The notes under the pieces: model-generated
Databases searched by the model: none
What the model saw: only the letters and a program-made list of their open reading frames with translations
Told to the model about the DNA's origin: nothing
Assembly: GCF_010093445.1 (NCBI RefSeq)
Contig: NZ_PDWW01000006.1
Span: forward strand, 1 to 64,000
From: Pseudoxanthomonas japonensis
GTDB lineage: Bacteria > Pseudomonadota > Gammaproteobacteria > Xanthomonadales > Xanthomonadaceae
Length of the DNA: 64,000 nucleotides
Direction of reading: 5' to 3'
Program-made: the position numbers and the translations under genes
Shown here: one piece after another, positions 1 through 64,000 of the stretch
Layout of the letters: the number at the start of each line of letters is the position of its first letter
How positions within the stretch are numbered: position 1 is the stretch's first letter

Positions 1-720
1 CACCCCCACAAACCACAATCCCACCCCCGGCTCCGTCGCGATATACCTTGGCGCCGTCGCGTCATCGCCGAGCTTCTGTCGCAGCTTGCCGACGAGGATG
101 CGCAGGTAGTGCGTGTCGTCCTGGTGGCTCGGGCCCCACAGTTCGCGCAGCAGTTGCGGTTGCGTGACCACACGTCCCGGGTGTTGCAGCAGCAGGGCGA
201 GCAGGGCGAATTCCTTGCGGCTCAGCGCGACGGGTTCGCCGTCCAGCGTCACCTCGCGGCGGCCGAGGTCCACGTGCAGGTGGCCATCGTCGAACAGCGG
301 CATGGCCGCGTCACTGGCGGCGATGCGCGTGCGCAGCAGGCCGCGGATGCGCGCCATCAGTTCCTGCACGCCGAACGGCTTGGTGACGTAGTCGTTGGCG
401 CCGCCGTCCAGCGCGGCGACCTTCTCGGTCTCGCCATCGCGCACGGTCAGCATGATCACCGGCACCTGCGACCACTGCCGCAGCTCGCGCAGCACGCCGT
501 GGCCATCCAGGTCCGGCAGGCCGATGTCCAGCACCACCACGTCGGCGCCGTGCGCGGCCAGTTCCGCCAGCCCGGCGCGGCCGCTGTCCGCCAACGCGAC
601 GATATAGCCCTGCGCGCGCAGGCTGATGTCGAGGAAGCGTCGGATCTGCGGCTCGTCGTCGATCACCAGGATGCGCGCCGGCGGAGCGGACGCAGTGGGC
701 GGTGGCGCGGTGTAGGTCAA
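1..720 (-). CDS. kdpE: KdpE response regulator (3' end cut off by window edge)
   Basis: Cytoplasmic OmpR/PhoB-type transcription factor that, once phosphorylated by KdpD, activates the kdp potassium-uptake operon. Reading from position 720, the receiver domain shows IDDEP (about residues 20-24), the phospho-acceptor Asp in VVLDIGLPD (about residue 65), and a C-terminal KP lysine in YVTKPFG (about residue 114). The winged-helix part follows, with HYLRILVGKLRQKL and RYIATEPGVGLWFV reaching the window edge; only a few residues at most can be missing. The start is TTG at 720, which overlaps the kdpD stop as TTGA, so the two are translationally coupled. A TTG start is unusual, but no ATG or GTG lies upstream of the receiver domain in this frame without running deeply into kdpD. 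Confidence 0.93.
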   Translation of the reverse strand, partial: MTYTAPPPTASAPPARILVIDDEPQIRRFLDISLRAQGYIVALADSGRAGLAELAAHGADVVVLDIGLPDLDGHGVLRELRQWSQVPVIMLTVRDGETEKVAALDGGANDYVTKPFGVQELMARIRGLLRTRIAASDAAMPLFDDGHLHVDLGRREVTLDGEPVALSRKEFALLALLLQHPGRVVTQPQLLRELWGPSHQDDTHYLRILVGKLRQKLGDDATAPRYIATEPGVGLWFVGV

Positions 721-3362
721 GCGGGAGCCTGCGGGGTGGGCGTGAGCAGCGGCAGGGTAATCCGGATCACCGTGCCGCGCCCGTCCGGCCCGGGCAGCGC
801 CTGCACGCTGCCGCCGTGCGCGCCCACCATGCCCTGGCAGATCGCCAGTCCCAGGCCGGTGCCGTGGCGACCACGGTCGCCGCGCTCCACGCTGTAGAAC
901 ATGTCGAAGATGCGGCTGCGTTCGTCTTCCGGAATGCCCGGCCCGCGGTCGCGCACGTCGATGCGCAGCGCGCCGTCGACGAGCTTCGCCTCGACCTGTA
1001 CGGGTTCATCGGGCGGCGAGAACTTGCCCGCGTTCTCCAGCACGTTGAACACCGCCTGCTCGATCAGCGCCGGATGCACCCACACCGGCGGCACGTCGGC
1101 CGCCACCGTGGTCTGCACGCGCACCTCCGGCTGGTAGCGCTGCAGGCGGGAGACCGCCGAACCGAGCAGTTCATCCACGCCGATCCAGTCGCGGTTGAGC
1201 GTCAGCCCGCTGTGGCCCAGGCGCGTCATGTCGAGCAGGTTCTGGATGTAGCGGTCCAGCCGCTCGCCCTCCTGCTGGATGGTGTCCAGCAGGCTGCGGC
1301 GGTCGTCCTCGCCCATCGCGTTCCAGTAACTGGCCAGGCTGCTGGCCGAGCCGATCATCGAGGCCAGCGGCGAACGCAGGTCGTGCGATACCGACGACAG
1401 CAGCGCGGAGCGCAGGCGCTCGGTTTCGCCACTGACACGCGCGTCTTCCAGTTCGGCGACCAGGCGCGTGCGCACCACCGCCTGCGCGATGTCTTCGGCC
1501 ATCGCTTCGGCCAGCCGCCGCTGCTCCGGCAGCAGCCGCGCGGACGCGTCGCCGAAGCGCAGTCCGATCACGCCCAGCGTGCCGCGGTCGCCCTGCAGCG
1601 GCAGGAACCAGCGCCCCGCGCCGGCCAGCGTGTCGGTATGGCGCCCGGTCGCCTGCCCGTGCTGTTGTGCCCAATCGGCGGCGGCACGATCGAGGTCGGC
1701 AAGCTCGGCATCGGCGGGTTCCTCACGCCCCTGCACGCGCAGCCACGCCTCGGCCGACAGCGCACGCGCCAGCGCCTTGCGGCCGGCGGCCAGCACCTGT
1801 CCCAGGTCGGCGGCCACGGCCAGTTCGCGACCCAATGCCTGCAACGCGGTCGCCTGCGTGTTGGCCGCACGCAGCGCCACCACCTGCATCCGCAGGCGCG
1901 AGGCCAGCCGTCCCGCCACCAGCGCCGCGATCAGGAACAGGAACACCGTGGTCACGCCCTGGCGCGCGCTGATGTTGAAGGTGAAGCGCGGCTCGATGAA
2001 GAAGAAGTTGTAGGCCAGGAAGCTCAACAGCGCGGCCACCACCGCGGCGGTCATGCGCGTGCGTGCGGCCACCAGCACCACCGCTACGATGAACACCATC
2101 GACACGTCTTCCAGCCCCATCCACCGCTCGGCCAGCCAGGCCACGCCGATCGACAGCAGCGAGGCGACGGCGGCGAAGGCGAGCTCGTGCCGCCGCAGCC
2201 AGGGCCCGATGCCCGCATCGCCACGGCGTGCACGCGCACGCGCCTCCGGCGTGCCGATGATGACCAGCTCGTAGTGCGCGCCGCGCTGCAGGATCTGCTG
2301 CGTCAGCGTGCGGTTGAACATGCGCGCCACCGGCCGCTCACGCGTGCGCCCCAGCACCAGCGTCGACGCACCGCTCTGGGTGGCGTGGTCGAGCAGCGCG
2401 TCGGCGATGCGTGTGCCGCGCAATACCTCCGTGTCTGCGCCCAGCCGCCGCGCCAGTGCGAAGGCCTGGTCGATCTCGCGCTGGCGCGCCTCGTCCACCG
2501 CGTCGGCCTGCACCGTCACCACGCTCCATGGCGCGTCGCGGCGCTCGGCGATGCGGCGCGCGGCGCGCACCAGATATTCGGAAGACCCCAACCCATCGAC
2601 CGCCACCAGCACGCGCCGCCGCAGTGGCAGGCCGGGCAGGCCACGCGCGGCCTGGTCTTCGCGCAGGTCGCTGTCGACGCGGTCGGCGGCGGTCTGCATC
2701 GCCAGCTCGCGCAGCGCGATCAGGTTCGACGGCGAGAAGAACGCCTGCAGCGCCTGTGCCGCCTGCTCGGGCAGGTAGACCTTGCCCTGGTGCAGGCGCT
2801 CGATCAGCTCGCGCGGCGGCAGGTCGACCAGCACGATGTCGCGCAGGCGGTCGAACACGGCATCCGGCACGGTCTCGCTGACACGCACGCCGGTGATGCG
2901 GTGGACGACGTCGTTGAGGCTTTCCAGGTGCTGGATGTTGATGGTCGTGTGGACATCGATGCCGGCATCGAGCAGTTCGATCACGTCCTGCCAGCGCCGT
3001 TCGTGCCGGCTGCCCGGCGCGTTGCGATGGGCCAGTTCGTCGACCAGCGCGATCTGCGGGCGGCGCGCCAGCAGTGCGTCCAGGTCCATCTCGTCCAGCC
3101 AGCGGCCCTGGTAGGACACCCGGCGGCGCGGCAGGATCTCCAGCCCCTCGGTTTGCGCCGCGGTCTCGCCGCGGCCGTGCGTCTCGACGATGCCGACCAC
3201 GACATCCCTGCCCTGCCGGCGCAGCTCGCGGGCGCGCGACAACATGGTGTAGGTCTTGCCCACGCCGGGCGCGGCGCCCAGGAAGATGGTCAGCCGCCCG
3301 CCCTGCTCGCGTTGCAGGTGGTCGATCAAGGCATCGGCCTGGCGGTCGCGGGGGTCGGTCAT
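717..3362 (-). CDS. kdpD: KdpD turgor/potassium sensor histidine kinase
   Basis: Inner-membrane sensor kinase of 881 residues, the usual KdpD length (about 890). It phosphorylates KdpE under potassium limitation or osmotic stress. The order is: N-terminal KdpD domain with the Walker-A-like GAAPGVGKT at residues 29-37; a universal-stress-protein-like domain; a block of hydrophobic helices (about residues 395-485, containing YNFFFIEPRFTF, typical of the DUF4118 membrane region); a GAF-like segment; then the HisKA box SSVSHDLRSPLASM with phospho-acceptor His at about 660, and a HATPase domain with N box ENAGKFSP and G boxes DRGPGIP and GTGLGLAI. It is coupled to kdpE by a TTGA overlap. It normally follows kdpC directly; here nearly 1 kb of repeats lies between them, so kdpDE may have its own promoter. 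Confidence 0.97.
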   Translation of the reverse strand: MTDPRDRQADALIDHLQREQGGRLTIFLGAAPGVGKTYTMLSRARELRRQGRDVVVGIVETHGRGETAAQTEGLEILPRRRVSYQGRWLDEMDLDALLARRPQIALVDELAHRNAPGSRHERRWQDVIELLDAGIDVHTTINIQHLESLNDVVHRITGVRVSETVPDAVFDRLRDIVLVDLPPRELIERLHQGKVYLPEQAAQALQAFFSPSNLIALRELAMQTAADRVDSDLREDQAARGLPGLPLRRRVLVAVDGLGSSEYLVRAARRIAERRDAPWSVVTVQADAVDEARQREIDQAFALARRLGADTEVLRGTRIADALLDHATQSGASTLVLGRTRERPVARMFNRTLTQQILQRGAHYELVIIGTPEARARARRGDAGIGPWLRRHELAFAAVASLLSIGVAWLAERWMGLEDVSMVFIVAVVLVAARTRMTAAVVAALLSFLAYNFFFIEPRFTFNISARQGVTTVFLFLIAALVAGRLASRLRMQVVALRAANTQATALQALGRELAVAADLGQVLAAGRKALARALSAEAWLRVQGREEPADAELADLDRAAADWAQQHGQATGRHTDTLAGAGRWFLPLQGDRGTLGVIGLRFGDASARLLPEQRRLAEAMAEDIAQAVVRTRLVAELEDARVSGETERLRSALLSSVSHDLRSPLASMIGSASSLASYWNAMGEDDRRSLLDTIQQEGERLDRYIQNLLDMTRLGHSGLTLNRDWIGVDELLGSAVSRLQRYQPEVRVQTTVAADVPPVWVHPALIEQAVFNVLENAGKFSPPDEPVQVEAKLVDGALRIDVRDRGPGIPEDERSRIFDMFYSVERGDRGRHGTGLGLAICQGMVGAHGGSVQALPGPDGRGTVIRITLPLLTPTPQAPA

Positions 3363-3488
3363 GGGGATATTCTGCCTGTTGTCATGTCACGTCGAGCGGG
3401 TGGGATGGCCCGCCATGACGTCGCTACCGCTGCGCAACGGGTGGGGCGCCAAGACGGGAACGGCGTCGGCGAGGAAAATTGCCTCGAC

Positions 3489-3815
3489 GGCATGGCAAAA
3501 AGCCTCGTGCGCGAAGCAACCAGCATCGACGGCGACCCTTTCTGGTTCGACCGCAAGGCTTTTTGCCTTGTCGTCTCACCTGAACGCTTCGCTCGCGCAC
3601 CTTTCTGGTTCGACGTCGAAGCAAAAAGCCTTGTCATCTCAGCTACAGCGTCACATTCGCGAGGCTTTTGGCTTTGTCGTCTCACCTGAAAGGTCTGCGC
3701 GCAAAGCTTTTTGCCTTGTCGCCTCACCTTTGAGCCTCGCTCGCGAGGAAATCTGCTTCGACAGCGCACCTTTCTGGTTCGGCATCGAGGCGTTCTGCTC
3801 CGCCATCGGTCGCGG
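3489..3815. repeat. Cluster of degenerate ~45-65 bp repeats upstream of kdpD
   Basis: Two short modules recur. One is GCTTTTTGCCTTGTCGTCTC or a close variant, near 3558, 3663 and 3705, with a related form GCAAAAAGCCTTGTCATCTC near 3621. The other is CCTTTCTGGTTCGAC, near 3537, 3600 and 3768 (last copy ends in GGC). The spacing is irregular and copies differ at several bases. Open frames cross it on both strands, but none has a ribosome-binding site or a recognisable domain, so I read it as non-coding. Its role is unknown. Confidence 0.6.
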
Positions 3816-3858
3816 TCGTGCCGTGACACTCGATCCACCACGCGATCTCCGAGTCCGC

Positions 3859-4405
3859 GGCGCCGTCTGCCCCTCACCCGCCTTCGGTACCCTCGCCCCG
3901 CACGCGGGGCGAGGGGAACCGCGCTTCGACACTGCATGTTTGATTCCTTCTCCCCGCCTGCGGGGAGAAGGTGCCCGGAGAGCCTGCCCCGTACTTGAGA
4001 CGGGTGCGGATGAGTGGGCGAGCGGAGCGAGAGTGCTTTCTGGTCATGAGTCGCTTCCACGTATGGACTGATCGCTTGCCAACACTCGACGCATCACGCA
4101 CTACCGAATCAACACGGCGCCGTCTGCCCCTCACCCGCCTTCGGCACCCTCTCCCCGCACGCGGGGCGAGGGGAACCGCGCTTCGACACTGCATGTTTGA
4201 TTCCTTCTCCCCGCCTGCGGGGAGAAGGTGCCCGGAGGGCGGATGAGGGGCGAGCGGAGTGAGAGTGCTTTCTGGTCATGAGTCGCTTCCACGCATGGAC
4301 TGATCGCTTGCCAACACTCGACGCATCACGCACTACCGAATCAACACGGCGCCGTCGCCCCTCACCCGCCTTCGGCACCCTCTCCCCGCACGCGGGGCGA
4401 GGGGA
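3859..4405. repeat. Imperfect tandem repeat, two full units (257 and 232 bp) and a partial third
   Basis: The unit begins GGCGCCGTC at 3859, 4116 and 4348. Units 1 and 2 are nearly identical apart from about 25 extra bases in unit 1 (around 4000); unit 3 stops after about 58 bp, where kdpC-specific sequence begins. Each full unit contains two G+C-rich hairpins (CCCCGCACGCGGGG and TCTCCCCGCCTGCGGGGAGA). Such hairpins are common in Xanthomonadaceae intergenic DNA. The duplication separates kdpC from kdpD and supplies the kdpC stop codon. Confidence 0.85.
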
Positions 4406-4991
4406 CGCCACTCTTGCCATCCAGTGCCAGATTCAGTTCCAGCACGTTGACCCGCGGTTCGCCGAACAGGCCGAACTGCTTGCCTTCCGAGTGTTCCGCG
4501 ACGAGGCGCTCGATCACCGCCGCATCAACGCCGCGCGCACGCGCCACGCGGGCGATCTGGATGCGGATCGCCTCCGGTGACAGATGCGGATCGATACCGC
4601 CGCCGGACTGGGTGACCAGATCGCCCGGCACGTCGGCCGGCGCCACGCCCTCGCGTGCGGCGACAGCAGCGCGTGCCTCATCGATGCGCGCACGCAGGTC
4701 GGGATTCGTACGCGCCTGGTTGCTGCCGGCCAGCGCCATCACGTCGTAGCCGGCGGCGGACGGTCGCGATTGGAAGTAGCGATCATCGGCAAACGGCTGC
4801 GCGACCAGCGATGAGCCGATCACCCGGCCGTCGCGTTCGATCAGGCTGCCTTTCGCCTGCGCGGGGAACAGCAGGCCGCCGATGCCGGTCGCGGCCAGCG
4901 AGTACAGCAGGCCGAATCCGAGCAGCGTGACCAGCGCGAGCATCAGCGACGCGCGCCAGACATTGGTGGATGAAGTCAAAACAGCATTCAT
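4362..4991 (-). CDS. kdpC: KdpC, potassium-transporting ATPase accessory subunit
   Basis: Single-pass inner-membrane subunit that assists ATP-driven potassium import by KdpB. It is 209 residues, about 15 longer than usual. The membrane helix is at about residues 14-42 (LMLALVTLLGFGLLYSLA), followed by conserved motifs SLVAQPF, YFQSRPSA, SGGGIDPHLSP and RVNVLELNLALD. The last 16 residues or so (SGVPSPRVRGEGAEGG) are not conserved KdpC sequence: they are read from the intergenic repeat that starts at 4348, which also provides the stop. The core is complete, so the protein is probably functional with a neutral tail. The start lies 9 bp after the kdpB stop. Confidence 0.95.
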   Translation of the reverse strand: MNAVLTSSTNVWRASLMLALVTLLGFGLLYSLAATGIGGLLFPAQAKGSLIERDGRVIGSSLVAQPFADDRYFQSRPSAAGYDVMALAGSNQARTNPDLRARIDEARAAVAAREGVAPADVPGDLVTQSGGGIDPHLSPEAIRIQIARVARARGVDAAVIERLVAEHSEGKQFGLFGEPRVNVLELNLALDGKSGVPSPRVRGEGAEGG

Positions 4992-5000
4992 GGGAACTCC

Positions 5001-7061
5001 TCAGGCGCCGGTGACGGCGGCCAGCAACAGGTCGATGAGCTTGATGGCGGCGAACGGCAGCAGCACGCCGCCGACGCCGTAGACCAGCATGTTCCGGCGC
5101 AGCAGCGCGGTGGCGGCGGCCGGGCGGAAGCGCACGCCGCGCAACGCCAGCGGGATCAGCAGCGGGATGATGACGGCGTTGAAGATCAGCGCCGCGATCA
5201 CCGCGTTGGTCGGGCTGGACAGCTGCATCACGTTGAGCGCGGCCATGGAAGGAATCGCCGCGGCGAACAATGCCGGCAGGATGGCGAAGTACTTCGACAC
5301 GTCGTTGGCCAGCGAGAACGTGGTCAGCGCGCCACGCGTGATCAGCTGCTGCTTGCCGATCTCGACCACGTCCAGCAGCTTGGCCGGGTCGGAATCGAGG
5401 TCGACCATGTTGCCGGCCTCCTTCGCCGCCTGCGTGCCGGAGTTCATCGCCAGGCCCACGTCGGCCTGCGCCAGTGCGGGCGCGTCGTTGGTGCCGTCGC
5501 CGACCATCGCTACGAGGCGACCACCGGCCTGTTCCTGGCGGATGCGCGCCAGCTTGTCCTCGGGACGCGCCTCGGCGATGTAGTCGTCCACGCCAGCTTC
5601 GGCGGCGATGGCGGCGGCCGTCAACGGGTTGTCGCCGGTGATCATCACCGTGCGGATGCCCATCGCTCGCATGTGCGCGAACTTCTCCTTGATGCCGTGC
5701 TTGACCACGTCGGACAGTTCGACCACGCCGAGCACATGGCTGCCATCGCTGACGACCAGCGGGGTGGCGCCGTTGCGGGCGACCTGTTCGACGCGCGCCG
5801 TGAGCTCGGCCGGCGCGCTGCCACCCAGCGTCCTGACGTGCTGCACGATGGCATCGGCCGCGCCCTTGCGGATGCCGCGCATGCTGCCGCGACTGTCGTC
5901 GGGCAGGTCGACGCCGGACATGCGCGTCTGCGCGGTGAAGGCGATGAACTGCGCATGCTGCGGTTCCACCAGCACGGCGCCCTGCTCGCGCGCCAGCTTC
6001 ACGATCGACTTGCCTTCCGGCGTGGGATCGGCCAGCGAGGCGAGCATCGCCGCGTCGCGCAGTTGCTCGCGGTCGATGCCGGCCAGCGGATGGAACAGCG
6101 TGGCCTGGCGGTCGCCATGGGTAATCGTGCCGGTCTTGTCGAGCAGCAGCACGTCGACGTCGCCGGCCACTTCCACCGCCTTGCCCGACTTGGCCAGCAC
6201 GTTGGCGGCCAGCGCGCGGTTCATGCCGGCGATGCCGATGGCCGGCAGCAGGCCGCCGATCGTGGTGGGGATGAGGCAGACCAGCAGCGCGATCAGCAGC
6301 AGCGGATCGAGCTTCGCGCCGACGAAGCCGGCGATGAAGGGCAGCGTGACGACCACGATCAGGAACGTCAGCGTCATCGTCAGCAGCAGCAGGCCCAGCG
6401 CGATCTCGTTCGGCGTCTTCTGCCGGTTGGCGCCTTCGACCAGCGCGATCATCCGGTCGAGGAAGCTGTGGCCGGGCTCGGCGGTGATCTTCACCACGAT
6501 CTCGTCCGACAGCACCTGGGTGCCGCCGATCACGCCGCTGCGGTCGGTGCCGGCTTCGCGCAGCACCGGCGCGGATTCGCCGGTGACGGCGGATTCGTTG
6601 ATCGTCGCCAGGCCCTTGACGATCTCGCCGTCGGCAGGCACCTGTTCGCCCGCCGACACGATGACGTAGTCGCCGGGCCTCAGCTCGGCCGCAGGCAGGC
6701 GCCGCTCGCTGCCACCGAGCGGCGTGTCGACGCGGCGCGCGACGAGATCCTTGCGGGCGCGCCGCAGCGACGCCGCCTGGCCACGGCCACGCGCTTCGGC
6801 GACGGCCTCGGCGAAGTTGGCGAACAGCACGGTGACGAACAGCAGCGCGGTCACCGACCAGCCGATGCCCGGCGTGGCGGTGCCGGCAAGGGTCAGGCCG
6901 GCGGTCAGCAGCGTGCCCAGCCAGACCACGGCCATCACGGGATTCCTGAAGGCGTGGTGCGGAGCGAGTTTGGTGAAGGACGCGAGCACGGCGGCACGGA
7001 AGCCGGCGCTGTCGAGCAGCGCGGCCGGGCGGCGGTGGGAAACAAGGGTGGAATCGGTCAT
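5001..7061 (-). CDS. kdpB: KdpB, potassium-transporting P-type ATPase catalytic subunit
   Basis: Inner-membrane P-type ATPase of 686 residues that hydrolyses ATP to power potassium import through KdpA. The phosphorylated Asp is at about residue 308 in [12 protein letters not shown]. Other family marks are [14 protein letters not shown] (actuator region, TGES), [16 protein letters not shown] (hinge), and several membrane helices, including [17 protein letters not shown] with the following [14 protein letters not shown] start at the ATG at 7061 ([12 protein letters not shown]); the open frame extends upstream, but that part overlaps the end of kdpA and is not conserved. It sits 11 bp after kdpA and 9 bp before kdpC, in the standard kdpABC order. 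Confidence 0.97.
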
Positions 7062-7072
7062 GGCGACAGTCC

Positions 7073-8776
7073 TCAGGACGCGATCAGCGCGAGGTGGTCG
7101 GCGACGGGGCCGAGCACCAGCACGGGCATGAACTGCAGCAGGGTCAGGATGACGACCACGGCGATCAGCGTCAGTGCGAAGGTGGGGGTTTCGATCTGCA
7201 GCGTGCCGACGCCGTCGGGTGCGACGCGCTTGCGGGCCAGCGACGCGGCGATGGCGAGCGGGATGATCAGCGCGGGATAGCGGCCGAGCAGCAGCATCAG
7301 CGTGGCGCTGAGGTTCCACCAGGTCGTGGCGTCGCCGAGGCCTTCGAAGCCGGAGCCGTTGTTGGCGAACGCCGAGGTGTACTCGTAGAACACCTGGCTG
7401 ATGCCGTGGAAGTCCGGATTCGAATTGCCGGTAATCGATGGAACGGCCAGGGTGATCGCGGTGAACCCCAACAGCGCCAGCGGTTGCAGCAGCACCAGCA
7501 CGGCGAGCAGCTTCACCTCGTGCGCTTCGATCTTGCGGCCGAACAGTTCCGGTGTGCGGCCGGTCATCAGGCCGGCGAGGAACACGCTGAGCAGCAGGTA
7601 GACCAGGAACTGCTGCAGGCCGCAGCCGATGCCGCCCCAGATGCTGTTGACCAGCATGTTGCCGATCGTCACCAGGCCGGTCAGCGGCGCCAGCGAATCA
7701 TGCATCGCGTTGACCGAGCCGTTCGAGGTCTGCGTGGTCAGTGCGCCCCACAACGCCGACGGCGCGGCACCGAAGCGGACTTCCTTGCCCTCCATCAGCG
7801 CGATGTCGTTCGATGTGGCCGAATAGCGCTCCGACCACACGGCCGCGCCAGTCGAGATCGCCGACATGGTCAGCATGGTGCCGAACACGAGCGCGGTGAA
7901 CTTCCGGCGCCCGGTGAAGCTGCCGACCATGAAGGCGATGCTGACGGGGATCAGGATGATGGCCAGCGTTTCCAGCACGTTGGAGAATGGCGTGGGGTTT
8001 TCCAGCGGCACGCTGCTGTTGGGGCCGTACCAGCCGCCGCCGTTGGTGCCGAGCTGCTTGACGGCGACCATCGGCGCGACCGGGCCCAGCGGGATCTTCT
8101 GCTCGGCCATCTCTGTGGTCTTGTCGATCGGCGTGGCGACCGGACCACCGTCGAGGGTGGCGGGCACGCCCTGGCTGGTCAGTGCCAGCGACCACACCAG
8201 GCACAGCGGCAGCAGGAAGCGCACAGCGGGACGGATGACGTCGGCCCAATAGTTGCCGACATCGGCATCACCGTTGGCGGTTGTCGTTGCGGCGTTCTTC
8301 TCACGCCCGCCGAACAGGCCGCGCAAGGTGGCGGCGACCAGGGCCAGGCCCATCATCGGCGTGATCACCTGCAGGCCCACGATCGCACTGGCGTGCGCCA
8401 GGTACGACAGCTGCGCCTGGCCGGAGTAATGCTGCTGGTTGGTGTTGGTGAGGAACGACACCATCGTGTGCAGCGCCAGGTCCCAGCGCATGTTGGGGAT
8501 GTCGTTCGGATTGAGCGGCAGCCAGGCCTGGGTCATCAGGACCACCCACACGATCACGCCCAGCACCAGGTTGCTGAGCAGGAAAGCCTTGGCGTAGCCC
8601 TTCCAGCCCATGCCCTGCGCCGGATCGACGCCGAGCAGGCGGTAGACGGGGCGTTCGACCAGGCCGAACAGGCGGTCGCCGCGCATCGGGGCACCACGCA
8701 TCACCGCAGCCAGGTAGCGGCCCAGTGGCCAGCCAAGCGCGATGGCGAGCGCGAAAACGAACAGGAACTCAGTCAT
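7073..8776 (-). CDS. kdpA: KdpA, potassium-binding and translocating subunit
   Basis: Inner-membrane channel-like subunit, 567 residues, that binds potassium from the periplasm with high affinity and passes it through the KdpFABC complex. The selectivity-filter-type loops are visible: [14 protein letters not shown] at about residues 107-120, and [21 protein letters not shown] in the middle, equivalent to the [21 protein letters not shown]-like signature of the family. About ten hydrophobic helices are apparent. The ATG at 8776 ([17 protein letters not shown]) is chosen because it starts right at the first helix; it overlaps the preceding small reading frame by 8 bp, typical of tight coupling. 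Confidence 0.97.
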
Positions 8777-8888
8777 GGAAGTCGTCCATCGGCGCACGTG
8801 CGCGCCGCGTGATCAGCAGGAACATCAGGCCGGCGCCGGCGAGCACGCCGGCGAGCGACAACGACAGGTGCAGGAGGCCGGTGAACAT
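8769..8888 (-). CDS. Small membrane peptide, KdpF-like (39 aa)
   Basis: A 39-residue reading frame immediately before kdpA, overlapping its start by 8 bp. One hydrophobic helix (LSLSLAGVLAGAGLMFLLI) is followed by a basic stretch (TRRARAP), the layout of KdpF, the roughly 30-residue peptide that stabilises the Kdp complex in other bacteria. The sequence is too short to assign by similarity alone; position and topology carry the case. A longer in-frame extension to 9020 runs into the porin gene and is not credible. Confidence 0.6.
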   Translation of the reverse strand: MFTGLLHLSLSLAGVLAGAGLMFLLITRRARAPMDDFHD

Positions 8889-8896
8889 GGCGGCGC

Positions 8897-9619
8897 TCAG
8901 AACGAGGCTTGCAGGGCGGCTTCGACGCGCGAACCCGCCAGGCCCGGGAACAGCGCCTTGGCGCTGCTGTCCGTCGCGTGCGCGGTCAAGCGCAGTTCGA
9001 ACGGTGCCTTGAACGCCCACACGGCGCCCAGTTGCGCATGCGCGTAGCTGTCGTCGTAGGCATCGTCGAGCCAGTAGTAACCGGCGGCGGCTTCCAGACG
9101 GACCTGTTCGCTCAACGGCAGCTTCGCGCCGACCTGCGCGTAGGCACCGGCTTCATCGGTCGCCAGCGCATCGTTCGAGTAGCCGAGCTGGGCCCAGTAA
9201 TTCTGCTTCCAGGTCAGCGTGCCGATGGCCTCGGTCCAGTTGAGGTCGACGGTGGTGGACGGATAGCGGTAGTGGGTCAGGTTGACGTCGAGCGCCCAGT
9301 CCTGGGCGAGGTTGCCGCTCCAGCCGACGGCGAAATCCAGCTCGCTGCTGGCCTTGGTCTCGGGCGCGAACTCGACGTTCGAACCCCAGATGGATCCGTA
9401 CAGGCCGTTCTCAGCCGCGGCCCTGAAGCCGGCCTGCACGGCCGGATCGCCCTGCGTCTGCGTGGTGCCACGCCAGACGTAGTCGGTGGTGAGGGCACCG
9501 GACCCGCTGAGCGTCGCAGCGCTGGCGGACGATGCCACCGCCAGCAGCAGGCAGGCAGCCAGGGAGAAAACGACGAACGCAGGCCTGTGCCTGCGCGAAA
9601 CGGAGGAGATGAAAGACAT
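8897..9619 (-). CDS. TorF-family putative outer-membrane porin
   Basis: 240 residues with an N-terminal signal peptide (FVVFSLAACLLLAVASSASA, cleavage near residue 34), then alternating beta strands and a C-terminal Phe (ALQASF), as expected for an outer-membrane barrel. The opening SGSGALTTDYVWRGTTQT and the WxxNYWAQLGYSND segment match the family of small putative porins known as TorF (TIGR02001 type). It ends 8 bp before the KdpF-like peptide, so it probably belongs to the kdp transcript and may admit ions across the outer membrane; that role is inferred from context. The 119 bp upstream (9620-9738) should hold the KdpE-controlled promoter, but I could not identify a KdpE site. Confidence 0.8.
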   Translation of the reverse strand: MSFISSVSRRHRPAFVVFSLAACLLLAVASSASAATLSGSGALTTDYVWRGTTQTQGDPAVQAGFRAAAENGLYGSIWGSNVEFAPETKASSELDFAVGWSGNLAQDWALDVNLTHYRYPSTTVDLNWTEAIGTLTWKQNYWAQLGYSNDALATDEAGAYAQVGAKLPLSEQVRLEAAAGYYWLDDAYDDSYAHAQLGAVWAFKAPFELRLTAHATDSSAKALFPGLAGSRVEAALQASF

Positions 9620-9738
9620 GAATGCGATCCGAGGCGGAGGAGTTCCGCCGACCGCGAAAGTCTGGTCCCGGGTCGCGTAAAGCCGCTATGCGCTGCGGCA
9701 GGCGCGCCGTAAATTCGGCGTAAAACGCGCGGCCGGGT

Positions 9739-10923
9739 TCAACCCGAGGCGCGCGTCTTCCCGCTGCGGCCGAGCACGTGGTCGGCGTCCTGGTCGAAGG
9801 TGGGCGCGGCGAACGGGGCCGGGCCCGGCGTGCGGCCGAAGGCGATCGGGCGCGTCACGCCGCGGTAGCTGCCGACGACGGGATGGGCGATCTCCGCCAC
9901 CATGTCCTCCGCCAGCACCTGCGGATGTTCGAACATGTCCTCGACGCGACGCGCGGCCGCGCACGGGACTTCGTCACCGAAGTGCGCTTCCCATTCCGCC
10001 GCGGTGCGCGCCTGCAGCGCGTCGTGCAGCTGCGGGACGATCTCGGCCGCGTGCGCGGCACGTTTGCGCACGGTGTCGTAGCGCGGATCGTCGGCCAGCG
10101 CGTCCAGGCCGGTCAGGCGGCACAGCGCCTTCCAGAAGCGCGCGGTATTGGCGGACAGGTAGAGATAGCCGTCGCGCGCCGGATGGATGCCGGTGACGCC
10201 GCCCGAGCGCATGTCCCGACCGATGTCGAGCGCCTCGCCCTCGGCCCAGATCATGCGCGCCGACTGCATGGTCAGCGCACTGCGCAGCAGCGAGACGCCG
10301 ACGAACTGGCCCAGCCCGCTGCGCTCGCGTTCGTACAGCGCCGACGACACGCCGCCGGCGAGCAGCGCCGCGGCGTAGTAGTCCACCACCGAGCCGTAGA
10401 TGATTTCAGGCGCGCCACCGCGCTTGCCCTGCAGCGTGCACATGCCGGTCATGGTTTGCAGCACCTGGTCGTAGCCGGCCTTGTCCTTCATCGGCCCGCT
10501 CTCGCCGTAGCCGGTCACCGCGCAGTAGATCAGGCGCGGGTTGATCACCGACAGGCTGTCGAAATCGATGCCCAGCCGCTTCGGCACGCTGGGACGGAAG
10601 TTGTGCACCAGCACATCGGCCTCGCGCACCAGCCGCAGCAGCGCGGCGTGATCGGCCGCCTGCTTCAGGTCCAGCACGATGCCCTGCTTGCTGCGGTTCA
10701 CACCGAGGAAGGCGCGGCTTTCCTGCTCCAACGTGGACGGGTACTGGCGCAGGTTGTCGCCATCCGGCGGTTCGACCTTGACCACGTCGGCGCCCTGGTC
10801 GGCCAGTAGCGTGCAGCCGTACGGACCGGCGATGTAGGCGCTCAGGTCGAGCACCTTGACGCCGCTGAGCGGCCCGGCCGGGCCATGGCGCCGGGGGGCG
10901 CGGAAGGGAGAGGCAGTGTCCAT
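9739..10923 (-). CDS. Class III (CaiB/BaiF-type) CoA-transferase
   Basis: 394 residues of the formyl-CoA-transferase/CaiB family, which moves CoA between carboxylic acids. Family features include LSGVKVLDLSAYIAGPYGCT near the N-terminus, ADVVKVEPPDGDNLR, VNRSKQGIVLDLK, VHNFRPSVPKRLGID and YCAVTGYGESGP. The expected catalytic Asp aligns with the SVVDYYAAALLAGG stretch. The start at 10923 is preceded by GAAGGAG at a good distance; the open frame continues further upstream but lacks such a site. The substrate is unknown. It lies 121 bp downstream of the GH127 gene and in the same wider region as a CitE-like lyase (23207-24049), which suggests an activate-then-cleave pathway for a hydroxy acid. 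Confidence 0.88.
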   Translation of the reverse strand: MDTASPFRAPRRHGPAGPLSGVKVLDLSAYIAGPYGCTLLADQGADVVKVEPPDGDNLRQYPSTLEQESRAFLGVNRSKQGIVLDLKQAADHAALLRLVREADVLVHNFRPSVPKRLGIDFDSLSVINPRLIYCAVTGYGESGPMKDKAGYDQVLQTMTGMCTLQGKRGGAPEIIYGSVVDYYAAALLAGGVSSALYERERSGLGQFVGVSLLRSALTMQSARMIWAEGEALDIGRDMRSGGVTGIHPARDGYLYLSANTARFWKALCRLTGLDALADDPRYDTVRKRAAHAAEIVPQLHDALQARTAAEWEAHFGDEVPCAAARRVEDMFEHPQVLAEDMVAEIAHPVVGSYRGVTRPIAFGRTPGPAPFAAPTFDQDADHVLGRSGKTRASG

Positions 10924-11044
10924 GGGAAGAGGCTCCTTCAACCGCCACCTGCTGGTCGGAAACCAGTCTGGTGCAGGCGGTGCAGCGGATACAGTCGGCC
11001 GCCGTAGTTTCTGCGGCCACAAATTCTTGCGAGCGCGCCGGTGG

Positions 11045-12865
11045 TCATGATGCCGGCGGCAGCGACAGCCAGGTCAGGCGCCAGGCGCCGTCCGCGCGAC
11101 CGCCGGTGCGGTAGTAGGGCCAGAACAGCAGCGGCGGCCGGTAGCCGAGCTGCAGGGTGATGCCCGGCCCTTCGCCGTCGTCGGCCACCGGCAGCACCTG
11201 CAGCCAGTCGTCCTGCGGCCCGTCCGGCAGGCGGATGGTCTCCTCGGTCTTGAAGCCGTCGACCAGCTCGGTGGCGTAGACCAGCGGCCCGCGCGTCATG
11301 CCGACGTAGTGCAGGTCCAGTACCTGCTGATGCACGGCGGAGCCGTCCGGCGCGCGCGATTCCTGCACGTTGCGCAGCACCTGCCGGTGCAGCGCGGGCC
11401 GCAGCGGGAACAGCAGCTGCACCTGGTCGCCAGCGCGCCAGTGGCGGCGGATCGCCGCGAACGTGCCGGGTATTACCGGCACGCGCACCGCTTCGCCGTT
11501 GACCGCGACGGTGGCGCCCTCGGCCCAGGACGGGATGCGCAGGCGCAGGTCGAAGGTCGCTTCGCGTTCGGGCTGCACTTCCAGCGAGATGTCGCCTTCG
11601 AACGGGTAGCCGGTGTGCTGGCGCAGTACCAGCGTGCCGGCCGCCGGATGCGAAAGGCGGGCTTCACCCGGACCGTACAGCTGCACGCGGGCGGTGTCGC
11701 CATCCAGCGCGTAAGCCAGCGACGGCAGTTCCTCCAGCGCCATCGCGCCGCTGGACTTGCAGCAGCGCCAGTAGGTGGTGTGCACGCGACGCCCGTTCGG
11801 GAACGAGTAGTAGCACCAGTCCTCGCCGTCGGGCGCGAATGCGCCGAGCAGGTCGTTGTAGGCGGTGCGCTCGATCTCCTCGGCGTAGCGCGCTTCGCCG
11901 GTCAGCCGCAGCAGCTCGCGGTTGAACTGGATCCACGACAGCAGCGAACAGGTTTCGACATAGGCCAGCGGACTGAACGTGCCGCGCGCGTTGAACACCT
12001 CGCGCGAGCGGTGCGCCACCCCGCCCCATGGACCGCCGCCGAGCGTCAGGTGGTACTGATGGATGTTCTCCCACATCGCTTCAATCGCGCGGCGCAGCGT
12101 GGCGTCGCCGGTCGCGCGGCACAGCTTGACCACGCCGACCAGATTCCACAGCAGTTGGTAGGCCTTGCCGGTGGCGATCTCCGAGGCATCGGCACCGTCC
12201 TCGATGGCCGGCAGCAGGCGCAGCGCCGGATGCGCATTGGCCTGGGCGAATACCTGCTGCGCCAAAGCGAGGAAGCGCGGCTCGCCGGCTTCCTCGTACA
12301 ACTCGAGTGCGGCATCCATCAGCACGGTGGCCGACATCCCGTGGTGGTTGCCGAGCGTGGTGATGTCGATGCCGTCGGCCAACGCGCGCGCGCACAGGTC
12401 GGCGATGCGGCCGGCGGCCTGCGTGTAGCGCTCATCGTCGAGCGCGCGTGCCGTCTCGACGAAACCGAGGATCAGGTAGGCATGCACCCACATGTCCCAG
12501 GTGCGCAGCGCCGGTGCGCCGTCCCAGCTGGGTGGTTTGGGTGGCTGCGGCTGGGTGAAGCGGCGTTCGGGCGCATAGGTGCCGAGGTAGCCGTCGTCTT
12601 CCTGCACGGAGAGCAGGTAGTCGGCGACCTCGCGCAGGTGCGCACCGAGTATCGCATCGCCGCTGCGGGCGTAGGCGCGGGCGGCGGCGGACAGCCACTT
12701 GCCGGCATGCTCGCCATACCAGTCGCCCTCGATGTTCTGCGCGCGGTGCGCGGGCGAGAACAGCGCAATGGCCGGGCTGTCGGCGCCGGTGATGAAGTGC
12801 GACAGGCGGCCGCGGCGATTCGCGTCCAGCGCGTCGCCGAGCAGGCCTCCCAGGGTGACCTTCAT
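11045..12865 (-). CDS. GH127-type beta-L-arabinofuranosidase-like glycosidase
   Basis: 606-residue (alpha/alpha)6-barrel protein of the DUF1680/GH127 family, whose characterised members release beta-L-arabinofuranose using a zinc-bound cysteine nucleophile. The cluster is intact: E304-T-C306 in AYVETCSLL and the C368-C369 pair in TYWRCCKSSG align with the Glu-x-Cys and Cys-Cys zinc ligands and nucleophile of HypBA1, and E289 (SREVFNARG) is the likely acid/base. The related GH146 family cannot be excluded. There is no signal peptide, so the enzyme is probably cytoplasmic. The ATG at 12865 lies 5 bp after the stop of the upstream fusion gene; an in-frame ATG upstream overlaps that gene. It probably acts on imported arabinosylated oligosaccharides. 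Confidence 0.87.
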   Translation of the reverse strand: MKVTLGGLLGDALDANRRGRLSHFITGADSPAIALFSPAHRAQNIEGDWYGEHAGKWLSAAARAYARSGDAILGAHLREVADYLLSVQEDDGYLGTYAPERRFTQPQPPKPPSWDGAPALRTWDMWVHAYLILGFVETARALDDERYTQAAGRIADLCARALADGIDITTLGNHHGMSATVLMDAALELYEEAGEPRFLALAQQVFAQANAHPALRLLPAIEDGADASEIATGKAYQLLWNLVGVVKLCRATGDATLRRAIEAMWENIHQYHLTLGGGPWGGVAHRSREVFNARGTFSPLAYVETCSLLSWIQFNRELLRLTGEARYAEEIERTAYNDLLGAFAPDGEDWCYYSFPNGRRVHTTYWRCCKSSGAMALEELPSLAYALDGDTARVQLYGPGEARLSHPAAGTLVLRQHTGYPFEGDISLEVQPEREATFDLRLRIPSWAEGATVAVNGEAVRVPVIPGTFAAIRRHWRAGDQVQLLFPLRPALHRQVLRNVQESRAPDGSAVHQQVLDLHYVGMTRGPLVYATELVDGFKTEETIRLPDGPQDDWLQVLPVADDGEGPGITLQLGYRPPLLFWPYYRTGGRADGAWRLTWLSLPPAS

Positions 12866-12870
12866 GTCGC

Positions 12871-15060
12871 TCACGCCGCATCCACCACGCAACGGAAGCC
12901 GATGCGGCCGGACCGGTCCTTGCCAGGCGCCATCAGCAGCAGCTTGCCGTGCTGGTCCAGGCGCTTGGCCTGCGGGAAGTACCAGTGCGAGGTGCGCGGC
13001 TCGTAATCGCTGCCACCGCGCACGATGGCGGCGCGCGTGTGCTCGTCATGGAATTCGTCCGTCCACTGCCAGACATGGCCGACCAGGTCCATCACGCCGA
13101 ACGGACTGGCGCCGGCGGGATATGCGCCGACCTCGGCCGGCGGCGGCAGCACGCGGCCGCGGAACACCGGCGGTGCCGCATCGTCGCGCCAGGCATCGCC
13201 CCACGGATACAAACGCCCGTCGGTACCCTGCGCGGCGTACTGCCACTCCCACCCGTGCGGCAGGCGCTTGCCGGCCCACGCGGCATAGGCGCGCGCGTCC
13301 TCGATCGACACCCAGGTCACCGGACGGTTGTCCCAGCCTGGTTGCGGCGCGCCATTGCGCCAGTCGCGCAGGAAGTGCTGCGCATCCTGCGGGGCGTAGC
13401 CGGTGGCGTCGATGAAATCCTTGAACTGCGCGTTCGTCACCAGATGGCGATCGATGTGGAACGACGCGACCTGCATGCGGCGGCGGTGATGGCGACGTGC
13501 GGTGGGTTCCCACGGGAACTGCACGTCCACGCCTTCCCACACCTGCCCTTCGATCTCGATGCCCTGCACCGCGAACAGGAATTCGCTGGCGGGGATCGTG
13601 ACCATGCCGTCCGGCGCATCGGCCTGCGGCGTGGTCGGCGCGATCGGCTGCAGGGTCTGCGGCAGCGCGGTCCACGTGGCAGACAGCGAGGCCAGCGGTG
13701 TCGCCGCTTCCTTCGCCATCTGCGCGAGGAAGTCATCCAGCCCCGCTTCCTGCGCACCGTCGCGCAGCGCCAGCAACGCACCGAAGCCGCGGCCTTCCAG
13801 CGTGGTCTCGAGGATTGCCTGGCCATCGATGATCCGCGGCTGCAGCGGCGTGCCGTTCCACAGGTCGAGATAGCGCGTGCCATCGACGTGCGGTACGGCG
13901 AGCTGCTCACCTTCGATCGGGTATTCGTGACGGTTGACCAGCGTCCACAGCGTGCGGTCGTCGGCCGGGAAGCGGCTGGCGAAGATGCCCGCCTGCAGCG
14001 TGCGCTCGTAGGGACGCCAGTCCAGGCTGACCGGCAGCGACGGAAAGCGGCGGTAGATCGCGGCGATGCGGCGCAGCGAGGCGGCGTCGCGCGGGGTCAG
14101 CTGGTTCCACAGGCCCCACACGTTCTCCCACGCGTTGTAACCCACGCCGTTGAAGAAGATGTACTGCAGGTCGTGGTTGCGGTCGCGGCCCCAGCGGTTC
14201 TCGTAGTTGATCATGTGGCGCGGTTCCAGCCACTTGAACTTGGCCACCGGCGGCACGACCTCGTTCGGCGCCTTCTTGCCCCAGCTCTGCACGTTCCAGA
14301 TCAGGTGCTCTTCGGCGCTGATCGTGGACTCCGGCTGCACCACCACCGGATGGCCGAGCGCATCGCAGGCGTCGAAGAACGCGCGCGGCACGCCGTTGTA
14401 GGTGTCGCCGTTGATGCCGTCGGCGCCGACCGCGACGACGATCTTCGCGATGGCCTGCCAGTCGGGCTCGCCCTCGTCGCGGGTGCCGTTGTCCCAGGGC
14501 ATGGTGGTGAGGAACACGCGCACGCCGCGGCGATGGAAATCGTCGACCGCGCCGCGCAGCGCGTCCAGCCCGCCCGGCAGGCTGCGGGCGAAGTCGAACT
14601 GGTTGCGGTCGTCCACGCCGATGTTGGGGTACACGCACCACAGCAGCACGCTGTCGAGACCGCCGAAACGCGCTTCCAGATCGTCGAGGTAACGGTCGAC
14701 GGTGTAGCGGCCGGCGACGGGATCGTAGAGATAACGATCCTCCACCATCACCTGCGCATGCACGAAGTTGCGCTGCGCCCACTGCAGCTCCGGACGACGG
14801 TAGTTGGCGTCGTCGTAGCCGATGCGGGTGAGGTGTTCGCGGCGCCAGTCCTTCAGCTCCGCCACCCAATCGTCGGCCGAGGCGTTGGCGTCGATCTTCC
14901 ACTGGCCGATGTCGGCGAACGGCCAGCCCGGCGCCTTGCCCGGCGTGGGCAGGTAACGCTGGGTGGTGACGTGGGAGAACTTGTACTCGGTCTTCACCGG
15001 CACGCGGTCGTCGTCGTGCGCGGGATCGGGGACAGTGTCGGGGGAAGTGGGGAGGATCAT
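12871..15060 (-). CDS. Glycosidase-like barrel fused to formylglycine-generating-enzyme-like (SUMF1) domain
   Basis: 729 residues, no signal peptide. Residues 1 to about 470 look like a TIM-barrel carbohydrate enzyme: strand-like motifs include SVLLWCVYPNIGVDDRNQFD, GVRVFLTTMPWDNG, GADGINGDTYNG and HPVVVQPESTIS, with acidic residues at strand ends. I cannot place it in a numbered glycosidase family. Residues from about 486 form an FGE/SUMF1 fold (MVTIPASEF, TNAQFKDFIDATGY, PVTWVSIEDARAYAAWAG, RLPHGWEWQYAA, MDLVGHVWQWT, IVRGGS, RIGFRCV). Genuine FGEs use a Cys pair near the C-terminus; this domain has a single Cys (about 725), so sulfatase activation is unlikely and a substrate-binding role is more plausible. 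It starts 13 bp after the ribokinase-like gene and ends 5 bp before GH127. An open frame further upstream is antisense-type noise through the kinase gene. Confidence 0.85.
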   Translation of the reverse strand: MILPTSPDTVPDPAHDDDRVPVKTEYKFSHVTTQRYLPTPGKAPGWPFADIGQWKIDANASADDWVAELKDWRREHLTRIGYDDANYRRPELQWAQRNFVHAQVMVEDRYLYDPVAGRYTVDRYLDDLEARFGGLDSVLLWCVYPNIGVDDRNQFDFARSLPGGLDALRGAVDDFHRRGVRVFLTTMPWDNGTRDEGEPDWQAIAKIVVAVGADGINGDTYNGVPRAFFDACDALGHPVVVQPESTISAEEHLIWNVQSWGKKAPNEVVPPVAKFKWLEPRHMINYENRWGRDRNHDLQYIFFNGVGYNAWENVWGLWNQLTPRDAASLRRIAAIYRRFPSLPVSLDWRPYERTLQAGIFASRFPADDRTLWTLVNRHEYPIEGEQLAVPHVDGTRYLDLWNGTPLQPRIIDGQAILETTLEGRGFGALLALRDGAQEAGLDDFLAQMAKEAATPLASLSATWTALPQTLQPIAPTTPQADAPDGMVTIPASEFLFAVQGIEIEGQVWEGVDVQFPWEPTARRHHRRRMQVASFHIDRHLVTNAQFKDFIDATGYAPQDAQHFLRDWRNGAPQPGWDNRPVTWVSIEDARAYAAWAGKRLPHGWEWQYAAQGTDGRLYPWGDAWRDDAAPPVFRGRVLPPPAEVGAYPAGASPFGVMDLVGHVWQWTDEFHDEHTRAAIVRGGSDYEPRTSHWYFPQAKRLDQHGKLLLMAPGKDRSGRIGFRCVVDAA

Positions 15061-15073
15061 GGGGACTATCGGA

Positions 15074-16021
15074 TCAGGAACCGGAGAGGCCGCGGTACGC
15101 GGCGAGCGCCGCGCGGCGCGGTGTTTCGTCGGCCTGCCCGGCGAGCCAGGCATCGACCTCCGCACGCGTCGGCACGCTGGTCTGCGCACCCAGGCGCGTG
15201 CAGGCCAGCGCCGACGCGGCACTGGCGAAGCGTAGCGCGTCCGCCAGCGGGGCATGCTGCGCCAGCCGCGCGGCCAGCGCGCCGCAGAAGGTGTCGCCGG
15301 CCGCCGTGGTGTCGACAGCGTCCACCGGAAAGGCCGGCTGCAGGAACAGTTCGCCGCCACGCCGTGCGATGCAGCCGCGCGCACCCAGCGTGACCACCAC
15401 GCAGGGCACCGGCAGGCGCGCAAGCTGTTCGGCCAGCGTACCGGGGCCGGCGAGCGTGGCGAGTTCGCCTTCGTTGACGACCAGCAGGTCGACGTCGTCC
15501 AGCAGGCCGGCCGGCAATGCCGTCGCGGGGGCGGCATTGAGCATGACGCGGACACCGGCCGCGCGCGCGACGTGCGCGAAGCTGGCGACCGTGTCCAGCG
15601 GGGTTTCCAGTTGCAGCAGCAGGTGGCTGACGCCGCGCAGCGACGGCAGGTGGTGCGGCCGCAGCGCGGCGTTGGCGCCGGGGGCGACCGTGATGGCGTT
15701 CTCGGCGTCATCGGACAGGCAGATGAAGGCCGTACCGCTGGCGACGTCCGCTGCACGGATGACATGCCGCTCGACGCCGGCCTCGGCCAGCGCCTTGTCG
15801 AGCACGGCGGCATACGGGTCGTCGCCCAGCGCGAGCAGCATGCGTGTATAGGCGCCGCCCGCCCGCGCGCAGGCGACCGCCTGGTTGGCGCCCTTGCCGC
15901 CGGGAAACGTGGCGAAGTCGCGCCCCAGCACGGTTTCGCCGGGCGCAGGGACGTGCGACGCCCGCACGACGAAATCGAGGTTGGCCGAACCGGCCACCAG
16001 CACCGTGCCGGCCGCCTTCAT
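15074..16021 (-). CDS. rbsK: Ribokinase/PfkB-family sugar kinase
   Basis: 315 residues, cytoplasmic. It has both PfkB signatures: GGKGANQA at residues 41-48 and DTTAAGDTFCGAL around residue 237-248 with the catalytic Asp at about 243. Substrate-side residues GSANLDFVV near the N-terminus resemble ribokinase, so ribose (or another pentofuranose) is the likely substrate. Its placement beside a GH127 gene raises the possibility that the true substrate is a pentose released from a glycan; this is inference, and the symbol reflects family resemblance only. It overlaps the upstream esterase by 4 bp (ATGA). Confidence 0.82.
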   Translation of the reverse strand: MKAAGTVLVAGSANLDFVVRASHVPAPGETVLGRDFATFPGGKGANQAVACARAGGAYTRMLLALGDDPYAAVLDKALAEAGVERHVIRAADVASGTAFICLSDDAENAITVAPGANAALRPHHLPSLRGVSHLLLQLETPLDTVASFAHVARAAGVRVMLNAAPATALPAGLLDDVDLLVVNEGELATLAGPGTLAEQLARLPVPCVVVTLGARGCIARRGGELFLQPAFPVDAVDTTAAGDTFCGALAARLAQHAPLADALRFASAASALACTRLGAQTSVPTRAEVDAWLAGQADETPRRAALAAYRGLSGS

Positions 16022-17298
16022 GGCAATACCTCCGCATACACCTGGCGGTAGAACGGTCCGGCCAGCTTGGGCAGCGCGGGTGCGCCGTCCACGGGCAGGT
16101 GCTGCGACATCAGCACGATGACGAGGTGACGTGCGGGATCGATGGTGAAGTAGGTCGACGCCGCGCCGGACCAGCCGAACTGTCCGACCGAACCGGGGCG
16201 CGTGCTCTTCGCCGGATCGGTGACGACGTAGCCGCCCAGCCCGAAGCCTTCGCCCGGTTCCGGTGCGGGCACGGCAGGATCGAATGCCGCGAGCTGGTCG
16301 GTCATCATCAGGGCGACGGTGTCCTTCTTCAGAAGACGCGTGCCGTCCAGGTCGCCGCCATTGGCCAGCATGCGAGCGAAGCGCAGGTAATCGTCGGCGG
16401 TGGAGTACAGGCCGCCGGCACCGCTGGTGTAGGCGCGCAGTGCGATGCCGGGCGTACGCGCCGACGATGTATCGGCCAGGACGCGACGACCGTCCGCATC
16501 GCGCGAGGTCAGCGCGATCACGCGGCCACGCTGCGTGGCCGGCACCTCGAAGCCGGTGTCGCGCATGCCGAGCGGCGAGAAGACACGGGTCTGCAGGAAG
16601 TAGTCGAACGATTGGCCACTGGCGACTTCGATGACGCGCGCCAGCACTTCGGTATTGACGCCGTCGTAGCGGAAGCGCGTACCGGGTTCGTCGGCCAGCG
16701 GCGCACGGGCGACGCGGTCGGCATAACCGGCGAGATCGGAGGCGTCTTCCGGTGCCTGCCGTTGCAGCAAGGCGGAAGCGACACGGATGTCGTCGCCACC
16801 GGTGGCGAAGCCGGCGGTATGCGTGAGCAGGTGCCGGATCGTCAACGGGCGCGTCACGGATGCGAGCTGCGGGTCATCGACGTCGCCGCCGGTCACCCGT
16901 CGCAGCGACGCGAAGGCCGGCAGGTAGTGCGCGACCGGATCGTCCAGCCGCAGCCTGCCCTCTTCCACCAGCATCAGCGCCGCCACCGAGGTGATCGGCT
17001 TGGTCATGGAGTAGATGCGGAAGATGGCGTCTTCGCGCAGCGGTCGGCGGCCCTGCAGGTCTGCATGACCGGACACACCGCGATAGACCACGGCATCGTG
17101 GTCGGCGACCACGGCAACGGCACCGAGATAGCCGTCGGCACCGGTGGCCTGGCCCAGCCAGGCATCGAGCGGTGCAGGCGGCAGCGAAGGAGCGGCCGTC
17201 GCGCACGCAGCCAACGAGAGCATCAGGGCCATCCAGAGCCCGCGCCGCCCGGGAGAGGGGGCGACGCGGGCGGATGCAACGTGGGGGGGAGCCGGCAT
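16018..17298 (-). CDS. Beta-lactamase-family serine hydrolase/esterase, lipoprotein
   Basis: 426 residues. The N-terminus has a lipoprotein-type signal (LWMALMLSLAAC, lipobox Cys at residue 32), so it is probably anchored in the periplasm or outer membrane. The class-C beta-lactamase/penicillin-binding-protein fold is shown by the S97-M-T-K100 catalytic tetrad (IYSMTKPITS), TIRHLLTHTAGF and RYDGVNTEVL, with QFGWSGAAST near the end. Such proteins are often esterases (EstB-like) rather than antibiotic-degrading enzymes. Its place between a TonB receptor (14 bp upstream) and a sugar kinase (4 bp overlap) argues for removing acyl groups from an imported glycan. Confidence 0.82.
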   Translation of the reverse strand: MPAPPHVASARVAPSPGRRGLWMALMLSLAACATAAPSLPPAPLDAWLGQATGADGYLGAVAVVADHDAVVYRGVSGHADLQGRRPLREDAIFRIYSMTKPITSVAALMLVEEGRLRLDDPVAHYLPAFASLRRVTGGDVDDPQLASVTRPLTIRHLLTHTAGFATGGDDIRVASALLQRQAPEDASDLAGYADRVARAPLADEPGTRFRYDGVNTEVLARVIEVASGQSFDYFLQTRVFSPLGMRDTGFEVPATQRGRVIALTSRDADGRRVLADTSSARTPGIALRAYTSGAGGLYSTADDYLRFARMLANGGDLDGTRLLKKDTVALMMTDQLAAFDPAVPAPEPGEGFGLGGYVVTDPAKSTRPGSVGQFGWSGAASTYFTIDPARHLVIVLMSQHLPVDGAPALPKLAGPFYRQVYAEVLP

Positions 17299-17312
17299 CC
17301 GTGGATCGTGGA

Positions 17313-19601
17313 TCAGAACGTGTATTCGTAGGTGAACGAGTACATGCGGCCACGGCCGGCCCAGTAGTTCCGCCAGCCCGGTACCTGCGACCAGGTGAGG
17401 ATGTACTGCTTGTTGGTCAGGTTCTCGATGCCCAGCGAGAAGCGGCCGACCTTCTCCACCCGGTAGTTCACGCCCAGGTCGAACAGCGTGTAGCCGGTGG
17501 TGTGTTCCTCATAGCTGAACTCGCGGTTGTCGTACGGCCGCACGTCGCTACCGGACAGGTCGCGCGACAGCAGCGTGGTCGAGCCCAGCGTGGCGTCGCC
17601 GGCTTCCGAGAACTTCCAGCGCACCGACAGCGCGATCTTGTCGGGATTCACGTCCAGCGCACCGATGGGCTTGTTGAGCGGGCCTGCATCCCAACGACCC
17701 TCGGGATCCTGGGTCCAGAACGACGTCTTACCGCGGATCCGCGAATAGACACCACTCAGCTTCCAGGCGTCGTTGATGGTCCAGTCGCCGGAGAACTCGA
17801 AGCCCTTGATGCGCGTCGGCGCGCGGAACAGCGTGTAGTCCTCGGTGATCGGATCGATCACATAGGAGGACCCGAGCTTGGAGCGCGAGTCGTAGTGCGA
17901 CGCACTGAACGACGTGCGCTCACCGCGCCAGTTGACGCCGATCTCGCGGTTGTCGACGACGACGGCCTTCAGTTCCTGGAAGGTCGAATCGACGGTAGCC
18001 GGCGGATCGCCCGGGCAGCCATCGGGCTTGGTGTCGTTCGGATCGTTCGGGCAGGAGATGTTGCGCAACGGGATGCCGACATTCGGCAGCCCGAAGCCTT
18101 CGCCATAGGCACCGAATACCGACCACTGGTCGGTGATGCGCCAGATCGCGCCGAAGTTCACCAGGTTCTCCTGATAGCTCAGCTTGCCGCCCTGCACGAA
18201 GCGGCGGTCGCGGTACCAGGTTGTGGTGTAGTCGTTGACGGACAGTTCGCCGTCCTCACGCCGGAAACCACTGCTCAGGGTGACCGGCCCGATGTCGTAG
18301 CTGAGCTGCATGTAGGGCGCGACGCTTTCGTACTCCATCGGCGGCACCCACAGACGGTTGGTCAACGCAAGGCGCTGGTCGGCCTTGTCGCGTACCCAGT
18401 CGACGCCGGTCCGCAGTTCCAGCCCTTCCACGCCGAACAGCTCACCGCGCGTCCACGATGGACGGAAGCCCACCTTGTCGGAGTTGATTTCCGACTGGTC
18501 CCAGATCAGTCCATCGGGACCGTTCGGCGGAATCAACGGGTCCTGGCGATCGCTGCCGTTCTCCGCCGGATAGCGCATGGCCTGGTCCGCCCAGTAGGCA
18601 TTCAGGCTCAGGGTGCCGCCGAAGAAATCGGCATCGGTATAGATGACGTTGACCTGGGTGAAGTCGTTGAACTCGGCCTTGGTGCCGAACAGGTGGCCAC
18701 GCTCCGACGTGTTGGGGCTCGGGTTCTCGCACCAGCCTGGCTCGTACCTGCAGCCATCGACCTGGACGTAGTTGCCATTGCCCTCGATCTTGAAATCGCT
18801 GTAGCTGACCTGCAGGCGCTTCTCGAGATCCTCGCCGAAGTTGATGCCGCCCTTGACGAACAGGTTGCGCGCCTCCGAATCGCTGACCGAGCCGCTGGTG
18901 TTCATGCCCAGGCGCAGTCCGTTGGCGTCATAGCCCATGCCGCGATCGATACGCGACACGCCGACGATCATGTCGTAGTTGTCCTGCTTGCGGGCGAAAT
19001 TCATGCCGACCTTCCAGCCCGCGCTGTCATCCTTGAACTGCGTCGAATAGCGGGTCAGCAGACGGAACTCGTTGCCTTCCTTGGTCGGAACCGCGGAGAT
19101 GTAATTGATGATGCCGCCGGATGCGCCGATACCCTCGGATGCCGAAGGGCCGTTGATCACCTCGACGCGCCCGACGATACCCATGTCGGTGAAGGTCGCG
19201 TTGCGGCTGCCGTCGCGCAGCGGCGACCCCTGCGGAACGCCGTCGAACAGGCGCAAGGCCACGCGACCGCGCAGTGTTTCGCCACTGTTGCTCATCGCCT
19301 GCGATGCCTCGGCATAGCCGGGAACCGTGCGCGCGAGCACCGCGGTCGCGTCGTCCGTCAACAGCAGCGTGTGGGCGATCTCTTCCTTCGTTACCAGCGA
19401 CACGGCACCCGGGATCTTGTCGACCGATTTCGCCGACCGGACACCGGTGACGATCACCTGGTCCAGATCGACAGCATCCTTCGCGCGCTCCTGTTCGGAG
19501 GCCGCATCCTGCGGCAACGGGGTGTTCTGTTGGGCTTGGACGCTGGCGCTGACGGCGGCGGCCAGCAGGAAAACGCCGAACGCGGCGGGTACCTGTTTCA
19601 T
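17313..19601 (-). CDS. TonB-dependent outer-membrane receptor
   Basis: 762 residues with a signal peptide ending near SVQA-QQN (residue 23), a TonB-box-like DQVIVTG, a plug domain (IPGAVSLVTKEEI, LRGRVALRLFDG, GRVEVINGPSASEGIGASGG) and a C-terminal 22-strand-type barrel ending in an aromatic residue (TYEYTF). The plug resembles siderophore/vitamin receptors, but the gene heads a run of carbohydrate genes transcribed the same way with gaps of 14 bp or less, so an oligosaccharide is the likelier ligand. It lies downstream of the LysR gene, with a 227 bp promoter region holding a candidate regulator site at 19791-19808. Confidence 0.92.
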   Translation of the reverse strand: MKQVPAAFGVFLLAAAVSASVQAQQNTPLPQDAASEQERAKDAVDLDQVIVTGVRSAKSVDKIPGAVSLVTKEEIAHTLLLTDDATAVLARTVPGYAEASQAMSNSGETLRGRVALRLFDGVPQGSPLRDGSRNATFTDMGIVGRVEVINGPSASEGIGASGGIINYISAVPTKEGNEFRLLTRYSTQFKDDSAGWKVGMNFARKQDNYDMIVGVSRIDRGMGYDANGLRLGMNTSGSVSDSEARNLFVKGGINFGEDLEKRLQVSYSDFKIEGNGNYVQVDGCRYEPGWCENPSPNTSERGHLFGTKAEFNDFTQVNVIYTDADFFGGTLSLNAYWADQAMRYPAENGSDRQDPLIPPNGPDGLIWDQSEINSDKVGFRPSWTRGELFGVEGLELRTGVDWVRDKADQRLALTNRLWVPPMEYESVAPYMQLSYDIGPVTLSSGFRREDGELSVNDYTTTWYRDRRFVQGGKLSYQENLVNFGAIWRITDQWSVFGAYGEGFGLPNVGIPLRNISCPNDPNDTKPDGCPGDPPATVDSTFQELKAVVVDNREIGVNWRGERTSFSASHYDSRSKLGSSYVIDPITEDYTLFRAPTRIKGFEFSGDWTINDAWKLSGVYSRIRGKTSFWTQDPEGRWDAGPLNKPIGALDVNPDKIALSVRWKFSEAGDATLGSTTLLSRDLSGSDVRPYDNREFSYEEHTTGYTLFDLGVNYRVEKVGRFSLGIENLTNKQYILTWSQVPGWRNYWAGRGRMYSFTYEYTF

Positions 19602-19790
19602 GGTCTGTTCTCGGAATGCTTCGGTGGACGGCGAGCGCGCGTGCGCGTCGGCGCGTGGCTGGTAGGTGTACGAGAAAGGCCGCGATGGCGGCCGGCGTGC
19701 CCAGCGTTCCTCCCAGACGCTCGAACCCGACGATGGTCAAAGCGTAGGTCGACGTCCGTCACGGAAGAATCGTCCGCGGATATGTTCACA

Positions 19791-19808
19791 GGCTAGTTTT
19801 TGTAGCGT
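19791..19808 (-). promoter_or_regulatory. Candidate regulator site (ACGCnnCAAAAACTAnC), TonB receptor promoter
   Basis: On the minus strand this reads ACGCTACAAAAACTAGCC. A closely similar sequence (ACGCAGCAAAAACTATCG) lies upstream of the citE-like gene at 24122-24139, and a weaker relative (CCGCAGAAACTACGG) upstream of the CoA-transferase at 11002-11016. The LysR-type regulator encoded between the two stronger sites is the obvious candidate, but binding is inference. Confidence 0.4.
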
Positions 19809-19828
19809 GCACTGCAACATGGCGACGC

Positions 19829-20704
19829 TCAGGCGTGGCCGGTGGCGGCACGGCTCTCCTGCAGCAGCACGGTGACCAGGCGGATGCGTACCGACGAACG
19901 CGACCACACCATGCCGATCCGGCGCGGTTCGCTGGGCAGCGGCAGCGGGATGCGCACCAGGTCCAGACCTTCCGGCCACGGCCGCGCCCAGTCCGGCACC
20001 AGCGACACGCCGAGCCCGCGGTCCACCATCACCGCGATGGCATTGAGGCCGTTCAGTTCGAACCGCTCGCGCGGCACGATGCCGGCGGCACGCAGGTACT
20101 CGTCCGCCACGCGCCCGCCCCACTGGTTGCGGTCGTAGCGGATCAGCGGCTCGGTGCGCAACAGGTCATGCGGATCGCGGCCCGCCATTCTCGCCGGCGC
20201 GATCATCACCAGCGGCTCCTCGCGCAGCAGCTGCCAGTCGCAGGTCTTGGGCAGGTTGTACGGCGCCTGCAGCACCAGCGCGGCGTCGAGTTCCCCGGCT
20301 TCCACCGCGCGATAGAGCTCGGCCGAGTACCCGGGCCGGATGAACACGTTGATCTGCGGGAACTTGTCGACCATCCGCGCCAGGATGTCCGGCAGCATGC
20401 CGGCCAGCGCGGTTGGACAGGCGCCGAGGCGGAGTTCGCCCGAGACTTCGCTGTCGTTGGCGATGCTGCGCATGTCGGCGACATCGCGCAGCAGGTCGCG
20501 TGCGCGCTGCAGGATGCGCGATCCTTCTTCGGTCAGGCTGACGGTGCGGCCCGCGCGCGCGATCAGCGGCGCACCGAGCTCGCGCTCCAGCGTGCGGATC
20601 TGCTGCGCCACCGCGGCCGGCGTGATGTTGAGCACGCGTGCGGCCGCGGCCATCGAGCCGCGGTCGGCCACCACCACGAAGGTATTCAGGAACTGGGTGT
20701 CCAC
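19829..20704 (-). CDS. LysR-type transcriptional regulator
   Basis: 291 residues. The N-terminal winged helix-turn-helix is clear (FVVVADRGSMAAAARVLNIT, then AVAQQIRTLERELGAPLIAR, about residues 8-50), and the effector-binding domain follows (SGELRLGACPTALAGMLPDI). It lies 73 bp after the symporter gene and before the TonB-receptor operon, all in the same direction, so it may be the last gene of the citE-symporter transcript. LysR proteins usually sense a pathway metabolite; the effector is not predictable from sequence. Likely targets are the adjoining operons. Confidence 0.93.
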   Translation of the reverse strand: MDTQFLNTFVVVADRGSMAAAARVLNITPAAVAQQIRTLERELGAPLIARAGRTVSLTEEGSRILQRARDLLRDVADMRSIANDSEVSGELRLGACPTALAGMLPDILARMVDKFPQINVFIRPGYSAELYRAVEAGELDAALVLQAPYNLPKTCDWQLLREEPLVMIAPARMAGRDPHDLLRTEPLIRYDRNQWGGRVADEYLRAAGIVPRERFELNGLNAIAVMVDRGLGVSLVPDWARPWPEGLDLVRIPLPLPSEPRRIGMVWSRSSVRIRLVTVLLQESRAATGHA

Positions 20705-20777
20705 GCGCCTCCCCCTTTCCGCGTCAGGCTACACGAGCCCGCACGCGGCAGCGATGGGACCTATGGCGCATGCGCGA

Positions 20778-23210
20778 TCACTCGGCACCCGTCACCGCGT
20801 CCTGGCGATGGATGGTCAGGCCGCGCAACGAGCGCGCGGGCGGCGGGAACAGCCAGCTCGCCGCGTAGCCGACGACGATGCAGATCAGGATGGAGATGGC
20901 CAGGTAGAAGTACGGGTGCACCAGGTCCATCGACCAGATCAGCAGGGTCAGCACGATGCTGGCGCCGATGCCGATGGCCACGCCCTGCGAATTCGCCCGG
21001 CGGGTGAACATGCCCAGCGTGTAGGCACCGGCGAATCCGCCGCCCAGCAGGCCCGCCAGTTCGATGGAGACGTCGAACAGGGAGTGGATGTCGTAGCGCG
21101 ACAGGACCAGCGCGATGCCGATGCCCACCAGCCCGACGACGACGCCCATCACTTCGGCGAAGAACACGCTCTTCTTCGGCGTGGGGTTCTTCGCCAGCTT
21201 CTCGTAGAAGTCGACCGACACCAGGGTCGACACGCTGTTGATGATGCTGGACAGGGTGGACATCGCCGCCGCGAAGATGCCGGCGATGATCAGGCCGGTG
21301 ACGCCCATCGGCAGTTCGGCCGCGATGAACAGCGGGAACGTGGCATCGATGGGCAACAGCGGATTCATGCGCTCGGGGTGCGACTGGTAGTACACATACA
21401 GCGCAGTGCCGATGGCGTAGAAGAAGAAACCGCCGGGGATCATGATCGCAGCGAAGGTCCAGATGGAGCGGCCCGCCTCCTTGTCGGACTTGGTCGACAG
21501 GACGCGCTGCATCAGCACCTGGTCCTTGGGGAACGTCAGGACGACGTCGAATACCACCAGGAAGATGAAGCCCCACACCGTCGCCTTGGTCAGATCGAAG
21601 CTGAAGTCGAACAGCTGCGTCTTGTTCTCCGCCATGGCGACGTCGAGGAACTCCGGCACGCCGCCGTTGAGGTGGTAGACGATGAAGCCGATGGCGAAGA
21701 TCGCACCGCCGAACATCACGAAGACCTGCACGAAATCGGTCCAGATGACCGCTTTCATGCCGCCGAGCGTAGTGTAGAGGATGGTGAACACGCCCATGAT
21801 CAGGATGCTCCACACCACGTCCACGCCGGTGATGGTGGCGATGGCGAGCGCGGGCAGGAACAGGATCACGCTCATGCGGCTGCCGATCTGCATGGCGATG
21901 CACAGCGCGCTGGCGAGCATGCGGATGACCGGATGGAAGCGCGTTTCCAGGTACGAGAACACCGACATCAGGTCCAGGCGGCGCAGCAGCGGCACGATCC
22001 AGATGGCGACGAAGACGAGCCCCAGCACCGCGATCAGGTTGTTGGTCAGGTACTGCCAGTTGGTCTCGAACGCCTTGGCCGGAATGGCGATGAAGCTGAT
22101 CGAACTGGTGTTGGTCGCATACAGGCTGACGCCTGCGGCCCAGAACGGAATGCTGCGCCCGCCGACGAAGAAGTCGGCCGTCGAGGCGCGCTTCTCCTGC
22201 ATGTAGAAGTACAGACCGATGCCGACCATCGCGGCCAGGTAGACCACGATCACCAGCCAGTCGAGCCATTTCAGCAGATACGTGCGTGCGGTCAGCTCGA
22301 CCGTGCCGAGCGAAGCCTCTTGCGCGTTCCAGCCGGCGAATCCGGTGCCCCAGGCGGTCAAGGTCGTCGGCACGCCCTGTTCGGGACCGGGCAGATCGGC
22401 CCACGCACGCGTGATGGTATGGAACGTCGCCAGGCGTGATGCGCCTCCGGCGGATTGCAGCACGTAGAGCACGTGGGCCTGGCCCGTGGCTCGCGCCGCT
22501 TCGGCCGCAAGCACCTTGCCCGGCACTGGATCAAGCGCCTGCCAGCCGGCATCCGCGGACCAGCGCCAGAGCGCATCACGCGACGGCGCCGGCGTGGTGA
22601 CGATCAGTTCGCCGCGTTGCGCCACCAGCGTGCCCGCCGCGGCGGCGCCCGGCCAGGGCGCCATCGGTTCCCAGGCGGACGTGGCCTGCGCCACGGTGCG
22701 ACGCAGGAGGTGCGGTTGCCCGGCCGCATCGAGGCCCGCCACGTACAGCGTGCCAGCGTGTTCGGCGAGACGGACGCCATGCAGGGTGGCCGGCAACGCC
22801 GGCAGCGCGCGCAGCGAAAGGCGTTCGCCGGCCAGGTCGGCGGCTTCCAGCACCTGCGCACCACCGTCCGTCGCGATCGGAAGTCGGTACAGGCGATCGA
22901 TGGCCGCGTTCTGCCAGCCGTCGCGCGCCGTTGCGCCATCGGGCAACACCACGGTCTGCCAGCGCTTCGCGGTCGGCGACCAGGCCAGGACCGCCGTGTC
23001 CGAGAACGCCAGCAGCCGGCCGTTCGCCGTACGCAGCGCCGTCACGGACAACGGCGGCGCCGGCAAGGTCGCCTGCTGCAGGCCCGCCAGGCTCTCCGCC
23101 CGCGCCGATGCCGGCAACAGGACGAACAGCAGGGTCAGCAGCGATACGCAGCGAAGAAGCGACGACCATCCAGCGAATGCCGGCACCCTGGACCGCGTAC
23201 GGGACGTCAT
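20778..23210 (-). CDS. Sodium:solute symporter with N-terminal Kelch-like propeller domain
   Basis: 810 residues. A signal peptide (SLLTLLFVLLPASARA, cleaved near 38) leads into about 270 residues of short repeats ending in tryptophan-containing turns (LAWSPTAKRWQTV, TSAWEPMAPWPG, DALWRWSADAGWQALDPVPG, TITRAWADLPGPE), typical of a periplasmic Kelch/NanM-like propeller. From about 315 there is a complete SSS-family transporter with 13 or so helices (WLVIVVYLAAMVGIGLYFY, ADFFVGGRSIPFWAAGVSLY, TTLGGMKAVIWTDFVQ). Related propeller-SSS fusions pair sugar or sugar-acid handling with sodium-driven uptake; here the propeller may mutarotate or bind the substrate (inference). The start overlaps the citE-like stop by 4 bp (ATGA). 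The longer open frame to 23489 is a shadow of that gene. Confidence 0.88.
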   Translation of the reverse strand: MTSRTRSRVPAFAGWSSLLRCVSLLTLLFVLLPASARAESLAGLQQATLPAPPLSVTALRTANGRLLAFSDTAVLAWSPTAKRWQTVVLPDGATARDGWQNAAIDRLYRLPIATDGGAQVLEAADLAGERLSLRALPALPATLHGVRLAEHAGTLYVAGLDAAGQPHLLRRTVAQATSAWEPMAPWPGAAAAGTLVAQRGELIVTTPAPSRDALWRWSADAGWQALDPVPGKVLAAEAARATGQAHVLYVLQSAGGASRLATFHTITRAWADLPGPEQGVPTTLTAWGTGFAGWNAQEASLGTVELTARTYLLKWLDWLVIVVYLAAMVGIGLYFYMQEKRASTADFFVGGRSIPFWAAGVSLYATNTSSISFIAIPAKAFETNWQYLTNNLIAVLGLVFVAIWIVPLLRRLDLMSVFSYLETRFHPVIRMLASALCIAMQIGSRMSVILFLPALAIATITGVDVVWSILIMGVFTILYTTLGGMKAVIWTDFVQVFVMFGGAIFAIGFIVYHLNGGVPEFLDVAMAENKTQLFDFSFDLTKATVWGFIFLVVFDVVLTFPKDQVLMQRVLSTKSDKEAGRSIWTFAAIMIPGGFFFYAIGTALYVYYQSHPERMNPLLPIDATFPLFIAAELPMGVTGLIIAGIFAAAMSTLSSIINSVSTLVSVDFYEKLAKNPTPKKSVFFAEVMGVVVGLVGIGIALVLSRYDIHSLFDVSIELAGLLGGGFAGAYTLGMFTRRANSQGVAIGIGASIVLTLLIWSMDLVHPYFYLAISILICIVVGYAASWLFPPPARSLRGLTIHRQDAVTGAE

Positions 23211-24049
23211 GCCTGCTCCTGTCCCGCCACGGCGATCACCGCGCGGGCACGCGCCAGGAACGGGGCATCCACCATGCGGCCACCGACGGCGTAAACGCCG
23301 TCGCGGGCGGCGTCGACCACCTGTCGCGCCGCATCGATCTCTTCCCGCGTCGGCGCGAAGGCCGCGTTCGCCCACGCCACCTGGCGCGGATGCACGCAAC
23401 TCTTGCCGACGAAGCCCAGTGCGCGGGCGGACGCGGCTTCGGCAAGGAAGCCCGCCTCGTCGTCCAGACCGGGGAACGCCCCATCGCAAGCGAACACGCC
23501 GGCTTCCGCGGCCGCCATGCGCAACGCGTACTGTGCGGCATGCACGTTGCGAAGATCGGCGCGCCGGATGCCGTGCGACTCGAACAGGTCGCCCAGTCCC
23601 AGTTGCAGGCCGCGCACGCGCCGGTGTGCGCCGGCGATCGACAGCGCGTTGCGCAGCGCACGCGGGGTTTCGATGTTGATCAGCAGGCCGGCGCCGCCGC
23701 GCACGCCGAGGCGGGCCTCGATGGCTTCGATCTCGGCCACGGCCTGTTTCAGCTGTTCGGCCGACTCGATCTTGGGCAGGTTGACCAGGTCGACATCGAG
23801 CGGAAGCACAGCGCGGAGGTCATCTTCCCATGCCGCGGAATGCCAGGCGTTGGTGCGCACGATCGCCTGCTTGCCGGCCTTGCGGTGCGGGGCATCGCGC
23901 AGGAAGCCCGCCACCTGTGCGCGCGCCTCCGGCTTCGCGGCGTCGGCGACCGCATCCTCCAGATCGAAGGACACCGCATCGGCCTCGCCCGCCATCGCCT
24001 TGGCGAACAGCGCGGGGCGGTCTCCGGGCACGAACAGCTTGCTACGCAT
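23207..24049 (-). CDS. CitE-like HpcH/HpaI-family lyase
   Basis: 280 residues of the citrate-lyase-beta/malyl-CoA-lyase family (TIM barrel, Mg-dependent cleavage or condensation of a CoA ester). Markers are RSKLFVPGDRPALFAKA at the start, VSFDLEDAV (metal-binding Glu/Asp), LVNLPKIES, LLINIETPRAL (second metal Glu), LQLGLGDLFESHG and FVGKSCVHPRQV. There are no partner citD or citF genes, so it is not citrate lyase; a stand-alone citramalyl-, malyl- or 3-hydroxyacyl-CoA lyase is more likely. It is the first gene of a unit with the symporter (4 bp overlap), which may import its precursor acid, and the CoA-transferase at 9739-10923 could activate it. Confidence 0.85.
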   Translation of the reverse strand: MRSKLFVPGDRPALFAKAMAGEADAVSFDLEDAVADAAKPEARAQVAGFLRDAPHRKAGKQAIVRTNAWHSAAWEDDLRAVLPLDVDLVNLPKIESAEQLKQAVAEIEAIEARLGVRGGAGLLINIETPRALRNALSIAGAHRRVRGLQLGLGDLFESHGIRRADLRNVHAAQYALRMAAAEAGVFACDGAFPGLDDEAGFLAEAASARALGFVGKSCVHPRQVAWANAAFAPTREEIDAARQVVDAARDGVYAVGGRMVDAPFLARARAVIAVAGQEQA

Positions 24050-24121
24050 GGACGGCGCTCATCATGGCGCGCAGTCTGCGGGATTCGCGTGCACGGCAAA
24101 GCCCCGGCCGGCATCTTCAAA

Positions 24122-24139
24122 CGATAGTTTTTGCTGCGT
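24122..24139 (-). promoter_or_regulatory. Candidate regulator site (ACGCnnCAAAAACTAnC), citE-like promoter
   Basis: Minus-strand ACGCAGCAAAAACTATCG, 73 bp upstream of the citE-like start and within the 135 bp gap after kdgK. It matches the site at 19791-19808 in 14 of the first 17 positions. The rest of this gap shows no other clear signal. Confidence 0.4.
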
Positions 24140-24184
24140 TCCGGTATGTCGCAACGCAACAACCGCCTGTTTCCCGATGCGTGC

Positions 24185-25201
24185 TCAGCGCTTCACGTCC
24201 AGGCTGTTCTCGCCCAGGAATGCCTGCACGTCGGCCACGCCAACCAGATTGAAATCGCCCGGCAACGAATGCTTGAGGCAGGCCGCAGCGACGCCGAAGT
24301 GGAGCGCGTCCGCGCTCTCCATGCCGACGAGGCCGCCATGCAGCACGCCCGCCGCGAACGCATCGCCGGTGCCGATGCGGTCGACGATCGGCGAGACCTC
24401 ATAAGCGGGCGTGGTGTGCACCGAGCCCTCACGGAGCGCGGTGATGCCCGACAGCGCGTGATGGTCGACGCTGCGCTGCACGCGCACCGTCGCCGCCATC
24501 TGCTGCAGATGCGGGAAGGCCTTGAACGCGGCCGCCGCACCGGCAGCGAAGCGCTCCTGCGGCGTCGCCTGCGGGAAGTCCAGGCCAAGCACCACCTGCA
24601 GGTCGCGGTGGCTGGCGAACAGGAGGTCGGCTTCGGACATCAGTCCCCGCAGGATCGTCGGCGCGTCGCCTCCCCAGGCTTCCCACAGCTTCGGCCGGAA
24701 GTTGCCGTCGAAGGACACCTTCACGCCCGCCGCCCGCGCCGCCTTCACCGCCAGCAGCACGCCATCCGCCGCCTGTTGGCCGAGCGCCGGCGTCACCCCG
24801 GAGACATGCAGCCAGTCGGCGCCGGCGAGCAGGGCCGGCCAGTCGTGCGTGCCACCCCCGGCGCGCGCGAACGCGGAGTCCGCACGGTCGTAGAGCACTT
24901 CGCTGGGTCGCTGGATGGCACCCGGCGTCAGGAAGTAGAGGCCCATGCGCCCCGGCGCCTGCTGCACCGCGCGCGTATCGACGCGATGCCGGCGCAGTTC
25001 GCCCATGGCGGCTTCGCCCAATGCGTTGTCCGCGACCAGTCCCACCATGCGCGCGTCATGGCCGAAGCGCGCCAGCGAAACGGCGACGTTGGCTTCCGCA
25101 CCACCGACATGCACGTCGAGCAGCGGCGATTGCAACAGCATCTGGCGACCGGGCGCGCCGAGGCGCAGCAGCAGCTCACCGAAACAGACGATCTTTCCCA
25201 T
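24185..25201 (-). CDS. kdgK: 2-dehydro-3-deoxygluconate kinase (KDG kinase)
   Basis: 338 residues, cytoplasmic PfkB-family kinase that phosphorylates 2-keto-3-deoxygluconate (KDG) to KDPG, the last step before aldolase cleavage in pectin and uronate catabolism. Seen: IVCFGELLLRL at the start, HVGGAEANVAVSLARFG (substrate-side PfkB motif), VSFDGNFRPKLW, and DRIGTGDAFAAGVLHG with the catalytic Asp. The start at 25201 has a strong AGAGGGGAG ribosome-binding site; an upstream in-frame ATG runs into the promoter. It is transcribed away from the TonB receptor at 25441 and shares its 239 bp control region, including the operator-like site at 25329-25343. It complements kduI and kduD further along. 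Confidence 0.92.
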   Translation of the reverse strand: MGKIVCFGELLLRLGAPGRQMLLQSPLLDVHVGGAEANVAVSLARFGHDARMVGLVADNALGEAAMGELRRHRVDTRAVQQAPGRMGLYFLTPGAIQRPSEVLYDRADSAFARAGGGTHDWPALLAGADWLHVSGVTPALGQQAADGVLLAVKAARAAGVKVSFDGNFRPKLWEAWGGDAPTILRGLMSEADLLFASHRDLQVVLGLDFPQATPQERFAAGAAAAFKAFPHLQQMAATVRVQRSVDHHALSGITALREGSVHTTPAYEVSPIVDRIGTGDAFAAGVLHGGLVGMESADALHFGVAAACLKHSLPGDFNLVGVADVQAFLGENSLDVKR

Positions 25202-25328
25202 CTCCCCTCTCCTCCCGTGGCATGGATGCAGCGCGCCCCGCGCGTCGTTCCGGCTTGTCCATGGGACAAAGACTAACCGGCTCGACTGACAGTTGTTGTT
25301 GCAGCGCACACTCTGTTAGCGTTGTTTT

Positions 25329-25343
25329 TGACCAGCGGTGTCA
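25329..25343. promoter_or_regulatory. Operator-like near-palindrome between kdgK and TonB receptor
   Basis: TGACCAGCGGTGTCA on the plus strand (TGACACCGCTGGTCA on the other) with TGAC/GTCA arms. Its relatives are at 30203-30218 (TGACACCGGTTTACCA) and 35124-35138 (TGACACCGGTTACCA). The CG at the centre of each is characteristic of LacI-family operators, and the LacI-type gene at 34021 is the natural partner. It is placed to control both divergent genes. Confidence 0.6.
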
Positions 25344-25440
25344 TTTTATCAGCTGGCAGGATTCGGAAGGGAATAAACAGCAGTTTTTGCCAACAAAACA
25401 GTCGCGGTACGCGGCCATGGTCCCTTGAGGAGGGGAGAAC

Positions 25441-28212
25441 ATGCCAGTTAGTCATCAGAACCGGAAGACACCGGTTACCTTGCTTGCCGTCTCGATCGGC
25501 CTGGCGCTGCAGATGGGGGCAGCGGCGCATGCCCAGGAGGCGACACCAGCCGGGGAAGGGGCCGCGCAGGAAGCCGTGGACACCACCCTCGACACGATCA
25601 GCGTGACGGGCTACCGCGCCAGCCTGGAGAAGGCACTGGACATCAAGCGCGGCGAAGCCGGCGTGGTGGACGCCATCGTCGCCGAAGACATCGCCGACTT
25701 TCCGGACATGAACCTGGCGGAGTCGCTGCAACGCATCCCCGGCGTGTCGATCACCCGGGACGGCGGCGAAGGCCGCAACATTTCCGTCCGCGGCCTGGGT
25801 CCGCAGTTCACGCGCGTGCGCATCAACGGCATCGAGGCGCTGGCGACCGGCGGCGGCACCGATACCGCTGGCGGCGTCAACCGCGGCCGCGGTTTCGACT
25901 TCAACACCTTCGCATCGGAACTCTTCAGCCAACTGGTGGTGCGCAAGACCTCGTCGGCGGACGTCGAGGAAGGCTCGCTGGGTGCGACGGTCGACCTGCG
26001 CACCGCGCGTCCGTTCGACTATGACGGCTTCACCATGGTGGTCGGTGGCCAGGCCAGCTACAACGACCTGCTGAAGGAAACCGATCCGCGCGGCACGTTC
26101 CTGATCAGCAACACCTTCGCGGACAACACCATCGGCGCCCTGCTGTCGGTGGCCTACACCGACCGCAAGGTGATCGAGGAAGGCTCGGACTCCGTCCGCT
26201 GGTGGACGGCGCAGAGCGGCACCAACTTCTTCAACCCCAGCTCGCCCTATACCGCGGCGCTCAGCCCCAACGTTTTCCATCCGCGCATTCCGCGCTACAA
26301 CGTCTACCTGCACGACCAGCAGCGCGTCGGCGTCACCGGGTCGCTGCAGTTCAAGCCGAACGACGCTACCGAGCTCAGCTTCGACGCCCTGTATGCCCGC
26401 TTCGACGCCAACCGCTACCAGGACAACATCAACGCCGTGTCGTTCAGCCGCACCAACGCGGCAGGCAAGCAGAACACGATCGTCCGCGACGGCGAGATCG
26501 ACGCCAACGGCAACCTGGTGTACGGCCTGTTCGACAACGTCGATATCCGCTCCGAGGGCCGTTACGACGAGCAGACCACCGAGTTCAAACAGTGGGGCGC
26601 CGAACTGAGGCACCGCTTCAGCGACTCGCTGTCGATGCACGCCCTGCTGGGCGGCGTGAAGTCGACCTACGAGAACCCCATCCAGACCACCGTCATCATG
26701 GACAAGTTCGATGTCGACGGTTACTCGTGGGATTACCGCGGCAACAGCCGCCTGCCGGTTTTCAACTACGGCAACATGGACCCGCTGGATCCGAACGGCT
26801 GGACGCTGGCGGAAATCCGCCTGCGCCCGCAATCGACCACCAACGAGTACGATGCGCAGCAGATCGACCTGACCTGGATCGCGTCCTCCTACTTCACGCT
26901 GAAGGGTGGCGTCCATCACAAGGACTACACCTTCGAATCCAGGGAGTGGCGCCGCAGCAGCGAAACCGTCGTCCCGCCGATGACCAGCGACACCCTGGCC
27001 GGCCTGCTACGCCAGTTCGGCACCTACGGCATCGGCGCAGGCGGCGTGAACCGCTGGTTGGTACCGGATGTCAACGCTTTCCAGCAAGCGCTGGGTATCC
27101 ATGACGGCACCGGCATATACCAGGTCTACGACAACCTGTCCTCGCTGGCAGCCAACAACCGCACCGTCAACGAGAAGAGCCTGGGCTACTACGTGCAGGG
27201 CGACTTCAATTTCGACATCGGCGCGGTTCCGGTGCGCGGCAATGTCGGTGTGCGGCGCGTGGATACCGAGCTGACCAGCGATGGGTGGTCGTTCGTCGGG
27301 GGCGTGCCCGTTCCGACCCGGGTTGTCCACGAGTACAGCGACACGCTGCCGTCCTTCAACCTGGCAGCGGAGATTACACCCGACTTCGTGGTCCGCCTGT
27401 CCGGCGCCGAAGTCATGACGCGCCCGAATCTCGGCTTCCTCAACCCGGGCGCCACCGTCAGTGCATCGGGCGGCGCCTTCACGGTCACCACGGGCAATCC
27501 GAAACTCGAGCCCTTCCGCGCCAAGACGCTGGACCTGAACCTCGAATGGTATTTCACCAACGAGGCGCTGCTGTCGCTGGGCGTGTTCTACAAGGACATC
27601 GACAGCTACATCCAGAATTCGCGCGAGAGCCGCCCCTACAACACGTCGGGCCTGCCCAACGAACTGCTGAACGGCACGATCGCCACGCCGGAGGACATCT
27701 TCACCTTCAACCAGCCGCTGAACACACCCGGCGGAGAGCTGCGCGGCTACGAACTCAGCTACCAGCAGCCCTTCACCTTCCTGCCCGGCTTCTGGCAGGA
27801 CTTCGGCGTGCAGCTGAACTACACGTACGTCGATTCCGACATCCAGTACCTGAGTTCTGCCGGCGTGCCCACGGTGAAGGGACCGATGGTAGGCCTGTCG
27901 AAGAACGCCTGGAACGCGACGCTGTACTACGACAACAGCAAGTTCGCCGCCCGCGTGTCGGCGGCTTACCGCGACGAGTTCGTCAATACCATCCCGGGTC
28001 GCGAGGGCAGCGACGTGGAGGCGACATCCGAGTTCACTACAGTCGACGCTTCCCTGTCGTACAACGTCACCGACAAGCTGACCATCTCGCTGGAGGGCCT
28101 GAACCTGACCGACGAGTGGACCGACATGTGGATGGATACGGCCGGCGACCGCTCGATCGCCTACACGCATACCGGTCGCCAGTACATGCTGGGTTTCCGT
28201 TACAAGTTCTGA
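25441..28212 (+). CDS. TonB-dependent receptor for pectic oligosaccharides (proposed)
   Basis: 923 residues. It has a signal peptide (VTLLAVSIGLALQMGAAAHA, cleavage near residue 31), a TonB-box-like LDTISVTGYRASLEKALDIK, a plug (IVAEDIADFPDMNLAESLQ, RNISVRGLGPQFTRVRINGI, SQLVVRKTSSADVEEGSLG) and a barrel ending in Phe (MLGFRYKF). This is the large TonB-receptor type often found with polysaccharide-use loci in Xanthomonadaceae. The start follows GGAGGGGAGAAC. It is divergent from kdgK and sits beside pectate lyase, so the ligand is probably oligogalacturonide; that is inferred from context. A terminator follows at 28252. Confidence 0.93.
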   Translation: MPVSHQNRKTPVTLLAVSIGLALQMGAAAHAQEATPAGEGAAQEAVDTTLDTISVTGYRASLEKALDIKRGEAGVVDAIVAEDIADFPDMNLAESLQRIPGVSITRDGGEGRNISVRGLGPQFTRVRINGIEALATGGGTDTAGGVNRGRGFDFNTFASELFSQLVVRKTSSADVEEGSLGATVDLRTARPFDYDGFTMVVGGQASYNDLLKETDPRGTFLISNTFADNTIGALLSVAYTDRKVIEEGSDSVRWWTAQSGTNFFNPSSPYTAALSPNVFHPRIPRYNVYLHDQQRVGVTGSLQFKPNDATELSFDALYARFDANRYQDNINAVSFSRTNAAGKQNTIVRDGEIDANGNLVYGLFDNVDIRSEGRYDEQTTEFKQWGAELRHRFSDSLSMHALLGGVKSTYENPIQTTVIMDKFDVDGYSWDYRGNSRLPVFNYGNMDPLDPNGWTLAEIRLRPQSTTNEYDAQQIDLTWIASSYFTLKGGVHHKDYTFESREWRRSSETVVPPMTSDTLAGLLRQFGTYGIGAGGVNRWLVPDVNAFQQALGIHDGTGIYQVYDNLSSLAANNRTVNEKSLGYYVQGDFNFDIGAVPVRGNVGVRRVDTELTSDGWSFVGGVPVPTRVVHEYSDTLPSFNLAAEITPDFVVRLSGAEVMTRPNLGFLNPGATVSASGGAFTVTTGNPKLEPFRAKTLDLNLEWYFTNEALLSLGVFYKDIDSYIQNSRESRPYNTSGLPNELLNGTIATPEDIFTFNQPLNTPGGELRGYELSYQQPFTFLPGFWQDFGVQLNYTYVDSDIQYLSSAGVPTVKGPMVGLSKNAWNATLYYDNSKFAARVSAAYRDEFVNTIPGREGSDVEATSEFTTVDASLSYNVTDKLTISLEGLNLTDEWTDMWMDTAGDRSIAYTHTGRQYMLGFRYKF

Positions 28213-28251
28213 TCGTTTGACGTTGAGCACCTCCCTGCGAGGTGCACCCGA

Positions 28252-28283
28252 AGCCCGGCCGCCTCTCCCGGCCGGGCTTTTTT
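28252..28283 (+). terminator. Rho-independent terminator after the TonB receptor
   Basis: AGCCCGGCC, an 8-9 base loop and GGCCGGGCT form a strong stem followed by TTTTTT, 40 bp past the receptor stop. Confidence 0.9.
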
Positions 28284-28709
28284 GTGTCCGCTGCGCGTCG
28301 CCACGCCGCCATGCGCCATGACGGATGCGGCGTATCCAGCGCGCTGGATGCCCTTCCGCGACGAACGCCTGCAACGCGTACCAGGACAGAACCACCACGA
28401 CGGGGAAGGCAGACGCCGGGCACGATGTTTCGATGTCGTGCAAATGGGACAGGCACCCCACGCAGACGCTCGAAGGGCTGAACTCGGCGGATGAACTCAA
28501 CGGGCCTTGCGTGGACTCTGCAGACGGCGACCGGGCGATGTATCACCGCACCGTTCGCCAATGCTGCCTGGGCATGCGGCCCAACTTCCGACCGCCGTGC
28601 TGCGTGATGGGCCGGGGACCGGTCGGTCGAACCACGTGCACGTGTTCCGATGAAGGTTCCCGCGGCAGCGGGCACACGGTGCATCCGCCGCGCACGATCG
28701 CGACCAACG
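28284..28709. other. Intergenic stretch with no supported gene
   Basis: About 425 bp between two convergent terminators. Several open frames cross it on both strands, but none has a ribosome-binding site, conserved motif or plausible protein composition. I see nothing functional here. Confidence 0.6.
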
Positions 28710-28737
28710 AAAAGGCCCGCCTGATGGCGGGCCTTTT
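28710..28737 (-). terminator. Rho-independent terminator after pectate lyase
   Basis: Perfect 12 bp stem AAAAGGCCCGCC/GGCGGGCCTTTT with a 4-base loop, 40 bp past the pectate lyase stop. It is symmetrical, so it could also stop plus-strand transcription. Confidence 0.88.
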
Positions 28738-28777
28738 GCGACAAGCGTTCCGCGCGAACGTGCGCTTCGGTGATCCC

Positions 28778-30133
28778 TCAGCGCAACGGCTCTCCGCGGG
28801 GATAGCTGCCGGAAGCCGGCTCCATCGTATCGAGGTTCCAGTCGGCCTCGACAAACGGCTTGCGCGCCTCCTTGTACTGCGGGTATCCACCGACCTGCTC
28901 CTGGCTGTCGATGATCTCGCCGCGGCCTTCGATGACGTCGGCGACGATGCGGCGGTCGATCAGGTCGCGGTTCCAGGGCGTGGCACCCACGGTTTCGATC
29001 ACCGCATCCTGCACCTTGGCCGACGGCAGCAGCGTCACGCCGAACGGCAGCGCCGGTGCTGTCCTGACGCGATTGAGCGTCACCGGCGCGGTGGTGTAGC
29101 TGCCGGTCTCCTGGATGCTCTTGGCGCCCGTACGGTCGACGATCAGGTTGTCCTGCGCGTACAGGTCGAGATCCCCGGAGCCGCCGATCATCATGAAGGC
29201 CAGCGGCTCGGTCGACCTGCCTGCGCGCATCACGTTGCCGCGCACCACCATCTCGCCCTTCGAGTACGGGTGGCCCAGCCATTCTTCCGCGATCAGGTTG
29301 TAGTGGATCGCACGCTGCCCCGGGTTGTAGATCAGGTTGTTGATCACCTGCCCGCGCGCGCCACCCTTGAACAGCGGGCTGCGCTCGTAGTTGTGCGCGT
29401 AGAGATTGCCGACGATCAGGACCTCGTTGACGTGGTCGTGGATCAGCGAGCCCTTGGAATGTTCGCCCTTGGGATGGGTGGAATGAGCCAGCCCTTCGCT
29501 GACGATGTTGTTGCTGTAGGTGATCCGGCGCGAGGCATTGGCCATCCACTCGGCTTCGTTCTCGCCATGGAAGCGGGTGCTGGACGCGCTGAGGTTCTCG
29601 TCCGTCGCCCAGGTGAGCGAGCAGTGGTCGACGATGACATCGTGCGCGCCGCGTACCGTCGTGATGGCGTCGATGTCGCCGGAGCGCTTCGGCATGCCGC
29701 CGTCGCCCGGCCGGATGCGGATATGCCGGATCACCACGTCATGCGTGGCGATGATCAGGCCGCCCTTGATGATCGTGACGCCGGGATGCGGGGCGGTCTG
29801 CCCGGCGATGGTCAGGAACGGCTCGGTGATACGCAGCTCCTTCATGCCCAGGTCGATCACACCGCCCACTTCGAATACGACGATGCGGGGACCCGTGCCG
29901 GACACAGCTTCCTTGAAGGAACCCGGGCCATCGGCCGCCAGGCTGGTGACGCGGACGATCTTGCCTCCCCGCCCGCCGGGCGTGTGCGCGGCGGCGCCCT
30001 GCGCACCGGGAAACGCCAGCGGACGCGTATCGGCGGCCAGCACCGTGGCCGTGGTGAGCGCGATCAGCAGGGCGGCGGTCGCACGGGCGATCCAACGGAC
30101 CCGCGTCGACGCGGATGAACGGACATGAAGCAT
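28778..30133 (-). CDS. Secreted pectate lyase (PL1-like beta-helix)
   Basis: 451 residues with a signal peptide (ATAALLIALTTATVLA, cleavage near residue 34). The mature N-terminus FPGAQGAAAHTPGGRGGKIV and GPGSFKEAVSGTGPRIVVFEVGGVID are characteristic of family-1-type pectate lyases and related beta-helix lyases. Further rungs read RHIRIRPGDGG, DIDAITTVRGAHDVIVDHCSLTW and RITYSNNIVSEGL. It would cut polygalacturonate by beta-elimination, giving unsaturated ends that feed KduI/KduD. The exact PL subfamily is uncertain. The start at 30133 is preceded by GGAGGAGCCA; an upstream extension crosses the operator at 30203-30218 and is unlikely. It is divergent from the hydratase-TRAP genes. Confidence 0.9.
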   Translation of the reverse strand: MLHVRSSASTRVRWIARATAALLIALTTATVLAADTRPLAFPGAQGAAAHTPGGRGGKIVRVTSLAADGPGSFKEAVSGTGPRIVVFEVGGVIDLGMKELRITEPFLTIAGQTAPHPGVTIIKGGLIIATHDVVIRHIRIRPGDGGMPKRSGDIDAITTVRGAHDVIVDHCSLTWATDENLSASSTRFHGENEAEWMANASRRITYSNNIVSEGLAHSTHPKGEHSKGSLIHDHVNEVLIVGNLYAHNYERSPLFKGGARGQVINNLIYNPGQRAIHYNLIAEEWLGHPYSKGEMVVRGNVMRAGRSTEPLAFMMIGGSGDLDLYAQDNLIVDRTGAKSIQETGSYTTAPVTLNRVRTAPALPFGVTLLPSAKVQDAVIETVGATPWNRDLIDRRIVADVIEGRGEIIDSQEQVGGYPQYKEARKPFVEADWNLDTMEPASGSYPRGEPLR

Positions 30134-30202
30134 TGGCTCCTCCCAGGAGTAGTCGACGCATCGTGGCATCGGGATGGATTTTGCGGCAGTGCACATTGTC
30201 AA

Positions 30203-30218
30203 TGACACCGGTTTACCA
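30203..30218. promoter_or_regulatory. Operator-like near-palindrome between pectate lyase and hydratase/TRAP genes
   Basis: TGACACCGGTTTACCA, with central CCGG, in the 148 bp gap between divergent starts. It shares its first 10 bases with the site before kduI. It is the expected position for a shared LacI-family operator. Confidence 0.62.
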
Positions 30219-30281
30219 TATACAGGCCATCCACCTGCACTGTCACTCGGCAGTGCAACAAATCGCAGCGGGAGAACCCAC

Positions 30282-31127
30282 TTGAGCAACGACCGCAAAG
30301 CCGACGCCGACGCGCCCACGCTGGCCGCCATCGCGGACGGTTTCGTAGGCGCGCGCCGCCAAGGCCGCGCTTTGCCGGGGTTCCCCGGCGACATTCCCGA
30401 CGACCTCGTTACCGCCTATCGCGTGCAGGACATGGCCATCGCCCGATGGCCGGACCGGGTAGTGGGCTGGAAGGTCGGTTTCATTGCGCCCGAGCGGCGC
30501 GATGTGTCCGGCGATGAGCGGCTGCTCGGCCCGATCTTCGCGCGGCAGCTGCAGATGACCACCGGTAGCCAATCCGTCTTCGAAGTCTTCGGTGGTGGCT
30601 TTGGCGCCGTGGAGGCCGAGTACGTCCTGCGCGTCGACGAGGACGTCCCGGGCGACAAGACGGAGTGGACGCCGGAAGAGGCGGCCGCCGTGCTGTCGAC
30701 GCTGTTCGTGGGCATGGAGGTGGCCAGCAGTCCGTTGGCCACGATCAACCAGCTGGGCCCGCGGGTGGTCGTGTCGGACTTCGGCAACAACAACGGGTTG
30801 GTGATGGGAGCGGAGATCCCGGCCTGGACCGAACGCAGCGATGCCTCGCTCACGTGCACGACCTGGATCGACGGACGCCAGGTCGGCCAGGGCGGCGCAA
30901 CGACGCTGCCGGGCGGACTGCGCGCGGCATTCGCGTTCGCGCTGGCGCGCTCGGCACGCCGCGGCAGGCCGCTCAAGGCCGGCGACCTGATCGCCACCGG
31001 CAATGCGACCGGCATCCACGACATCCTGCCCGGCCAGCAGGCACGCATCGATTTCGACGGACATGGCAGCATCGAATGCCTGGCCACCGCGGCGGCACCG
31101 AAGGACGAGGGAGATTGGCGCGCATGA
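30282..31127 (+). CDS. 2-keto-4-pentenoate hydratase / fumarylacetoacetase-family enzyme
   Basis: 281 residues of the FAH/MhpD superfamily: metal-dependent enzymes that hydrate, decarboxylate or cleave 2-keto acids. Seen: VVGWKVGFIAPE, LLGPIFARQL, AVEAEYVLRVDED (Glu-x-Glu metal ligands), VVSDFGNNNGLVMG, LKAGDLIATGNATG. I start at TTG 30282 because GGGAG lies 10 bp upstream and the only in-frame ATG (30174) would put the operator inside the gene. It is co-transcribed with the TRAP genes (ATGA overlap with dctP). The exact reaction is unknown; a ketouronate-derived 2-keto acid is the natural guess from the locus. Confidence 0.8.
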   Translation: MSNDRKADADAPTLAAIADGFVGARRQGRALPGFPGDIPDDLVTAYRVQDMAIARWPDRVVGWKVGFIAPERRDVSGDERLLGPIFARQLQMTTGSQSVFEVFGGGFGAVEAEYVLRVDEDVPGDKTEWTPEEAAAVLSTLFVGMEVASSPLATINQLGPRVVVSDFGNNNGLVMGAEIPAWTERSDASLTCTTWIDGRQVGQGGATTLPGGLRAAFAFALARSARRGRPLKAGDLIATGNATGIHDILPGQQARIDFDGHGSIECLATAAAPKDEGDWRA

Positions 31128-32119
31128 TGAACCGTCGTCGTTTCCTCGGCACCGGCCTGGGCGCCGCGGCCACGCTGCCGCTGCTGGGTAGCCGTGTGCT
31201 GGCCGACGAAGGCCGGCACGTGCTCACCGCGACCGACGTGCACGTGAAGGACTACCCGACCGTCGAAGCCGTGAAGTGGATCGGCGACACGCTGATGCGC
31301 GAGACCGGTGGCCGGGTAACGCTGCGCCAGTACCACTCCGGCCAGTTGGGACGCGAGTCCGAAGCCATCGACATGGCGCGCTTCGGCGCCATCGACATGA
31401 CCCGCGTGTATGCCGGCGCACTGAACAATGCGTTTCCGCTGACCCAGGCGCTGTGCCTGCCCTACGTCTTCGATTCCGTGCCGCACATGCGGCGCGCGAT
31501 GGACGAAGGTGTGGGCAAGACGGTGCTGGAAGGCTTCGCGCGGCGCGGCCTGGTCGGCCTGGCCATCTACGACTCCGGTGCCCGCTGCTTCTACAACACC
31601 AAGCACGCGATCCGGGCGCCGGCGGACCTGCATGGACTGAAGATCCGCGTGCCCGTCTCCGACATCTTCATCCGCATGCTGCGCCTGTTCGGCGCCAACG
31701 CCACGCCGCTGTCGCTGGGCGAAGTCTTCTCCGGGCTGGAGACGCGCATGATCGACGGCGCCGAGAACAACATCCGCAGCTTCCATTCCAGCCGGCACTT
31801 CGAAGCGGCCCATTACTGGTCGCAGACCAACCATTCGTATGCACCCGATGTCCTGCTGGTGTCGCAGCGCACGCTGGACGGGCTGCAGGCGCGCGACCGC
31901 GAACTGCTGATCGAAACGGCGCGGCAATCGGTCGGGGTGATGCGGACGCTGTGGGACGCCTCCGAAGCCAAGGCAAGGGAAGCCGTGTTCGACGCGGGGG
32001 TGAAACACAACGAGGCGGATCTCGCCGCATTCGCGCACGCCTCGCAGCCGCTGCTGTCCGAGTACCGCAAAGACCCCGCGATCGACGCGCTGTACCGCCG
32101 CATCCGCGACCTGGCCTGA
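31124..32119 (+). CDS. dctP: TRAP transporter substrate-binding protein (DctP family)
   Basis: 331 residues, periplasmic. The N-terminus MMNRRRFLGTGLGAAATLPL has a twin-arginine-like RRRFLG motif, suggesting Tat export. Family features: LRQYHSGQLGRESEAIDMAR, NNAFPLTQALCLPYVF, KIRVPVSDIFIRMLRLFGAN (the Arg that salt-bridges the ligand carboxylate is expected around here), and ENNIRSFHSSRHFEAA. It captures a carboxylate, probably galacturonate or a pectin-derived ketouronate, for the membrane partners that follow. Two adjacent ATG codons are possible (31124 or 31127); the first overlaps the hydratase stop. Confidence 0.92.
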   Translation: MMNRRRFLGTGLGAAATLPLLGSRVLADEGRHVLTATDVHVKDYPTVEAVKWIGDTLMRETGGRVTLRQYHSGQLGRESEAIDMARFGAIDMTRVYAGALNNAFPLTQALCLPYVFDSVPHMRRAMDEGVGKTVLEGFARRGLVGLAIYDSGARCFYNTKHAIRAPADLHGLKIRVPVSDIFIRMLRLFGANATPLSLGEVFSGLETRMIDGAENNIRSFHSSRHFEAAHYWSQTNHSYAPDVLLVSQRTLDGLQARDRELLIETARQSVGVMRTLWDASEAKAREAVFDAGVKHNEADLAAFAHASQPLLSEYRKDPAIDALYRRIRDLA

Positions 32120-32128
32120 GAACCGACG

Positions 32129-32647
32129 ATGTCCGAAGAAACCACACCGTCCCCCGCCACGCCGCTGCAACGCGGCATGGACCTGTTGTCCAACGCCGCC
32201 ATCGGGATCGCCGTCGTCGCGCTGCTGGGCCTGGTGGCCGTGCAGGGCTGGCAGGTGATCGCCCGCTACGTGATCAACGACTCGCCGAGCTGGACCGAGC
32301 CGGTGACCGTGCTGCTGCTGACCACCGCCATGAGCCTGGGCGCGGCGTCCGGCGTGCACACCCACCGGCACTTCGGCTTCTTCCTGCTGGCCGACGCCGC
32401 GGGTCCGCGCCTGAAGAGACTGCTGCATGCCCTGTCACCCCTGGTGATCGCCGCCATCGGCGCGGTGATGGCCTATTGGGGCGCGGTGCTGTTGCTGGAC
32501 GGCCTGGACATCCGCATCGCCGGCGCGCCCATGCCGCAGAGCATCGGCTACCTGCCGCTGTCGATCGGCGGCGTGCTGATGGTGGTGTTCGCCGTGTACC
32601 GACTGCTCCTGGTGCTGCGCGCGCCGCTGACCGACGAGGCCCGCTGA
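32129..32647 (+). CDS. dctQ: TRAP transporter small membrane subunit (DctQ family)
   Basis: 172 residues with four hydrophobic helices (IGIAVVALLGLVAVQGWQVI, VTVLLLTTAMSLGAA, LSPLVIAAIGAVMAY, LSIGGVLMVVFAVYRLLLV), the standard DctQ topology, and the family's WTEPVT/GxHxHRHFGF region (ASGVHTHRHFGFFLL). It associates with the large permease encoded 3 bp downstream. The start is 9 bp after dctP. Confidence 0.9.
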   Translation: MSEETTPSPATPLQRGMDLLSNAAIGIAVVALLGLVAVQGWQVIARYVINDSPSWTEPVTVLLLTTAMSLGAASGVHTHRHFGFFLLADAAGPRLKRLLHALSPLVIAAIGAVMAYWGAVLLLDGLDIRIAGAPMPQSIGYLPLSIGGVLMVVFAVYRLLLVLRAPLTDEAR

Positions 32648-32650
32648 CCC

Positions 32651-33934
32651 ATGGCGATCACCCTGCTCTTCTCCCTCTTCGCGATCCTGCTGCTGGTCGG
32701 CGTGCCCGTCGCGTATGCGCTGGCCGCCGCGTCGCTGGCGACCCTGCTCTACCTCGATCTGCCCAGCATCGTGCTGGTCCAGCAGATCTCGTCGGGTACC
32801 GGCTCGGCGTCGCTGATCGCCATCCCGCTCTTCATCTTCGCCGGCGAGATCATGCTGCGCGGCGGCATCTCCGAGCGGCTGATCAGTCTGGCGGCCTCTC
32901 TGGTAGGCCGGCTGCGTGGCGGCCTGGGCCAGGTCAGCATCCTGTCGTCGCTGTTTTTCGGCGGCGTGTCGGGCTCTGCCATCGCCGACGTCTCGGCCGT
33001 GGGCGGCACGATGATCCCGCAGATGGTCAAGCGGGGCTACGACCGCGATTTCGCCGTCAACGTCAGCATCACCGCGGCGCTGGTGGCGTTGCTGGTGCCG
33101 CCTTCCCATAACCTGATCCTGTTCTCGGCAGCGGCCGGCGGCGGCCTGTCCATCGCCGACCTGTTCGCCGCCGGCATCACGCCCGCGTTGTTGATGACGG
33201 CCGTCCTGATGGCCACGGGCTGGGCAGTGGCGCGAAAGCGCGGATACGGCACCGAACCATTCCCGGGCATGCGTGCGGTCATGCTGCGCCTGGTGGCCGC
33301 GCTGCCGGGGCTGGGCCTGGTCGGCCTGATCTTCTTCGGCATCCGGGCCGGCATCTTTACCGCCGTCGAGAGCGCCGCGATCGCCGTGGTGTACGCGCTG
33401 CTGGTGACCAGCGTGCTCTACCGGCAATTGTCGCTGAAGGAATTTTTCGCCACGGTGACGCACGCGGCACGCACGACGGGCGTGATCCTGTTCGTGATCG
33501 CCACCGCCGCGGTGTTCGGCTGGCTGCTGGCCTATCTGCAGGTGCCGGCGGCGGCGGTCGATGCGTTGCAGTCCATCGCGCACAGCAAATACACGGTGCT
33601 GCTGCTGATCGTGCTGGTGCTGCTGTTGCTGGGCACCTTCATGGACCTGGCACCGATGATCCTGATCTGCACGCCGATCTTCCTGCCGGTGGCGCGCGCC
33701 TACGGCATCGACCCGATCCATTTCGGCCTGGTGCTGGTACTGACCGGCGGCCTGGGACTGGTGACGCCGCCGGTGGGCTCGGTGCTGTTCATCGGCACGG
33801 CGATCGGCAAGATCACCATCGCCCAGAGCATGCGCACGATCTGGCCGTTCTGGCTGGCAGGCCTGGCGGTGTTGCTGGTGGTGACGCTGTTCCCCGAGTT
33901 GTCGCTGTGGCTGCCGAAGGCGCTGAAGGGATGA
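32651..33934 (+). CDS. dctM: TRAP transporter large permease (DctM family)
   Basis: 427 residues, polytopic inner-membrane sodium-coupled permease. Conserved: GVPVAYALAAASLATLLYL, IPLFIFAGEIMLRGGISERL, FGGVSGSAIADVSAVGGTMI, LLVPPSHNLILFSAAAGG and LGLVTPPVGSVLFIG. Together with the binding protein and small subunit this makes a complete TRAP system. The gene ends 86 bp before the LacI-type regulator. Confidence 0.94.
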   Translation: MAITLLFSLFAILLLVGVPVAYALAAASLATLLYLDLPSIVLVQQISSGTGSASLIAIPLFIFAGEIMLRGGISERLISLAASLVGRLRGGLGQVSILSSLFFGGVSGSAIADVSAVGGTMIPQMVKRGYDRDFAVNVSITAALVALLVPPSHNLILFSAAAGGGLSIADLFAAGITPALLMTAVLMATGWAVARKRGYGTEPFPGMRAVMLRLVAALPGLGLVGLIFFGIRAGIFTAVESAAIAVVYALLVTSVLYRQLSLKEFFATVTHAARTTGVILFVIATAAVFGWLLAYLQVPAAAVDALQSIAHSKYTVLLLIVLVLLLLGTFMDLAPMILICTPIFLPVARAYGIDPIHFGLVLVLTGGLGLVTPPVGSVLFIGTAIGKITIAQSMRTIWPFWLAGLAVLLVVTLFPELSLWLPKALKG

Positions 33935-34020
33935 GGGGCGCCGTAATCGCCGCTACCGCACGCTGGACGCACCCCAGCCGCTAGAATCCCCCCGACAGAC
34001 GAACGGACCCGCCCTGCCCC

Positions 34021-35076
34021 ATGCCCGCGCGCAAGAAGCCCGAATCCCCCGCTGCCCTGCCCACCGGTGGCAAGGCGGCGACCATCAACGACATCGCACG
34101 GCTGTCCGGCGTTTCCAAGAAGACCGTCTCGCGCATCATCAACCACTCGCCGCTGGTCCGGAAGGACACCCGCGAGAAGGTCGAGGCGTTGATGCGCGAG
34201 GTCGGTTACTCGCCCGACCCGATGGCGCGCGGCCTGGCGTTCCGCCGCTCGTTCCTGATCGGCATGGTCTACGACAATCCGACCGCCCAGTACATCGTGA
34301 ACATGCAGTACGGCGCGCTGGACGCGCTGCGCGATTCGGGCTTCGAACTGGTCGTGCATCCGTGCGACAGCCGCAGCCCCGGCTATATCGACGGCGTGCG
34401 TCGCTTCGTGCAGCAGCAGAAACTGCATGGCGTGATGCTGGTGCCGCGCGCCTCGGAAGACCAGGCGCTGGCCGACATGCTCGCCGAGATCGGCTGCCGC
34501 TACACCCGCATCGCCTCGGTGTCGATGGACACGCCCGCGCGCATGGTCGTCACGCACGACCGCGACGGCGCCGCGGAAGCCGCCGAATACCTGCTGTCGC
34601 TCGGCCACACCGATATCGCGCTGATCACCGGCCCGGCCGCGTACCGGTCGTCGATCGAGCGCACCGACGGCTTCGTGCAGGCGCTCGCCAAGCGTGGGCT
34701 GGAGCTGCCGAAGTCGCGCATCATCGAAGCCGGCTACACCTTCGAGTCCGGCGTGGTCGCCGCCGAGAAGCTGCTGTCCGGCAAGCACCGGCCCACCGCC
34801 ATCTTCACCGGCAACGACGAAATGGCCGCCGGCGTCTACAAGGTCGCCATGCGCGCCGGCATCAGCATTCCGCGCCAGCTGTCGGTGGTCGGCTTCGACG
34901 ACAGCCCGCTCGCCTCACGCCTGTGGCCCTCGCTGACCTCGGTCCGCCGGAATACCCGCGATACCGGCCGCACCGCCGCCGCGATGCTGATCCAGCCGGA
35001 AGGCACGCCGATGCTGGCCGCCGCCAGCATCCGTCCGCATCTGGTCATCCGCGACTCCTCGCAGCCCCCCGAGTAA
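34021..35076 (+). CDS. LacI-family regulator, probable controller of the pectin locus
   Basis: 351 residues. The N-terminal helix-turn-helix is textbook LacI (TINDIARLSGVSKKTVSRII, about residues 21-40, then YSPDPMARGLA hinge), followed by a periplasmic-binding-type effector domain (FLIGMVYDNPTAQYI, MVVTHDRDGAAEAAEYLL, AIFTGNDEMAAGVYKVA, LSVVGFDDSPLASRLWPSLT). LacI-family proteins usually repress sugar genes and are released by a sugar or intermediate; KDG or a close relative is a fair guess. The three near-palindromes at 25329, 30203 and 35124 are the likely operators. None is found in its own 86 bp upstream gap, so there is no sign of autoregulation. Confidence 0.9.
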   Translation: MPARKKPESPAALPTGGKAATINDIARLSGVSKKTVSRIINHSPLVRKDTREKVEALMREVGYSPDPMARGLAFRRSFLIGMVYDNPTAQYIVNMQYGALDALRDSGFELVVHPCDSRSPGYIDGVRRFVQQQKLHGVMLVPRASEDQALADMLAEIGCRYTRIASVSMDTPARMVVTHDRDGAAEAAEYLLSLGHTDIALITGPAAYRSSIERTDGFVQALAKRGLELPKSRIIEAGYTFESGVVAAEKLLSGKHRPTAIFTGNDEMAAGVYKVAMRAGISIPRQLSVVGFDDSPLASRLWPSLTSVRRNTRDTGRTAAAMLIQPEGTPMLAAASIRPHLVIRDSSQPPE

Positions 35077-35123
35077 GCCCGCTCCGTCATGTTGCATGGC
35101 CGCCCCGCTGCCGCACCGCAAAA

Positions 35124-35138
35124 TGACACCGGTTACCA
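35124..35138. promoter_or_regulatory. Operator-like near-palindrome upstream of kduI
   Basis: TGACACCGGTTACCA, 76 bp before the kduI start, in the 137 bp gap after the LacI-type gene. It shares TGACACCGGTT with the site at 30203-30218 and TGACACCG with the kdgK site. Confidence 0.62.
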
Positions 35139-35213
35139 AAGCTTTTAGACTCCCTTCCCACGACCTTCCCGATGCCCTGTCCAAGGGCGTCCGCACCAAA
35201 CGGAGCCACGCCC

Positions 35214-36062
35214 ATGTTCTGCAAGACCTACCACGCCACCCATCCGGACATGATGGACGGCGCCAGCAACGACCAACTGCGCGACCGCTACCTGATCGGC
35301 AACCTGTTCGTCGACGACACGGTGCAGCTGAACTATTCGCACAACGAGCGCTTCGTGATCGGCGGTGCCGCACCGGTGTCGAAGAAGGTCGACCTGCCGC
35401 GCCAGACCGAGCCCGCGTCGGCCGCCGGCAAACCGTTCCTGGAGCGTCGCGAACTGGGCGTGATCAACGTCGGCGGCGGCGCGGGCAAGGTCACCGTCGA
35501 CGGCACAACCTATGCGCTGGGTCCGAAGGATGGCCTGTACGTGGCGATGGGCAGCGCCGACGTGGTGTTCGAGTCCGACAATGCCGCGAATCCCGCCAAG
35601 TTCTACCTGACGTCGACGCCGGCGCATGCGCGCTTCGAGACCAAGCAGCTGTCGATCAAGGACGCCGTGGCCTTGGAGCGCGGCGCGCTGGAAACCAGCA
35701 ACGAGCGCACGATCTACCAGTTCATCGTGCCGGCCACCTGCCAGTCCTCGCAGCTGCTGCTCGGCCTGACGGTGCTGAAGACCGGCAGCGTGTGGAACAC
35801 CATGCCGCCGCATCTGCACGACCGCCGCAGCGAGGTCTATTTCTACTTCGACCTGGCCGAGAACGACCGCGTCTACCACTTCATGGGCGAACCGGAAGCG
35901 CAGCGCCACATCGTCGTGCAGAACGACGAAGCCGTGGTGTCGCCGCCGTGGTCGATCCACATGGGCTCGGGCACCAGCAACTACGCCTTCATCTGGGCGA
36001 TGGGCGGCGAGAACCTGGACTACACCGACATGCACGTGCTGGACATCTGCCAGCTGAAGTAA
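35214..36062 (+). CDS. kduI: 5-dehydro-4-deoxy-D-glucuronate isomerase
   Basis: 282 residues (E. coli KduI is 278). It isomerises 5-keto-4-deoxyuronate, formed from unsaturated galacturonate, to 2,5-diketo-3-deoxygluconate. Cupin-type metal site residues lie in [19 protein letters not shown], with a further His in [26 protein letters not shown] and ELGVINVGG are family-typical. ATG at 35214 is chosen since CGGAG lies about 8 bp upstream; a longer frame back to 35172 is unsupported. It is the first gene of a kduI-kduD-acetylesterase series. Confidence 0.96.
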
Positions 36063-36077
36063 GAGACGTAGCGTAGA

Positions 36078-36145
36078 GCCGAGCTTGCTCGGCTGAACCA
36101 CCATCCGAAGCCGATGCATCAAGCGCAGCGGAGCGAGCTCCGCTC
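36078..36145. repeat. Two short hairpins between kduI and kduD
   Basis: AGCCGAGCTTGCTCGGCT at 36078-36095 and AGCGGAGCGAGCTCCGCT at 36128-36145, each an 8 bp stem with a 2-base loop. They resemble the short palindromic intergenic elements frequent in Xanthomonadaceae. They have no T-run and may affect mRNA stability more than termination. Confidence 0.7.
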
Positions 36146-36178
36146 CACCAGCAGCGCACCACACCGAGGGAATCCACG

Positions 36179-36937
36179 ATGGCAAGCAATCCGTTCAGTC
36201 TTGAAGGCAAGATCGCGCTGGTCACCGGCGCCAACACCGGCCTGGGCCAGGGCATCGCCGTGGCACTGGCCGAAGCAGGTGCCGATATCGCGGCGGCCGG
36301 CATCGTGGAAGCCGCCGAGACCGGCGAAAAGGTGCGTGCGCTTGGCCGGCGATTCCTCAACCTGGAAGCGAACCTGATCAGCATCGATCCGGTCGAGCGG
36401 CTGGTGAAGGAAACCGTCGACGGCCTGGGCGGGCTGGACATCCTGGTCAACAACGCGGGCCTGATCCGTCGCGCCGACGCGGTGGACTTCAGCGAGAAGG
36501 ACTGGGACGACGTGATGAACGTCAACATCAAGTCCGCGTTCTTCATGTCGCAGGCGGCTGGCCGCCACTTCATCGCGCAGGGCAGCGGCAAGATCATCAA
36601 CATCGCGTCGATGCTGTCGTTCCAGGGCGGCATCCGCGTGCCGTCGTACACCGCGTCCAAGAGCGGGATCGCCGGCATCACCCGCCTGCTGGCCAACGAG
36701 TGGGGCGCCAAGGGCATCAACATCAACGCCATCGCACCCGGCTACATGGCCACCGACAACACCGCGCAACTGCGCGCGGACGAAGACCGCAACAAGGCGA
36801 TCCTGGACCGCATCCCGGCCGGGCGCTGGGGCGAGCCGTCGGACCTGGGTGGCACGGCCGTGTTCCTGTCCTCGCGCGCGTCCGACTACGTCAACGGCGC
36901 GGTCATTCCGGTCGACGGTGGGTGGCTGGCGCGCTGA
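36179..36937 (+). CDS. kduD: 2-dehydro-3-deoxy-D-gluconate 5-dehydrogenase
   Basis: 252-residue short-chain dehydrogenase that reduces 2,5-diketo-3-deoxygluconate to KDG with NAD(P)H. The cofactor loop is GANTGLGQG (about residues 18-26), followed by NNAG (LVNNAGLIRR), catalytic Ser in IINIASMLSFQGG, YTASKSG (Tyr-x-x-x-Lys), and SRASDYVNGAVIPVDGGWLA at the end. Length and order match KduD. It follows kduI after 116 bp holding two hairpins and supplies the substrate for KdgK encoded at 24185. Confidence 0.95.
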   Translation: MASNPFSLEGKIALVTGANTGLGQGIAVALAEAGADIAAAGIVEAAETGEKVRALGRRFLNLEANLISIDPVERLVKETVDGLGGLDILVNNAGLIRRADAVDFSEKDWDDVMNVNIKSAFFMSQAAGRHFIAQGSGKIINIASMLSFQGGIRVPSYTASKSGIAGITRLLANEWGAKGININAIAPGYMATDNTAQLRADEDRNKAILDRIPAGRWGEPSDLGGTAVFLSSRASDYVNGAVIPVDGGWLAR

Positions 36938-36961
36938 CGCAACGGAATCCGCTCGGGGAGC

Positions 36962-37028
36962 TGTGGGAGCGACGTCAGTCGCGAAACAGGCATCCCGGTA
37001 CGTCATCGCGAATGACATCACTCCCACA
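36962..37028. repeat. Inverted pair of 23 bp REP-like elements
   Basis: TGTGGGAGCGACGTCAGTCG... at 36962-36984 and its inverted copy at 37006-37028 match in 20 of 23 positions and could form a long hairpin downstream of kduD. GTGGGAGCGACGTC-type elements are a known repeat style in Pseudomonas and Xanthomonadaceae genomes. Confidence 0.78.
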
Positions 37029-37050
37029 CACGCCATGGAGAAGATCGCCG

Positions 37051-38172
37051 ATGTTGCGCCTGTTCGCTCTCGTCGCTCTTCTCGGTTGTTGCCTGCCGGC
37101 GATCGCCGCACCCCCGAGCCAGGTCTTCATCGCGGGTGATTCCACCGCCAGCCACTACGGCCCGGAACGTGCGCCGCGCGAGGGCTGGGGCCAGCAGCTG
37201 CAGGGCTTCCTCGACGAGGATGCCTATGTCGTCCGCAACCATGCGCAGAGCGGGCGGAGCTCTCGAAGCTTCGTCGTCGAGGGCTGGTTCGACGGCATGG
37301 CGAAGGCGATGCGCCGCGGCGACGTGCTGCTGATCCAGTTCGGGCACAACGACGAGAAGATCGAAGACCCCACCCGGTACAACGAGCCGCAACGCGCGTT
37401 TCCCGAGTGGCTGTTGCGCTATGTATCGCTGGCCCGCGACAAGGGCGCCACGCCGATCCTGGTGACGCCGGTGGCGCGCCGCAAATTCGACCGCGGTCAG
37501 CTGCTCGATACGCACGGCCTGTACGCGCAGGCGGTGCGCGACCTTGCGCAGCGCGAGCAGGTGGGGCTGATCGACCTGACCGCCCTGAGCATGGACTGGC
37601 TGCGCGCCGCCGGCGACGAGGCGAGCAAGGCGTACTTCATGCATGTCCCGGCACAGGACCAGCAGGACGACACCCATTTCCAGCAACGCGGCGCGGTGAT
37701 GGCCGCGTGCCTGGTCGTCGCGGGCTGGAAGCGGATCGATCCCTCGCTCGCCGCGCATGTGACGCGCGATACCGACTGCGGCGCGCCGGACACCGCGCTT
37801 GCCGATCGAAAGGCACAGGCGAACCCATCGCTCGTCGTGCACGAAGGGGACCTCGCCACCGACCAACCCGGTCCCCATGGCGGCGCAGGCGCTACCACGG
37901 CCTACCCGTTCTTCAGGGACGCGCCGGCCCTGGGCTTCGAATTCCGCAAGCGGGTGCTGCACAAGGGCGCCGGTATCGGCCTGCACCAGCACCACAAGGA
38001 TGAGATCTACTACGTCCTCAGTGGCCGCGGCATCTACGAGCTGGACGGCAAGACGCAGGAGGTGCGAGCCGGCGATGCGATGCTGACCCGCCCCGGCAGT
38101 ACGCACGCGATCCGGCAGGACGGCGACGACGACCTGGTGCTGCTGATCATGTACGGGAAGAAGCAGGAGTGA
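37051..38172 (+). CDS. SGNH/GDSL acetylesterase fused to a C-terminal cupin
   Basis: 373 residues with a signal peptide (LRLFALVALLGCCLPAIAA, cleavage near residue 20). Residues about 24-235 are a rhamnogalacturonan-acetylesterase-like SGNH hydrolase: block I IAGDSTAS (nucleophile Ser), block III IQFGHND, block V DDTHFQQRGA (Asp and His). After a linker, residues about 285-370 form a cupin (GIGLHQHHKDEIYYVLSGRG, VRAGDAMLTRPGSTHAI) with His/Glu metal ligands. In the locus it would remove acetyl groups from pectin in the periplasm; the cupin's job is unknown. GGAGAAG precedes the ATG at 37051. Confidence 0.85.
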   Translation: MLRLFALVALLGCCLPAIAAPPSQVFIAGDSTASHYGPERAPREGWGQQLQGFLDEDAYVVRNHAQSGRSSRSFVVEGWFDGMAKAMRRGDVLLIQFGHNDEKIEDPTRYNEPQRAFPEWLLRYVSLARDKGATPILVTPVARRKFDRGQLLDTHGLYAQAVRDLAQREQVGLIDLTALSMDWLRAAGDEASKAYFMHVPAQDQQDDTHFQQRGAVMAACLVVAGWKRIDPSLAAHVTRDTDCGAPDTALADRKAQANPSLVVHEGDLATDQPGPHGGAGATTAYPFFRDAPALGFEFRKRVLHKGAGIGLHQHHKDEIYYVLSGRGIYELDGKTQEVRAGDAMLTRPGSTHAIRQDGDDDLVLLIMYGKKQE

Positions 38173-38178
38173 GTGGAC

Positions 38179-38233
38179 AGGAGTGAGGAGTGAGTGAGAG
38201 CAGGCTTCCGCTCACTCCTCACTCCTCACTCCT
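38179..38233. repeat. GAGTGAG-type inverted repeat between convergent genes
   Basis: AGGAGTGAGGAGTGAG-containing arm at 38179-38198 and the complementary CTCACTCCTCACTCCTCACT... arm at 38211-38233, separated by a 12-base loop. It lies just after the acetylesterase-cupin stop and just before the end of the next minus-strand gene, so it may stop or stabilise both transcripts. There is no T-run. Confidence 0.7.
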
Positions 38234-38239
38234 CTCCGC

Positions 38240-38701
38240 TCACTTCTCGGCCACCGGCGCCGGACGATCCCAGCGCCGATAGGTCGCCTCGAGTGCGCTG
38301 CGCAGTCGACGGTACTGCGCACTGCCCGGCTCCGCCTGCAGGCGGCCCGCCACGGCCTTCCAGCCACCCTCATGGTCGCGCGACCACTCGCGCACGACGG
38401 CGCGACAGGGTTGGCCCACGATCTGCGCCAGCGCGCAGGCCATGAAGATGTCGCCGGCCGTCCAGTCGGGTTGCTGCTGCATCGCTTCCACGTAGGCACG
38501 CGGCACGGCGTAGTAGCGCCCCATCTCGTCCGCGAACGCCGCGGGGTAGCGGCTCGCGTACTCGTTGATGTCGGCGAGATGGCGGTCGATCGCGGCATCG
38601 CCGCTGGCGGGCACGTACGCATCCGCGTCCTGCGCGGACACAGGCCAGGCCATGGCCAGGCAGCAGCACAGGATCAGGGAAGTAAGGGGCGCGCGCTTCA
38701 C
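38240..38701 (-). CDS. Secreted hypothetical protein
   Basis: 153 residues starting at GTG 38701, which places a good signal peptide (LTSLILCCCLAMAWPVSA) at the start, cleaved before QDADAYV. No ATG in frame fits. The mature part is mostly helical with conserved-looking YYAVPRAYVEAM and GDIFMACALAQIVGQPCRAVV; I recognise no named family. It is convergent with the acetylesterase-cupin gene and 37 bp downstream of the HAD gene on the same strand. Confidence 0.72.
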   Translation of the reverse strand: MKRAPLTSLILCCCLAMAWPVSAQDADAYVPASGDAAIDRHLADINEYASRYPAAFADEMGRYYAVPRAYVEAMQQQPDWTAGDIFMACALAQIVGQPCRAVVREWSRDHEGGWKAVAGRLQAEPGSAQYRRLRSALEATYRRWDRPAPVAEK

Positions 38702-38738
38702 GGGGGCATTGTGCCCCAGCGGCGCCGCGCGGGTGCGG

Positions 38739-39461
38739 TCAGGTCGCCGGCATCGCTTCGATGGCCGCCAGCGCATCCGCCACCTGTCCCGCGTTCTCCA
38801 CCACACGCAGCCGTGGCGCGTCGGCATCGACCCCATGCTCGGTCTCCAGCGCCCAGGTGACGTGGTACGGCATGTGGATGCCCCAGCCACCCAGCGCCAG
38901 CACCGGTTCGATGTCCGATCGCAGCGAGTTGCCGACCATCGCGAACTCCGGAGGCGCGACATCCAGCTCGCGCAATACGCGCGCGTAGGTGGCCTCGTCC
39001 TTCTCGGACACCACTTCGATGCGATGGAACAGGTCGGTCAGCCCGGACTGCGCGATCTTGGCCTCCTGGTGGAACAGGTCGCCCTTGGTGATCAGCACGA
39101 TTTCGTGGTCGGCGGCGATCCGTTCGACGGCGTCGCGGATGCCGGGCAACAGGTCGACCGGATGCTGCAGCGTGGCGCGCCCGATCTCGATCACGCGATG
39201 CAGGTCGCGGGCGCTGATGCGCTCGCCGGTTACCTGGATGGCGGTCTCCAGCATCGACAGCGTCATGCCCTTCACGCCGTAGCCGAAGATCTTCAGGTTG
39301 CGGCGCTCGACCTCCAGCAGGTGCTGGTGCGTGCGCGCATCGGCTAGATCGACGTAGGCGCCGACGATCTGCTCGAAGTCCGCTTCCGCCTGGCGGTAGT
39401 AGTCCTCGCTCTTCCACAGCGTATCGTCGCCGTCGAAACCGACCCATCGGATGCGTGCCAT
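38739..39461 (-). CDS. HAD-superfamily hydrolase
   Basis: 240 residues, cytoplasmic phosphatase-type protein. Motif I VGFDGDDTLW (nucleophile Asp), motif II IVLITKGD, motif III Lys in VVSEKDEATY, and motif IV NSLRSDIEPVLALGGWGI are all present, so it should be an active Mg-dependent phosphohydrolase; the substrate is not predictable. ATG at 39461 (MARIRWVGFDGDD) is used because the motif follows directly; a longer frame is unsupported. Confidence 0.88.
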   Translation of the reverse strand: MARIRWVGFDGDDTLWKSEDYYRQAEADFEQIVGAYVDLADARTHQHLLEVERRNLKIFGYGVKGMTLSMLETAIQVTGERISARDLHRVIEIGRATLQHPVDLLPGIRDAVERIAADHEIVLITKGDLFHQEAKIAQSGLTDLFHRIEVVSEKDEATYARVLRELDVAPPEFAMVGNSLRSDIEPVLALGGWGIHMPYHVTWALETEHGVDADAPRLRVVENAGQVADALAAIEAMPAT

Positions 39462-39521
39462 GGAATACCCGCCCTTCACTCCGTACGAAGGCCGCGAAGG
39501 ATAGCAGCCGCCCGTCCGCGC

Positions 39522-39555
39522 AAAAGAAAGCGGCCGCCCCGGCAGGGACGGCCGC
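39522..39555 (-). terminator. Terminator after the proline-rich lipoprotein gene
   Basis: On the minus strand GCGGCCG, a 12-base loop and CGGCCGC are followed by TTTCTTTT, about 30 bp past the stop at 39588. Confidence 0.78.
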
Positions 39556-39587
39556 CTGTGGATGACCACGGCAGGCGTTGCCCGCGA

Positions 39588-39878
39588 TCAGCCACCGGAG
39601 CTCGGCGGCGATGCGCTGCCTTCAGCCGGCGGCGGCGTGGTCTCCGGCGCGTTCGGGTTGGCCGGCGGCGGCAGGGTCGGATCGGTAGGCGGCACGGCCG
39701 GGTCCGTGGGAACCGGGGGCGGCGGCGTCATGTTGTCGGTCGGCGGGGTGGTTTCCATAGGCTCGGACGGACTGGGCGGCGGCGTGTCTTCAGGTTTCGG
39801 TCCGCAGGCCGTCATCAGACCCGCGCTCAGCAGCGCCAGACCAAGGCCCATCGTCAGTCGGTGAGTGGAAGGTTTCAT
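39588..39878 (-). CDS. Proline/threonine-rich small lipoprotein
   Basis: 96 residues. A lipoprotein signal (LALLSAGLMTAC, lipobox Cys at about 25) is followed by a low-complexity mature part made of Pro, Thr and Glu/Asp (PTDPAVPPTDPTLPPPANP). It is probably an extended, unfolded outer-membrane-attached peptide; no function is assignable. A terminator follows. Confidence 0.75.
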   Translation of the reverse strand: MKPSTHRLTMGLGLALLSAGLMTACGPKPEDTPPPSPSEPMETTPPTDNMTPPPPVPTDPAVPPTDPTLPPPANPNAPETTPPPAEGSASPPSSGG

Positions 39879-39919
39879 TGGGTTCCTCCATGCGTTCGTG
39901 CGTGGGAAGCGCGATGGCG

Positions 39920-40246
39920 TCAGGGCGTACCCTGCGCGTGCACCGCGTACTCTTCGGGGGTCAGACGACCATCGGCGTCCTTGTCGAGCGTGCCGAACAC
40001 CTGCGCGAGCGGCGGATCGACGGCCGCCTCGTCCTTGCTGATCACGCCGTCCGCGTTCTGATCGAGTTCGTCGAACGGGCGCGGCGCGGTGGTCGGTTTC
40101 GTCGTTGTCGTGGCAGGCGTTCCGGCTCGCCGGGCAGCGTCTTCGGCCTGGCTCTGCGCGCCGGCCAACGGCGTCAGGGCAAGCAGCATCGCGGCGACCG
40201 CCACGCCCAGCAGCGGTAGCTCCTTCGTTACCGTCTTGGTCTTCAT
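39920..40246 (-). CDS. Periplasmic EF-hand protein
   Basis: 108 residues starting at ATG 40246, preceded by GGAGGG. It has a signal peptide (GVAVAAMLLALTPLAGA) and two EF-hand loops: DQNADGVISKDE and DKDADGRLTPEE, each with the calcium-ligand pattern D-x-N/D-x-D-G. It probably binds calcium in the periplasm. It resembles the next gene upstream (40365-40739), apparently a tandem paralogue. Confidence 0.85.
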   Translation of the reverse strand: MKTKTVTKELPLLGVAVAAMLLALTPLAGAQSQAEDAARRAGTPATTTTKPTTAPRPFDELDQNADGVISKDEAAVDPPLAQVFGTLDKDADGRLTPEEYAVHAQGTP

Positions 40247-40278
40247 GCGTCCCTCCTGTGACCGCGTACTCCAGGAAT

Positions 40279-40309
40279 GCAAAGGGCGGCGCTGGTGGCC
40301 GCCCTTTGC
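40279..40309 (-). terminator. Strong hairpin between the two EF-hand genes
   Basis: A perfect 12 bp stem GCAAAGGGCGGC/GCCGCCCTTTGC with a 7-base loop, 56 bp beyond the stop of the upstream EF-hand gene. There is only a short A/T end and no long T-run, so it may attenuate or stabilise more than terminate. Confidence 0.65.
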
Positions 40310-40364
40310 CCGGACGACGCCGGCGCCTCGTCGCGCACGGCGTCGCCCTCGTGACGGCGCTTGC

Positions 40365-40739
40365 TTACTTCTGCTGGTCGCCGTAGTTCTTGCTCACGAA
40401 CGCCTTGTACTCGTCGGGCGTCAGCGAACCGTCGGCGTTGGCATCGGCCTGGTCGAACACCTGGCTCAGGCCCGGGTTGGCCGCGGCTTCTTCCTTGCTG
40501 ATGTTGCCGTCAGCGTTGGTGTCGACATCGGCCCAGCCCTGCTTGGCCTGGGTCGCGCCCGCGTCGCTGCTCTGCGTCGGCGTGGTGGCCGAACCCGTGG
40601 CCTGCTCGGCGCTCTGCTCGGTCTGCTGCTGGGCCTGCGCCGCGTCTTCGGTCTTCTCCTGCGCAAACGCCAGCGGCATGGCCAGCGCGGCGCTCAGGGC
40701 GACCAGGGCGATCAGCGGCTTGCGGTTGTTATTCGTCAT
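40365..40739 (-). CDS. Periplasmic EF-hand protein (paralogue)
   Basis: 124 residues from ATG 40739. It has a signal peptide (LIALVALSAALAMPLAFA), a Gln/Ala-rich stretch (AAQAQQQTEQSAEQATG), then two EF-hand loops: DTNADGNISKEE and DANADGSLTPDE. The layout matches its neighbour at 39920. The longer frame from 40838 has no signal peptide at its start and is less likely. Confidence 0.85.
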   Translation of the reverse strand: MTNNNRKPLIALVALSAALAMPLAFAQEKTEDAAQAQQQTEQSAEQATGSATTPTQSSDAGATQAKQGWADVDTNADGNISKEEAAANPGLSQVFDQADANADGSLTPDEYKAFVSKNYGDQQK

Positions 40740-40944
40740 GTCAGTGCTCCGTTCTGTAGGGAGTGCGTCCGATTGCGCACGGCCCCACCTTGCCCCCGGG
40801 CATCTGAACGAAATTTGCTTCGCGACATGAACGTGCACGCATGCTTAACCCCGCTGTCGAAGGGATCGACTAGACCGGTGTTAGGCGCTCGTGAGCGCCG
40901 CGTCAGCGCCTCGTCGAATGCGTGACGGCGCCCCGGGTTTCCCG

Positions 40945-41340
40945 TTACGCATCCGTTTTTCCGGTGCCGTCCGGCGCAGGATCGGCCGCGGTTTTTTTGC
41001 TGAACCATTGCCAACCCAGCACGACACCGCTCAGCGCACCGGCGATTTCCAGCACCACGCGCGAGCCGAGACCATCGGGATCGTGGATGCCCTGCAGCGC
41101 GATGCGCGCGTACAGCGGTGACTCGAGCCGCGCGATGCCCAGGTAGAACATGTTCCACGCGTCCACACCGGCACCGATGACCACGGCGGTGACGCAGGCC
41201 CAGCCGATCGCATGCCCAGTCGACCAGCGCATCTTCCCGCTCAGCCAATGCCAGAACAGGAAGCACAGCAGACCGACGAGCAGCGCGATCACTCCCGCTT
41301 CCAGCGCGCCCAGCAGGCCGTAGTGGAGCGGCAGGTTCAT
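40945..41340 (-). CDS. Hypothetical inner-membrane protein
   Basis: 131 residues with three hydrophobic helices (LLGALEAGVIALLVGLLCFL, AIGWACVTAVVIGAGVDAW, VVLEIAGALSGVVLGWQWF) and a short charged tail. ATG 41340 (MNLPLHYGLLG) is used. I recognise no family. It stands alone on the minus strand, with the plus-strand reductase-like gene starting 167 bp away. Confidence 0.72.
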   Translation of the reverse strand: MNLPLHYGLLGALEAGVIALLVGLLCFLFWHWLSGKMRWSTGHAIGWACVTAVVIGAGVDAWNMFYLGIARLESPLYARIALQGIHDPDGLGSRVVLEIAGALSGVVLGWQWFSKKTAADPAPDGTGKTDA

Positions 41341-41507
41341 CGCGGGATGCCCCACAGGCAGAAGGGGATGCAGGGAATGGCGTGGCGGGGCATACGGAAT
41401 TCCGGGTCATCGGGCCACGCCCGTCGCTGCCGAAGGGTAACCGATGCCGTCCATGGTTCCGGCCGCAGGACTGGCAAGATGACGTACTCCTCCCATCGGA
41501 CATCGAC

Positions 41508-42143
41508 ATGACACGTGTACTGCTGGCCGGTGCCACCGGCCTCGTCGGCGAGGCGGCGCTGCAGCGTGCGCTCGCATCGCCGCGCGTGCAGCAGGTGGTC
41601 GCACCGACGCGACGGCCGCTGGCGCCGCATCCCAGGCTGCTCAATCCGGTCGTGGACTTCGATGCCCTGCCTGCCGATGCCGACTGGTGGCGGGTGGACG
41701 CCGTGGCGTGCGCGCTGGGCACCACGATCCGCGATGCCGGTTCGCAGGACGCCTTCCGCCGCGTGGACCACGACTATCCGCTGGCGATCGCGCGCCACGC
41801 GCACGCACATGGCGCAGCCACGTTCGTCCTCGTATCGGCGATGGGCGCGGATGCGGGTTCGCGCGTGTTCTATTCGCGCACCAAGGGCGACGTGGAGGAC
41901 GCGCTGGCCGGGATCGGCTTCGCGTCGTTGACCCTGCTGCGTCCCGGCCTTCTGGGTGGAGAACGCCGGCAGCATCGCGGTGGCGAGCGCATCGCGCTAC
42001 GCGTACTCGGAGCGCTGGACGGCGTGCTGCCGCAGCGCTATCGCATCGTTCCCGCCGATCGTGTCGCCGACGCCTTGCTGCACGCGGCACTGGATGCCAG
42101 GCCGGGGCGGCACGTCATTCCCTCCGAGCGCCTGCTGCGCTGA
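41508..42143 (+). CDS. NAD(P)-binding oxidoreductase-like protein
   Basis: 211 residues with an N-terminal Rossmann motif MTRVLLAGATGLVGEAALQ (GxxGxxG) and TFVLVSAMGADAGSRVFYSRTKGDVE, the Ser/Tyr-x-x-x-Lys-like arrangement of atypical short-chain reductases of the NAD(P)H-binding (HTATIP2-like) type. The substrate is unknown. ATG 41508 is chosen since it opens the Rossmann fold; upstream frame sequence is not conserved. Confidence 0.82.
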   Translation: MTRVLLAGATGLVGEAALQRALASPRVQQVVAPTRRPLAPHPRLLNPVVDFDALPADADWWRVDAVACALGTTIRDAGSQDAFRRVDHDYPLAIARHAHAHGAATFVLVSAMGADAGSRVFYSRTKGDVEDALAGIGFASLTLLRPGLLGGERRQHRGGERIALRVLGALDGVLPQRYRIVPADRVADALLHAALDARPGRHVIPSERLLR

Positions 42144-42152
42144 CGGCGCGGG

Positions 42153-42602
42153 TCAGGCGCCCTCGTCGTCGGCCAGCACCTGCACGCCATCGGCGACGAT
42201 GCGGTACTCCACGTCCGGCACGGCGGCGCCGGACGTCTCCTGTGCCGTGTGCCGCTGCGCCTCCGCGGACAGTTCCACGCGCGACAGCACGCCATGCACC
42301 TGCGCGGGACCTCGCACGTCCTTGGGCACGTAGAAGTCATGGTCGCCCAGCAGCACGCGGGCGCCCTGCCCTTCGTCCTCGAGCATCACCCAGCAGCCCT
42401 TCTTCTGGCAGACATCGACGACGCGACCGCTGAACACCCTGGCCTGTCCGACATGCGCAGCAGGGTCGGCCAACGCGGTGGCCAATGACACCGCCATGCC
42501 GCCTTGCGGCAGGTCCGCGCCGAACTTCTCCCATTGCGGTGAGGCGGCTGCCGAGGCGGCGCCCGTGAAGAACAGCATTCCCGTGATGGCCCAACGACGC
42601 AT
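42153..42602 (-). CDS. DUF4920-type periplasmic protein
   Basis: 149 residues from ATG 42602. It has a signal peptide (WAITGMLFFTGAASAAA) and a small beta-rich domain with the family's GRVVDVCQKKGCWVML signature containing two Cys, then DHDFYVPKDVRGPAQVHG. The function is unknown; the Cys pair suggests metal binding or a disulfide. It is convergent with the oxidoreductase gene (9 bp apart). Confidence 0.78.
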   Translation of the reverse strand: MRRWAITGMLFFTGAASAAASPQWEKFGADLPQGGMAVSLATALADPAAHVGQARVFSGRVVDVCQKKGCWVMLEDEGQGARVLLGDHDFYVPKDVRGPAQVHGVLSRVELSAEAQRHTAQETSGAAVPDVEYRIVADGVQVLADDEGA

Positions 42603-42647
42603 GCCTGCATCCTCTTCCGGAGTCGCCGCGATCATACGTCGCGCGCG

Positions 42648-43154
42648 CTACTGGAGCAGCCCGTGCGGCAGCACCTGCAAGCGGTGGACGCCTGCGGTGG
42701 ACAGCACGGCGGCGACAGCCCGTTCCAGCAGTGCGTCATCCGTATCGTCGATCACCAGCAGGACCTCTCCGGCCTCGATCTCGCGCCGGTAATCCCGACG
42801 GACTTCGCTGGGCACGGCCGAGCCGGCCAGCGAGGCCGCCCACATGCCGACGCAGCCACCGATCACCACGCAGACGGCCACACCGGCCCAATGGATGCCG
42901 ACGGCCGGTACCAGCATGGCGAGAAGTCCCAACACCAGGCCCAGTCCGGCACCGCCGACCAGGCCGCGCACGGCGGCGGGCTTGAAATCGGTCGGCGCGG
43001 CTTCCTTTTCATCGTCAGGCACCTGCTCGACTTCGATCTCCGAACGCCCGACCAGCGCGGCATGGTCGGGATCGATGCCGGCACCGATGGCCTGGCGCAT
43101 CGCCACCTCGGCAACGGCAACGGAGGGAGCGCTGAATACTCGACGATGCTTCAT
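42648..43154 (-). CDS. Hypothetical protein with a central double membrane span
   Basis: 168 residues. A soluble N-terminus is followed by GLVGGAGLGLVLGLLAMLVPAVG and WAGVAVCVVIGGCVGMWAASLA (a glycine-rich hairpin through the membrane), then a C-terminal domain (VLLVIDDTDDALLERAVAAV). The pattern is like bacterial proteins with a central glycine-zipper hairpin; I cannot name a function. ATG 43154 is chosen; a longer frame starts at 43190. Confidence 0.68.
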   Translation of the reverse strand: MKHRRVFSAPSVAVAEVAMRQAIGAGIDPDHAALVGRSEIEVEQVPDDEKEAAPTDFKPAAVRGLVGGAGLGLVLGLLAMLVPAVGIHWAGVAVCVVIGGCVGMWAASLAGSAVPSEVRRDYRREIEAGEVLLVIDDTDDALLERAVAAVLSTAGVHRLQVLPHGLLQ

Positions 43155-43267
43155 GGCGGTCTCCTGCCCGGCTCGGAATGACCGGGCCACCGCGACACGC
43201 TAGGCGCGCTGCCGCGCACAGGGGGTGAAGAACGGCGGCGCAACCCAATGCGCCCGCAATCCCGACG

Positions 43268-44056
43268 CTACAGAGCGGGACGCTCGGGCGCCGCTTTCTT
43301 TCCCAGCGCGCGCAGGTAGAGCTCGTACAGCGCGGTGACCTTGGACACGTATTCCTGCGTCTCCGCATAGGGCGGTACGCCACCGTAGCGCGTGACCGTG
43401 CCGATGCCGGCGTTGTAGGCGGCCGCGACCAGGGCCAGGTCGCCCTTGTACCGCTTCATCAGCCCGCTCAGATGGCGCGCGCCGGCGTTGATCGATTCGG
43501 TGGAGGAGAACGGATCGGCCACCCCGTACTCCTTGGCCACGTCCGGCATCAGCTGCATCACGCCCATCGCGCCCTTGGGCGACACCGCCCTGGCGTCGAA
43601 GTCGCTTTCGGCATGCGCCACGGCGCGCAGCCAGGCGTCGTCGACCCCGGTCCGGCGCGCCGCCGCCTTGAACTCCGAGGGATATCGGTCCAGCCGCGGC
43701 TTGCCGACACGGCCCAGGCCGGGATGCGCGGGTTCGCCGGGCGGGGTCTGCACGGTGAACTTCAGGTAAGGGACGGAACCCGGCAGGTTGCGGGTGGAAT
43801 ACACCTTCTGCCCCTCCTGCTCGCGCTCGTACAGGGTGCCGCTGAAGACACCCATCGAACCCCACAGATTGGGCGTGCTGACGGCGTTGTCGTCGATTTC
43901 CTTGGCCACGCACTTCGAGCCTGGCTCGGGCGCCGTGGCCAGGCTGACCGTCCCGCCCTGCACGCAGCGGTAGACCGTGCGCGCGCCGGCCTCGGTGCTG
44001 GCCAGGAGGGCCAGCACCGTCAGCAACAGGCTGGCGGTGGATCGGAGGTGGCGCAT
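43268..44056 (-). CDS. Lytic transglycosylase (SLT domain)
   Basis: 262 residues, secreted (signal LLLTVLALLASTEAGA). The C-terminal SLT domain has the catalytic Glu in VAHAESDFDARAVSPKGAMG, followed by VMQLMPDVAKEYGV and LVAAAYNAGIGTVTRYGG, all standard for family-1 lytic transglycosylases that cleave peptidoglycan. The N-terminal part (TVYRCVQGGTVSL) resembles the DUF4124-like domain often joined to it. Confidence 0.92.
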   Translation of the reverse strand: MRHLRSTASLLLTVLALLASTEAGARTVYRCVQGGTVSLATAPEPGSKCVAKEIDDNAVSTPNLWGSMGVFSGTLYEREQEGQKVYSTRNLPGSVPYLKFTVQTPPGEPAHPGLGRVGKPRLDRYPSEFKAAARRTGVDDAWLRAVAHAESDFDARAVSPKGAMGVMQLMPDVAKEYGVADPFSSTESINAGARHLSGLMKRYKGDLALVAAAYNAGIGTVTRYGGVPPYAETQEYVSKVTALYELYLRALGKKAAPERPAL

Positions 44057-44209
44057 GGGCGGCGGATTCTAGGCCCGGGCCGTGGAGTTCAACCTGAACC
44101 ACGCGGCCGCCGCCGACGGTCGGCCAGTGCGCCGAAGGTCCTGCTGCGCCGCAGCAGCCAACCGCGTAAAATGCCGGCCCTCAATCACCGCACCCCCTCG
44201 GAGCATTCA

Positions 44210-44764
44210 ATGGGCCTGGATCTGGTCAGCGCCGGCAAGAACCCGCCGGACGAAATCAACGTCATCATCGAGATCCCCAAGGACGCCGAGCCGGTGAAGT
44301 ACGAGGTGGACAAGGCCAGCGGCGCGATCTTCGTCGACCGCATCCTCTCCACCCCCATGCGCTACCCCTGCAACTACGGCTATGTCCCGCACACCCTGTG
44401 CGGCGACGGCGACCCGGCCGACGTGCTGGTCGTGCTGCCGCTGCCGCTGATTCCCGGTTCGGTCATCCGTTGCCGCCCGGTCGGCGTGCTGCGCATGAGC
44501 GACGAGGCCGGCAGCGACGAGAAGCTGCTCGCCGTGCCGGTGGACAAGGTGTTCGCCGGTTACAGCCACATCAGCGACATCGACCAGGTCAGCCCGCACT
44601 GGCTGGAGCGCATCGGCCACTTCTTCGAGCACTACAAGGACCTGGAGAAGGGCAAGTGGGTCAAGCTCGACGGCTGGGGCAATGCCGCCGAAGCCAAGGC
44701 CGTGCTGGTCGACGCCATCGCCCGCCAGGCCGCGCAGCCGGACGACGAGAAGCACAAGTTCTGA
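44210..44764 (+). CDS. ppa: Inorganic pyrophosphatase
   Basis: 184 residues, cytoplasmic family-I enzyme that hydrolyses pyrophosphate. The signature DGDPADVLVV carries the metal-binding acidic residues; RYPCNYGYVPHTLCGDGDPAD and KVFAGYSHISDIDQVSPHWLERIGHFFEHYKDLE match the family. GGAG lies a few bases before ATG 44210. A terminator follows 31 bp downstream. Confidence 0.97.
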   Translation: MGLDLVSAGKNPPDEINVIIEIPKDAEPVKYEVDKASGAIFVDRILSTPMRYPCNYGYVPHTLCGDGDPADVLVVLPLPLIPGSVIRCRPVGVLRMSDEAGSDEKLLAVPVDKVFAGYSHISDIDQVSPHWLERIGHFFEHYKDLEKGKWVKLDGWGNAAEAKAVLVDAIARQAAQPDDEKHKF

Positions 44765-44794
44765 GCCCCGGCGCGGCAACGCGCTCGTGGACGG

Positions 44795-44823
44795 GAAGGC
44801 CGCCTTGGGCGGCCTTCTTTTTT
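44795..44823 (+). terminator. Rho-independent terminator after ppa
   Basis: GAAGGCCGCC/GGCGGCCTTC stem with a 3-base loop and a T6 run, just before the end of the convergent sulfotransferase-fusion gene. Confidence 0.93.
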
Positions 44824-44830
44824 GTAGGAC

Positions 44831-46711
44831 TCAGAGGCCGGCGGCGCGCGCGGCGCGGTCGATGGTGGTACGCCATTGCGCCAGACGCGGTTCGATCACG
44901 TCCGCATGCCGGCGCCACTTGTCGGGATCTGGCTGTGACAAGGTGTAGCGCGAAAGCGGCAACTGCGCTCCCAGCTCCCGATCCCACGACCAGCCGGCCC
45001 ACGTACTGAGACGGCGCGCTTCGCCCTGCGGATCGGCGAGGAATCGACCGTAGTCCACCGATACCCAATCCTCCGCAGGCAATGTCAGTAGGTCGTCGAG
45101 CATGATGCGCGTGGTGGTTTCCCACTGCCGCGCGACGATCTCGCCGAGCGGCTTCCCGCTCAGGGCCTGCCAGCCCGGAGTCAACAGGAACGACCAGGTC
45201 GGACCCTGCCAGTCAGGCAAGGTATACATCCGGAACCGGCCCGACTCCCAACCATCAATCATGCTGCCCCAGACCTGTCGCGGATCGCGATGGAGATAAA
45301 TGAATTTCGCGTCGGGGAACACCGCCTTGAGGAAGGGGATGCGAAGCGCATTCTTGGGCGTCTTCTCCAGCATGCGCACAGCCATCTCACCCCCCGGCGT
45401 ACGCCCTTCCCGATCACGCAGCGCACTACGGAAACGACCCTGCAACTCCTGTACGACCGAGAGGGTGGCGTCGTCCTCACCAAGCTGGTTGGAGTGGTAA
45501 GACCGCTGCGCGGGTGCAAGTCCGCTCACGCCCTCGATCAACTGATGGCTTTCATCGCCGATCGTGTAGACGTGCGGCGCTCCCGCGAGCGTTTCGAACA
45601 GCAATGTCGAACCCGAGCGCGGCGGGCTGACAATGAAGACAGGCCGCTCCAGTGCTGGCGTATTGCGCGACGTCGCAACCGCGCGCTTCGGCGCCATCAG
45701 TGGCTCCGGCACCGCTACGGCGCCCGCGTGGACATCCGGCTGACCATGGACGTCCTTCTGTGCCGGACGGCTCGCATCGGCCAGCGCCATATCGAAGACG
45801 TGTGAATTCAGCGCATGCCAGAAACCAACCTCATTGCGCAGGTCGATACGATCGGCGCCCAGGCCGAGCAGTTCCCGCTTGGTCGTGTCCAGCAGCGCCT
45901 GGTAACGGGGGCGTCCTGCGGCCTCCTCGCCATGGCACGCCCACAACGCCTGCCATCGGCGCGAGAACCGCAACAGCGCGGCTTGGATGGCACCGAGCCG
46001 CGGATCCGCAATGCATTCTCCCAGCAGGAACACCATGTGTTCGCGCACCTCCCATGGCGACATCACCGCCGGCGCATTGATCTGTTCGAAATCGAGCTGC
46101 CCCCGTCTGCCCGGCAACGGCGCCTGCAACTGCGGGCGCCAGTCTCTCTGATAAGGCTGGCCAGGCGCACGGCCCTCGGACAGCATGTCCCAGAAGCGCT
46201 CGCCGCCGACGGTGTCCGCGACCAGGTGAATACGCTGCACGTTGCCTTCGTTGAGTACGCGATGCCTGCGCCAGGTATCGAAGACCCAGCACTCGCCCGC
46301 CCCCATGTTGATCTCGGCATCGCCGCACTGGAAGCGCACGCCTGGCGTAGTGACGATGGGGATATGCACCCGCATGCGCTCCCGCCAGTAGTAGTTGATG
46401 TCGACGTGCGCTTTCACCTCGGCCTGGCCATTCAGCCGCATCAGGCGCGCGCGACCCCACGTCGCGCCCACTGCCTCCAGCACCTGGCCGAGATAGGGGC
46501 AGCGTTCAAGCCAGGGCGTGGGTTGCATACGACCCGACAGTGCATCGCTGGCGGGGTCACCGTCCGTCGTGATCAACGTCAGCGCACTGTTTCCGTCATC
46601 CCGCGTCGTCCGCCCCCGCCAAGCGCTTTCCTCGATCGCCGAAACCTCCGCCAGCATGGCGGCGGCATCGAACAGGATGGGCAGCTGGATGAAGGGCACT
46701 TGCAGTTTCAT
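44831..46711 (-). CDS. Aspartyl/asparaginyl-beta-hydroxylase-like domain fused to sulfotransferase
   Basis: 626 residues, no signal peptide. Residues about 15-190 are a 2-oxoglutarate/iron oxygenase of the Asp/Asn hydroxylase type: H102-x-D104 (AHVDINYYW), H150 (DTWRRHRVLNEG) and a likely 2-oxoglutarate-binding Arg at about 160. A helical middle segment follows. From about 350 there is a sulfotransferase domain with the PAPS 5'-phosphosulfate loop VSPPRSGSTLLFETLAG and the 3'-phosphate region LHRDPRQVWGSMIDGW. It would hydroxylate and sulfate, or sulfate after hydroxylating, a small molecule or peptide; the substrate is unknown. Codon and base composition look slightly less G+C-biased than in its neighbours (judged by eye). 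Confidence 0.85.
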   Translation of the reverse strand: MKLQVPFIQLPILFDAAAMLAEVSAIEESAWRGRTTRDDGNSALTLITTDGDPASDALSGRMQPTPWLERCPYLGQVLEAVGATWGRARLMRLNGQAEVKAHVDINYYWRERMRVHIPIVTTPGVRFQCGDAEINMGAGECWVFDTWRRHRVLNEGNVQRIHLVADTVGGERFWDMLSEGRAPGQPYQRDWRPQLQAPLPGRRGQLDFEQINAPAVMSPWEVREHMVFLLGECIADPRLGAIQAALLRFSRRWQALWACHGEEAAGRPRYQALLDTTKRELLGLGADRIDLRNEVGFWHALNSHVFDMALADASRPAQKDVHGQPDVHAGAVAVPEPLMAPKRAVATSRNTPALERPVFIVSPPRSGSTLLFETLAGAPHVYTIGDESHQLIEGVSGLAPAQRSYHSNQLGEDDATLSVVQELQGRFRSALRDREGRTPGGEMAVRMLEKTPKNALRIPFLKAVFPDAKFIYLHRDPRQVWGSMIDGWESGRFRMYTLPDWQGPTWSFLLTPGWQALSGKPLGEIVARQWETTTRIMLDDLLTLPAEDWVSVDYGRFLADPQGEARRLSTWAGWSWDRELGAQLPLSRYTLSQPDPDKWRRHADVIEPRLAQWRTTIDRAARAAGL

Positions 46712-46775
46712 GACGGATTCCAGAATCGGGCAGCGGAGGCGGCCAACGGGATGCCGCGATGATACCGGCAGATGT

Positions 46776-47471
46776 TCAGTCGCGGTCCGCTGGCGCCGGC
46801 TTGATGCGCAGGATGGTCAACCCGATCAGCCGCGACACCACCACGGCGATGTACATCACGCCGGCGAACTGCTCCAGCATCACCAGCGCGCGGGCCTGCG
46901 GCAGGATCGGTACCACGTCGCTCAGGCCGACGCCCGACAGCAGGCTGAAGCTCAGGAACAGCAGTTCCATCCAGCTGCGCGGCGATTGCGGATCGACGGC
47001 CGCCGTGAAGCTGCCGGGATACCACTGCTGGCAGACCGAGAACGAAAACGCGAAGGCCCACGCCAGCAACGTGAACGTGGCGCCGGCGGCGAACAGTTCG
47101 TCGCTGGTCACCGAGTGGTCCTGCAGCATGTAGGCGATCAGGCTGCCGGCCGTGTAGAAGTACAGGCCGCTTTCCAGCAGATGCGCGTAGATCCAGAGCA
47201 TCGGCACGTCGAAGACCGCCGCGGACACCGACAGCAGCACCGACGGCACCGCCAGCGACCAGGCGATCCAGTTCACCGCGGCGCTGCGGTTGACCACCCA
47301 CAGGGCCAACGCCAGCACCAGGATGCCGAATGCGCCGAACAACGCGCGCCCCGCCTGCGTGTCTTCCATCACCGGATACAGTAGGATGCCGGCCAGCTGC
47401 ACGACCAGCAGGAAGGCGCACGGGTGGCGCCGCGCCGTCACCATCCAGCGCAACCGCGTCCAGGTGTTCAT
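46776..47471 (-). CDS. Potassium-channel-like membrane protein with atypical filter
   Basis: 231 residues with about five hydrophobic helices. A pore-loop-like segment (LLFLSFSLLSGVGLSDVVPI) precedes the last helix, as in two-pore-type (Ion_trans_2) bacterial channels, but the filter reads GVGLSD in place of GYGD. It may be a non-selective or altered channel, or a non-channel relative. ATG 47471 is chosen (MNTWTRLRWMVTAR). It ends the DUF4136-small-membrane-protein-channel series on the minus strand. Confidence 0.72.
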   Translation of the reverse strand: MNTWTRLRWMVTARRHPCAFLLVVQLAGILLYPVMEDTQAGRALFGAFGILVLALALWVVNRSAAVNWIAWSLAVPSVLLSVSAAVFDVPMLWIYAHLLESGLYFYTAGSLIAYMLQDHSVTSDELFAAGATFTLLAWAFAFSFSVCQQWYPGSFTAAVDPQSPRSWMELLFLSFSLLSGVGLSDVVPILPQARALVMLEQFAGVMYIAVVVSRLIGLTILRIKPAPADRD

Positions 47472-47481
47472 GCGGCGGAAT

Positions 47482-47649
47482 TCACCTGGGGTGATGGACC
47501 AGGGCGTAGTAGACCACGTAGATCCACGACAGCAGGCCATGGATCACCGCCCACAGCAGCGACTTGTTCGCACTCCACGAGATGGTGATGGCGAGCGCCG
47601 TGCCGAAGCCGATACCGGCCCTGGCGATGACGGGACCGTTGCCCTTCAC
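47482..47649 (-). CDS. Small inner-membrane protein (55 aa)
   Basis: 55 residues, start GTG 47649 overlapping the DUF4136 stop as GTGA, stop 10 bp before the channel-like gene. Two hydrophobic segments are visible (AGIGFGTALAITISW and LLWAVIHGLLSWIYVVYYAL) with charged ends. It fills the gap between two conserved genes with coupled translation on one side, which supports it as real. No function is assignable. Confidence 0.68.
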   Translation of the reverse strand: MKGNGPVIARAGIGFGTALAITISWSANKSLLWAVIHGLLSWIYVVYYALVHHPR

Positions 47650-48245
47650 GGTGTGGCCGCCGGCGTTCCGCTGCCCGCGCGATACGGATAGCGCAGGAAG
47701 ATCTCCGCCACCGCGGCGTCGATCTTCGCACCGCGCTCCTCCGGCTTGGTGCGTCCCACGCGGCCGACCGCCACGCCCGTCCAGACCAGGCGGTTCTGCT
47801 TCGCATCCACCAGGTCCACGTTCAAGGTGCCTTCCGTGTACTTGTACACGTCGGTACGGTCACGCCAGGTCGGTACCGACACGTAGCGGCGCGCGCGATA
47901 GCTGTAGTAGTAGTCGTAGTCGACCTCGGGCGTGCTCACGACGTCGGTCTTTTCCTGCATGTAGGCATTGAGGTTCACCCACAGGTCGGGCGAGGTCTCG
48001 TCGTACACGTAGCCACGGGACTCCATCTGCCTGCGCGCGGCGTCCTTCGTACGGCCGCTGGTCAGCGTGGCGTAGCCCTGTCCTTCGATCGCCAGTGGCG
48101 AATAGAAAGCGAAGCTGCGGTACTGGCCGAAGTTGGCGGACGGGTCCACGTCGCTGGTGACGCGCGGGCCGGTGGCGCAGGACGCAAGGAGAAGGACGGC
48201 GGCGGCCATCATCCAGCGGCCGGCATTGCGGGCGAAACGGGCCAT
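47646..48245 (-). CDS. DUF4136 lipoprotein
   Basis: 199 residues. It has a lipoprotein signal (MMAAAVLLLASCATG, lipobox Cys near residue 23) followed by the DUF4136 pattern: VTSDVDPSANFGQYRSFAFYSP, GYVYDETSPDLWVNLNAY, and a late GTLNVDLVDAKQNRLVWTGVA. It is probably an outer-membrane-attached protein of unknown function. It is the first gene of a three-gene minus-strand series. Confidence 0.85.
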   Translation of the reverse strand: MARFARNAGRWMMAAAVLLLASCATGPRVTSDVDPSANFGQYRSFAFYSPLAIEGQGYATLTSGRTKDAARRQMESRGYVYDETSPDLWVNLNAYMQEKTDVVSTPEVDYDYYYSYRARRYVSVPTWRDRTDVYKYTEGTLNVDLVDAKQNRLVWTGVAVGRVGRTKPEERGAKIDAAVAEIFLRYPYRAGSGTPAATP

Positions 48246-48339
48246 GATCGTGCTCCTGTCGGGGACGCCGCCATCATGGCGGACGTCCTGTGAACTCTAC
48301 GGCAGCAGGCCCGGAACGGATGCGACCGCCGCTGCCCGG

Positions 48340-50450
<2,111 letters not shown>

Positions 50451-50485
50451 GGGCGAATTAGACCACAAACGCCGGGGCGGTGAGA

Positions 50486-52324
50486 TCACTCCAGCGTGTA
50501 GCCCACGCGGAAGCCGCCCCAGTGCCGGTCGCCGACGAACACCGGCACCGACAGGTCGAACATGATCTGGCCGGTGTCGCGGCGGTAGACCTGCAGGCGG
50601 TACGGGTCGGTATGGGCACCCACGCTGCGGCCGACGCGGTCGGCGAACAGGCGCTTGGTGCGGTTGCCCACCAGGTCCTTGGCACGGTCGCCGGTCAGCG
50701 GCTGGCTGAAGCGCAGGTTGTGCGTGGGCACGTAGCCGTCCGGGTTGGCGCAGATGGCGAACACGATCCACGGGTGGCGTGCAGCGACCGGTTCCTGCAG
50801 CGGCGGCAACAGCTCGTCGCAGAGCGCGTCGAACGCCGTGGTGAACTTGGCCGGCTCGATGCCGGGGATGGGCGCGTAGTCGCGCGAAAAGAGCGCGTCT
50901 TCATCGATGCGTCCGTGATCCAGCGCCAGCGCCAGCGCTTCACCGATCCGCACGGCGGCGTCCTGCGCGAGATCGCGGACGCGCGCGTGGCGACGATGCC
51001 CGAGGGGATCGGCCGGCAGGCGGAACAGGCCGACGCAGTCCCGCAACGTATCGGTGCCCTGCGCCAGCGCGGTACCGCGCGCGGCGACCTGGTCCGCGTG
51101 CTCCAGGTTGCTGCGACTGAGGGCGGCCACCCGATCGACGGCGGCATCGATCGCGATGACTTCCTGATCCTGTGCGGAGACGCGCTCGACCACGGATTCC
51201 ATCGCCTGGCTGGCGCGCGCCAGCAGGTCGCCGATGCCGACCAGCACCTCGCCGGTCGCTTCGGCCGAGGCCGCGCTCTCGGTCAGCGCACGACCGCTTT
51301 CGTCCAGGATCACCCGCACATCGCGCGCCGCCGTGGCCGCCTGTTCGGCCAGCCGTCGGATTTCGGTGGCGACCACGGCGAAACCGCGCCCCGCCGGTCC
51401 CGCGCGCGCCGCTTCGATGCTGGCATTGATCGACAGGATGTTGGTCTGGAATGCGACGGCGTCGATGACCTCGATGACGTCACCGGCGCGCGCGGAGCGG
51501 CGCTCGACTTCGCGCATCGCATCGCCGAGCTGGCGTGCGGCGGCAACGCCCTGGCGTGCACTGGCGTCGGCGCTGGCGGCGACGGCAATGACCGCCTGCA
51601 ACTCTTCGCCTGCACCCTTCAGTCCCTGCAGCAGGCGACGGGTGATGTCGAGCACCGTGTCGAGCGCCGTCACCTGCGCCTGCGATTGCGTCAGCAGTTC
51701 GTCGTTGTCGCCGACCAGGTGCGGCACCTCGGACGCCACCTGCACCGACAGCGCCACGGCCTGTCGGATCGCCTCGGCCAGGTTACCGAAGCCGGCGGCG
51801 ATCTGCCGCGACAGCGGATGCGCGGCCTGCGCGTCGGGCAAGGCCAGATCGAGGTCGCAGCCGCCCAGCAGCGCACCGATGCGCTCCAGCAGTGCACGTT
51901 CGGCCGTGGCATCGGCCAGGCGTTGCGCGAGGTCGCGCAGCGGCGGGATCACGGCGGGCGGAATCTCGCCGTGCGCCAGGCGTGCGGCATCGCGCAGCAA
52001 CGCGGCGGTTTCCGGATGCGGCAGCGACAGCAACCAGCCTTCGCCATCGCGGTCGGCCTGGTAGCGGATGCGGCGGGCGGGGTCGTTGCCGGGCGCGCAC
52101 CAGCTGCCCTCTTCGTCGTCGAGCACGGCAGCCGGCAAGCCCCACAGGGACTCGCAGGGTTGGCCGAGCACCGCGTCGGGCGACACGGCCAGCAGATCCC
52201 AGGCCGCGCGGTTGGCGGCCACCACACGGGCGGCTGCGTCCAGGCGCACCAGACCCACGGGCGCGTCCGGCAGAACGCCTTCGCTGGCCACGCTGTCGGC
52301 GTGCCTGTCTTCGATCGCTGTCAT
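50486..52324 (-). CDS. Soluble methyl-accepting chemotaxis protein
   Basis: 612 residues with no membrane helix. The N-terminus looks PAS-like ([20 protein letters not shown], about 24-43). The MCP signalling hairpin is clear: [20 protein letters not shown] followed by [22 protein letters not shown]-terminal extension ([47 protein letters not shown]) is of a type seen at the end of other cytosolic MCPs. It would relay an internal signal to a CheA/CheW complex; the ligand is unknown. Confidence 0.88.
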
Positions 52325-52398
52325 GTTCCCCTCCTCCGTCTATTGGTAGCGGCCGGAGGAAAAGTGAATTGAGGGGCCTGTTCAGGCAGGAACGACGC

Positions 52399-53244
52399 TC
52401 AGTCCGTGGGTAACGCCGCCTCGGAAAGACGTGCGACGTCGGCAGGAACGAAGACCGTCGCGTCGCCGAACTCGGGCCAACCCACGCGCAGGGCCGCGAT
52501 CACGGCCGGATCTTCCCGATGCGCATCAAGCAACCAGGCCGCCATGGCCTGGCAAGGCACGTCGGTCGTCGCGCGGCACAGCAACGGCCCCGGTGGGATC
52601 GGATCGGAGCGCCACAGTTCGCGTATGCCGTCGGGGCGCGACGCGTCGTAGACATCACCCGCCAACGCCGCCACATCGGCACGCCCCTCGACGACGGCCT
52701 GCAAGGCGGCCGCGTGCGAGCCCGCATAGGTCACTGACGCGAATGCCTCCGCCGGATCCAGTGCCTGGCTGCGCAGATACTGCGCCGGCACGAAGCCGCC
52801 GGATGCGGAGTCGCGACCGACCAGCGCCAGCCGCATGCTGCCGGCCTTCGCCTTCACCTCGGCGAGCGATGCGACGTCGCGCGCCACCAGCACCGCACGG
52901 TAGCGATCCGCCTGCAACGACGGCACCTGCGGTACCGGCAGCGTGGTGACCCGCGCGATGTCGCGCCGTGCCTGCAGGTAGCCATGGAGGTTGGGCACCG
53001 CGACATCGACCTGGCCATCATGCATCGCCTGCACCAGCGCCGTCGGCGATGGGAACAGCTTCACCTGCACCGGATGGCGGCCGCGTTTGGCCAGATAGTC
53101 CGCGAGCGGCTGGATCGCGGCGAGGCGGTCGCGCTCGGGGTACGCGTAGGTCGCGACCACCCACGGCTTGCGCAGGCCCTCCTTCGCGCAGGCAGGAAGA
53201 GCGACAAGTAGGAGGAGCAGCGCAAGGACGGGGTGAAGGCGCAT
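52399..53244 (-). CDS. PhnD-like periplasmic phosphate/phosphonate-type binding lipoprotein
   Basis: 281 residues from ATG 53244. A lipoprotein signal (VLALLLLLVALPACAKE) anchors a two-lobed binding fold: VVATYAYPERDRL, LADYLAKRGRHPVQVK, DVAVPNLHGYLQA, FVPAQYLRSQALDPAEAF, YAGSHAAALQAVVEGRADVA, as in PhnD-type proteins. No ABC transporter genes are nearby. It starts 7 bp after ilvD and lies next to an MCP gene, so it may be a sensor component more than a transporter part (inference). Confidence 0.78.
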   Translation of the reverse strand: MRLHPVLALLLLLVALPACAKEGLRKPWVVATYAYPERDRLAAIQPLADYLAKRGRHPVQVKLFPSPTALVQAMHDGQVDVAVPNLHGYLQARRDIARVTTLPVPQVPSLQADRYRAVLVARDVASLAEVKAKAGSMRLALVGRDSASGGFVPAQYLRSQALDPAEAFASVTYAGSHAAALQAVVEGRADVAALAGDVYDASRPDGIRELWRSDPIPPGPLLCRATTDVPCQAMAAWLLDAHREDPAVIAALRVGWPEFGDATVFVPADVARLSEAALPTD

Positions 53245-53251
53245 CCGCCTA

Positions 53252-55093
53252 TCAGACGCCATCCAGCAATGCCTTGTCACGCACGGCGCCCTTGTCGGCG
53301 CTGGTGGCGAGCAACGCGTACGCTTTCAGCGCGGTACTGACCTTGCGCGGACGCGGCTGCGCCGGCTTCCAACCCTTCGTATCCTGGGCGGCACGGCGTG
53401 CGTCGAGTTCTTCGTTGGACACCAGCAAGGCGATGGAGCGCTGCGGGATGTCGATGCGGATGCGGTCGCCGTCGTGCACCAGGCCGATCGCACCGCCCGC
53501 CGCCGCTTCCGGCGAGGCATGGCCGATCGACAGGCCGGACGTGCCGCCGGAGAAACGCCCGTCCGTCAGCAACGCGCACTGCTTGCCGAGGCCTTTCGAC
53601 TTCAGGTAGCTGGTCGGGTACAGCATTTCCTGCATGCCGGGTCCGCCTTTCGGACCTTCGTAGCGGATCACCACGACGTCGCCCGCCTTTACCTCGTCAC
53701 CCAGGATGCCGGCCACTGCCGCGTCCTGGCTCTCGAATACACGCGCATTGCCTTCGAAGACGTGGATCGACTCGTCGACACCGGCCGTCTTCACCACGCA
53801 GCCGTCGACGGCGATGTTGCCGTACAGCACGGCCAGGCCACCTTCCTGCGAGAAAGCATGCTCGACGCTGCGGATGCAGCCCTCGGCGCGGTCGGTGTCC
53901 AGCGACGGCCAGCGCGTGGCCTGGCTGAAGGCGACCTGGGTCGGGATGCCGGCCGGGCCCGCCTTGTAGAACGTGTGCACGGCCTCGTCGTCGACCGTGG
54001 CGACATCCCACTTCGCGATCGCCTCGCCCAGTGACTTCGCATGTACGGTCGCGACCCCGGTATGCAGCAGGCCACCGCGCGCCAGTTCACCGAGGATCGC
54101 CATGATGCCGCCGGCGCGGTGCACGTCCTCGATGTGGTACTTCTGCGTGTTCGGCGCCACCTTGCACAGCTGCGGCACGCGCCGCGACAGGCGGTCGATG
54201 TCGCGCATGTCGAACGGCACCTCGCCTTCCTGCGCCGCGGCGAGCAGGTGCAGGATGGTGTTGGTGGACCCACCCATCGCGATGTCCAGCGTCATCGCGT
54301 TCTCGAACGCCTCGAACGTGGCGATGCCGCGCGGCAGCGCCGTCGCGTCTTCGCCGCCGTACCAGCGATGGCACAGCTCCACCGCCAGCACGCCGGCGCG
54401 CTTGAACAGCTGCTCGCGGTCGGCGTGCGTGGCCACGACCGTACCGTTGCCCGGCAACGACAAGCCCAGCGCTTCGGTCAGGCAGTTCATCGAGTTGGCG
54501 GTGAACATGCCGCTGCACGAACCACAGGTCGGACAGGCGCTGCGCTCGACGGCCGCGACCTCTTCGTCGGACACGTTCGGGTCGGCCGCCATCACCATCG
54601 CATCGACGAGGTCGAGCTTGTGATCCGCCAGGCGCGTCTTGCCGGCTTCCATCGGGCCGCCCGAGACGAACACCGTGGGGATGTTCAACCGCAACGCGGC
54701 CATCAGCATGCCGGGCGTGATCTTGTCGCAGTTGGAGATGCACACCAGCGCGTCGGCGCAATGCGCGTTGACCATGTACTCCACCGAGTCGGCGATGATC
54801 TCGCGCGACGGCAGCGAGTACAGCATGCCGTCGTGGCCCATCGCGATGCCGTCGTCGACGGCGATGGTGTCGAACTCCTTCGCCACGCCGCCGACGCGCT
54901 CGATCTCTCGCGCGACCAGTTGGCCGAGATCCTTGAGATGCACGTGCCCGGGCACGAACTGGGTGAAGGAGTTGGCGACGGCGACGATGGGCTTGTGGAA
55001 GTCCGCGTCCTTCATGCCGGTGGCGCGCCACAGCGCGCGGGCGCCGGCCATGTTGCGGCCGTGGGTGGAGGTCCTGGAGCGGTATTCGGGCAT
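53252..55093 (-). CDS. ilvD: Dihydroxy-acid dehydratase
   Basis: 613 residues. It dehydrates 2,3-dihydroxy acids to 2-keto acids in valine and isoleucine synthesis, with an iron-sulfur cluster. Ligand cysteines occur in CISNCDK and [10 protein letters not shown]; [12 protein letters not shown] ([15 protein letters not shown]), [14 protein letters not shown] and [20 protein letters not shown] are standard. ATG 55093 is chosen; the frame stays open for 1.4 kb more, but that part is antisense to ilvC and not protein-like. It is transcribed opposite to the ilvC operon, with 175 bp before the leader peptide. Confidence 0.97.
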
Positions 55094-55268
55094 GAAAACA
55101 GGCGTGCTGCGACGGCGTGGGGAGGCTGGATTCTGCGGCGTTTTCTCTGTTTCAGTTGCAACCATCTCGACTGAAATCATCCGATCGTCGAAAAGATTCC
55201 GAAACCGCTTGACACGATTTGAAGCGGCATGTTTCTCTTGCCGCATGTTGCAGCGCCACACGCCCACG

Positions 55269-55358
55269 ATGAACGACCCGACCGCACCCGTTGCGGCGTC
55301 GCTCCTTGTACTCGTCCTTATTACCTCGCCCACAACTGCGGGACGGACCGGCGTGTAA
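55269..55358 (+). CDS. Ilv operon leader peptide
   Basis: 29-residue frame whose middle reads SLLVLVLIT, i.e. seven branched-chain residues in a row (Leu, Leu, Val, Leu, Val, Leu, Ile), as expected for a peptide whose translation senses charged Leu/Val/Ile tRNAs. It is followed by region-2 sequence and a terminator (55384-55413). A TTGACA -35 element at 55209-55214 lies 55 bp upstream, though its -10 is poor. The ribosome-binding site is weak; an alternative upstream ATG is at 55245. Confidence 0.82.
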
Positions 55359-55383
55359 GCAGCAAGCAACGCCAGATTCGCGA

Positions 55384-55413
55384 AACCCCGCACTGAGAAG
55401 TGCGGGGTTTTTT
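55384..55413 (+). terminator. Transcription attenuator before ilvC
   Basis: AACCCCGCACT/AGTGCGGGGTT stem with a 4-base loop and T6. Part of the left arm (CCCGCA, 55387-55392) can instead pair with TGCGGG at 55337-55342 in the leader, and that in turn can pair with CCGCA at 55282-55286. These are the mutually exclusive pairings of a classic amino-acid attenuator: stalling at the Leu/Val/Ile codons would favour the antiterminator. Confidence 0.85.
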
Positions 55414-55459
55414 GTTTAAGAGCCTTCGATTCCACCTCAACCCTCAGGAAATCCGCGCC

Positions 55460-56467
55460 ATGACCACCGCCAACGCCCTCCCGCATCCCACGATCGCCGT
55501 CATCGGTTACGGCAGCCAGGGCCGCGCGCATGCGCTGAACCTGCGCGACTCCGGTTTCGACGTCGTCGTCGGCCTGCGCCCGGGCGGCCCGACCGAAGTG
55601 AAGGCCAAGGCCGACGGTTTCGTGGTCAAGGCGCCGGCCGACGCGGTGAAGGACGCCGACCTGGTCGCCGTGCTGACGCCGGATATGGTGCAGAAGAAGC
55701 TCTACGCCGACGTGCTGGCGCCGAACATGAAGCAGGGGGCGGTGCTGCTGTTCGCGCACGGCCTCAATGTCCACTTCGGCATGATCGAGCCGCGCGCCGA
55801 CCTGGACGTGGTGCTGGTCGCACCGAAAGGCCCGGGCGCGCTGGTCCGCCGCGAGTACGAGATCGGCCGCGGCGTGCCCTGCATCTACGCCGTGCACCAG
55901 GACAAGAGCGGCAACGCCGAACAGTTCGCGCTGGCCTACGCCGGCGGCCTGGGCGGCGCGCGCGCCAACATCATCAAGACCACCTTCAAGGAAGAGACCG
56001 AGACCGACCTGTTCGGCGAGCAGGCCGTGCTGTGCGGCGGCGCCTCGTCGCTGGTGCAGGCCGGCTTCGAAACGCTGGTGGAAGCCGGCTACCAGCCGGA
56101 GATCGCCTACTACGAAGTGCTGCACGAGCTGAAGCTGATCGTCGACCTGTTCTACGAAGGCGGCATCACCCGCATGCTGGAATTCATCTCCGAGACCGCG
56201 CAGTACGGCGACTTCGTCAGCGGCCCGCGCGTCATCGACGCCTCGGTCAAGGCGCGCATGAAGGACGTGCTGACCGACATCCAGAACGGCACCTTCACGC
56301 GCAACTGGCAGGCCGAGTACGACGCCGGTCTGCCGAACTACAGGAAGTTCCAGCAGGCCGACAAGGACCACCCGATCGAGAAGGTCGGCAAGGAACTGCG
56401 CGCGAAGATGGTGTGGCTGCAGGCTAACGCCGCCCAACCCGATACAGACGAGCAGGCCGCCGCATGA
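55460..56467 (+). CDS. ilvC: Ketol-acid reductoisomerase
   Basis: 335 residues, class I. It converts acetohydroxy acids to dihydroxy acids with NADPH and magnesium. The nucleotide-binding [20 protein letters not shown] is at about residues 17-36; metal-binding acidic residues are in [17 protein letters not shown] and [18 protein letters not shown]. The N-terminus is short compared with many homologues: only about 13 residues precede the Rossmann strand. AGGAAA precedes ATG 55460. The last four bases overlap ilvG (ATGA). Confidence 0.97.
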
Positions 56468-58212
56468 ACGCCGCCGCGGCCACTGCCCCACGCAATGGCG
56501 CCCGCTGGCTGGCCCACGCGCTGGAAGCCGAGGGCGTGGACACGCTGTTCGGCTACCCGGGCGGCACCATCATGCCGTTCTACGACGCGCTGGTGGATTC
56601 CAACCTGAAGCACATCCTGGTGCGCCATGAGCAGGGCGCGGCGCTGGCCGCGAACGGCTATGCCCGCGCCAGCGGCAAGGTCGGCGTGTGCGTGGCCACC
56701 TCCGGCCCGGGCGCGTCGAACCTGGTGACCGGCATCGCCGATGCGATGCTGGATTCGGTGCCGATGGTCTGCCTGACCGGCCAGGTCGCCACCTCGCTGA
56801 TGGGCACCGACGCGTTCCAGGAACTGGACGTGTTCGGCCTGACCCTGCCGATCGTGAAGCACAGCTTCGTCGCCCGGCGCGTGGATGACCTGCCGACCAT
56901 GGTGCGCGAGGCGTTCCGCATCGCGCGCGAGGGCCGCCCCGGGCCGGTGCTGATCGACCTGCCGAAGGACGTGCAGATGTCCGATGCCTCGCACCTGCCC
57001 GACCACGTGCCCGCCAGCGTCGATCCGGTGCCCGCGCCGGAAGACGCGAAACTGGCCGAGGCACTGGCCGCGATCGCCGGCGCCGAGAAGCCGGTGATCT
57101 ACGGCGGTGGCGGCATCGGCATCGCCGATGCGGCGGACGCGTTCCGCCAGTTCGTCGATGCCACGAAGATCCCCACTGTATTGACCCTGCGCGGCCTGGG
57201 TGCGCTGCCCGCCCATCATCCGCACTACCTGGGCATGCTGGGCATGCACGGGACGCGTGCGGCCAACATGGCGGTGCAGGAATCCGACCTGCTGATCGTG
57301 GTGGGTGCGCGCTTCGACGACCGCGCCACCGGCAAGCTGGCCGAGTTCGCGCCGTTCGCGCGCGTGCTGCACATCGATGCCGATGCGTACGAGATCGGCA
57401 AGCTGCGCACCGCCGACATCGCGGTGCCGGGCGATATCGGCGCCAGCCTGCGCGCGCTGGGCGCGGCGCGCAGCACCTGCGACGAGTGGCGCAAGCGCTG
57501 CGTGGGCAACCGCGAGCGTTTCGGCTTCCGTTACGACGCGCCCGGTACCGACATCTACGCGCCCGGCCTGCTGAAGCGGCTGAGCGAAGTGGCACCGGCC
57601 GACGCGATCATCGCGTGCGACGTGGGCCAGCACCAGATGTGGGTGGCGCAACATTGCAAGTTCACCCACCCGCGCAACCACCTGACCAGCGGCGCACTGG
57701 GCACGATGGGCTTCGGCCTGCCGGCCGCGATGGGCGCGCAGTTCGCCTGTCCCGACCGCACCGTCATCCTGGTCAACGGCGATGGCGGCTTCATGATGAA
57801 CGTGCAGGAGCTGGCGACCATCGCCCGCTGCAAGCTGCCGGTGAAGATCGTGCTGATCGACAACAGCGCGCTGGGCATGGTGCGGCAGTGGCAGGAACTG
57901 TTCTTCGCCGAGCGCTACAGCGAGATCGACCTGTCCGACAACCCGGACTTCGCCGCGCTGGCGCGCGTGTTCGGCATTCCCGCGCACCACATCAGCCTGC
58001 GCGATGAGGTCGAAGGCGCGTTGGCCGACCTGCTGGCGACGCCGGGCCCTGCCCTGCTGCACGTCACCATCGACATCAAGGCGAACGTCTGGCCGCTGGT
58101 GCCGCCGAACCATGCCAACAGCTCGATGCTGGATGCCAATCCCGCGAAACCATCCGCCGAGCCGGCCGTCGCGGCCGACGGCCCGGAGAAGAAGAATGCG
58201 TTACCGGCTTGA
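56464..58212 (+). CDS. ilvG: Acetolactate synthase, large subunit
   Basis: 582 residues. It is the ThDP-dependent enzyme that condenses pyruvate units (or pyruvate with 2-ketobutyrate). The ThDP-activating Glu is in [18 protein letters not shown] (about 58), the FAD/substrate region follows, and the ThDP-binding [10 protein letters not shown] is at about 438. The C-terminus ([18 protein letters not shown]) is a variable tail overlapping the ilvM start by 17 bp. It pairs with the short ilvM subunit. Confidence 0.95.
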
Positions 58213-58468
58213 ACTCAAGCTCAAACCTGCCGAGGGCGCCTTGCTGCGCGTGCTGGGCATGATCGAGCGCCGTGGCTTTCCGCCCCACGCGGTGCATGCG
58301 ACCCACGACAGCGAAGGCTATTGGGCGCTGGCGCTGGTGATCGACAGCACCCGTGCGCCGGAAACCCTGCGCCAGCAGTTGCTGAAGATCTACGACGTCG
58401 AGGAGCTGTCCTTCAGCGCCGTGCAGGAACTGAGCCGGGATTGTCGCCCGCAGGACCGCGCTGCATGA
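58196..58468 (+). CDS. ilvM: Acetolactate synthase, small regulatory subunit
   Basis: 90 residues, an ACT-domain-like small subunit ([34 protein letters not shown]) of the IlvM type. It activates IlvG and may set feedback behaviour. ATG 58196 has GGAGAAG upstream, inside the end of ilvG. Confidence 0.92.
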   Translation: MRYRLELKLKPAEGALLRVLGMIERRGFPPHAVHATHDSEGYWALALVIDSTRAPETLRQQLLKIYDVEELSFSAVQELSRDCRPQDRAA

Positions 58469-58540
58469 AGACCGCACCCGCCGACGCGGACGTTGCGGTA
58501 CGGAGGCGTCTTCTTCGACATCAGCCGTTCGCGTGCCGCG

Positions 58541-59674
58541 ATGCCTGATGCCGGCCGCGCCCCCGCCAGCACCGAGCCCGACGTAGGCGACGTCGTCGTC
58601 ACCGTGGCCGACGTGCTGGCGGCGCAGGCGCGTCTGCGCCGGTACCTGCCGCCGACGCCGCTGCACCACGCCGAGCGCTTCGGCGTGATGCTGAAGCTGG
58701 AAAACCTGCAGCGCACCGGCTCGTACAAGGTGCGTGGCGCCCTGAACGCCCTGCTGGCCGCGCGCGAGCGCGGCGACCATCGCCCGGTGATCGCCGCCTC
58801 CGCCGGCAACCACGCGCAGGGCCTGGCGTGGGCGGCCTACCGGCTGGGCGTGCAGGCCATTACGGTGATGCCGCACGGCGCCCCGGCCACCAAGATCGCC
58901 GGCGTCGCCCACTGGGGCGCCACCGTGCGCCAGCATGGTAACAGCTACGACGAAGCGTTCGCCTTCGCGAAGGAACTGGCCGAGCAGAACGGCTACCGCT
59001 TCCTGTCCGCGTTCGACGACCCGGACGTGATCGCCGGCCAGGGCACGGTCGGCATCGAGATCGCACCGCATGCGCCGGATGTGGTCATCGTCCCGATCGG
59101 CGGCGGCGGCCTGGCCTCCGGCGTCGCGCTGGCATTGAAGTCGCAGGGCGTGCGCGTCGTCGGCGCGCAGGTCGAAGGCGTGGATTCGATGATCCGGGCG
59201 ATGAAGGGCGACGTCTCGCCCATCGATCCGGTCGCGTCGCTCGCCGATGGCGTGCGGGTCAAGGTGCCCGGCTTCATCACCCGCCGCCTGTGCACGCAGT
59301 TGCTCGACGATGTCGTCACCGTGCGCGAAGCCGAACTGCGCGAGACCCTGGTGCGGCTGGCGCTGGAAGAGAACCTGATCGCCGAAGGCGCGGGCGCGCT
59401 GGCGCTGGCCGCCGGCCGTCGCGTCGCCGGCAAGCGCAAGTGCGCCGTCGTCTCCGGCGGCAACATCGATGCGATGGTGCTCGCCCAGTTGCTGTCCGAC
59501 GTGCGCCCACGCGCACCGCGCAAGCCGCGCCGCCGCAACATGGACGGCGAACCTTCGCTTGCCACCGGCCGCGCGCCCGGTCGCGCGGCCGCCAAATCCC
59601 CCATCAAGAACGGCGCGCGCCGCATCGCGGTCGCCGCCCTGGAAACAGAAGTACACGAGGAACCCATCTGGTGA
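58541..59674 (+). CDS. ilvA: Threonine dehydratase
   Basis: 377 residues; deaminates threonine to 2-ketobutyrate for isoleucine. The PLP lysine is in [13 protein letters not shown], glycine-rich phosphate loop in [11 protein letters not shown], and [15 protein letters not shown] binds substrate. It lacks the C-terminal ACT regulatory domain of long biosynthetic IlvA and instead ends with a basic tail ([16 protein letters not shown]). ATG 58541 is used, although no good ribosome-binding site precedes it; a TTG at 58493 in the same frame is an alternative. An ATG overlapping the ilvM stop is in another frame and ends quickly. Confidence 0.88.
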
Positions 59675-61221
59675 ACACGACCATTACCACCCCCGCGCAG
59701 ATCCGAATTTTCGACACCACCCTGCGCGACGGCGAGCAGTCCCCCGGCTGCAGCATGACGCCGCAGCAGAAGGTGGTGATGGCCCGAGGCCTGGCCGACC
59801 TGGGCGTGGACATCATCGAAACCGGCTTTCCCGCCAGTTCGCAGTCCGACCGCGAGGCGCATGCCTTGATCGCACGCGACCTACGCGAGACCACGCTGGC
59901 CGTGCTGTCGCGCTGCCTGCCCGGCGACATCGAGACCTCGCTGCGCACGCTGTCGGCCTCCGCCAAGCCGCGCCTGCACCTGTTCCTGTCCACCAGCCCG
60001 CTGCACCGCGAGCACAAGCTGCGCATGAGCCGCGAGCAGGTCCTGCAATCCATCGACACGCACGTGCGGCTGGCGCGCGGCCATGTCGACGAGATCGAGT
60101 TCTCGGCCGAGGACGCGACCCGCACCGAAGAGGACTTCCTGCACGAGGCCATCGCGACCGCCATCGCCGCCGGCGCCTCCACCATCAACCTGCCGGACAC
60201 GGTCGGCTTCACCACGCCGGAGGAGATCCGCGCCATGTTCGAGCGCGCCATCGCCAAGGTGCCGGGGACGGACAAGGTCGTGTTCAGCGCGCACTGCCAC
60301 AACGACCTGGGCCTGGCCGTGGCCAACTCGCTGGCCGCCATCGAGGGCGGCGCGCGCCAGGTCGAGGGCTCGATCAACGGCATCGGCGAACGCGCCGGCA
60401 ACTGCGCCATCGAGGAACTCGTGATGGCACTGAAGGTGCGCAATGCGTTCTACAACCTGGATACGCGCATCGACACCCGCCGCATCGTGCCCACCTCGCA
60501 GCTGCTGTCGCGGCTGGTCGGCATGCCGGTCCAGCGCAACAAGGCCATCGTCGGCGCCAACGCCTTCGCCCACGAGTCCGGTATCCACCAGCACGGCATG
60601 CTGCGCCACCGCGGCACCTACGAGATCATGCAGCCGCAGGACGTCGGCTGGCCGTCGTCGCAGATGGTGCTGGGCCGCCACAGCGGGCGTGCCGCCGTCG
60701 AGCAGCGGCTGCGTGCGCTGGGCTACTGGCTGGAAGAGGACGAACTGAAGCTGGTGTTCGAGCAGTTCAAGGCCCTGTGCGAAAAGCAGCGCGTGGTCGG
60801 CGATGCCGACCTGCAGGCGCTGATGCAAGATGCGGCAGTGAGCGACGGTTATCGGCTGTCCTCGATGACGATCAGCGATGTCGGCAGCCGCGCGAACGCA
60901 CTGGTCGAGCTGTCTGACCCGGACGGCAACCGCATTTCCGAAACCGCCCAGGGCAATGGTCCTGTGGATGCGCTGTTCAGTGCGCTCGCCGCGGCCACCG
61001 GCGTGCAGCTGCAGCTGGAGAGCTACCAGGTGCACAGCGTCGGCATCGGCGCCGACGCACGCGGCGAAGCCAGCCTGTCGGTCCGCTGCGACGGCGAGGA
61101 ATACGAGGGCACCGGTACCAGCAAGGACATCATCGAGGCCAGCGCGCTCGCCTGGCTGGACGTGGCCAACCGGCTGCTGCGCCAGCGCCGTGTCGAGCAG
61201 CAGGAAGCGGCGGCGGCCTGA
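59671..61221 (+). CDS. leuA: 2-isopropylmalate synthase
   Basis: 516 residues; condenses acetyl-CoA with 2-ketoisovalerate to begin leucine synthesis. The family motif [16 protein letters not shown] is close to the start, [39 protein letters not shown] carries metal His residues (quoted in pieces: [12 protein letters not shown] and [13 protein letters not shown]), and a C-terminal regulatory (LeuA dimer) domain follows. Start GTG 59671 overlaps the ilvA stop as GTGA, with GAGGAA upstream. Confidence 0.96.
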
Positions 61222-61231
61222 CATCGTGACC

Positions 61232-61336
61232 CGTCATTCCGGCGGAAGCCGGAATCCATTGCGCTTCTGCTTTGCCTGTTCGTCGAGGCCGGGAAGAGCA
61301 ACGGCAACATGGATCCCGGCTTTCGCCGGGATGACG
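61232..61336. repeat. Inverted pair of 27 bp REP-like elements between leuA and leuC
   Basis: CGTCATTCCGGCGGAAGCCG... at 61232-61258 and its inverted copy at 61310-61336 match in 24 of 27 positions. This GTCATTCC...GGAATCCA element is a very common intergenic repeat in Xanthomonadaceae. It forms a large hairpin inside the operon and could change relative expression of leuA and leuC. Confidence 0.85.
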
Positions 61337-61397
61337 AAGAGAGACCGGATGGACCGACTGATCGAACTACCATGAAACGTATCGCTGGAAACCCCGC

Positions 61398-62819
61398 ATG
61401 ACCGCACCCCGCACCCTGTTCGACAAACTGTGGGACGCCCACGTCGTCGTCCCCGAGACCGACGCGGCTCCCGCCGTGCTGTACATCGACCTGCACCTGA
61501 TCCATGAGGTCACATCGCCGCAGGCCTTCTCCGAGCTGGCGTCGCGCGGCCTGTCGCCACGCCGGCCGGACCGCACCAAAGCGACGATGGACCACTCCAC
61601 GCCGACCCTGCCCGCCGGGCCGGACGGCAAGCTGCCGTACTACACACAGGCCGCCGAAACGCAGGTCGAGACGCTGGCGCGCAACTGCGCCGAGTACGGC
61701 ATCGAACTGTTCGACATGGCCTCGCCGAACCGCGGCATCGTCCACGTCATCGCGCCGGAGCAGGGCTTCACCCTGCCCGGCATGACCATCGTCTGCGGCG
61801 ACAGCCACACCAGCACGCACGGCGCGTTCGGTTCGCTGGCGTTCGGCATCGGCACCAGCGAAGTCGGCCACGTGCTGGCCACGCAATGCCTGCTGCAGCG
61901 CAAGCCAAAGACCATGGCGATCACCGTCGACGGCGCGCTGGCGCCGGGCGTGGGCGCGAAGGACATCGTGCTGCACGTGATCGGCGTGATCGGCGTCAAT
62001 GGCGGCACCGGCCATGTGATCGAGTTCCGCGGCAGTGCCATCGAGGCGCTGGACATGGAGCAGCGCATGACCCTGTGCAACATGTCGATCGAAGCCGGCG
62101 CGCGCGCCGGCATGGTCGCGCCCGACCGGACCACGTTCGATTGGGTCGCGCGCACGCCGCGCGGACCGAAGGGCGTGGCGTTCGACGACGCCGTCGCGTA
62201 CTGGACAACGCTGCGCAGCGATGAAGGTGCGACCTTCGACGCTGAGGTGCGCATCGACGCCGCCGACATCCGTCCGACCCTGACCTGGGGCACGCACCCC
62301 GGCACGGCGATCGCGGTGGATGTACCGATTCCCGCGCCCGCCGATGCCGCCGACCAGAAGGGCCTGGACTACATGCACCTGCGCGCCGGCCACGCGCTGG
62401 AAGGCACGCCGGTCGACGTGGTCTTCGTCGGTTCGTGCACCAACGGCCGCCTGCGCGACATGCGCGAGGTCGCACAGGTCTTGCGTGGCCGCAAGGTCGC
62501 CGCTGGCGTGCGCATGCTGGTGGTGCCCGGCTCGGAGATCGTCAAGCGCGAGGCCGAGGCAGAAGGCATCGATGCCGTCGTGCGTGAAGCCGGCGCCGAA
62601 TGGCGCGAGCCGGGATGCTCCATGTGCATCGCGATGAACGGCGACCTGGTTGCGCCAGGCCAACTGGCCGTCAGCACCAGCAACCGCAATTTCGAAGGCC
62701 GCCAGGGACCCGGCGCACGCACGCTGCTGGCGTCGCCATTGACGGCGGCGTGGGCCGCCGTCAATGGCCGCGTCAGCGATCCGCGCGATCTGTTTAACGC
62801 ACACAAGGCGGTGGCGTGA
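61398..62819 (+). CDS. leuC: 3-isopropylmalate dehydratase, large subunit
   Basis: 473 residues, 4Fe-4S aconitase-family subunit. It shows [19 protein letters not shown], a first ligand Cys in [14 protein letters not shown] and two more in [11 protein letters not shown] near the C-terminus. Together with LeuD it isomerises 2-isopropylmalate to 3-isopropylmalate. It overlaps leuD by one base (TGATG). Confidence 0.97.
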
Positions 62820-63400
62820 TGGCCGGCTTCAACGAGGTGCGCTCGCAGAGCGTGGTGCTGGCGCAGACCAACATCGATACCGACCAGATCATCCCCGCGC
62901 GCTTCCTGTCGACGACCGAACGCGCCGGACTGGGCAAGCACGCCTTCAACGACTGGCGCTGGCAGGCCGACGGTTCGCCGAACCCGACCTTCCCGTTCAA
63001 CCAGCCGGAGAACGCGGACCGCAGGATCCTGCTGGCTGGCCGCAATTTCGGCTGCGGTTCCTCGCGCGAGCACGCGCCCTGGGCACTGACCGACCTCGGC
63101 CTGCGCGCGATCGTCAGCAGCGAGATCGCCGACATCTTCCGCAACAACAGCCTGAAGAACGGGCTGGTGCCGGTGGTGCTGCCGGAAGCGACCGTGCAGG
63201 CGCTGATGCAGCGGCCGGACGACGAACTGGTCGTCGACGTCGCGGCGAAGGAATTGCGCACGCCGGACGGTTCCGCCTTCTCCTTCCCGCTGGACGCCTT
63301 TGCGCAGACCTGCCTGCTGCAGGGCGTCGACGAACTGGGCTACCTGCTGGCCCGCCACACCGACATCGAACGCTACGAGGCCACCCGCCATGCACGCTGA
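62819..63400 (+). CDS. leuD: 3-isopropylmalate dehydratase, small subunit
   Basis: 193 residues, the LeuC partner. Family motif GRNFGCGSSREHAPWAL and NNSLKNGLVPVVLP are present; NIDTDQIIPARFL near the N-terminus is standard. ATG 62819 overlaps the leuC stop; a GTG three bases upstream is possible. Confidence 0.96.
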   Translation: MAGFNEVRSQSVVLAQTNIDTDQIIPARFLSTTERAGLGKHAFNDWRWQADGSPNPTFPFNQPENADRRILLAGRNFGCGSSREHAPWALTDLGLRAIVSSEIADIFRNNSLKNGLVPVVLPEATVQALMQRPDDELVVDVAAKELRTPDGSAFSFPLDAFAQTCLLQGVDELGYLLARHTDIERYEATRHAR

Positions 63401-64000
63401 CATCGCCCTCCTGCCCGGGGACGGCATCGGTCCCGAGGTCACCGCCGCCGCCGTCACCGTGCTGCGCACACTGGCGCGACGCCACGGCCATACCTTCGAC
63501 TTCCACGAGTACGATATCGGCGGCATCGCCATCGACAAGCACGGCGGGCCGCTGCCGCAGGCCACGCTGCAGGGGTGCCAGCAGGCCAACGCCGTGCTGC
63601 TCGGCGCCGTGGGTGGTCCGAAGTGGTCGGATCCCAATGCAAAGGTGCGTCCGGAGCAGGGCTTGCTGGCACTGCGCAAGGGCCTGGGCCTGTTCGCCAA
63701 CCTGCGCCCGGTGCGTCCGCATCCGGCCGCGCTGAACGCCTCGCCGATCAAGCCGCACCTGCTGACCGGCGTGGACATCGTGGTGGTGCGCGAACTGACC
63801 GGCGGCATCTACTTCGGCGAGAAGACGCGCGATGCGCGCGGCGCCAGCGACCTGTGCAGCTACAGCGTCACCGAGATCGAGCGCGTGGTGCGCAGCGCGT
63901 TCAAGCTGGCACGCCAGCGCCGCAGCCAGCTGGTGTCGGTGGACAAGGCCAACGTACTGGAAACCTCACGCCTGTGGCGCGACGTGGCCACGCGCATCGG
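63390..64000 (+). CDS. leuB: 3-isopropylmalate dehydrogenase (3' end cut off by window edge)
   Basis: First 203 residues of the NAD-dependent enzyme that oxidises 3-isopropylmalate in leucine synthesis. Seen: IALLPGDGIGPEVTAAAV at the N-terminus, LLGAVGGPKW, FANLRPVRPHP and VVVRELTGGIYFGEKTRDARG, all typical; a Lys in VSVDKANVLETS is part of the active site. It overlaps the end of leuD by 11 bp. Confidence 0.96.
   Translation, partial: MHADIALLPGDGIGPEVTAAAVTVLRTLARRHGHTFDFHEYDIGGIAIDKHGGPLPQATLQGCQQANAVLLGAVGGPKWSDPNAKVRPEQGLLALRKGLGLFANLRPVRPHPAALNASPIKPHLLTGVDIVVVRELTGGIYFGEKTRDARGASDLCSYSVTEIERVVRSAFKLARQRRSQLVSVDKANVLETSRLWRDVATRI

Follow-up and report, generated by a model that had tools for sequence, protein, structure and literature searches.

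Gene Organization of the Locus

The DNA analyzed here is a stretch of 64,000 nucleotides from Pseudoxanthomonas japonensis (contig NZ_PDWW01000006.1, positions 1 to 64,000), hereafter called the window. The features of interest all lie on its minus strand and are listed below, with start codons according to our own reading and with fractions that indicate the presence of each gene in 80 compared loci.

24111..24136, minus strand: motif upstream of the CitE-like lyase gene (26.8 bits)
23207..24049, minus strand: CitE-like CoA-ester lyase of the HpcH/HpaI family (PF03328, E 5.6e-44; 69/80)
20778..23210, minus strand: signal peptide, kelch-type β-propeller and SiaT-related sodium:solute symporter (PF00474; 76/80)
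19829..20704, minus strand: LysR-type protein presumed to regulate the set (PF00126/PF03466; 77/80)
19780..19805, minus strand: motif upstream of the TonB receptor gene (44.3 bits)
17313..19601, minus strand: TonB-dependent receptor (PF00593/PF07715; 77/80)
16018..17298, minus strand: lipoprotein serine hydrolase/esterase of the PF00144 family with SxxK site (E 1e-70; 73/80)
15074..16021, minus strand: PfkB kinase, ribokinase-like (TIGR02152, 270.9 bits, under the cut-off of 299.65; 70/80)
12871..15060, minus strand: fusion of a barrel with PF03781 (Pfam, structure model and Foldseek)
11045..12865, minus strand: GH127-family glycosidase with cysteine/zinc site (PF07944, E 6.6e-42; PF20736, E 1.6e-21; 78/80)
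11004..11029, minus strand: stretch before the CoA-transferase gene that weakly resembles the motif (4.0 bits, third best on the minus strand of the window)
9739..10923, minus strand: CaiB-type (family III) CoA-transferase (PF02515, E 6.6e-116; 78/80)

The initial annotation presented the genes from receptor to GH127 glycosidase as a self-contained run of five with gaps of at most 14 bp. The measured distances between the receptor, esterase, kinase, fusion and GH127 genes are 14, -4, 13 and 5 bp on one strand, and thus the 14-bp ceiling holds in the window. The description of the five genes as self-contained is nevertheless not supported, for the conserved set has nine members, which share a motif and appear to form three transcription units; it extends to the CoA-transferase gene downstream and to the genes for LysR-type regulator, transporter and CitE-like lyase upstream. 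Presumably, the first unit begins with the lyase gene, which overlaps the transporter gene by 4 bp in the window, the second begins with the receptor gene and the third is the CoA-transferase gene. (Position 10923, originally given as the lower bound of the operon, is where the CoA-transferase gene has its start codon.)

Conservation of the Nine-Gene Set

Relatives of the locus were found by a pattern scan of genomes, and the best 80 of the 155 found were compared. The genes present are collinear on a single strand in 80/80 loci (one short locus holds the fusion only), and 57 loci carry all nine in the same order: lyase, symporter with kelch propeller, LysR-type regulator, TonB receptor, esterase, kinase, fusion, GH127 glycosidase and CoA-transferase. 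These complete loci span 14 named genera plus three records labeled by higher taxon alone, while the fusion is present in 18 named genera across the 80 loci. A search of a plasmid collection found a further nine-gene version on the Sphingopyxis plasmid pSFD01, where a carboxylesterase occupies the position of the esterase. Recurrence of the gene order, which the initial annotation had suggested looking for in Xanthomonadaceae and Bacteroidota, is therefore evident among relatives; the sole Bacteroidota case seen in the genome scan and plasmid collection is a fusion homologue (36% identical) on a Spirosoma plasmid, and the other eight genes were not found in the 33 kb of that plasmid inspected. 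With gene starts called by script, packing across the loci is looser at the first junction than in the window: the median spacing is 125 bp for receptor and esterase (up to 30 bp in 12/72), -4 bp for esterase and kinase (62/65), 25 bp for kinase and fusion (47/69) and 17 bp for fusion and GH127 (49/78).

Among 30 chosen genomes, orthologues of the CoA-transferase and of the GH127 protein occur in all 12 that have the fusion and in none of the 18 that lack it, GH127 orthologues of the window type being present only together with the module. The kinase gene is missing in eight loci, the genomes of which hold only kinases of about 45% identity, some with an internal stop, and this weakens the kinase as an essential member. 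Flanks sampled from different genera vary and look unrelated, which argues for a self-contained module and yields no substrate; nine flanking proteins from other loci, as well as the plasmid neighbors, include no pectin enzymes. One locus carries a GH3 gene, and the Spirosoma homologue has a GH28 neighbor. A transaldolase gene downstream of some Stenotrophomonas and Luteimonas loci was judged to be a housekeeping neighbor (Pfam was run for L123 only), and an annotated 2-hydroxyacid dehydrogenase gene and an isocitrate-lyase-family gene lie near the plasmid copy. The nine-gene set seems to be common to many soil and plant-associated bacteria and to be controlled as one unit. A full-text search of open-licence literature, judged by titles and the beginnings of abstracts, found no description of this combination, in agreement with the earlier proposal that genes of this locus form an undescribed set for uptake and breakdown.

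A Shared Upstream Motif

The motif was learned from the upstream regions of the receptor gene and sought in 330 bp upstream of each gene, with a threshold of 12 bits. It is clear in two of the three upstream regions, reaching the threshold in 76 of 77 cases before the receptor gene and in 44 of 66 before the lyase gene. Sites before the CoA-transferase gene are rarer and less exact (21/77), with a deviating consensus (29 best matches of at least 8 bits) and scores that stay below the threshold in 56/77; run on these regions alone, motif discovery missed the motif and settled on what appears to be the last part of the GH127 coding sequence. None was found upstream of the genes for symporter (71 regions), LysR-type regulator (77), esterase (73), kinase (70), fusion (79) and GH127 glycosidase (78), where the sequence is mostly coding, and 3.25 million positions of reversed sequence gave no match. 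The pattern with at most one mismatch recovers only the two sites of the window in its own genome, and three of ten genomes (G657, G908 and G1143) have no match to it. The motif was not found in locus L139 or in the plasmid stretches L154 and L155, scanned outside the junction across the record start; it also precedes the gene of a PF00756 esterase in L089 and L092. The LysR-type regulator would control all three transcription units.

Signatures of the Enzymes

The GH127 protein matches PF07944 with 144.3 bits (cut-off 24.9) and PF20736 with 76.7 bits (cut-off 24.2), sharing catalytic and middle domains and a complete zinc-cysteine/glutamate site with β-L-arabinofuranosidase and aceric acid hydrolase. 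Residues E289, E304, C306, C368 and C369 of this site, matched to solved members, are invariant in 40 aligned sequences; the cysteine cluster is indeed intact, as first noticed. Their roles were transferred via alignments to solved members, for which an excerpt of PMC8106489 describes a cysteine nucleophile, a (Cys)3-Glu zinc site and an acid/base Glu; the last falls into place in the alignments with 6ex6 and is shifted by two columns in one with 4qjy. However, solved members are only distantly similar to the window protein (best phmmer E 9e-36), and the only NCBIfam model that the latter matches, with 128 vs 950 bits, is that of aceric acid hydrolase. The family also contains aceric-acid and anhydrogalactose hydrolases, according to part of PMC5698469. 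No signal peptide is seen by eye in the GH127 protein or in the fusion.

The fusion combines a glycosidase-like TIM barrel (residues ~55-340), a β-sandwich (~349-432) and an FGE-like domain (~520-725; PF03781 at 522-727, in a translation that begins two codons before the ATG), and is an unusual protein, in line with the fusion described in the initial annotation. The barrel, modeled with moderate confidence, resembles GH13-type folds among the 50 of 1610 Foldseek matches considered (E ~1e-9; query-based TM 0.28-0.33, target-based TM 0.35-0.48), GH27- and GH30-type structures also being among these 50, but it reaches the cut-off of no Pfam family in the 11 members scanned (below threshold, GHL6 with E 0.17 in one and AP_endonuc_2 with best E 0.0049 in two). 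D219 and E244, candidates for a catalytic pair, are like other acidic residues invariant down to the Spirosoma homologue; D297, in an NHD-like context, was rejected as a third GH13-type residue because it is not kept there. The C-terminal domain shares its fold with FGE, EgtB, ToxD and CalU17. FGE has two catalytic copper-binding cysteines near its C-terminus. They are absent in 9/9 and 6/6 aligned fusion proteins (the window protein is in both alignments), the only conserved cysteine of the domain being that of the final GFRC, with a lone cysteine elsewhere in three of nine rows. The label FGE-like hence holds for the fold and not for the catalytic cysteines, the absence of which led us to reject formylglycine chemistry. 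In EgtB, a DinB domain is fused to the FGE-like fold, whereas here a glycosidase-like barrel precedes it.

The esterase shows by eye an N-terminal lipobox (LSLAAC) and conserves S97, K100 and Y211 in at least 97% of sequences. Its place is taken by PF00144-type proteins in 73 loci, by PF00756 in four and by PF00135 in three Sphingomonadales copies; as the latter two are both α/β-hydrolases, three esterase families of two folds recur there. The ester-cleaving step foreseen in the initial annotation is probable. In Rudaea (L100), a search covering PF00144 and PF00756 found no homologue. The kinase conserves in at least 97% D16, G42, K43, E139 and D243, presumably the residues of a ribose site.

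The lyase scores under the cut-off of the NCBIfam models for RipC (153 vs 375 bits) and CitE (179 vs 443.4 bits), and its nearest PDB entries are CitE-like lyases, including 6aq4. PF03328 lyases act on β-hydroxyacyl-CoA such as (R)-HMG-CoA or (S)-citramalyl-CoA, as stated in part of PMC6689899. The CoA-transferase reaches 209.5 vs 750 bits with the NCBIfam succinate--glutarate (HMG) CoA-transferase model, its second nearest solved sequence being succinate-HMG CoA-transferase 9br6; it is the most tightly conserved of five proteins counted (199/394 positions at 97% or more), which suggests a specific substrate. Both families are shared with itaconate/citramalate and HMG dissimilation (RipC, Rv2498c, SUGCT), and similar chemistry is therefore likely, even if the nine genes include no enoyl-CoA hydratase, lie within a glycoside uptake locus and encode proteins scoring far below the named models. 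All nine proteins stay below the cut-offs of the equivalog (named-function) models, and thus each activity is assigned by family alone.

Transporter and Comparison with Known Uptake Systems

SiaT (5nv9) is by far the nearest solved structure to the transporter (E 7e-82). The full set of its Neu5Ac-contacting residues (T58, S60, T63, Q82 and R135) is not retained: R135 and S60 are kept, T63 is replaced by S and both T58 and Q82 by N, and each of the five positions is conserved in at least 97%. Retention of the Arg would suggest, and does not prove, a carboxylate ligand. A signal peptide is seen by eye, and the propeller, modeled with pLDDT 95.9, is of kelch type by Foldseek, NanM itself not being among the 50 matches listed; of the sequences scanned with Pfam NANM, namely the N-termini of seven transporters and a fragment, one gave a match, with 19.8 bits, below the cut-off of 45.

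Sialic acid uptake involves the mutarotase NanM and the esterase NanS. A SiaT-like symporter with carboxylate-binding Arg and Ser, a kelch propeller and an esterase step are common to it and the nine-gene set, which differs in the other ligand residues, in the fusion of propeller and transporter, in glycosidases without signal peptide and in having neither a sialidase nor a NanA-type lyase. Carbohydrate utilization (CUT) loci of Xanthomonas type also combine a TonB receptor without SusD partner and an inner-membrane transporter with glycosidases and a regulator of their own; here, Pfam detected no SusD domain in ten window proteins scanned and thus no SusC/SusD pair. With receptor, transporter, degradative enzymes and regulator together, the locus would qualify on sequence grounds as a TonB-dependent carbohydrate utilization system, unlike other CUT loci in its LysR-type regulator, CoA-transferase and CoA-lyase, unclassified fusion and lack of a known sugar assignment.

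Possible Pathway and Alternative Interpretations

We tentatively favor, with a probability of roughly 0.45, a nine-gene catabolic module, apparently made up of three transcription units that answer to a single LysR-type regulator, by which an esterified, carboxylate-bearing glycoside would be taken apart to yield a sugar and a hydroxy-acid. The acylated compound would cross the outer membrane through the TonB receptor and lose its acyl group to the secreted esterase in the periplasm, after which the propeller would present (perhaps mutarotate) the acid-bearing sugar or glycoside to the SiaT-like sodium symporter for entry into the cytoplasm. There, the glycoside would be cut by the fusion protein together with the cysteine glycosidase of family GH127, the ribokinase-like enzyme would phosphorylate the released furanose-type pentose and the CoA-transferase would activate the released hydroxy-acid, which the CitE-like lyase would cleave to acetyl-CoA and a keto acid. 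The gene set with its order and co-occurrence, the motif (clearly in two of three regions), the families and folds and the conserved active sites are observed directly; we infer this order of steps, as well as ester cleavage, carboxylate recognition, the separation into sugar and hydroxy-acid and control by the LysR-type regulator. As a guess, the acid could be of 3-hydroxy-3-methylglutaryl, citramalyl or malyl type and the furanose, for example, ribose- or apiose-like. One inner-membrane transporter is not obviously able to import both the glycoside and an acid released by the esterase.

Judging from the transporter and from the CoA genes, the compound has a carboxylic acid part. Such a part is missing from the initial proposal, namely a five-gene operon for acylated arabinofuranoside glycans (arabinan, extensin or pectin side chains) with GH127 as β-L-arabinofuranosidase. 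The intact zinc-cysteine site, the esterase, the window neighbors that look by eye like pectin genes and the homologue of the window's KDG-kinase-like gene that, within the sequence compared, adjoins 11 of the 80 loci, all from Pseudoxanthomonas, would fit that proposal, yet we consider it improbable given that nine genes form the conserved unit, that the kinase is ribokinase-like and not an L-arabinose enzyme, that the GH127 protein matches only aceric acid hydrolase in NCBIfam and that the sampled flanks show no pectin enzymes, notwithstanding one GH3 gene and the Spirosoma GH28 gene. That GH28 neighbor, together with the aceric acid hydrolase in the GH127 family (PMC5698469, in part), the proximity to SiaT and the kelch propeller with its single weak NANM match, could instead indicate a rhamnogalacturonan-II fragment with an ulosonic or branched acid (Kdo, Dha or aceric acid), the transporter taking a sialic-acid-like ulosonate. 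A free ulosonate would call for an aldolase, however, not for a CoA-transferase and CoA-lyase; moreover, the SiaT ligand site differs clearly at two of its five residues and conservatively at one, and GH127 is the only RG-II-type enzyme in the set, so this substrate also appears to have a low probability.

Lyase and CoA-transferase might also run synthetically, forming a hydroxy-acid from acetyl-CoA and glyoxylate or pyruvate and so disposing of a C2 sugar product, as suggested by the dehydrogenase and isocitrate-lyase-family genes near the plasmid copy and by Rv2498c of the lyase family, which makes malate weakly (PMC6689899, in part). We find this direction quite unlikely in view of the CoA-transferase conservation and its implied specific substrate. 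Malate synthase, moreover, normally combines glyoxylate with acetyl-CoA. That the neighboring genes have no common function, as one might argue from their being joined by no known pathway, is scarcely credible: coincidental vicinity is rejected by the 12/12 vs 0/18 co-occurrence, the conserved order and the shared motif, and contradicted also by the plasmid copy. The catabolic module that we favor could further represent an undescribed pathway that links TonB-dependent entry of an acylated glycosyl-hydroxyacid with CoA-dependent C-C cleavage of the acid, in which the fusion founds a new GH family and reuses a catalytically dead FGE-like domain to bind substrate; this extension is doubtful.

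What emerges is an apparently co-regulated nine-gene pathway, complete and in one gene order in 14 named genera, to which the plasmid copy adds a further bacterial order, and including a barrel outside every Pfam glycosidase family as well as a cysteine glycosidase. It predicts that some natural compound present in soil or near plants unites a furanose-type sugar with a hydroxy-acid and an ester. Now that the motif and all nine genes are known, substrate screening by induction becomes directly testable.

Gene content and order of the module

The five genes running from the TonB receptor to the GH127 enzyme, described in the initial annotation as an operon with short gaps, do have this layout, lying on one strand at distances of 14, -4, 13 and 5 bp.

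Genes of the five-gene run and basis of their assignment
TonB receptor; minus strand; domain search
Serine hydrolase of PF00144; minus strand; domain search, lipobox read by eye
PfkB kinase, ribokinase-like; minus strand; domain search
Fusion protein with a C-terminal PF03781 (FGE-like) domain; minus strand; domain search
GH127 enzyme; minus strand; domain search

The boundaries of the operon had been drawn too narrowly, since nine genes are collinear. We used the barrel of the fusion protein as query against 84,980 species genomes, obtaining 155 relatives, the best 80 of which were retained as loci and searched by tblastn with the proteins of the window. Among these best 80 of 155 loci, homologues were found for the fusion protein in 80, GH127 and the CaiB-type CoA-transferase in 78 each, the LysR regulator and TonB receptor in 77 each, the SSF symporter in 76, the serine esterase in 73, the kinase in 70 and the CitE-like lyase in 69. 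Whichever of these genes are present, they are collinear and on a single strand in all 80 loci; the gene order thus recurs, a point on which the initial annotation had called for a check. The complete set, in the order CitE-like lyase, SSF symporter, LysR, TonB receptor, esterase, kinase, fusion protein, GH127 and CoA-transferase, is found in 57 of the 80 loci, and contig ends truncate some of the incomplete ones. Gene set and gene order are taken here as established.

Shared upstream motif

A motif, CAACAAAAACTAGnCTCTGAACATAG, was learned from the regions upstream of the receptor alone and applied at a threshold of 12 bits. Of the 77 receptor upstream regions, the training set itself, 76 contain it. 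It also precedes 44 of 66 CitE-like lyase genes, spread over 14 genus names, and 21 of 77 CoA-transferase genes. At this threshold no match was found upstream of the symporter (0/71), LysR (0/77), esterase (0/73), kinase (0/70), fusion (0/79) or GH127 (0/78) genes. A scan of reversed sequence, 3.25 million positions, yielded no hit. A separate search of the lyase upstream regions returned a matching motif, CGaAAgAAAAaCTATCGTtTGAAnAT. The same search with the CoA-transferase upstream regions returned no matching motif, and the consensus of their 29 best sites, CAAGAATTTGTGGCGCCAGAACATAT, departs from the learned motif, so the link to this gene is weak; most of the shared control signal is otherwise directly observed. 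In the organism's own 4.08-Mb genome the pattern, allowing at most one mismatch, has only two occurrences, 19782-19801 and 24113-24132, and three of ten genomes searched gave no match. The motif includes CTA-N11-TAG, as for LysR-type sites, and the regulator of the module presumably binds it.

Outside the three unit positions, matches of at least 9 bits precede a PF00756 esterase gene in L089 and L092, the second receptor copy in L115 and L121, a receptor with a late-called start in L108 and, in the Sphingomonadales locus L136, the receptor; a reverse-strand match of 11.6 bits lies near the CoA-transferase of L064. Tandem pairs of TonB receptor genes are present in Stenotrophomonas loci L115, L119 and L121.

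Glycosidase-like proteins

GH127 residues E289, E304, C306, C368 and C369 do not vary across 40 sequences and match the acid/base residue and the zinc-cysteine site in HypBA1 (PMC8106489, in excerpt). The specificity of GH127 enzymes is broad, covering arabinofuranose, aceric acid and anhydrogalactose (PMC5698469, in excerpt). The arabinofuranoside substrate guessed in the initial annotation is one of several candidates.

For the fusion protein, whose barrel reaches the cut-off of no Pfam family, the AlphaFold model has a pLDDT of 69 (partly below 70 in the barrel) and a pTM of 0.74. With this model, Foldseek matches the C-terminal part to FGE, EgtB, CalU17 and ToxD, and the barrel plus sandwich mostly to GH13-type amylases and trehalose synthase (E about 1e-9). 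Residues D219 and E244 are retained without exception, even in a Spirosoma homologue at 36% identity. This distant homologue (L153, 15869-18043, on a plasmid of Spirosoma sp. KNUC1025) has an apparent signal peptide and is flanked by a GH28 gene on one side and by beta-helix and phosphotriesterase-family genes on the other; a ThuA gene is annotated nearby. The gap between the fusion and GH127 genes exceeds 1 kb in 11 of 78 loci, the extra DNA being one large gene in several; in L122 (12210-15059) it encodes a single protein with ThuA and cytochrome c parts.

Esterase, transporter and downstream enzymes

The SxxK serine hydrolase has a homologue in 73 of the 80 loci, with S97, K100 and Y211 conserved at 97% or more. 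Four Burkholderiales loci without this homologue (L089, L092, L095 and L101) carry a PF00756 esterase between LysR and the receptor, assigned by Pfam in two of them and by tblastn in all four. The esterase of three Sphingomonadales copies is a PF00135 carboxylesterase, identified by Pfam in L136 and L139 and by record annotation in L155. The alpha/beta-hydrolase fold is common to PF00756 and PF00135, and PF00144 has another; the occupation of the same place by two unrelated folds speaks for ester cleavage as the step performed there. In Luteimonas wenzhouensis, LysR and the TonB receptor are separated by a gene (L098, 3453-5291, minus strand) that looks by eye like an alkaline phosphatase.

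Read from 23210, the transporter frame spans 810 codons, and a signal peptide is seen by eye. Its N-terminal propeller is kelch-type (model pLDDT 95.9, Foldseek matches to kelch domains) with one weak NANM match, and the symporter part is closest to SiaT (E 7e-82). According to excerpts of PMC5931594, S60 and R135 of SiaT hold the carboxylate, and T58, T63 and Q82 are further described residues. Counting from 23105, S60 and R135 are kept as S334 and R410, T63 is replaced by S337, and T58 and Q82 are replaced by asparagines (N332 and N356); conservation is 97% or more at each of the five positions. This partial retention suggests that the ligand is a carboxylate, but not sialic acid.

The kinase, absent from eight loci, is of the ribokinase type and conserves what we take to be the ribose-site residues. 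CoA-transferase and CitE-like lyase score far under the named NCBIfam models; their family-level activities would be the activation and cleavage of 3-hydroxy-acids. Within the lyase's Pfam family, Rv2498c cleaves (R)-HMG-CoA and (S)-citramalyl-CoA (PMC6689899, in excerpt).

Distribution and probable movement between genera

Counted by record label, the 80 loci fall under 18 genus names and 4 higher taxa, and the complete nine-gene sets under 14 and 3 of these, respectively. All named genera are from Xanthomonadaceae or Rhodanobacteraceae, except the Burkholderiales genera Roseateles, Pelomonas, Paucibacter, Rubrivivax and Aquabacterium; barrel identity reaches 94% in named relatives. With the organism's own genome included, the family scan gave the barrel in 50 of 297 genomes (12 of 54 genera), the class scan in 2 of 369 and the phylum scan in 4 of 398; in Sphingomonadaceae it was found in 3 of 149. 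From the family scan, 12 genomes were chosen among the 50 with the fusion and 18 among the 247 without it. Orthologues of the CoA-transferase (76-92% identity, E limit 1e-60) and of GH127 (59-83% identity) are present in 12/12 of the former and 0/18 of the latter, four of which have GH127 paralogues at 31-34%.

In a quickly computed tree of 82 fusion proteins, Lysobacter rows fall inside a Rhodanobacteraceae clade and Pseudoxanthomonas is split over several places, suggesting that there has been movement between genera, even if single placements are unsure given the quick method and long rows. On the Sphingopyxis plasmid pSFD01, one end of the circular record carries the lyase, symporter, LysR and a carboxylesterase gene, and the other end, in divergent direction, the receptor, kinase, fusion, GH127 and CoA-transferase genes. 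Flanking genes vary among the sampled loci and look unrelated, which argues for a self-contained module.

In the window, the module adjoins a separate pectin/hexuronate island, its ORFs read by eye.

Genes of the island, read by eye
24185-38172; KDG kinase, second TonB receptor, pectate-lyase-like protein, TRAP transporter
24185-38172; LacI regulator, KduI, KduD, rhamnogalacturonan-acetylesterase-like protein

Within the locus DNA examined, 11 of the 80 loci, all of Pseudoxanthomonas, have a homologue of the KDG-kinase-like gene (named by eye) close to the module. Downstream of the CoA-transferase, at 5001-9619, are potassium pump genes that by eye resemble KdpB and KdpA, together with a putative porin, TorF (TIGR02001). 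TorF is found close to the module in 10 of the 80 loci, again all Pseudoxanthomonas.

Proposed pathway

We infer the chemistry as follows. The substrate would be de-esterified in the periplasm and the resulting compound imported by symport; two cytoplasmic enzymes would then cleave the glycosidic bond, the sugar part entering metabolism via the kinase and the acid part undergoing CoA activation and then retro-Claisen cleavage. The most economical reading is that the module takes up an esterified glycoside bearing a carboxylate and degrades it completely.
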